Shown here one piece after another: positions 1-17,690 of a stretch of DNA of 17,690 nucleotides. A model generated the notes under the pieces. That model made no database searches and was not told the DNA's origin. It saw only the letters and a program-made list of their open reading frames with translations. The stretch's first letter is position 1. Each line of letters opens with the position of its first letter. A program made the position numbers and the translations under genes. The stretch is from Bacillota bacterium (GTDB lineage Bacteria > Bacillota > Bacilli > Alicyclobacillales > Alicyclobacillaceae), in NCBI GenBank assembly GCA_021816665.1, contig JAKAXI010000004.1:1-17690 (forward strand), read 5' to 3'.

Positions 1-1
1 A

Positions 2-331
2 GGAATTCTGTTGTTTGGAATGAGTCACACTCTCCCCTTGTGGATCGCCTCGGCGGCAGTCATGGGTCTTGGCATGGCATTACTCTATCCGAACTTGAAC
101 GCTGCCGTTGCAGACATCGCTCCACCGCAGGCGCGTGGTGGTGTGCTCGGGGTCTATCGCTTATGGCGAGATGGCGGATACGCGTTAGGTGGCCTTTTGC
201 TGGGCGTATCCATTCACTCCATCGGCATGCTGAATAGTCTCTACTTGATTGGGATTGTCGCCCTCATCTCCATGACAGTTTTACTGTTTCGTATGAAGGA
301 GACCCACCCTCAGCGTGCACACCAGGCGTGA
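2..331 (+). CDS. MFS transporter, C-terminal fragment (5' end outside window)
   Basis: The frame is open from the left edge to TGA at 329-331, so only the last ~109 residues of the gene are present. The visible part is strongly hydrophobic, with about three membrane segments. It contains the stretch YPNLNAAVADIAPP followed by RGGVLGVYRLWRDGGYALGG. A small, Gly-rich helix after an acidic or Pro-rich loop is typical of the second half of major facilitator superfamily drug or sugar exporters. The protein ends in a short charged cytoplasmic tail (RMKETHPQRAHQA). The TTG at position 11 should not be taken as a start, because the frame continues upstream of it. The substrate cannot be named from this fragment. 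About 177 bases without a gene separate it from uppP, and no clear terminator follows it. Confidence 0.8.
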   Translation, partial: GILLFGMSHTLPLWIASAAVMGLGMALLYPNLNAAVADIAPPQARGGVLGVYRLWRDGGYALGGLLLGVSIHSIGMLNSLYLIGIVALISMTVLLFRMKETHPQRAHQA

Positions 332-445
332 TGTAGAGCTGAGCTCCTTTCCCGGTTTCAAGTAATGGAATGACTTTGCTGGTCTGTGAAGTTTGGGTCA
401 ATCTTCTCTAAATATCATGTAAACGGGGTGGACTAGGCGAAACTG

Positions 446-463
446 ACAGCACTCATATGCTGT
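446..463. promoter_or_regulatory. Short dyad upstream of uppP
   Basis: Arms ACAGCA (446-451) and TGCTGT (458-463) flank a 6-base centre. The dyad lies 45 bases before the uppP start and has no T-run, so it is not an intrinsic terminator. It could be an operator or a leader hairpin. I found no convincing -35/-10 pair in the 332-508 gap. Confidence 0.3.
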
Positions 464-508
464 TATCTGTAGTAGGATGAGAGGTAAGAACGCAATTTTG
501 AAGAAGGG

Positions 509-1366
509 ATGTTGTACATACCGATGCATTGGTCGCAAATTATCATTACTGCTCTGGTCCAGGGGATCACGGAGTTGTTCCCAGTGAGCAGTGTAGGACA
601 TGCTGTGATTCTTCCGTACCTGTTGAACTGGACAAACATCCTCAGCTCGAAGCAGTTTCTGCCGTTTGTTGTCATGCTGCACTTGGGGACGGCGTTGGCA
701 CTGTTCATCTACTTCATCCGAGACTGGATTGAATTGATCGGGTCCTTATTTCAGTCGTCTCGCTCTTCACGCGTTCGCGCACAGAAGCGCACGTTTCTTC
801 TGATTGTTGTCGCAACGATTCCGGCTGCCGTAATCGGCAAGTTGTTCGAACACAAGTTTCGGGCGTTGTTCCCGTCAGCACTTTCGGCAGGTATTTTTCT
901 CGCAATCAATGGTTTGGTGCTTCTCCTCGCAGACCGCTGGAGCCGCAACGCGGGAAACCGTGAAATTCGACAGATGACCTATCTACAGAGTTTCCTTGTC
1001 GGCTGTGCGCAGGTGCTCGCCTTAATTCCTGGCTTCTCGAGGTCCGGTGTCACCATGACTGCCGGCATGGGTCTTGGTTTCTCGTATGAAGAGTCTGCTC
1101 GGTTCAGCTTCCTGTTGGCCACGCCCATCATCGCAGGCGCAGGCGTCCTCGAAGTGCCAAAGATGTTAAAGGCGCACGCACCGCACATGCTGAGCGCAGG
1201 GCTTGTCGGCGGACTGCTTGCAGGCATTGTGGCATTTCTCAGCACCGCGTTTTTGATGCGCTACTTCCGCACACATGAAGTGCGGGCGTTTCGCCCGTTT
1301 GCGGCGTATTCTATCGTGGTCGGTGTCATCGTCGCAGGTCTCGCCGCAGCTCACATCCACTTTTAA
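509..1366 (+). CDS. uppP: Undecaprenyl-diphosphatase UppP/BacA
   Basis: This integral membrane phosphatase converts undecaprenyl diphosphate to undecaprenyl phosphate, recycling the lipid carrier for peptidoglycan and other wall polymers; its overexpression gives bacitracin resistance in the family. The 285-aa length fits BacA/UppP (about 265-285 aa). The N-terminal catalytic motif QGITELFPVSSVGH (residues 18-31) carries the (E/Q)xxxE pair as Q18 and E22. The second signature, PGFSRSGVT, lies near residue 175, with Phe in place of the more usual Thr or Ser. About eight hydrophobic segments are visible. The start is uncertain: ATG 509 directly abuts the purine-rich AAGAAGGG (501-508), so TTG 512 or ATG 524 is also possible. 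The gene is monocistronic and ends at a strong hairpin shared with the convergent anti-sigma gene. In Bacillus, bacA belongs to ECF sigma regulons, so its place next to an ECF locus is suggestive, but I see no ECF promoter here. Confidence 0.95.
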   Translation: MLYIPMHWSQIIITALVQGITELFPVSSVGHAVILPYLLNWTNILSSKQFLPFVVMLHLGTALALFIYFIRDWIELIGSLFQSSRSSRVRAQKRTFLLIVVATIPAAVIGKLFEHKFRALFPSALSAGIFLAINGLVLLLADRWSRNAGNREIRQMTYLQSFLVGCAQVLALIPGFSRSGVTMTAGMGLGFSYEESARFSFLLATPIIAGAGVLEVPKMLKAHAPHMLSAGLVGGLLAGIVAFLSTAFLMRYFRTHEVRAFRPFAAYSIVVGVIVAGLAAAHIHF

Positions 1367-1386
1367 GCACGTCGCAGCTATCACAC

Positions 1387-1424
1387 AAACACCCCCGAGC
1401 CCAATCAGGGTTTGGGGGTGTTTT
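1387..1424. terminator. Bidirectional intrinsic terminator between uppP and the anti-sigma gene
   Basis: A continuous 16-bp stem with two G-T wobbles pairs 1387-1402 with 1408-1423 around the 5-base loop AATCA. Its core is CACCCCC against GGGGGTG. TTTT follows on the plus strand (1421-1424), and A-rich sequence before the stem gives a T-rich tail on the minus strand. It sits between convergent genes and can serve both. Confidence 0.85.
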
Positions 1425-1448
1425 GTGCAAGTGCGAACCTCATCTAGG

Positions 1449-1835
1449 TCAACGCCAGGACGGGCGGTGCCAGCGCAGACAAATCGCAGCGACGAGCAGG
1501 CCGAGAGCCGCCCACAGCGCTGCCATCGCCAAAGGGCTAATCCCAGCGAGAATTCGGTCGACTGCAAAGAATGAACGGACTGCTGTGGCGTAAAGAGAGA
1601 CAGCGGCGTGCAGGCCGGCGGGGGAGCCCAGGCTGGCCCAAACCAATAAACAAGCCGTCACGACGAGGCCGCCTGCTGTTCCGAGGCCGACGACTGTCAG
1701 AGACCATGAGCCGCGCGTAGTTGCACGGTTTTCCTGTGTCCGCGCAATCTCAAGCAACCGCTCCTTTAACTCTGGCGGAGGCGTGGGGTGTGGCGCGCTT
1801 CGCGTTAACTGTTCAACGATGAAGTCGTTTTTCAC
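1449..1835 (-). CDS. Putative anti-sigma factor, two-TM membrane protein
   Basis: Its role is inferred from position: it is the second gene of the ECF sigma operon and overlaps the sigma gene by 23 bases, the usual arrangement for a cognate anti-sigma factor. The 128-aa product has a hydrophilic N-terminal region (residues 1-40, with a Pro-rich stretch and a helix around PELKERLLEIARTQ). Two membrane segments follow at about 45-69 and 98-120, then a short basic tail. The N-terminal helix would be the sigma-binding part. The zinc anti-sigma signature HxxxCxxC is absent, so this is not a canonical ZAS protein. Translation starts at GTG (1833-1835), with a strong AGGAGG site five to six bases upstream inside the end of the sigma gene. 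It may be distantly related to small anti-sigma proteins of Bacillus ECF systems, but no family is recognised with certainty. Confidence 0.72.
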   Translation of the reverse strand: MKNDFIVEQLTRSAPHPTPPPELKERLLEIARTQENRATTRGSWSLTVVGLGTAGGLVVTACLLVWASLGSPAGLHAAVSLYATAVRSFFAVDRILAGISPLAMAALWAALGLLVAAICLRWHRPSWR

Positions 1836-2346
1836 AATCTGCCTCCTTTTGCCAGCGCTTTTTCAACCGCTCGCGTCCTCGGTGCAGGTAGTTGCGGACC
1901 TGGAACAGCGTGGCGTCCATGACCGTTGCCACTTCGTGGTACGACAATTCTTCGCCGTAGAACAAGCTGATTGCCACGCGCTCTTTGTCCGGCAGTTCCC
2001 GCACCCAGTCCCAGATACGGGACTGTTCCCAGCGCAAAATCGCCTCATCCTCAGTGTTCCCCGGGTCAACCCAGGTCTCCATGTCGACCACGTCGTGTGA
2101 GCGCCAGCGCCACTGTGCTTGGCGCCGGGATTGCAAAAATGCTCGTGTTGCGATCGTTAACAGCCAGGTCCGCACGGAGGAGTCCCCGCGAAACTGCTCA
2201 AAGTGGCGGAACGCGCTCGTAAAAGTCTCTTGTGTCAGGTCTGCCGCGTCATGCGGATTTCCTGCGTAGCGAAGACACCAGCGATAAACATCCTCGTAGT
2301 AGTCCTCTACCCACTGTTGGTACAGCGATTGCGGTTCCTTGTTCAT
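1813..2346 (-). CDS. ECF-subfamily RNA polymerase sigma factor
   Basis: The 177-aa protein has the two-domain layout of group 4 (ECF) sigma factors. Region 2 spans about residues 14-80, with the core motif DLTQETFTSAFRHFEQFRGD and the following SSVRTWLLTIATRAFLQSRR. A short linker leads to region 4 (about 112-163), which contains LPDKERVAISLFYGEELSYHEVA-type helix-turn-helix residues and the RNYLHRGRERLKKRW recognition helix and tail. The start is ATG 2344-2346, supported by GGAGGG seven bases upstream. The frame stays open upstream to 2709, but that extension has no ribosome binding site and does not match the family. The gene overlaps the putative anti-sigma gene and is divergent from the DUF4097-like gene. 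A sigma-A-like promoter lies just upstream. The stimulus is unknown; the neighbours point to the cell envelope. Confidence 0.93.
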   Translation of the reverse strand: MNKEPQSLYQQWVEDYYEDVYRWCLRYAGNPHDAADLTQETFTSAFRHFEQFRGDSSVRTWLLTIATRAFLQSRRQAQWRWRSHDVVDMETWVDPGNTEDEAILRWEQSRIWDWVRELPDKERVAISLFYGEELSYHEVATVMDATLFQVRNYLHRGRERLKKRWQKEADCEKRLHR

Positions 2347-2377
2347 CGAGGAACCCTCCGTTTGTGTCATTATCTGC

Positions 2378-2406
2378 ATTATGCGCTTACGTGCTCTGAC
2401 CGACAA
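2378..2406 (-). promoter_or_regulatory. Probable sigma-A promoter of the ECF sigma operon
   Basis: Read on the minus strand, TTGTCG (complement of 2401-2406) and CATAAT (complement of 2378-2383) are separated by 17 bases. They match the -35 and -10 consensus at 4/6 and 5/6 positions. The -10 box lies about 30 bases before the sigma start codon. Confidence 0.55.
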
Positions 2407-2488
2407 GGTCTTTAGACTGATGTGAAACAAAACTTGAGTTCGGGGCCTCTCATAGAGGAAAGAGCTCGCATGGGGGTGAGTGACTGTG

Positions 2489-3328
2489 ATGTTGAAGAAG
2501 AGGACGAAGGTGGTCTCAGTTACCGTTCTGTCCTTGGCGTTTGTAGTCGTACTGGCCGGGATGGTCGCTGTCCTGTCACGGACGGTGAGTGGCGGACTGG
2601 CCAGCTTTCGGTTTAACGGGGTTTCGACCCCGGTCGCTGGCGGATATCTTGACAGACAACTCCAGCAGTCCTTTACCGTGCCATCCACGAAGACCTTTGG
2701 CTTTTCCACGCCGCTTGGCGAGTTGACTGTACTTCCAACTTCCGGTCGACAAATTCAGGTGGACGCTTCTGTTCAGGTTTCAGGTGCCTTCGGAGTTCCT
2801 CCGTCGCAGGCGCAAAAACAGATTCAGTTCACATCAACCAACAACCAAAACGGTAGGAACGTAACCCTGACTTACCCGCATGGTACACTCCACAGCGCCA
2901 CGATCACGATTTACGTCCCACAGGGAGCACGTTTGCAGGTAGAGAACTCTCTTGGGAAGATTCGCGTACAGGGCGGTTCCTACCAAGACCTGAGTTTACA
3001 CGCGAACATGGGAGCTGTGGACGTGTCTGCGGCTGTCACCGACGCTTTGTCTATTCAGGCGAACATGGGTGAAATCTCGTACACTGGTCCCCTCGCGAAG
3101 CAAAATAACTTTGTCAATAACATGGGCGGCATCACAGTCCATGACACAAAGGTGCAGAAGGTACAGTACAACTTGTCGACAAGCTTGGGGCAATCAACCG
3201 TCAATGTACCGAGCGCAAACCTGGCGGCATCCGGTAATCAGCTATCGGATACAGTACCAGGATTGGGCCCACTTGCAGTCCTGACTTGCACCAATAACAT
3301 GGGCTCGATTCATTTCCAGGGAGTGTGA
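2489..3328 (+). CDS. Membrane-anchored DUF4097-like putative adhesin / beta-helix protein
   Basis: A short basic N-terminus (LKKRTK) is followed by one membrane segment at about residues 8-30 and then a long extracellular domain, so the protein should be anchored with its bulk outside. The C-terminal half repeats a beta-strand motif built on NMG: ANMGAVDV, ANMGEISY, NNMGGITV and NNMGSIHF, with the related NSLGKIRV and TSLGQSTV. This pattern is typical of the DUF4097/LiaG-like proteins that accompany envelope-stress systems in Bacillales. ATG 2489 is chosen because GGGGGTGA (2472-2479) stands nine bases before it. GTG 2480 and GTG 2486 are also in frame, but 2480 would overlap the ribosome binding site. 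The gene is divergent from the ECF sigma operon and eight bases before a small membrane-protein gene. It is probably an effector or target of the sigma factor; this is inference. Confidence 0.78.
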   Translation: MLKKRTKVVSVTVLSLAFVVVLAGMVAVLSRTVSGGLASFRFNGVSTPVAGGYLDRQLQQSFTVPSTKTFGFSTPLGELTVLPTSGRQIQVDASVQVSGAFGVPPSQAQKQIQFTSTNNQNGRNVTLTYPHGTLHSATITIYVPQGARLQVENSLGKIRVQGGSYQDLSLHANMGAVDVSAAVTDALSIQANMGEISYTGPLAKQNNFVNNMGGITVHDTKVQKVQYNLSTSLGQSTVNVPSANLAASGNQLSDTVPGLGPLAVLTCTNNMGSIHFQGV

Positions 3329-3335
3329 CTGCACA

Positions 3336-3767
3336 ATGAGCGTGATACCGTTCGGGTCATTTGCGTGGATCCCGGTGCTCGGCATTCTCTTTCCCGTCTT
3401 CGTGATCGCTGTGATTTTCGGTTTCATCGTGTTGATGCGTTACTTGAAGTACCGCGAACGCATGTTGCTTGCGCAACGGGGGTTTGACCCGGCAGACCTT
3501 CAGCCGTGGTCTCGCCTCGACCGAAACGGTTCCCCGGAGCGCCAGTTACGCAGTGGCATCATCACCTCTTTGGTCGGAGTGGCGTTGCTCGTCGGTTTGT
3601 GGACACTAGGAACAGGTCCGTGGCTGCTCGGTGGCCTGATCCCACTCGCAGTTGGTATCGGAGAGTTGCTCACATTTGTCTTGACGGCACCGACGAGACC
3701 TGAACAGGGTAACCATGACAACCAAGATCAGAAACCCCGTGACCAAGGTGACGACAAGCGCTTCTAA
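3336..3767 (+). CDS. Small membrane protein (DUF6249-like), partner of the DUF4097-like gene
   Basis: The 143-aa protein has one membrane segment at about residues 9-34, then a cytoplasmic segment of about 40 residues (RYLKYRERMLLAQRGFDPADLQPW). Two further hydrophobic segments lie at about 74-113, followed by a very hydrophilic tail rich in N, Q, D and K. The YxxRERMALxERG-like part after the first helix resembles small Firmicute and Bacteroidetes membrane proteins often found in ECF sigma/anti-sigma clusters. I base that on the pattern only. The ATG at 3336 follows the previous stop by seven bases, and AGGGAG at 3318-3323 gives a somewhat distant ribosome binding site. It is almost certainly cotranscribed with the upstream DUF4097-like gene. 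Function unknown. Confidence 0.7.
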   Translation: MSVIPFGSFAWIPVLGILFPVFVIAVIFGFIVLMRYLKYRERMLLAQRGFDPADLQPWSRLDRNGSPERQLRSGIITSLVGVALLVGLWTLGTGPWLLGGLIPLAVGIGELLTFVLTAPTRPEQGNHDNQDQKPRDQGDDKRF

Positions 3768-3774
3768 CCCCACC

Positions 3775-3803
3775 GAATACTCCGTCCCGCCCGCGGAAGA
3801 CTA
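3775..3803 (+). promoter_or_regulatory. Candidate sigma-G-type promoter of the germination operon
   Basis: GAATA (3775-3779) fits the forespore sigma-G -35 pattern GHATR. AAGACTA (3797-3803) matches the -10 pattern CATACTA at five of seven positions, with a 17-base spacer. It lies 32 bases before the first ger start codon. Germinant receptor operons are known to be sigma-G dependent, which supports the call, but the -10 box is imperfect. Confidence 0.45.
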
Positions 3804-3829
3804 GAAGAAACTGCGGCAAGGGACGGGGT
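3779..3829 (+). promoter_or_regulatory. Leader hairpin overlapping the gerAB ribosome binding region
   Basis: ACTCCGTCCC (3779-3788) pairs with GGGACGGGGT (3820-3829) in a 10-bp stem with one G-T wobble. A nested stem CCGC/GCGG (3791-3794 with 3813-3816) lies inside. The 3' arm contains the only plausible ribosome binding purines (AAGGGACGGGG) for ATG 3835. It may act as a weak terminator for the upstream operon (only TTT follows) or hide the ribosome binding site in read-through transcripts. Confidence 0.5.
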
Positions 3830-3834
3830 TTCCC

Positions 3835-4926
3835 ATGAGTACTTCACAATCACATAAGTCACTGACCCGATTGCAATTGGTGATGTTGGTTCTCACAACT
3901 GCAGGGGTTCTCGACCACGTCATTATCTTGCCGCTTTTGCTTCGCAACGCCCAGCGCGATGCGTGGGTTGCAGTCCTGATTGGGGGAGCGATTCTGGTTG
4001 GCAGCGTCCCGGCATTGACGTGGGTCTCTCACAGGGCTGGGCAGATGCACGTGACGACTTGGCTGCGCAATCATTACCCCGCACCGATTGTTTATCTGGT
4101 GCTTGGAATCCTCGCGCTGCAATTATTTCTCATCGGTTCTGTGGCGCTTCGTGAGACCTGTACATGGGCAAAAGTTACGTACTTGCCAGAAACTCCGCTG
4201 ACAGGGATTGTCCTTCTGTTAGCGACGGGCTGCTATTTTGCGGCAAAGAGTGGACTTGAGACAATCGCCATAGCAAACGGAATTCTCTTTCCTATAATTA
4301 TTGCGCTTGGCGTGTTTGTCGCTGTCGGCAACATCCAGAGCAAGGATTACACCTACATTCGACCGATACTGGCACACGGTCTGAATGGCGTGTGGCCAGC
4401 TGTCTGGGTTGCGGTTGCAGCGTTCTCGGAAATCGTACTGGTATTGTTTTTAACACCGCACGTGGATGGGCAGGTTCCATGGTATGTTTTGATGATCATT
4501 GCGATTGGCTTAATCGGCCTGACTCTTGGGCCGTTACTCGGTGCCATTGCCGAGTTTGGACCTTGGGAGGCCGCTCGCCTGCGCTACCCTGCTTACGAAG
4601 AGTGGCGACTACTCACATTTAAACACTTTTTCGAGCATGTCGACTTCTTCTCTATATACCAGTGGCTCGGCGGTGCGTTTATCCGCATCGCGCTCTCTCT
4701 GTACCTGATTGTTGACTTGCTTCAACCTTCGACGGTTCGTGCGAGATTTTGGACTCTGACTGGGTGTGCGTTGGCGTTCTGTATGTTTGCACTCGTGCCG
4801 GTGTCAGATGAGGTGTTTCTCCAATTTATTGAGCAGTTGTACATGCCCGTCACATTGTACGTAATGGCTGGTGTGTTTGGGATGATGCTGATGTTTTCTA
4901 CACGAAAGGCGGGGCGTTCACGATGA
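3835..4926 (+). CDS. gerAB: Spore germination permease, GerAB/GerKB family
   Basis: This is the B subunit of a Ger-type nutrient germinant receptor in the spore inner membrane. The family belongs to the amino acid/polyamine/organocation transporters and binds the germinant. The 363-aa length is standard. About ten membrane segments are visible, beginning at residues 13-36 (LQLVMLVLTTAGVLDHVIIL). The late family motif around residues 268-286 (HVDFFSIYQWLGGAFIRI) corresponds to the usual E-R-[ILV]-D...W...AFIKI signature. The first helix lacks the common GxGxLxLP sequence and reads AGVLDHVIILPLLL, which may bear on ligand choice. It is the first gene of a B-A-C operon, and its stop overlaps the next start as ATGA (4923-4926). 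The ribosome binding region lies in a predicted hairpin, and a sigma-G-like promoter precedes it. Confidence 0.9.
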   Translation: MSTSQSHKSLTRLQLVMLVLTTAGVLDHVIILPLLLRNAQRDAWVAVLIGGAILVGSVPALTWVSHRAGQMHVTTWLRNHYPAPIVYLVLGILALQLFLIGSVALRETCTWAKVTYLPETPLTGIVLLLATGCYFAAKSGLETIAIANGILFPIIIALGVFVAVGNIQSKDYTYIRPILAHGLNGVWPAVWVAVAAFSEIVLVLFLTPHVDGQVPWYVLMIIAIGLIGLTLGPLLGAIAEFGPWEAARLRYPAYEEWRLLTFKHFFEHVDFFSIYQWLGGAFIRIALSLYLIVDLLQPSTVRARFWTLTGCALAFCMFALVPVSDEVFLQFIEQLYMPVTLYVMAGVFGMMLMFSTRKAGRSR

Positions 4927-6392
4927 GACGGAGGGGTCAATTAGGGAATGGAGTTGACGTCCTTTTGCAGCGGTCGGTGGATGAGCGATTCTCCGACTGT
5001 GCGGCAGCTGTACAAGTGCTGTTTGCCACGGCAGCTGACGTGCAGGTCACGCACCTGTTCCCGTCAAAAAAAACCCGAATCGGCTGTGAGTTAATTCTGG
5101 TTCTTTGTCAGGGGCTGTATGATGTCAACCGATTTGAGGACGTCGTTCTGCCCCGTCTTCAACTTGCTGTTTCTGGAGACTTGCTAGCGACCACACCTGA
5201 ACAATTGATCACCGGCTTGAATATGCCCAACGTGCGGCGTATCTCAACATACTCTGAAGCTGCTGGTGCGGTTTTGTCCGGTCAACTCGTTGTCTTTGTC
5301 AGTGGGGGTGCAGTCGCGATTGACATTGCCAAGCACCCGAACCGCAAGCCTGAAGACAGTAATCTGGAGGTCACGCTGTTCGGCGGTCGTGACGGATTTA
5401 TCGAAGACCTGACCACCAACGTTGCGCTGGTTCGCAAACGAGTCAACACACTGGCTCTGTGTGTGGAGGAGTACCAAATCGGTCGGTTGAGTAAGACGAG
5501 AGTAGCTCTCTTGTTTCGCGGCGATGCATCCAATCCGGCATCGGTAGAGGAAGTACGTCGCCATCTCGTCCACAATGACATTGAATCGGTGGAGTCAGGG
5601 ACAGAGTTGGTCGAGTTGCTCAACCCTTCCAAGTACGCCTTTATTCAAAACTACAGGCTCAGCGGTCGTCCGGATTTTGTCGTACGCTGCTTGCGTGAAG
5701 GTCGGTTTGCCCTGTTTATCGATGGGGCGCCTGTCGCGATGCTTGCACCTGTCACGCTTACCTTCCTGTTACGGGCAGCCGATGACATGTACGTTTCTTT
5801 CCCATTCGTGGTCTTTGAACGTATCCTGCGCTATCTGGCGTTCGTCATGGCCCTTTTTTTGCCTGGGTTTTACGTGGCAATCACGGCGATGCATCCCGAC
5901 CAGGTTCCGCTGTCACTGCTCGCTACGCTAGTCAACTCCAGACGTGGCGTCCCGTTCTCCACACCGCTCGAGGCAATTGGGATGTTGATTCTATTTGAAA
6001 TCTTCAAGGAGTCCGGGACGCATTTGCCACAGCCGGCTGGCAATACCTTGTCTGTTGTGGGCGGATTAATCATCGGTGACGCGGCCATTCGTGCCGGCTT
6101 GACGAGCCCGGCACTGGTCGTTGTGATATCGGCGAGTGCCGTGACTCTGTACGCCATCGCCAACCACGCCCTTGCAGGGGCGGTCTCTCTGCTTCGCATC
6201 GGGATTCTGATCATCGCCGCCGCCTTCGGTATGTATGGGTTTATCTTGTCGTGCATTTTTGTCGTCACCTATTTGGCACAGATCCGCTCGTTTGGCACAC
6301 CGTTTTTGTTTCCAGTCTCGCCCTTCCGCGGAGTTGCCTTTCTACGTACCTATTGGTCCAACTGGTCAACGCGGCGGAGACGATCCACATGA
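4923..6392 (+). CDS. gerAA: Spore germination protein, GerA/GerKA family
   Basis: This is the A subunit of the germinant receptor: a soluble N-terminal part followed by a membrane domain, recently shown for the family to form ion channels. The 489-aa length is typical. Family signatures are clear: GGRDGFIEDL (154-163, usually GPxExFxE), RPDFVVRCLREGRFALFIDG (249-268) and FSTPLEAIGMLILFEIFKE (345-363). These are followed by LPQPAGNTLSVVGGLIIGDA and AGLTSPALVVV. Membrane segments occupy about residues 300-455. The very C-terminus is basic (STRRRRST). Start ATG 4923 overlaps the gerAB stop, and its own stop (6390-6392) overlaps the gerC start, indicating translational coupling of all three subunits. 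The GP of the usual GPRE motif is replaced by GGRD, a mild deviation. Confidence 0.94.
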   Translation: MRRRGQLGNGVDVLLQRSVDERFSDCAAAVQVLFATAADVQVTHLFPSKKTRIGCELILVLCQGLYDVNRFEDVVLPRLQLAVSGDLLATTPEQLITGLNMPNVRRISTYSEAAGAVLSGQLVVFVSGGAVAIDIAKHPNRKPEDSNLEVTLFGGRDGFIEDLTTNVALVRKRVNTLALCVEEYQIGRLSKTRVALLFRGDASNPASVEEVRRHLVHNDIESVESGTELVELLNPSKYAFIQNYRLSGRPDFVVRCLREGRFALFIDGAPVAMLAPVTLTFLLRAADDMYVSFPFVVFERILRYLAFVMALFLPGFYVAITAMHPDQVPLSLLATLVNSRRGVPFSTPLEAIGMLILFEIFKESGTHLPQPAGNTLSVVGGLIIGDAAIRAGLTSPALVVVISASAVTLYAIANHALAGAVSLLRIGILIIAAAFGMYGFILSCIFVVTYLAQIRSFGTPFLFPVSPFRGVAFLRTYWSNWSTRRRRST

Positions 6393-7567
6393 GGAAAAAG
6401 ATTCTGGTGGCGTTGCTCTCCGCCTTTGGACTGGTACCTCTGCTTTCGGGCTGCTGGGGGTATAAAGAGTTTGATCACCAACTCTATCCCCATGCCATCG
6501 CCGTCGACTATAAGGATGGAGAGTACACAGCGTACATTCAGGTGCTCGATATGAGTGAGTTGGGCAAAACGGAATCCGGAGGTGGCCAGGCTAGGTCGGG
6601 CACGTGGATTGGTGTTGCTCGTGGCAGGACGTTGGATGAAGCCGCACACAAGCTTTATCTAGTGACGCCGCGCAGCTTGAACTGGGGACACGTCAACGCC
6701 TTCGTGTTCACCACGCATGTCTTGGACGAGCCGGACTGGTTGCGGGTTTTTGGGGTTTTTACACGAATGAACCAGTTTCGCTACACACCGTGGGTGTTTT
6801 TCACCAAGGAAACGCCACAAGACCTTCTCAGCAGTCAACCAATCCTTGAAAAATCCCCAGTCTACTCCGGTCTCGGCGACCCCTGGGAACTGTACAACCA
6901 GAGTTCATTCCTTCGTCCGTTGCGGTTTAACACGCTACTCGCGCAACTGAGAGAACCGACTCGCCCACACCTACTGCTAGAACTGGCAATTGAACGCGGA
7001 CGGTGGTCGCAACCCCAGGACGACCAGTCACACGACACTCTGACAGCTGAGGGCTACGCGCTTTTAGACCGGCACCTCCACTACGCCGGAGACATGAAGC
7101 TCAAAGAAGCCTCTGGGCTTCGCTGGGCAGACCCAAAGATGATGCGAAGCAGTATTAACTTATATCAAAATAAGAAAGTCCTGGGTAGTGCCGTTATGGA
7201 CCACACGTCGTTTAAGGTGAGCGAGGTTCGAACGGCAAGAGGTATCCGGTATCACATCCGAGTGAATGTGAGAGGGGCGGTCATAGAGCGCTACGGCACC
7301 AACACGTTGGCTGAATTGGACAAGTCAGCTGCCGCCGAGATCGGCCGAGAAATTGAGTCCACCTACCTGAAGGGATTAGAGTATCACGTCGACGTATTCG
7401 GTCTTGAAGACCATTTGTACCGTCATCACCCCGATTGGTATGAGAGTCTTGGCCACGGAGACACCACTAGCCTTACCCCAAGTTCAATCGCTTCACTAGA
7501 GGTGAAAGTCAAGTTGACAACAGGGATGAGGACGTTGGAAGGACTGAAGACGGAAGCACAGTCCTGA
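6389..7567 (+). CDS. gerAC: Spore germination lipoprotein, Ger(x)C family
   Basis: This is the C subunit of the germinant receptor, a lipoprotein on the outer face of the spore inner membrane. The signal peptide is short: MRKK, a hydrophobic stretch, then the lipobox LLSGC with Cys22 as the lipidated residue. Residues W23-G24-Y25-K26-E27 match the CW[DGS]xxE start of mature GerC proteins. The rest (392 aa in all) includes the N-terminal domain with LGKTESGGGQARSGTWIGVARGRTLDEA and a C-terminal domain ending EVKVKLTTGMRTL. ATG 6389 is chosen because it places the lipobox correctly and overlaps the gerA stop as ATGA. The frame is open upstream to 6251, inside gerA, but that extension would put 46 residues before the signal peptide. 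It is the last gene of the operon, and no clear terminator follows before the sulfur operon promoter. Confidence 0.92.
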   Translation: MRKKILVALLSAFGLVPLLSGCWGYKEFDHQLYPHAIAVDYKDGEYTAYIQVLDMSELGKTESGGGQARSGTWIGVARGRTLDEAAHKLYLVTPRSLNWGHVNAFVFTTHVLDEPDWLRVFGVFTRMNQFRYTPWVFFTKETPQDLLSSQPILEKSPVYSGLGDPWELYNQSSFLRPLRFNTLLAQLREPTRPHLLLELAIERGRWSQPQDDQSHDTLTAEGYALLDRHLHYAGDMKLKEASGLRWADPKMMRSSINLYQNKKVLGSAVMDHTSFKVSEVRTARGIRYHIRVNVRGAVIERYGTNTLAELDKSAAAEIGREIESTYLKGLEYHVDVFGLEDHLYRHHPDWYESLGHGDTTSLTPSSIASLEVKVKLTTGMRTLEGLKTEAQS

Positions 7568-7578
7568 CCGCCGACAGC

Positions 7579-7608
7579 TTGACAACCGCGCACGCTGGCT
7601 AGTATTAT
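7579..7608 (+). promoter_or_regulatory. Sigma-A promoter of the sulfur/persulfide operon
   Basis: A perfect -35 box TTGACA (7579-7584) and TATTAT (7603-7608) are separated by 18 bases. The predicted start point is near 7614, just before the CsoR-family operator, so repressor binding there would block initiation or clearance. Confidence 0.8.
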
Positions 7609-7623
7609 ATACCCCGTACCCTA

Positions 7624-7641
7624 TATACCCTAAAGGGTATA
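7624..7641 (+). promoter_or_regulatory. CsoR/CstR-type operator
   Basis: TATACCC (7624-7630) and GGGTATA (7635-7641) form a perfect 7-bp dyad around TAAA. The pattern ATACCC-n-GGGTAT is the hallmark of operators bound by CsoR-family tetramers. An extra half-site ATACCCC (7609-7615) and a further TACCC (7617-7621) lie upstream, partly in the -10 region. The cognate regulator is encoded three genes downstream at 8443. Confidence 0.8.
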
Positions 7642-7664
7642 AACAGGACAGGAGAGATGACTGC

Positions 7665-7973
7665 ATGGCTGGCATTGAGAATATCTACCCGGTCGATGTA
7701 TACGAGCGGCTGCACAGTGGAGATCAGCTGCTTGTCGTCGACGTTCGTGAAGCGAGTGAAGTTGCATACGGCAAAATCCCTGGAGCTAAGCATATTCCCC
7801 TGGGCGAACTGGCAGCTCGCGCTGGCGAACTTAACCGTGACGAGGAGACAGTTCTGGTGTGTCGAAGCGGAGGTCGAAGCGCCGCTGCGTGTGAATACCT
7901 CCATTCGATCGGTTTTAACAACATCAAAAATATGGTGGGCGGCATGAGTGGCTGGACCTGGCGGACGGAGTAG
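7665..7973 (+). CDS. Single-domain rhodanese-like sulfurtransferase (cytosolic)
   Basis: The 102-aa protein is one rhodanese domain and carries sulfane sulfur as a cysteine persulfide. The active-site loop is CRSGGRS with catalytic Cys66. DVREASEVAYGKIPGAKHIP (26-45) is the conserved CH2A-type motif, and GGMSGW near the C-terminus completes the fold. No signal peptide is present, so it acts in the cytosol. The start ATG has GGAGAG eight bases upstream. It is the first gene after the promoter and CstR-type operator and lies 29 bases before a second, membrane-bound rhodanese. With CstR, thioredoxin and DUF302 in the same operon, the likely job is transfer or removal of persulfide sulfur. The acceptor is unknown. 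Confidence 0.93.
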   Translation: MAGIENIYPVDVYERLHSGDQLLVVDVREASEVAYGKIPGAKHIPLGELAARAGELNRDEETVLVCRSGGRSAAACEYLHSIGFNNIKNMVGGMSGWTWRTE

Positions 7974-8002
7974 TCTCGCCAACACAAGAGGAGGATTGCT
8001 GA

Positions 8003-8383
8003 ATGACTTGGGCATGGGTGGCATTGGTTGTCGTGGTGGTTGGCTTTTTCGTGTTGCGGATGCGGCCGGCGAAAGGTGTGATGTCCGTGACTGCGGCGGA
8101 CATGAAACAGCTGATGAATGACAAACGTCAGACAGCAGGCATGCAGTTCATCGATGTTCGGGAACCAAGCGAATACCGCAGTGGTCACGCCCAAGGTTTT
8201 AAGAACATCCCGCTGGGTCAGCTCAAGAATCATTTGGGCGAGTTGAACCGTGATCAGCCAGTCGTCGTAATGTGCCACAGCGGCGCCCGGAGCACCCAGG
8301 CTGCACGTATGCTTGCGAAGCAGGGCTTTAAGGATGTTCGAAATGTCCGTGGCGGCATGATGGCATGGGGATCCCGGCGTTGA
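8003..8383 (+). CDS. Membrane-anchored rhodanese-like protein
   Basis: This 126-aa protein has one N-terminal membrane segment (about residues 4-19, AWVALVVVVVGFFVL) followed by basic RMRPAK, so the rhodanese domain should face the cytoplasm. The domain contains FIDVREPSEYRSGHAQGFKNIP and the active-site loop CHSGARS with catalytic Cys91. The final GGMMAW is the usual last motif. AGGAGG lies eight bases before ATG 8003. Its active-site loop differs from that of the preceding rhodanese (CHSGARS against CRSGGRS), so the pair is probably specialised: one soluble and one tethered, for instance next to a membrane sulfide oxidase or transporter encoded elsewhere. It resembles YqhL/YtwF-type Bacillus rhodaneses. 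Confidence 0.92.
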   Translation: MTWAWVALVVVVVGFFVLRMRPAKGVMSVTAADMKQLMNDKRQTAGMQFIDVREPSEYRSGHAQGFKNIPLGQLKNHLGELNRDQPVVVMCHSGARSTQAARMLAKQGFKDVRNVRGGMMAWGSRR

Positions 8384-8390
8384 CCTGTCC

Positions 8391-8420
8391 TTACCCTCTC
8401 GCCTGCGCGGGAGATATAAT
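8391..8420 (+). promoter_or_regulatory. Possible internal promoter with dyad before cstR
   Basis: A perfect TATAAT (8415-8420) lies 22 bases before the cstR GTG start. TTACCC (8391-8396) stands 18 bases upstream as a weak -35. The spacer holds a 7-bp dyad, CTCTCGC (8396-8402) with GCGGGAG (8407-8413), containing one wobble. It is not a CstR-type site. It may give the regulator and downstream genes basal expression independent of the main promoter. Confidence 0.45.
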
Positions 8421-8442
8421 GGGCGGCAAGGGGGAGTAAACC

Positions 8443-8706
8443 GTGGAGTACAACGATGCGATGCGTCACCGCCTGCGCCGGATTGAGGGGCAGGTGCGCG
8501 GCGTCATCGGCATGATGGAACAAGAAAAAGAGTGTAAGGATGTAGTGACACAACTGTCCGCGATTCGTTCAGCGGTGGACAGAGTCATCATGTACGTAGT
8601 TGGACAAAATATGGAGCAGTGCATTCGGGAAGAAGTGACGGGTGGCGGCGGCAATGCTGACCAAGTCATTCGTGAAGCGATTGAACTGCTTATGAAATCT
8701 CGCTAG
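8443..8706 (+). CDS. cstR: CstR-like persulfide-sensing repressor (CsoR/FrmR family)
   Basis: The 87-aa, all-helical CsoR-family protein begins with the family motif RLRRIEGQVRGVIGMME. The two sensor cysteines are Cys31 (in KECKDVVTQLSA) and Cys60 (in NMEQCIREE). These are the same residue numbers as the cysteines of Staphylococcus aureus CstR, which cross-link through sulfur when persulfides are present. Position 56, where copper-binding CsoR has its His ligand, is Asn, so copper sensing is unlikely. The tail VIREAIELLMKSR also matches CstR. The start is GTG 8443 with GGGGGAG upstream. The gene is embedded in a rhodanese-thioredoxin-DUF302 operon that has a matching ATACCC/GGGTAT operator, which fits autoregulated derepression by hydrogen sulfide-derived persulfides. 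A formaldehyde sensor (FrmR) is unlikely given the context. Confidence 0.9.
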   Translation: MEYNDAMRHRLRRIEGQVRGVIGMMEQEKECKDVVTQLSAIRSAVDRVIMYVVGQNMEQCIREEVTGGGGNADQVIREAIELLMKSR

Positions 8707-8719
8707 AGAAGGGTGAACA

Positions 8720-9037
8720 ATGGCATCCATTAAGGTGACAGACAAGGACTTTCAGAGTGTGATTCAAAGCGATAAGCCTGTACTCGTTGACTTCTGGGCG
8801 GCGTGGTGTGGACCATGCGTCATGATGGCACCGGTCTTAGAGGAGTTATCCGAAGAGGAAAGCGAACATCTCACCGTCGCAAAACTGAACGTTGACGAAA
8901 ACCCGCGAACTGCGTCTGCGTACGGCATCATGAGCATTCCGACAATGATGGTGTTCAAGAACGGTAAACCAATTCAGCAGTTGGTTGGTTTTATGCCAAA
9001 ACAGGTGCTCCGGAGTCGTTTGAAAGGCGTGCTCTAA
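8720..9037 (+). CDS. Thioredoxin
   Basis: A classical 105-aa thioredoxin, with the active site WCGPC (Cys30, Cys33) in FWAAWCGPC and cis-Pro74 in [11 protein letters not shown]-terminal GxxxxxxLxxxL-type helix follows ([13 protein letters not shown]). It has no signal peptide and acts in the cytosol. The gene lies 13 bases after cstR with GAAGGGTG as ribosome binding site, so it is cotranscribed. Within this operon it most likely reduces protein persulfides or rhodanese-bound sulfur, releasing sulfide, rather than serving as the housekeeping thioredoxin; this is inferred from context. The acidic helix [10 protein letters not shown] is slightly unusual but compatible with the fold. Confidence 0.95.
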
Positions 9038-9056
9038 TTCTCGAGGAGGGCTTGCG

Positions 9057-9458
9057 ATGACGAATCTTTTTCACTATAGCAAGGCGTCGGACAAGGGTGT
9101 AGACGAGGTCGTTGAAGCCCTTCGAGGCGCACTGGCTGAGCGCAAGTTTGGTGTCCTGTGGCAACTGGATATGACTCAGACACTGCAGGGAAAGGGCTTT
9201 GATTTCAAACAGCCCTACCGCATCCTCGAGGTTTGCAACCCATTCGAGGCAAATGGTGTCCTGACGCAGAATCCACTGGTTGGATACTTTCTGCCCTGCA
9301 AAATCGTCGTCTACGAAGATGAGGGCAAAACGCAGATCGGGTTGCCTTTACCGACGCTCCTCATCGACATGGTTGGAGATGACAAGTTGCGTGAAACTGC
9401 AGAACGCATCGAGGCGACTTTGAAGTCCGCAGTGGACGACGCTGCAAAAGATGAATAA
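9057..9458 (+). CDS. DUF302 domain protein
   Basis: The 133-aa protein matches the DUF302 pattern: an N-terminal helix (VDEVVEALRGALAERKFGVLW), then the core ILEVCNPFEANGVL, GYFLPCKIVVYED and GLPLPTLLIDMV. Two cysteines are visible, Cys60 in the conserved E-V-C-N-P site and Cys81 in LPCK; both sit in the most conserved parts. DUF302 proteins have no firmly established enzymatic role. They recur with sulfur-oxidation, thioredoxin and metal-stress genes, and a thiol-based role is plausible here. AGGAGGG precedes ATG 9057, 19 bases after the thioredoxin gene. It is the last gene of the operon; a strong terminator follows 40 bases downstream. Confidence 0.85.
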   Translation: MTNLFHYSKASDKGVDEVVEALRGALAERKFGVLWQLDMTQTLQGKGFDFKQPYRILEVCNPFEANGVLTQNPLVGYFLPCKIVVYEDEGKTQIGLPLPTLLIDMVGDDKLRETAERIEATLKSAVDDAAKDE

Positions 9459-9497
9459 CGGTTCAAAATCAAGAGATACGCAGGAACAAAAGTCATG

Positions 9498-9531
9498 ATG
9501 CCGCTGCCGAGGCTTTCGGCGGCGGTATTTT
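9498..9531 (+). terminator. Intrinsic terminator of the sulfur operon
   Basis: CCGCTGCCGA (9501-9510) pairs with TCGGCGGCGG (9516-9525) in a 10-bp GC-rich stem with one T-G wobble and a 5-base loop. The tail TATTTT (9526-9531) follows. Confidence 0.88.
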
Positions 9532-9664
9532 CATGTCACACGCCTCCATAAGATCGAGTATGAAGAAGGTATGTGTTTGCCGGGTCCTGTGATAGACTGC
9601 CAACAAGGGACAAACTGTGGTCATACCTGACGAGACAAGTATCAGACCGGCTGGGGGAGATTGA

Positions 9665-11656
9665 ATGGCGCTTGTTACGCCAGCGCAAGAATATAACGAT
9701 GCATCCATCCATGTCCTCGAAGGCCTGGAAGCCATCCGTAAGCGTCCCGGCATGTACGTTGGCGGTACTGGCGTACAGGGGTTCCATCACCTGTTTAAAG
9801 AGGTCATTGACAACGCAGTGGATGAGGCACTTGCCGGGTACTGCGACTGGATAGACGTGACGATCCACGAAGACCAAAGCCTGGGTGTGCAGGACAACGG
9901 GCGAGGGATCCCGTTTGGCATACATGAAACCGGTAAGCGCACAGTTGAGGTTGCGATGACCGTGCCGCACAGCGGTGGAAAGTTTGGCGACAAGGACAGC
10001 GGCTACACGGTGTCCGGCGGGCTACACGGCGTCGGCTTGACAGCGGTAAACGCGCTCTCGAAGTGGACTCAGGTGACTATCTGGCGGGATGGGCAGCGTT
10101 ACGAACAAACCTACCGCAGCGGCCCAACTGATGACGGCAAGCGAATTCGCATTGGCGAACCGGATCAGCCGACGATTGCGAAAGACACGACGCACGCGCG
10201 GGGAACCTTGATTCGGTTTCTTCCGGACAGCGAAGTGTTTGGTCACCTGCACTTCCAAGTTGGCATCGTCGAGGAACGGATCCGAATGATGGCCTACCTC
10301 AACCCGGGACTGACCATCACCTTGACGGATCTGCGTACGAGTGACGAGCGCCGGGTGTTTAGCTTCGAGGGCGGGTTATCTGCCTTTGTCGACTTTCTCA
10401 ATGAAGGGAAAAAGACTTTACATACACCGGCCTCTTTTTCCGGGACTTCCGGGGACATTACGGTCGATATCGGCCTACAGTATACGGACGGGTACGCTGA
10501 GACGCTCGCGAGTTTTGTCAACTGTATTCCGACGAAGAGCGGTGGTACACACGTCCGTGGCTTTAAAGCAGCCTTCACGCGCACGTGCAACGACTACGCA
10601 AAGACGAACGGCCTGTTAAAACCAGGCCAGGACAACCTCGAGGGAGACTTGTTGCGCGAAGGTATGACTTGTGTGTTGTCGATCCGAATCCCCAATCCGG
10701 AGTTCATTGGTCAGACGAAGGACGAACTTTCGAACAAGGAAGTTCAGAACATCGTCAGCACCATCGTGACTGAGCAGCTCGGTGCTTACCTTGACCAAAA
10801 CCGCGAGTTTGCGACCAATCTCATCCAGCGCGCCATTCTCTCGAAACGCGCGCGAGATGCTGCCAAGAAGGCCGCTGAAGACGTCCGTACAGGCAGAGAT
10901 AAAAAGGACAAAAACGGCCGTCGCAAAGTCCTGGTGGAGAAGCTCACACCGCCGCAGAGTCACGATTACGAGAAAAACGAACTGTTCATCGTCGAGGGAG
11001 ACTCAGCAGGTGGTTCTGCCAAACAAGGTCGAGACTTCCGCCACCACGGCATCCTGCCGCTGCGCGGCAAGTCCTTGAACGTCGAGAAGGAGACCGACCT
11101 CGCGAAGATCTTGAAGAACGCCGAGATCGCGGCGATCGTCGACTCCATTGGGGCTGGGATTGGGTCATCGTTCGACTTGTCGCAAGCCAAGTACGGCAAA
11201 GTCATTATCATGAGCGATGCTGACCCGGACGGTGGGCACATTCAGTCGCTCCTGATCACGCTCTTCTACAGCTACATGCGTCCGCTCGTCGAAGCTGGGC
11301 GTCTGTACGTCGCCATGCCGCCGCTCTATAAACTGACCTATCAGTCAGGCAAGGGGAAATCCAAGCAGCAGGAAATCGTGTACTGCTGGACCGACGATGA
11401 ATTGGACGATTTGCGCCGCGACCTCGCGAAACAGAAGGTGTCTTTTGAACTGCAGCGGTACAAGGGACTTGGTGAGATGAACCCGGATCAACTGTGGGAG
11501 ACCACGATGAACCCGGAGACGCGCACGTTGATTCAGGTCGATGTGAACGACCCGAGCATCGCGGAGCGCCGCATCACGACACTGATGGGCAGTAACTCTG
11601 ACCTGCGCAAGCAGTGGCTGTACGAAAACATCGACTTTGACTCGTACGAAGAATAA
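9665..11656 (+). CDS. parE: DNA topoisomerase IV subunit B (ParE)
   Basis: This is the ATPase subunit of the type IIA topoisomerase that unlinks replicated chromosomes. The 663-aa length fits ParE. The GHKL ATPase has EVIDNAVDEA (Glu46, Asn50), DNGRGIP (77-83) and GGLHGVG (118-124). The transducer domain follows, then the TOPRIM domain with VEGDSAGG (metal-binding Glu444) and the acidic triad Asp518-x-Asp520-x-Asp522 in SDADPDGGH. QRYKGLGEMN and TTLMGSNSDLRKQW close the protein. Pairing with parC directly downstream, and the absence of the recF/gyrA context, favour ParE over GyrB. TOPRIM residues DPDGGHIQSLL differ from the more usual DVDGAHIRTLL, a mild variation near the metal site. GGGGAG lies five bases before ATG 9665. 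No clear promoter was found in 9532-9664. Confidence 0.93.
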   Translation: MALVTPAQEYNDASIHVLEGLEAIRKRPGMYVGGTGVQGFHHLFKEVIDNAVDEALAGYCDWIDVTIHEDQSLGVQDNGRGIPFGIHETGKRTVEVAMTVPHSGGKFGDKDSGYTVSGGLHGVGLTAVNALSKWTQVTIWRDGQRYEQTYRSGPTDDGKRIRIGEPDQPTIAKDTTHARGTLIRFLPDSEVFGHLHFQVGIVEERIRMMAYLNPGLTITLTDLRTSDERRVFSFEGGLSAFVDFLNEGKKTLHTPASFSGTSGDITVDIGLQYTDGYAETLASFVNCIPTKSGGTHVRGFKAAFTRTCNDYAKTNGLLKPGQDNLEGDLLREGMTCVLSIRIPNPEFIGQTKDELSNKEVQNIVSTIVTEQLGAYLDQNREFATNLIQRAILSKRARDAAKKAAEDVRTGRDKKDKNGRRKVLVEKLTPPQSHDYEKNELFIVEGDSAGGSAKQGRDFRHHGILPLRGKSLNVEKETDLAKILKNAEIAAIVDSIGAGIGSSFDLSQAKYGKVIIMSDADPDGGHIQSLLITLFYSYMRPLVEAGRLYVAMPPLYKLTYQSGKGKSKQQEIVYCWTDDELDDLRRDLAKQKVSFELQRYKGLGEMNPDQLWETTMNPETRTLIQVDVNDPSIAERRITTLMGSNSDLRKQWLYENIDFDSYEE

Positions 11657-11682
11657 ATCGGTGAATAGGCCGCAGGCCGCGA

Positions 11683-11707
11683 GGGTACCTGAGTTCGCCA
11701 GGTACCC
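11683..11707 (+). promoter_or_regulatory. Perfect hairpin between parE and parC
   Basis: GGGTACCTG (11683-11691) and CAGGTACCC (11699-11707) form a perfect 9-bp stem with a 7-base loop. The sequence after it (TGTTCGG) has no T-run, so full termination is unlikely. It may stabilise or process the parE-parC transcript, or be a protein-binding site. It lies 30 bases before the parC start. Confidence 0.5.
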
Positions 11708-11737
11708 TGTTCGGCCAACTGAAAAGGGGAGACCTGA

Positions 11738-14176
11738 ATGACAGAAAAGACCTTGCAGACCGACATCGCGGAACTGCTCGGGGACCGCTTTGGGCGGTAC
11801 TCTAAATACACAATTCAACACCGCGCCATCCCGGATGCCCGAGACGGACTGAAACCCGTGCAACGGCGCATTCTGTACGCGATGTATATGGCGGGGAACA
11901 CGCCGGACAAAGGTTACCGCAAGTCTGCCAAAACCGTCGGCGACGTCATGGGTAACTTCCACCCGCACGGCGATACCTCAATCTACGACGCGATGGTGCA
12001 CATGGCGCAGCCGTTCAAAACGAACGAGCCGATGATCGACGGGCACGGGAACTGGGGTTCGATCGACCGCGATCCACCAGCCGCCATGCGCTACACCGAA
12101 GCGCGGTTGTCTGCATACGCAATTGAGCTACTTACGGACATCCGCAAAGACACGGTTCGCATGATCCCGAACTTTGACGAGACGACCGATGAGCCGATGG
12201 TGCTTCCTGCCAGGCTGCCAAACCTGCTCATCAACGGTGCATCTGGCATTGCGAGTGGCTTTGCGACGAACATCCCGTCGCACAACCCGAAGGATGTCGT
12301 TGAAGCGTGTATTGCCTATCTGAAAAACAGCGATATCTCGAACGAAGCGCTGATCGATATCGTGCAGGCCCCAGACTTCCCGACGGGCTGCGAAGTGATG
12401 GATGAGAAGGGCATTCGCGCGATGTACACGACAGGCTCGGGCAGTTTTATGATGTCGGCGCGGCTCGAGGTTGAGCACCCGAAAAAGGGCAACCCCCAGC
12501 TTGTCTTCTCGCACCTTCCCTACAACGCAGTGAAACAGCAGATTGTCATTGCGCTGCAGGAAATTGTCCTCAACCGTGACATTGAAGGCATTGTCGAAGT
12601 CCGGGATGAGACGGACCGCAAACACGGAATGACGGGCGCTCGCATCGTCGTGGAACTGAAGAAGGGGCTGTCGGACGATCAAGTTGACTCGATCGTCGCG
12701 TACCTGTACAAAAACACAGACCTGATGTCTCGCTATGCGGCGAACATGACCGCGATCGTGGACGGGCGGCCAGAGAAACTCGATCTGAAGAAGTTTGTCG
12801 CGGCCTACGTCGAACACCAGCGCGACGTCATCCGGCGGCGCACGCAGTTTGACCTCGACCGCGCCAAAGAGCGGTTTCACATCGTCGAGGGCTACATTAA
12901 GGCGCTGCAAAGCCTCGACGAAGTGATTCGGATCATCCGCGAGTCGCAGGACCGCAAAGACGCGGTCGAACAGTTGACGAGCCGCATTGAACTGACCGAG
13001 ATCCAAGCGAACGCAATTCTCGACCTGCGCCTGTACCGCCTGACGAACCTCGAAGTGGCAAGCTTCCAGAAGGAGTGGGAAGAACTGAAGAAGACGATCG
13101 CAAAGCTCGAGAGCATTCTCGCGAGCCCAAAGCTGCTCGACAAGGTGATTTCGACTGAGTTGAGCGACTTCGTCAAGCCATATACGCACGAACGTCGTTC
13201 ACCGATTAAGGCGGAAGTGGTCGAACTCAACGTCGACGTCGCGATGACGATCCCGGAAGAAGAGGTCTACGTGGTTTTGACCAAAAACGGCTATATTCGT
13301 CGACTCAGTAAACGCGCCTACATGGGCGTTGAGCGCATCGACTCGATGAGTCTTAAACTCGGTGACAGCGTCCAACTGACACTTCTGGTCAAGACTACGG
13401 ACACGCTGCTCTTGTTCACGACCGGGGGTGTCTATTACTCTTTACTCGCGTATAAGATCCCAGAGGGGCGCTGGAAAGACGAAGGCAGTCCACTGCACAC
13501 AGTGGTGCCATTCGGGACGGGAGAGACAATCGCAGACATTGTGGCGGTCGCCGACTTTAACGCCGAGAAGTCAGTGTGCTTCGTGACTGCACTCGGACTT
13601 GTCAAAAAAACGACGCTGAAGGAGTACCAGACAGACCGCTCTGTGGCTGTGAAAGCACTGAAACTGAAGGAAGGCGACGAGGTTGCGACAGTGTTCCTGA
13701 CGGACGGCGACGACCGCATTGTAGCGCTGACCGAACGTGGGTATGTCGGTCTCTATACCCAAGAGGACATTGGCGACATTGGCAAAAACGCATCTGGTTC
13801 GAAACTGATTGTCCTGTCGAAGAACGACCGGGTGTTGCAAGCCTCTGCAGTTCACCGGGAAAAGCCGTTCTACGTTGTGCTGTTTGAGTCGCACGGTTAC
13901 TTCAGGACGGTGTACTCACAGCGGATCCCGATCAAACACCGGGGCAGCAAGGGTACTCCCGCATGGAAAGGACTAGGCGCGGACGACAGAGTCGTACTTG
14001 GCGTCGCACTCGAGGCGACTCCGGGTGATACGTTGCAAGGCGCGTACGTCGTGAACGGACAGGTCATTACGCCATTCGCGATCGACGTGAAACCTACGCC
14101 TGCGGAACCGGCGTTGTACGCGCCGCTCGACCTCCAGTCCGTTGTGACCGATGTCATCTTAATGCCGAAAAAGTAA
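11738..14176 (+). CDS. parC: DNA topoisomerase IV subunit A (ParC)
   Basis: This is the DNA cleavage-religation subunit, partner of ParE. At 812 aa it matches Firmicute ParC. The winged-helix/tower region starts near residue 25 ([19 protein letters not shown]). The DNA gate has [13 protein letters not shown] (75-87) and AMRYTEARL with catalytic Tyr119 preceded by Arg118. A long coiled-coil region (about 340-450) precedes the C-terminal beta-pinwheel (about 490-812). The quinolone-contact positions equivalent to Ser80 and Glu84 of other ParC proteins read Thr80 and Asp84. A degenerate GyrA-box-like sequence KHRGSKG occurs at about 733-739; a true QRRGGKG box is absent, supporting ParC over GyrA. 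GGGGAG precedes ATG 11738. The next gene starts 12 bases after the stop. Confidence 0.94.
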
Positions 14177-14188
14177 GGAGTGTTACGC

Positions 14189-15496
14189 ATGCATGAGGCA
14201 GCAAAGCGGTTAAATGAGGTGCTTGAGCAGAACGTTCCACACGTGTACGAGATGCTGTCTGAGTTAGGGCGGGCGTTGTTCTTTCCGAAGGAAGGGATAC
14301 TCAACCAGTCTGCAGAGGCGAAGGCGAAAGCAAAGCGTTTCAACGCCACCATCGGAATTGCCTTGGAAGATGGAGTGCCGATGCACCTCGATGTCATTCA
14401 GTCCCACCTTGCAGACTTTTCGCCAAACGACTTGTACAACTACGCGCCGCCGGCTGGAAAGCCTGAGCTGCGTTCGCTGTGGCGCGAGAAGTTGCTGGAA
14501 GAGAACCCGTCCATGCAGGGAAAGCACTTCGGGAATCCGATTGCGACGAACGCGCTCACGCATGGCCTTTCGATTGTCGCTGACCTGTTCGCAGATGCAG
14601 GCGATGCCGTCATCCTGCCCGATAAGAACTGGGAGAACTACGAGCTGACGTTTGGCGTGCGGCGGGGGGCCCGAATGGTGACGTACCCGCTGTACGACGC
14701 ATCGGGATCGTTCAATGCTGCTGGCCTCGAGCAGGCAATCCTCAGCCAGAAGGACCGCGGCAAAGCGATCGTCCTGCTCAACTTCCCGAACAACCCGACT
14801 GGCTACACACCGAGTATCGAAGAGGGCGATGCAATCGTTGCCGCGATCGAAAGCGGGGCCAAGGCGGGGGTAAACGTCGTTGCAGTCACAGACGACGCGT
14901 ACTTCTTCCTGTTCTTCGAGGAGTCGCTGAAAGAGTCTCTGTTCGGCAAGCTGTGCGACCTGCACCCGCGCATTCTGCCTGTCAAAGTCGACGGCGCGAC
15001 GAAGGAGGAGTTTGTCTGGGGCTTTCGCGTCGGCTTTCTCACCTTTGGCGCAGAGTCTGACCAGGCCCTCGCAGCCCTCGAGCAAAAAGCGATGGGCATT
15101 ATCCGGTCGACCATTTCTTCGGGTTCGCACCCGTCGCAGACGTTCGTTCTGAAGGCCCTGCAAGCTCCTGAGTTCAAGCAGCAGAAGCAGGAGAAGTTCG
15201 AGATCATGAAAGGCCGAGCCAACCGCGTCAAGACGGTGCTCGACAGCGGGCGCTTTGATGAGGCGTGGCGCTATTACCCGTTCAACTCTGGCTACTTCAT
15301 GTGTCTCGAGCTAAAGCGCGTGAAGGCGGAGGAGCTACGCGTCGCGCTGCTCGAGCGGCAGGGCATCGGGACGATCGCGCTCGGTCAACACGACCTGCGC
15401 ATCGCCTTCTCATGCATCGAGGAACCGGACATTGAGGCGCTCTTCGACGCGATTTACGAAACCGAGCGGGAACTGGCGGGATCGACTCAAAACTGA
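14189..15496 (+). CDS. Class I/II aminotransferase (aspartate/aromatic type, PLP-dependent)
   Basis: This fold-type I PLP enzyme of 435 aa most likely transfers the amino group of an aspartate- or aromatic-type amino acid to a 2-oxo acid. Visible signatures are NYAPPAGKPELRSLWRE near residue 84, NFPNNPTGYTPS (198-209), DDAYFFLF (235-242) and the PLP-lysine region GATKEEFVWGFRVGF. Lys272 is the probable Schiff-base residue and Arg280 the phosphate or substrate contact. A C-terminal arginine in LRIAFSC fits the substrate carboxylate site. ATG 14189 is chosen because AAGGAG (14175-14180) lies eight bases before it; GTG 14180 overlaps that site. The gene directly follows parC and is probably cotranscribed, an unusual partner for topoisomerase IV. 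The exact substrate cannot be read from sequence. Confidence 0.88.
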   Translation: MHEAAKRLNEVLEQNVPHVYEMLSELGRALFFPKEGILNQSAEAKAKAKRFNATIGIALEDGVPMHLDVIQSHLADFSPNDLYNYAPPAGKPELRSLWREKLLEENPSMQGKHFGNPIATNALTHGLSIVADLFADAGDAVILPDKNWENYELTFGVRRGARMVTYPLYDASGSFNAAGLEQAILSQKDRGKAIVLLNFPNNPTGYTPSIEEGDAIVAAIESGAKAGVNVVAVTDDAYFFLFFEESLKESLFGKLCDLHPRILPVKVDGATKEEFVWGFRVGFLTFGAESDQALAALEQKAMGIIRSTISSGSHPSQTFVLKALQAPEFKQQKQEKFEIMKGRANRVKTVLDSGRFDEAWRYYPFNSGYFMCLELKRVKAEELRVALLERQGIGTIALGQHDLRIAFSCIEEPDIEALFDAIYETERELAGSTQN

Positions 15497-15516
15497 GTGC
15501 GCTTCGCACCACCGCA

Positions 15517-15558
15517 TGCGGCTCGTGCGGCTCGTGCGGCTCGTGCGGCTCGTGCGGC
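15517..15558. repeat. 9-bp tandem repeat, 4.7 copies
   Basis: TGCGGCTCG is repeated four times without change from 15517 to 15552, followed by a partial copy TGCGGC. It lies in the 170-base gap between the aminotransferase and hydrolase genes. A small hairpin GTGCG/CGCAC (15497-15509) precedes it. The copy number may vary by replication slippage. Confidence 0.9.
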
Positions 15559-15666
15559 CGGCTAGCCTCTCGCGCCGCTGGCCTACCCACTTCCCCTTCA
15601 CACGGCAGGTTTTGCGCCACACAGGACATACTGTGTGCAGCTACCGAACCGGATGGAGGGAACGCC

Positions 15667-16503
15667 ATGCCTCACGTCACTGTCGCGCCAGGCGTATCAG
15701 TCTCGTACCGCGTGTACGGGTCGGGTACGCCTGTTTTGTTCGTGCCGCCGCCAGGCGTTGGGTCTGCGGTGTTTCGGCGTCAGGTACAAGGGTTGTCACC
15801 GCACTGTCAGGTGATTGTGTTTGAACTTCGAGGTCACGGGGGTAGCACAGCTTCCCCAGTCCCGCTCACTTACCCAGTAGTTGCGTCCGACATCCGGGCG
15901 ATCCTCGACGACCTAAACCTCCACAAATCGTATCTGTGCGGTTATTCGATGGGAGCATCGGTCGTGTTTGAGTTCATCCGCTCGTTTCCTGACCGCGTGC
16001 AGGGCGGTATTGCACTCTCCGGCTTCTCTGAAGCGACCGACTGGCGGATTCGGGCCGAGATCACCAGCGCCATCGCCTGTGCACGGTTGCCGAGCATGGA
16101 CACTCTTGGCTTGGCACTTGCCGCCGCGAACGCCGACGACGCGCGGTCGTTCTCACTGATGTATCGCACGGCCCGCCACGCGAACAAAGACGACGTGACG
16201 AACTTGTTTGCATATGCACTCGAGTACAACTGCAGCGACGCTCTGCCTTCGTTTGGAGTACCTATGCAGTTGATGTTCGGAGCGGAAGACGGTCGCCTGC
16301 GGCGCTACGCTGAGATTCTTCGCGCGGGATTACCACGCACAGAAGTGGTGTATATTGTCAAGGCCCGTCATCAGATCCCGATGAAATTCGCAACTGCAGT
16401 GAACGAACGCATCCTCGACTTTGTGCTGCACCGCGAGAGGGGGGCCGGGTTCAGTGAAACCCTACTCACGAGCGATACGGACGCGCATCAGTTCTTGCGA
16501 TGA
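15667..16503 (+). CDS. Alpha/beta-fold hydrolase
   Basis: A 278-aa single-domain alpha/beta hydrolase of the esterase/lipase-like class. The oxyanion region is FVPPPGVGSAVF, followed by FELRGHGGS (52-60). The nucleophile elbow is GYSMGA with Ser94. The acid is probably Asp208 in FGAEDGRL and the base His235 in ARHQIPMKF, giving a complete Ser-Asp-His triad. No signal peptide is present. The C-terminal ~25 residues are hydrophilic and extend past the usual end of the fold. GGAGGG lies before ATG 15667. The end of the gene overlaps the convergent cbpB-like gene by 16 bases. The substrate is unknown; this family covers carboxylesterases, dehalogenases and acyl-transfer enzymes. Confidence 0.88.
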   Translation: MPHVTVAPGVSVSYRVYGSGTPVLFVPPPGVGSAVFRRQVQGLSPHCQVIVFELRGHGGSTASPVPLTYPVVASDIRAILDDLNLHKSYLCGYSMGASVVFEFIRSFPDRVQGGIALSGFSEATDWRIRAEITSAIACARLPSMDTLGLALAAANADDARSFSLMYRTARHANKDDVTNLFAYALEYNCSDALPSFGVPMQLMFGAEDGRLRRYAEILRAGLPRTEVVYIVKARHQIPMKFATAVNERILDFVLHRERGAGFSETLLTSDTDAHQFLR

Positions 16504-16961
16504 ACGCGCAGTTGGTTCGCTACCTCGATTAAAACGGTTCTCCTCGTCAGAAGACCGTAAAAGCGATCTTGTTCATCCACGACACAGAGAAACGAGCGGT
16601 TGATCAAGAGGTCGATTGCACGCTGAAAGCTGACTGTCGGCTTGATCAGTGGAGCGGAAGTGTCCGCCACTTGCTCCACGGTTGTTTCGGACAATTTTGC
16701 GATATTCATCTGGTCCACTTCGAGGATGGCTTCCAGAATGTTGGTTTTGCTCACAGTACCGTACACCGATTCGTGGAGGCCGAGGACGGGTACGGCGGAG
16801 TAACCGGATTTAATGAGCACCAGCAGGGCGTGCTCCAGTGTGTTGTAGGTGTATACGCAGGCCACATTTTTCCCGGGTGTGACCAGGGAGTCAACTTGAT
16901 TCGGCAACATGGCAAACTGAAAATCAGAATCCGTCTCGGGCGTATGGACAGTGTCCTTCAT
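16488..16961 (-). CDS. cbpB: CBS-domain protein, CbpB/DarB (YkuL)-like
   Basis: The 157-aa product is a tandem CBS (Bateman) module: CBS1 about residues 24-80, CBS2 about 96-150. It strongly resembles the Bacillus subtilis c-di-AMP-binding protein DarB (YkuL). The shared patterns are NTLEHALLVLIKSGYSAVPVL in CBS1 and SFLCVVDEQDRFYGLLTRRTVL in CBS2, including the TRR triplet. In Bacillus and Listeria this protein, when free of c-di-AMP, binds and stimulates the (p)ppGpp synthetase Rel and, in Bacillus, pyruvate carboxylase. ATG 16959-16961 is preferred because GAGGTG stands just upstream. The in-frame ATG at 16971-16973 (four residues longer) has no ribosome binding site and is part of that signal. 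No sigma-A promoter is obvious upstream; a repeat array begins about 75 bases upstream. Confidence 0.88.
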   Translation of the reverse strand: MKDTVHTPETDSDFQFAMLPNQVDSLVTPGKNVACVYTYNTLEHALLVLIKSGYSAVPVLGLHESVYGTVSKTNILEAILEVDQMNIAKLSETTVEQVADTSAPLIKPTVSFQRAIDLLINRSFLCVVDEQDRFYGLLTRRTVLIEVANQLRVHRKN

Positions 16962-17034
16962 GTCGCACCTCATCAGTAATCAGGGTTTTCACAAGTCAAG
17001 CCACAAGCAACCACCTTAGGTCAAGGGGTACGCA

Positions 17035-17141
17035 AGTTAGAGTGCGCAAGTTAGAGAGTTCGGCCACGCACATCAGATTGCAGTTAGAGCGAAAGTTAGA
17101 GCACAAGTTAGAGCAAAAGTTAGAGCACAAGTTAGAGCACA
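17035..17141. repeat. AGTTAGAG direct-repeat array with 12-bp units
   Basis: The octamer AGTTAGAG occurs seven times, beginning at 17035, 17049, 17082, 17094, 17106, 17118 and 17130. The last five form perfect 12-bp spacing with consensus AGTTAGAGCACA. A decayed copy follows at 17142. The array lies upstream of cbpB and could be an iteron-like binding array or a simple slippage product. Confidence 0.88.
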
Positions 17142-17322
17142 AGTCTAGGTACGCAGGCTTGGGGCGTACGAAGAGCCAAGGTTGGAGCGCAAGCAGGAGT
17201 TCATGGATACCTCTATCATACCGATTTTCCAAAACGGCGCTAGGTCAAGTCGCACCATCTTTATAACTCGCTGCGCACGTTCTTTTCGCAACCGCAAACT
17301 ATTCGACACATGCAGTGTTTTT

Positions 17323-17352
17323 TTGACGAAATTTCAAGGAAAGCCTGATAGT
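17323..17352 (+). promoter_or_regulatory. Possible promoter of a short RNA
   Basis: TTGACG (17323-17328) and GATAGT (17347-17352) are spaced by 18 bases, matching the sigma-A consensus at 5/6 and 4/6. No gene start follows. The intrinsic terminator at 17400-17425 would end a transcript of about 65 bases. Confidence 0.35.
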
Positions 17353-17399
17353 CTGCAAATGCGCCTGTATCACAGGTTCCCCTTTGGATTGACAGTGGC

Positions 17400-17425
17400 G
17401 AGACAGACAGCCTCTGTCTTTTTTT
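17400..17425 (+). terminator. Intrinsic terminator without an upstream gene
   Basis: AGACAGA (17401-17407) and TCTGTCT (17413-17419) form a perfect 7-bp stem with loop CAGCC, followed directly by a run of seven T (17419-17425). No plus-strand gene ends nearby, so it implies an unannotated short transcript or a decayed gene. Confidence 0.7.
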
Positions 17426-17508
17426 GTTCGCGGGGGGCAGAGAACGCGCCGTTCGACTGGTTCAGGCATTGTGACATCAGGGCAGAATAGTACGATGCGG
17501 CAGGGGTG

Positions 17509-17690
17509 GCGCTGGGTTGGCGCAGGAGAGCGAGATGCGGCGCCGATAACGCCAAAATGGCGCAATGAGCGGAGGCCGCGGGTGAGGTAGCGCCATATTG
17601 GCGCAGGAGAGCGGGATCCGGCGACGATATCGCCAAAATGGCGCAATGAGCGGAGGGCCCGGGTGAGGTAGCGCCATATTGGCGCAGGAG
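17509..17690. repeat. 81-bp tandem repeat with paired TGGCG dyads, cut by window edge
   Basis: Two full units (17520-17600 and 17601-17681) are nearly identical, and a third starts at 17682. Each unit holds dyad A, CGCCA-AAA-TGGCG (17550-17562; 17631-17643), and dyad B, GCGCCA-TAT-TGGCGC (17590-17604; 17671-17685). A degenerate dyad B, GCGCT...TGGCGC, sits at 17509-17523, exactly 81 bp earlier. Dyad centres are spaced 40-41 bp, suggesting an older ~40-bp unit that was duplicated. The differences between units are scattered single bases around BamHI-like GGATCC and GGGCCC. Confidence 0.9.

Follow-up and report, generated by a model that had tools for sequence, protein, structure and literature searches.

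Several known systems are close to the locus described here. The Staphylococcus aureus cst operon consists of tauE, cstR, cstA, cstB and sqr, and its CstR is a dithiol repressor with Cys31 and Cys60 (PMC5480029). In Enterococcus faecalis, a cst-like operon combines CstR with two rhodaneses, RhdA and RhdB, and a CoA persulfide reductase ending in a rhodanese domain is under the control of the same CstR (PMC9405070). The YrkD cluster of Bacillus licheniformis MW3, whose signal is sulfane sulfur, comprises a CstR-like repressor, a rhodanese, a thioredoxin (YdfQ), DsrE, TusA, PDO and TauE (PMC9918477), while the Streptomyces coelicolor ScCsoR circuit joins a CsoR-like sulfane-sulfur repressor to PDO, a rhodanese and a sulfite transporter, with two sites in the Scpdo promoter (PMC7533328). 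A DUF302 gene is found in the SUL module of Arthrobacter plasmids, together with a CsoR-family regulator, two rhodaneses, TauE, a sulfur dioxygenase and an MFS transporter (PMC6305408); the linkage of DUF302 to such sulfur genes is therefore already in print. A DUF302 gene likewise accompanies sulfur-oxidation genes in sox clusters of Acidithiobacillia and others, where a role in trithionate oxidation has been speculated (PMC5037610).

We analyzed a stretch of 17,690 nucleotides (the window) from an Alicyclobacillaceae genome, in which five ORFs separated by small intergenic gaps lie on one strand, in the order Rhd1, Rhd2m, CstR-type repressor, thioredoxin, DUF302. The features of the locus are as follows.

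7579..7608, + strand: sigma-70-type promoter-like sequence, TTGACA-18-TATTAT, 11/12 matches
7608..7625, + strand: O1, upstream operator-like site TATACCCCGTACCCTATA, imperfect
7624..7641, + strand: O2, candidate operator TATACCCTAAAGGGTATA, a near-perfect palindrome containing an exact ATACCn6GGTAT
7665..7973, + strand: Rhd1, soluble single-domain rhodanese, active loop CRSGGRS
8003..8383, + strand: Rhd2m, rhodanese domain behind an N-terminal hydrophobic anchor, active loop CHSGARS
8443..8706, + strand: CstR-type repressor, GTG start, C31/N56/C60
8720..9037, + strand: thioredoxin, WCGPC, above the TIGR01068 cut-off
9057..9458, + strand: DUF302 protein, conserved Cys60 and Cys81
9501..9525, + strand: GC-rich hairpin, possible terminator, −19.5 kcal/mol, weak T tract

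The gene identities and order given in a preliminary description of this locus were confirmed by the ORFs and by profile searches. Rhd1 (66.9 bits) and Rhd2m (74.3 bits) scored above the curated cut-off of Pfam Rhodanese, the repressor reached 86.7 bits against a cut-off of 22.8 for Trns_repr_metal (PF02583, the CsoR/DUF156 family domain), and the thioredoxin, which has the WCGPC motif, passed both Pfam Thioredoxin (107.4 bits, above the curated cut-off) and the equivalog model TIGR01068 (130.4 bits against 96.8). The DUF302 protein matched the PF03625 family profile (72.7 bits, above the curated cut-off) and the fold of 1q9u. The positive residues that follow the anchor of Rhd2m suggest that its catalytic domain is cytosolic. 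No gene for PDO, TusA or SQR was found between the five genes in the ORF list or by Pfam, as also described before; this absence applies to the five genes only, the genome being 72.6% complete.

The locus shares a CstR-type dithiol repressor with the S. aureus cst operon but has no CstA-, CstB-, TauE- or SQR-like gene among its five, although TauE, TusA/Rhd and Rhd/PDO are present in relatives of the window. Compared with the YrkD cluster, it retains only rhodaneses, repressor and thioredoxin, lacks NreBC, SQR and PDO, and adds DUF302, a term that does not occur in the YrkD report (PMC9918477). As in E. faecalis, CstR stands with two rhodaneses, but thioredoxin and DUF302 are added and a CoA-disulfide/persulfide-reductase-like gene is found only in trans, at a separate operator-bearing locus, both in the window's genome and in that of Alicyclobacillus sp. 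ALC3. The SUL module differs by its dioxygenase and transporter, its listed genes include no thioredoxin, and DUF302 is labelled hypothetical there (PMC6305408). The sox-cluster DUF302 is a 191-aa protein in a periplasmic setting (PMC5037610). The ScCsoR circuit has the same type of operator and a rhodanese but is described as having four genes, with neither DUF302 nor thioredoxin among them (PMC7533328).

The promoter region contains two overlapping operator-like sites, O1 and O2, rather than the single CsoR-type operator initially described. O2 includes, at positions 7625-7640, an exact match to the consensus ATACCn6GGTAT, which was taken from PMC7533328. By its sequence, then, the repressor's own promoter appears to bear an operator of the CsoR/CstR kind. 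A promoter scan over 2.3 kb found 1 site compared to 1.3 in shuffled sequences, so that the promoter-like site draws its weight from its position at the operators and not from its rarity. An exact consensus match was present upstream of the first gene in 9 of 11 operons (ten long-form relatives and ALC3), and none was seen in the first-gene upstream regions of the other two, L161 and L205; a site resembling O1, TATACCCCGTACCGTA or ..GTGCCGTA, preceded the first gene in six of the nine operons scanned for it. As to the proposed terminator, the GC hairpin at 9501-9525 is strong but has a poor T tract, and a terminator scan called none.

The repressor carries C31, N56 and C60, Asn replacing the usual His. 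The same residues prevail in the CstR-type set (C31 in 61/62, N56 in 60/62 and C60 in 62/62), whereas eight of ten weaker CsoR-family matches have His at position 56, which we take to be a Cu(I) ligand. With both cysteines and without this His, and with 7mq1 and 7mq3 as best PDB matches, the protein groups with CstR, supporting the CstR-type control and the sulfane-sulfur role proposed at the outset. TTHA1953, another sulfur regulator of the CsoR family, kept binding DNA in vitro when NaHS was present (PMC10318464), a behavior that counts against the explanation we favor for the locus as a whole.

A search for conserved gene order showed that same-family relatives carry a nine-gene operon, Rhd1-DsrE-TusA/Rhd-Rhd/PDO-TauE-Rhd2m-CstR-Trx-DUF302, whose content resembles that of the YrkD cluster (PMC9918477). 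All nine genes were called at L160, L161, L162 and L198, and the nine proteins of L162 were checked by Pfam. In the window and in ALC3, which has the identical five-gene order, exactly the four inner genes (DsrE, TusA/Rhd, Rhd/PDO and TauE) are missing between Rhd1 and Rhd2m; this exact form was found in these two genomes only. Chance adjacency in one strain is excluded by ALC3 and the family relatives. The view of the locus as a new, self-contained operon type is not supported, and its gene set is less non-classical than it was taken to be: it is a CstR-type set minus four genes that relatives still have. Judged from gene order, the five-gene operon is most likely the nine-gene operon shortened by loss. 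Since a CstR+DUF302 tree of 31 chosen rows leaves the place of the window/ALC3 pair among the long operons unresolved, the case for loss rests on gene order and is not proof.

"Self-contained" was also too strong a term because the window's genome has further operator-bearing sulfur loci. The exact consensus occurs there four times in three places: at the five-gene operon, at a TauE gene on contig C35 (Pfam, 150.8 bits) and at a CoA-disulfide/persulfide-reductase-like gene on contig C68. The latter ORF is cut off by the contig end, but its ALC3 counterpart is complete and has a C-terminal rhodanese domain, as does the E. faecalis CoA persulfide reductase (PMC9405070); the best PDB matches are 3icr and 8a56, the second being a CoA-persulfide reductase. 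Genome-wide counts of exact sites, with those of a reversed-pattern control in parentheses, were 4 (0) for the window's genome (G000), 16 (1) for G002, 3 (2) for G027, 5 (0) for G032 and 5 (1) for G011; in G027 the number barely exceeds the control, and the argument lies in where the sites are. Ten of the 16 ALC3 sites are at sulfur genes, another overlaps a YgaP-like membrane ORF at its start, and five are elsewhere. In G011, rhodanese genes account for two of the five sites, one at the long operon and one at a solitary gene. All five in G032 count as lying at sulfur or thiol-redox genes, although one was assigned solely through a core identical to that of the G027 site. On this sequence evidence the sulfur regulon of the window's genome is dispersed, part of the missing function is located at other operator-bearing loci, and the five-gene operon looks like its transfer/reduction part.

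We then considered how closely DUF302 is tied to this response. Cys60 is conserved in 115 and Cys81 in all of 116 sequences, confirming the conservation claimed earlier. Across 61 related genomes, 24 of 59 DUF302 matches have a CstR-type gene (at least 60 bits, either strand) no more than 5 kb away, whereas random placement of one to three such genes in 3-5 Mb would, by our estimate, give about 1% or less. The last DUF302 tally covered 56 of the 59 matches; G005:C1 (20.8 bits), G009:C81 (35.3 bits) and G060:C4 (an ORF under 60 bits) were excluded, and contig ends may conceal neighbors at some of the 56 loci. Among 11 genomes of one related genus, six have Rhd2m-Trx-DUF302 as a unit of its own that lacks cstR, and these six account for all such units among the 42 family DUF302 loci (6/42). 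The exact operator precedes this unit in 6/6 cases, a stronger link between DUF302 and the CstR response than adjacency by itself would give, which supports DUF302 being a component of the system, as first suggested. Sixteen of the 42 family loci have no CstR, Trx, Rhd2m or PDO gene nearby on the same strand. In a set of named genomes (80 loci, or 79 without L112, which has no DUF302 ORF; near-identical loci kept), CstR is within 5 kb in 32/79 and thioredoxin within 2 kb in 2/79, one of the two being ALC3; in Bacillaceae, DsrE, TusA/Rhd and PDO are often near CstR at DUF302 loci. Solitary DUF302 genes have an upstream site of the published consensus in 4/25 cases (random, 2.3%; p = 0.0025), or 2/16 after removal of close relatives. 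The titles of the good fold matches, 1q9u, 1j3m and 7tj1, name no sulfur function. Taken together, a sulfur-handling role for DUF302 is likely.

We consider it likely that the locus is a CstR-regulated response operon for sulfane sulfur (persulfide/polysulfide), most probably shortened from the nine-gene form and with DUF302 as one of its parts; the five genes probably help cells cope with reactive sulfur. CstR is predicted to occupy the tandem operators at the promoter and, by analogy with characterized CstR proteins, would be released when persulfides cross-link C31 to C60′. The remaining genes would process sulfane sulfur without oxygen: the active cysteines of Rhd1 and membrane-tethered Rhd2m would accept sulfur from low-molecular-weight persulfides, and thioredoxin would remove it as H2S and regenerate the thiols. 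DUF302 may use Cys60/Cys81 to act together with Rhd2m and thioredoxin, either carrying persulfide or serving as a thioredoxin client, and the reductase-like enzyme and TauE exporter encoded elsewhere under the same operator would be further parts of the response. More tentatively, Rhd2m-Trx-DUF302 could form a module within the CstR regulon that is dedicated to reductive persulfide handling, in which membrane-tethered Rhd2m loads sulfur onto Cys60/Cys81 of DUF302 and thioredoxin releases it as H2S.

The preliminary description had proposed, beside reductive release, a relay from a membrane source to a cytosolic acceptor. In this reading the operon is a new and complete system, and Rhd2m collects persulfide sulfur that arises at the membrane, for instance through SQR, and hands it on via Rhd1 or DUF302. 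The N-terminal anchor of Rhd2m is in keeping with this idea, as is the fact that Rhd2m accompanies Trx and DUF302 also at loci that lack CstR. The five genes, however, encode neither an acceptor nor a membrane source, the set forms part of a longer, already known kind, and the operator-bearing gene in trans is reductase-like and not an acceptor; we regard such a relay as unlikely, and the reductive release fits better because of that gene. A different history, in which the five-gene form is older and DsrE-TusA/Rhd-Rhd/PDO-TauE was inserted between Rhd1 and Rhd2m, is compatible with the tree, which leaves the branching order unsettled. TauE, however, is also found immediately upstream of Rhd2m-CstR at L203 (same family) and at L206 and L211 (family f2), so that this junction is likely older; together with the Bacillaceae loci where DsrE, TusA/Rhd and PDO accompany CstR, this makes insertion quite improbable.

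Explanations outside sulfane-sulfur defense fared worse. DUF302, and perhaps the regulator, might serve copper or general soft-metal/thiol stress, with the sulfur genes as companions: operators of copper- and persulfide-sensing CsoR-family proteins resemble each other (PMC7533328), and DUF302 lies beside multicopper oxidase genes in two of eight plasmid regions read, from 320 matching records. Against the N56 of the repressor, the His in 8/10 of the weaker matches, the lack of a copper gene among the five and the sulfur or thiol-disulfide genes at every operator-bearing locus of the window's genome, we judge this very unlikely. The rhodaneses might simply donate sulfur for the thiolation of cofactors or tRNA, which would agree with a MoeB-type model giving the best NCBIfam score for both rhodaneses, but these scores (61.7 and 68) fall far below the cut-off of 449, the repressor and operators are of a stress type and none of the five genes is biosynthetic, leaving this a most improbable explanation.

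Under the sulfane-sulfur response reading, the widespread and functionally uncharacterized DUF302 family, with its two nearly invariant cysteines, becomes a testable member of the persulfide response. If the reductive module exists as proposed, it would, to our knowledge, give DUF302 its first function, valid in part of its wide range across Bacilli, Lactobacillales and Actinomycetota. Our results also suggest that CstR-type regulons are modular and separate into two arms, one using oxygen (PDO, TusA and TauE) and one made up of rhodanese, thioredoxin and DUF302, of which the second can occur by itself with the same operator.

The preliminary description of the window proposed a compact CstR-controlled operon, and its five ORFs and their family assignments were borne out by ORF calling, Pfam and NCBIfam. 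The same gene order is found at locus L033 of Alicyclobacillus sp. ALC3, the closest named relative found for the window's genome (~2.07 Mb, 72.6% complete), with a DUF302 protein 94% identical to that of the window. Where a single operator was proposed initially, two sites overlap each other, the second an exact match to the sulfane-sulfur repressor consensus ATACCn6GGTAT published in PMC7533328. Our scan did pick up a promoter-like site, but the number found is about what shuffled sequence gives. The proposed terminator amounts to no more than a hairpin whose T tract is poor.

Features of the window
1-3722 and 7515-15505: segments that adjoin in ALC3 (1913400/1913406)
3722-7515: spore germination genes (permease, GerA, GerC), missing from ALC3 at the corresponding place; this indel stops ~60 bases 5′ of the promoter-like site
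7579-7608: promoter-like site
7608-7625: operator-like site O1, imperfect
7624-7641: operator site O2
7665-9458, +: rhodanese (Rhd1), membrane-anchored rhodanese (Rhd2m), CstR-type repressor, thioredoxin (Trx), DUF302
15517-15558 and 17082-17144: short repeats (9 and 12/24 bases, respectively)
16488-16973, −: protein above the NCBIfam cut-off for cyclic-di-AMP-binding protein CbpB (139.6 versus 125 bits)
17517-17690: 81-base tandem repeat, 2.1 copies, 93%, reaching the window end

The window repressor carries C31, C60 and an Asn at position 56. The loci retrieved gave 62 CstR-type sequences, of which 61 have C31, 60 have N56 and all have C60, while 8 of 10 weaker CsoR-family matches had His at position 56; this His is the copper ligand. 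The best PDB match of the window repressor was 7mq1/7mq3, labeled a copper-sensing repressor in the PDB text, which we take to be pneumococcal CstR. S. aureus CstR is described with the same two cysteines, Cys31 and Cys60 (PMC5480029).

In the window's family the operon has a long form, with the gene order Rhd1, DsrE, TusA/Rhd, Rhd/PDO (a rhodanese–persulfide dioxygenase fusion), the exporter gene TauE, Rhd2m, CstR, Trx and DUF302. The complete set occurs at L160 and L161 (both in genome G011), L162 (G007; all nine proteins checked with Pfam) and L198 (G028), and most of it at L155, L157, L159 and L202. Trx was not called at L155, where Rhd1 is apparently broken into two frames; Rhd1 was uncalled at the other three, with a contig end there at L157 and L202 but not at L159, and Rhd2m was uncalled at L202. 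L205 is a rearranged long form, and L204, L246 and L247 read Rhd1-DsrE-TusA/Rhd-PDO-TauE-CstR-DUF302, without Rhd2m and Trx. In the window and ALC3 both operon ends are present and the four middle genes are absent, with 29 bases between Rhd1 and Rhd2m in the window. Because TauE also lies directly 5′ of Rhd2m-CstR at L203, L206 and L211, the gene arrangements favor loss of the middle genes in the five-gene form over their gain in the long form. A CstR+DUF302 tree paired the window with ALC3 (100/100) without giving this pair a position within the long operons.

An exact consensus site was found 5′ of the first gene in 9 of the 11 operons scanned (10 long forms from related genomes plus the ALC3 operon), L161 and L205 having none. 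With the reversed pattern as control (in brackets), genome-wide counts were 4 (0) in the window's genome, 16 (1) in ALC3, 5 (0) in G032, 5 (1) in G011 and 3 (2) in G027, the last number meaning little by itself against its control. The window's genome has, besides the operon site, two sites upstream of TauE on contig C35 and one upstream of a CoA-disulfide-reductase-like ORF on C68, which is cut off by the contig end. The site lies inside the opening codons of the longest reductase-like ORF, and translation therefore probably starts further downstream. In ALC3, sulfur genes account for 10 of the 16 sites and a YgaP-like membrane ORF, whose start is overlapped, for one more; the other 5 are elsewhere.

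ALC3 consensus sites at sulfur genes
Five-gene operon: 1
CoA-disulfide-reductase-like gene: 1
Rhd/PDO gene: 2
Rhd1-TauE locus: 2
TauE 3′ of DsrE-TusA/Rhd: 1
Second CstR with TauE, two rhodaneses and Rhd/PDO: 3

The second CstR-type cluster (L196:7119-10355, ALC3 1918119-1921355) lies ~5-6 kb from the five-gene operon, and the two paralogues could cross-talk. The three G027 sites lie upstream of an Rhd2m-Trx-DUF302 unit, of Rhd1-DsrE-TusA of a PDO operon and of a TIGR02187 protein disulfide oxidoreductase (L266:800-1447; CPTC; 272.8 versus 185 bits), with a divergent ORF on the opposite side of this last site. This oxidoreductase, with its exact operator upstream, may belong to the regulon too.

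At 42 DUF302 loci of the window's family, same-strand neighbors were CstR within 5 kb at 18, Trx within 600 bases at 18, Rhd2m within 1.5 kb at 18 and PDO within 6 kb at 12; 16 loci had none of these. CstR was similarly near DUF302 at 1/10 loci in a second family (f2) and 1/4 outside both. Six of 11 genomes of one genus in the window's family each carry an Rhd2m-Trx-DUF302 unit without cstR, and all six units are preceded by an exact operator, starting 9 to 48 bases 5′ of the called Rhd2m start (in the 9-base case the called ORF is the longest one, hence its overlap with the operator). Four share one operator center and two differ, the half-sites being kept. In both genomes of this genus read for it, cstR sits with a PDO operon elsewhere (L208 of G030, L215 of G032).

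The steps proposed to follow derepression are inferred from family knowledge. Rhodaneses hold sulfane sulfur on cysteine. Thioredoxin reduces persulfide to H2S (PMC9918477), and a CoA persulfide reductase is among the CstR targets of E. faecalis (PMC9405070). Clusters pairing a CstR-type regulator with two rhodaneses (PMC9405070) or with thioredoxin (PMC9918477) are already known, as is DUF302 in sox clusters (PMC5037610). Arthrobacter plasmids are already listed as carrying a DUF302 gene together with TauE, two rhodaneses and a regulator of the CsoR family (PMC6305408). In the literature searched we found no claim placing DUF302 in the CstR response, and no description of either the shortened five-gene operon or an Rhd2m-Trx-DUF302 unit with its own operator.

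Named genomes, largely from Bacillaceae, contributed 79 DUF302 loci, near-identical ones included. CstR lay within 5 kb at 32 of them, 43 had a PDO in the stretch, and at 35 a rhodanese on the same strand as DUF302 lay within 2 kb. Trx lay within 2 kb at only two, in ALC3 and an archaeon; the DUF302-Trx link is therefore mainly a trait of the window's family. In the archaeon (Nitrososphaerales, L110:5959-6870), a thioredoxin-like gene follows 6 bases 3′ of DUF302, a pairing as in the window. Cys60 (115/116) and Cys81 (116/116) of DUF302 are near-invariant in every context, and both are invariant in a 27-sequence alignment with identity down to 33%. Among the 320 matching records, eight plasmid regions were read: DUF302 accompanies sulfur genes in four (Sporosarcina, Cohnella, Secundilactobacillus, Rhodococcus), a multicopper oxidase in two (Peribacillus, Jeotgalibaca) and neither in two. 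The Secundilactobacillus region, annotated as rhodanese, FAD-dependent oxidoreductase, rhodanese, metal-sensitive regulator, two SHOCT proteins and DUF302, is close to the cst-like set of E. faecalis. At L278 and L276 DUF302 adjoins the multicopper oxidase, and Jeotgalibaca also has SHOCT and DUF305 genes. This setting is a second context that any sulfur role of DUF302 must explain.
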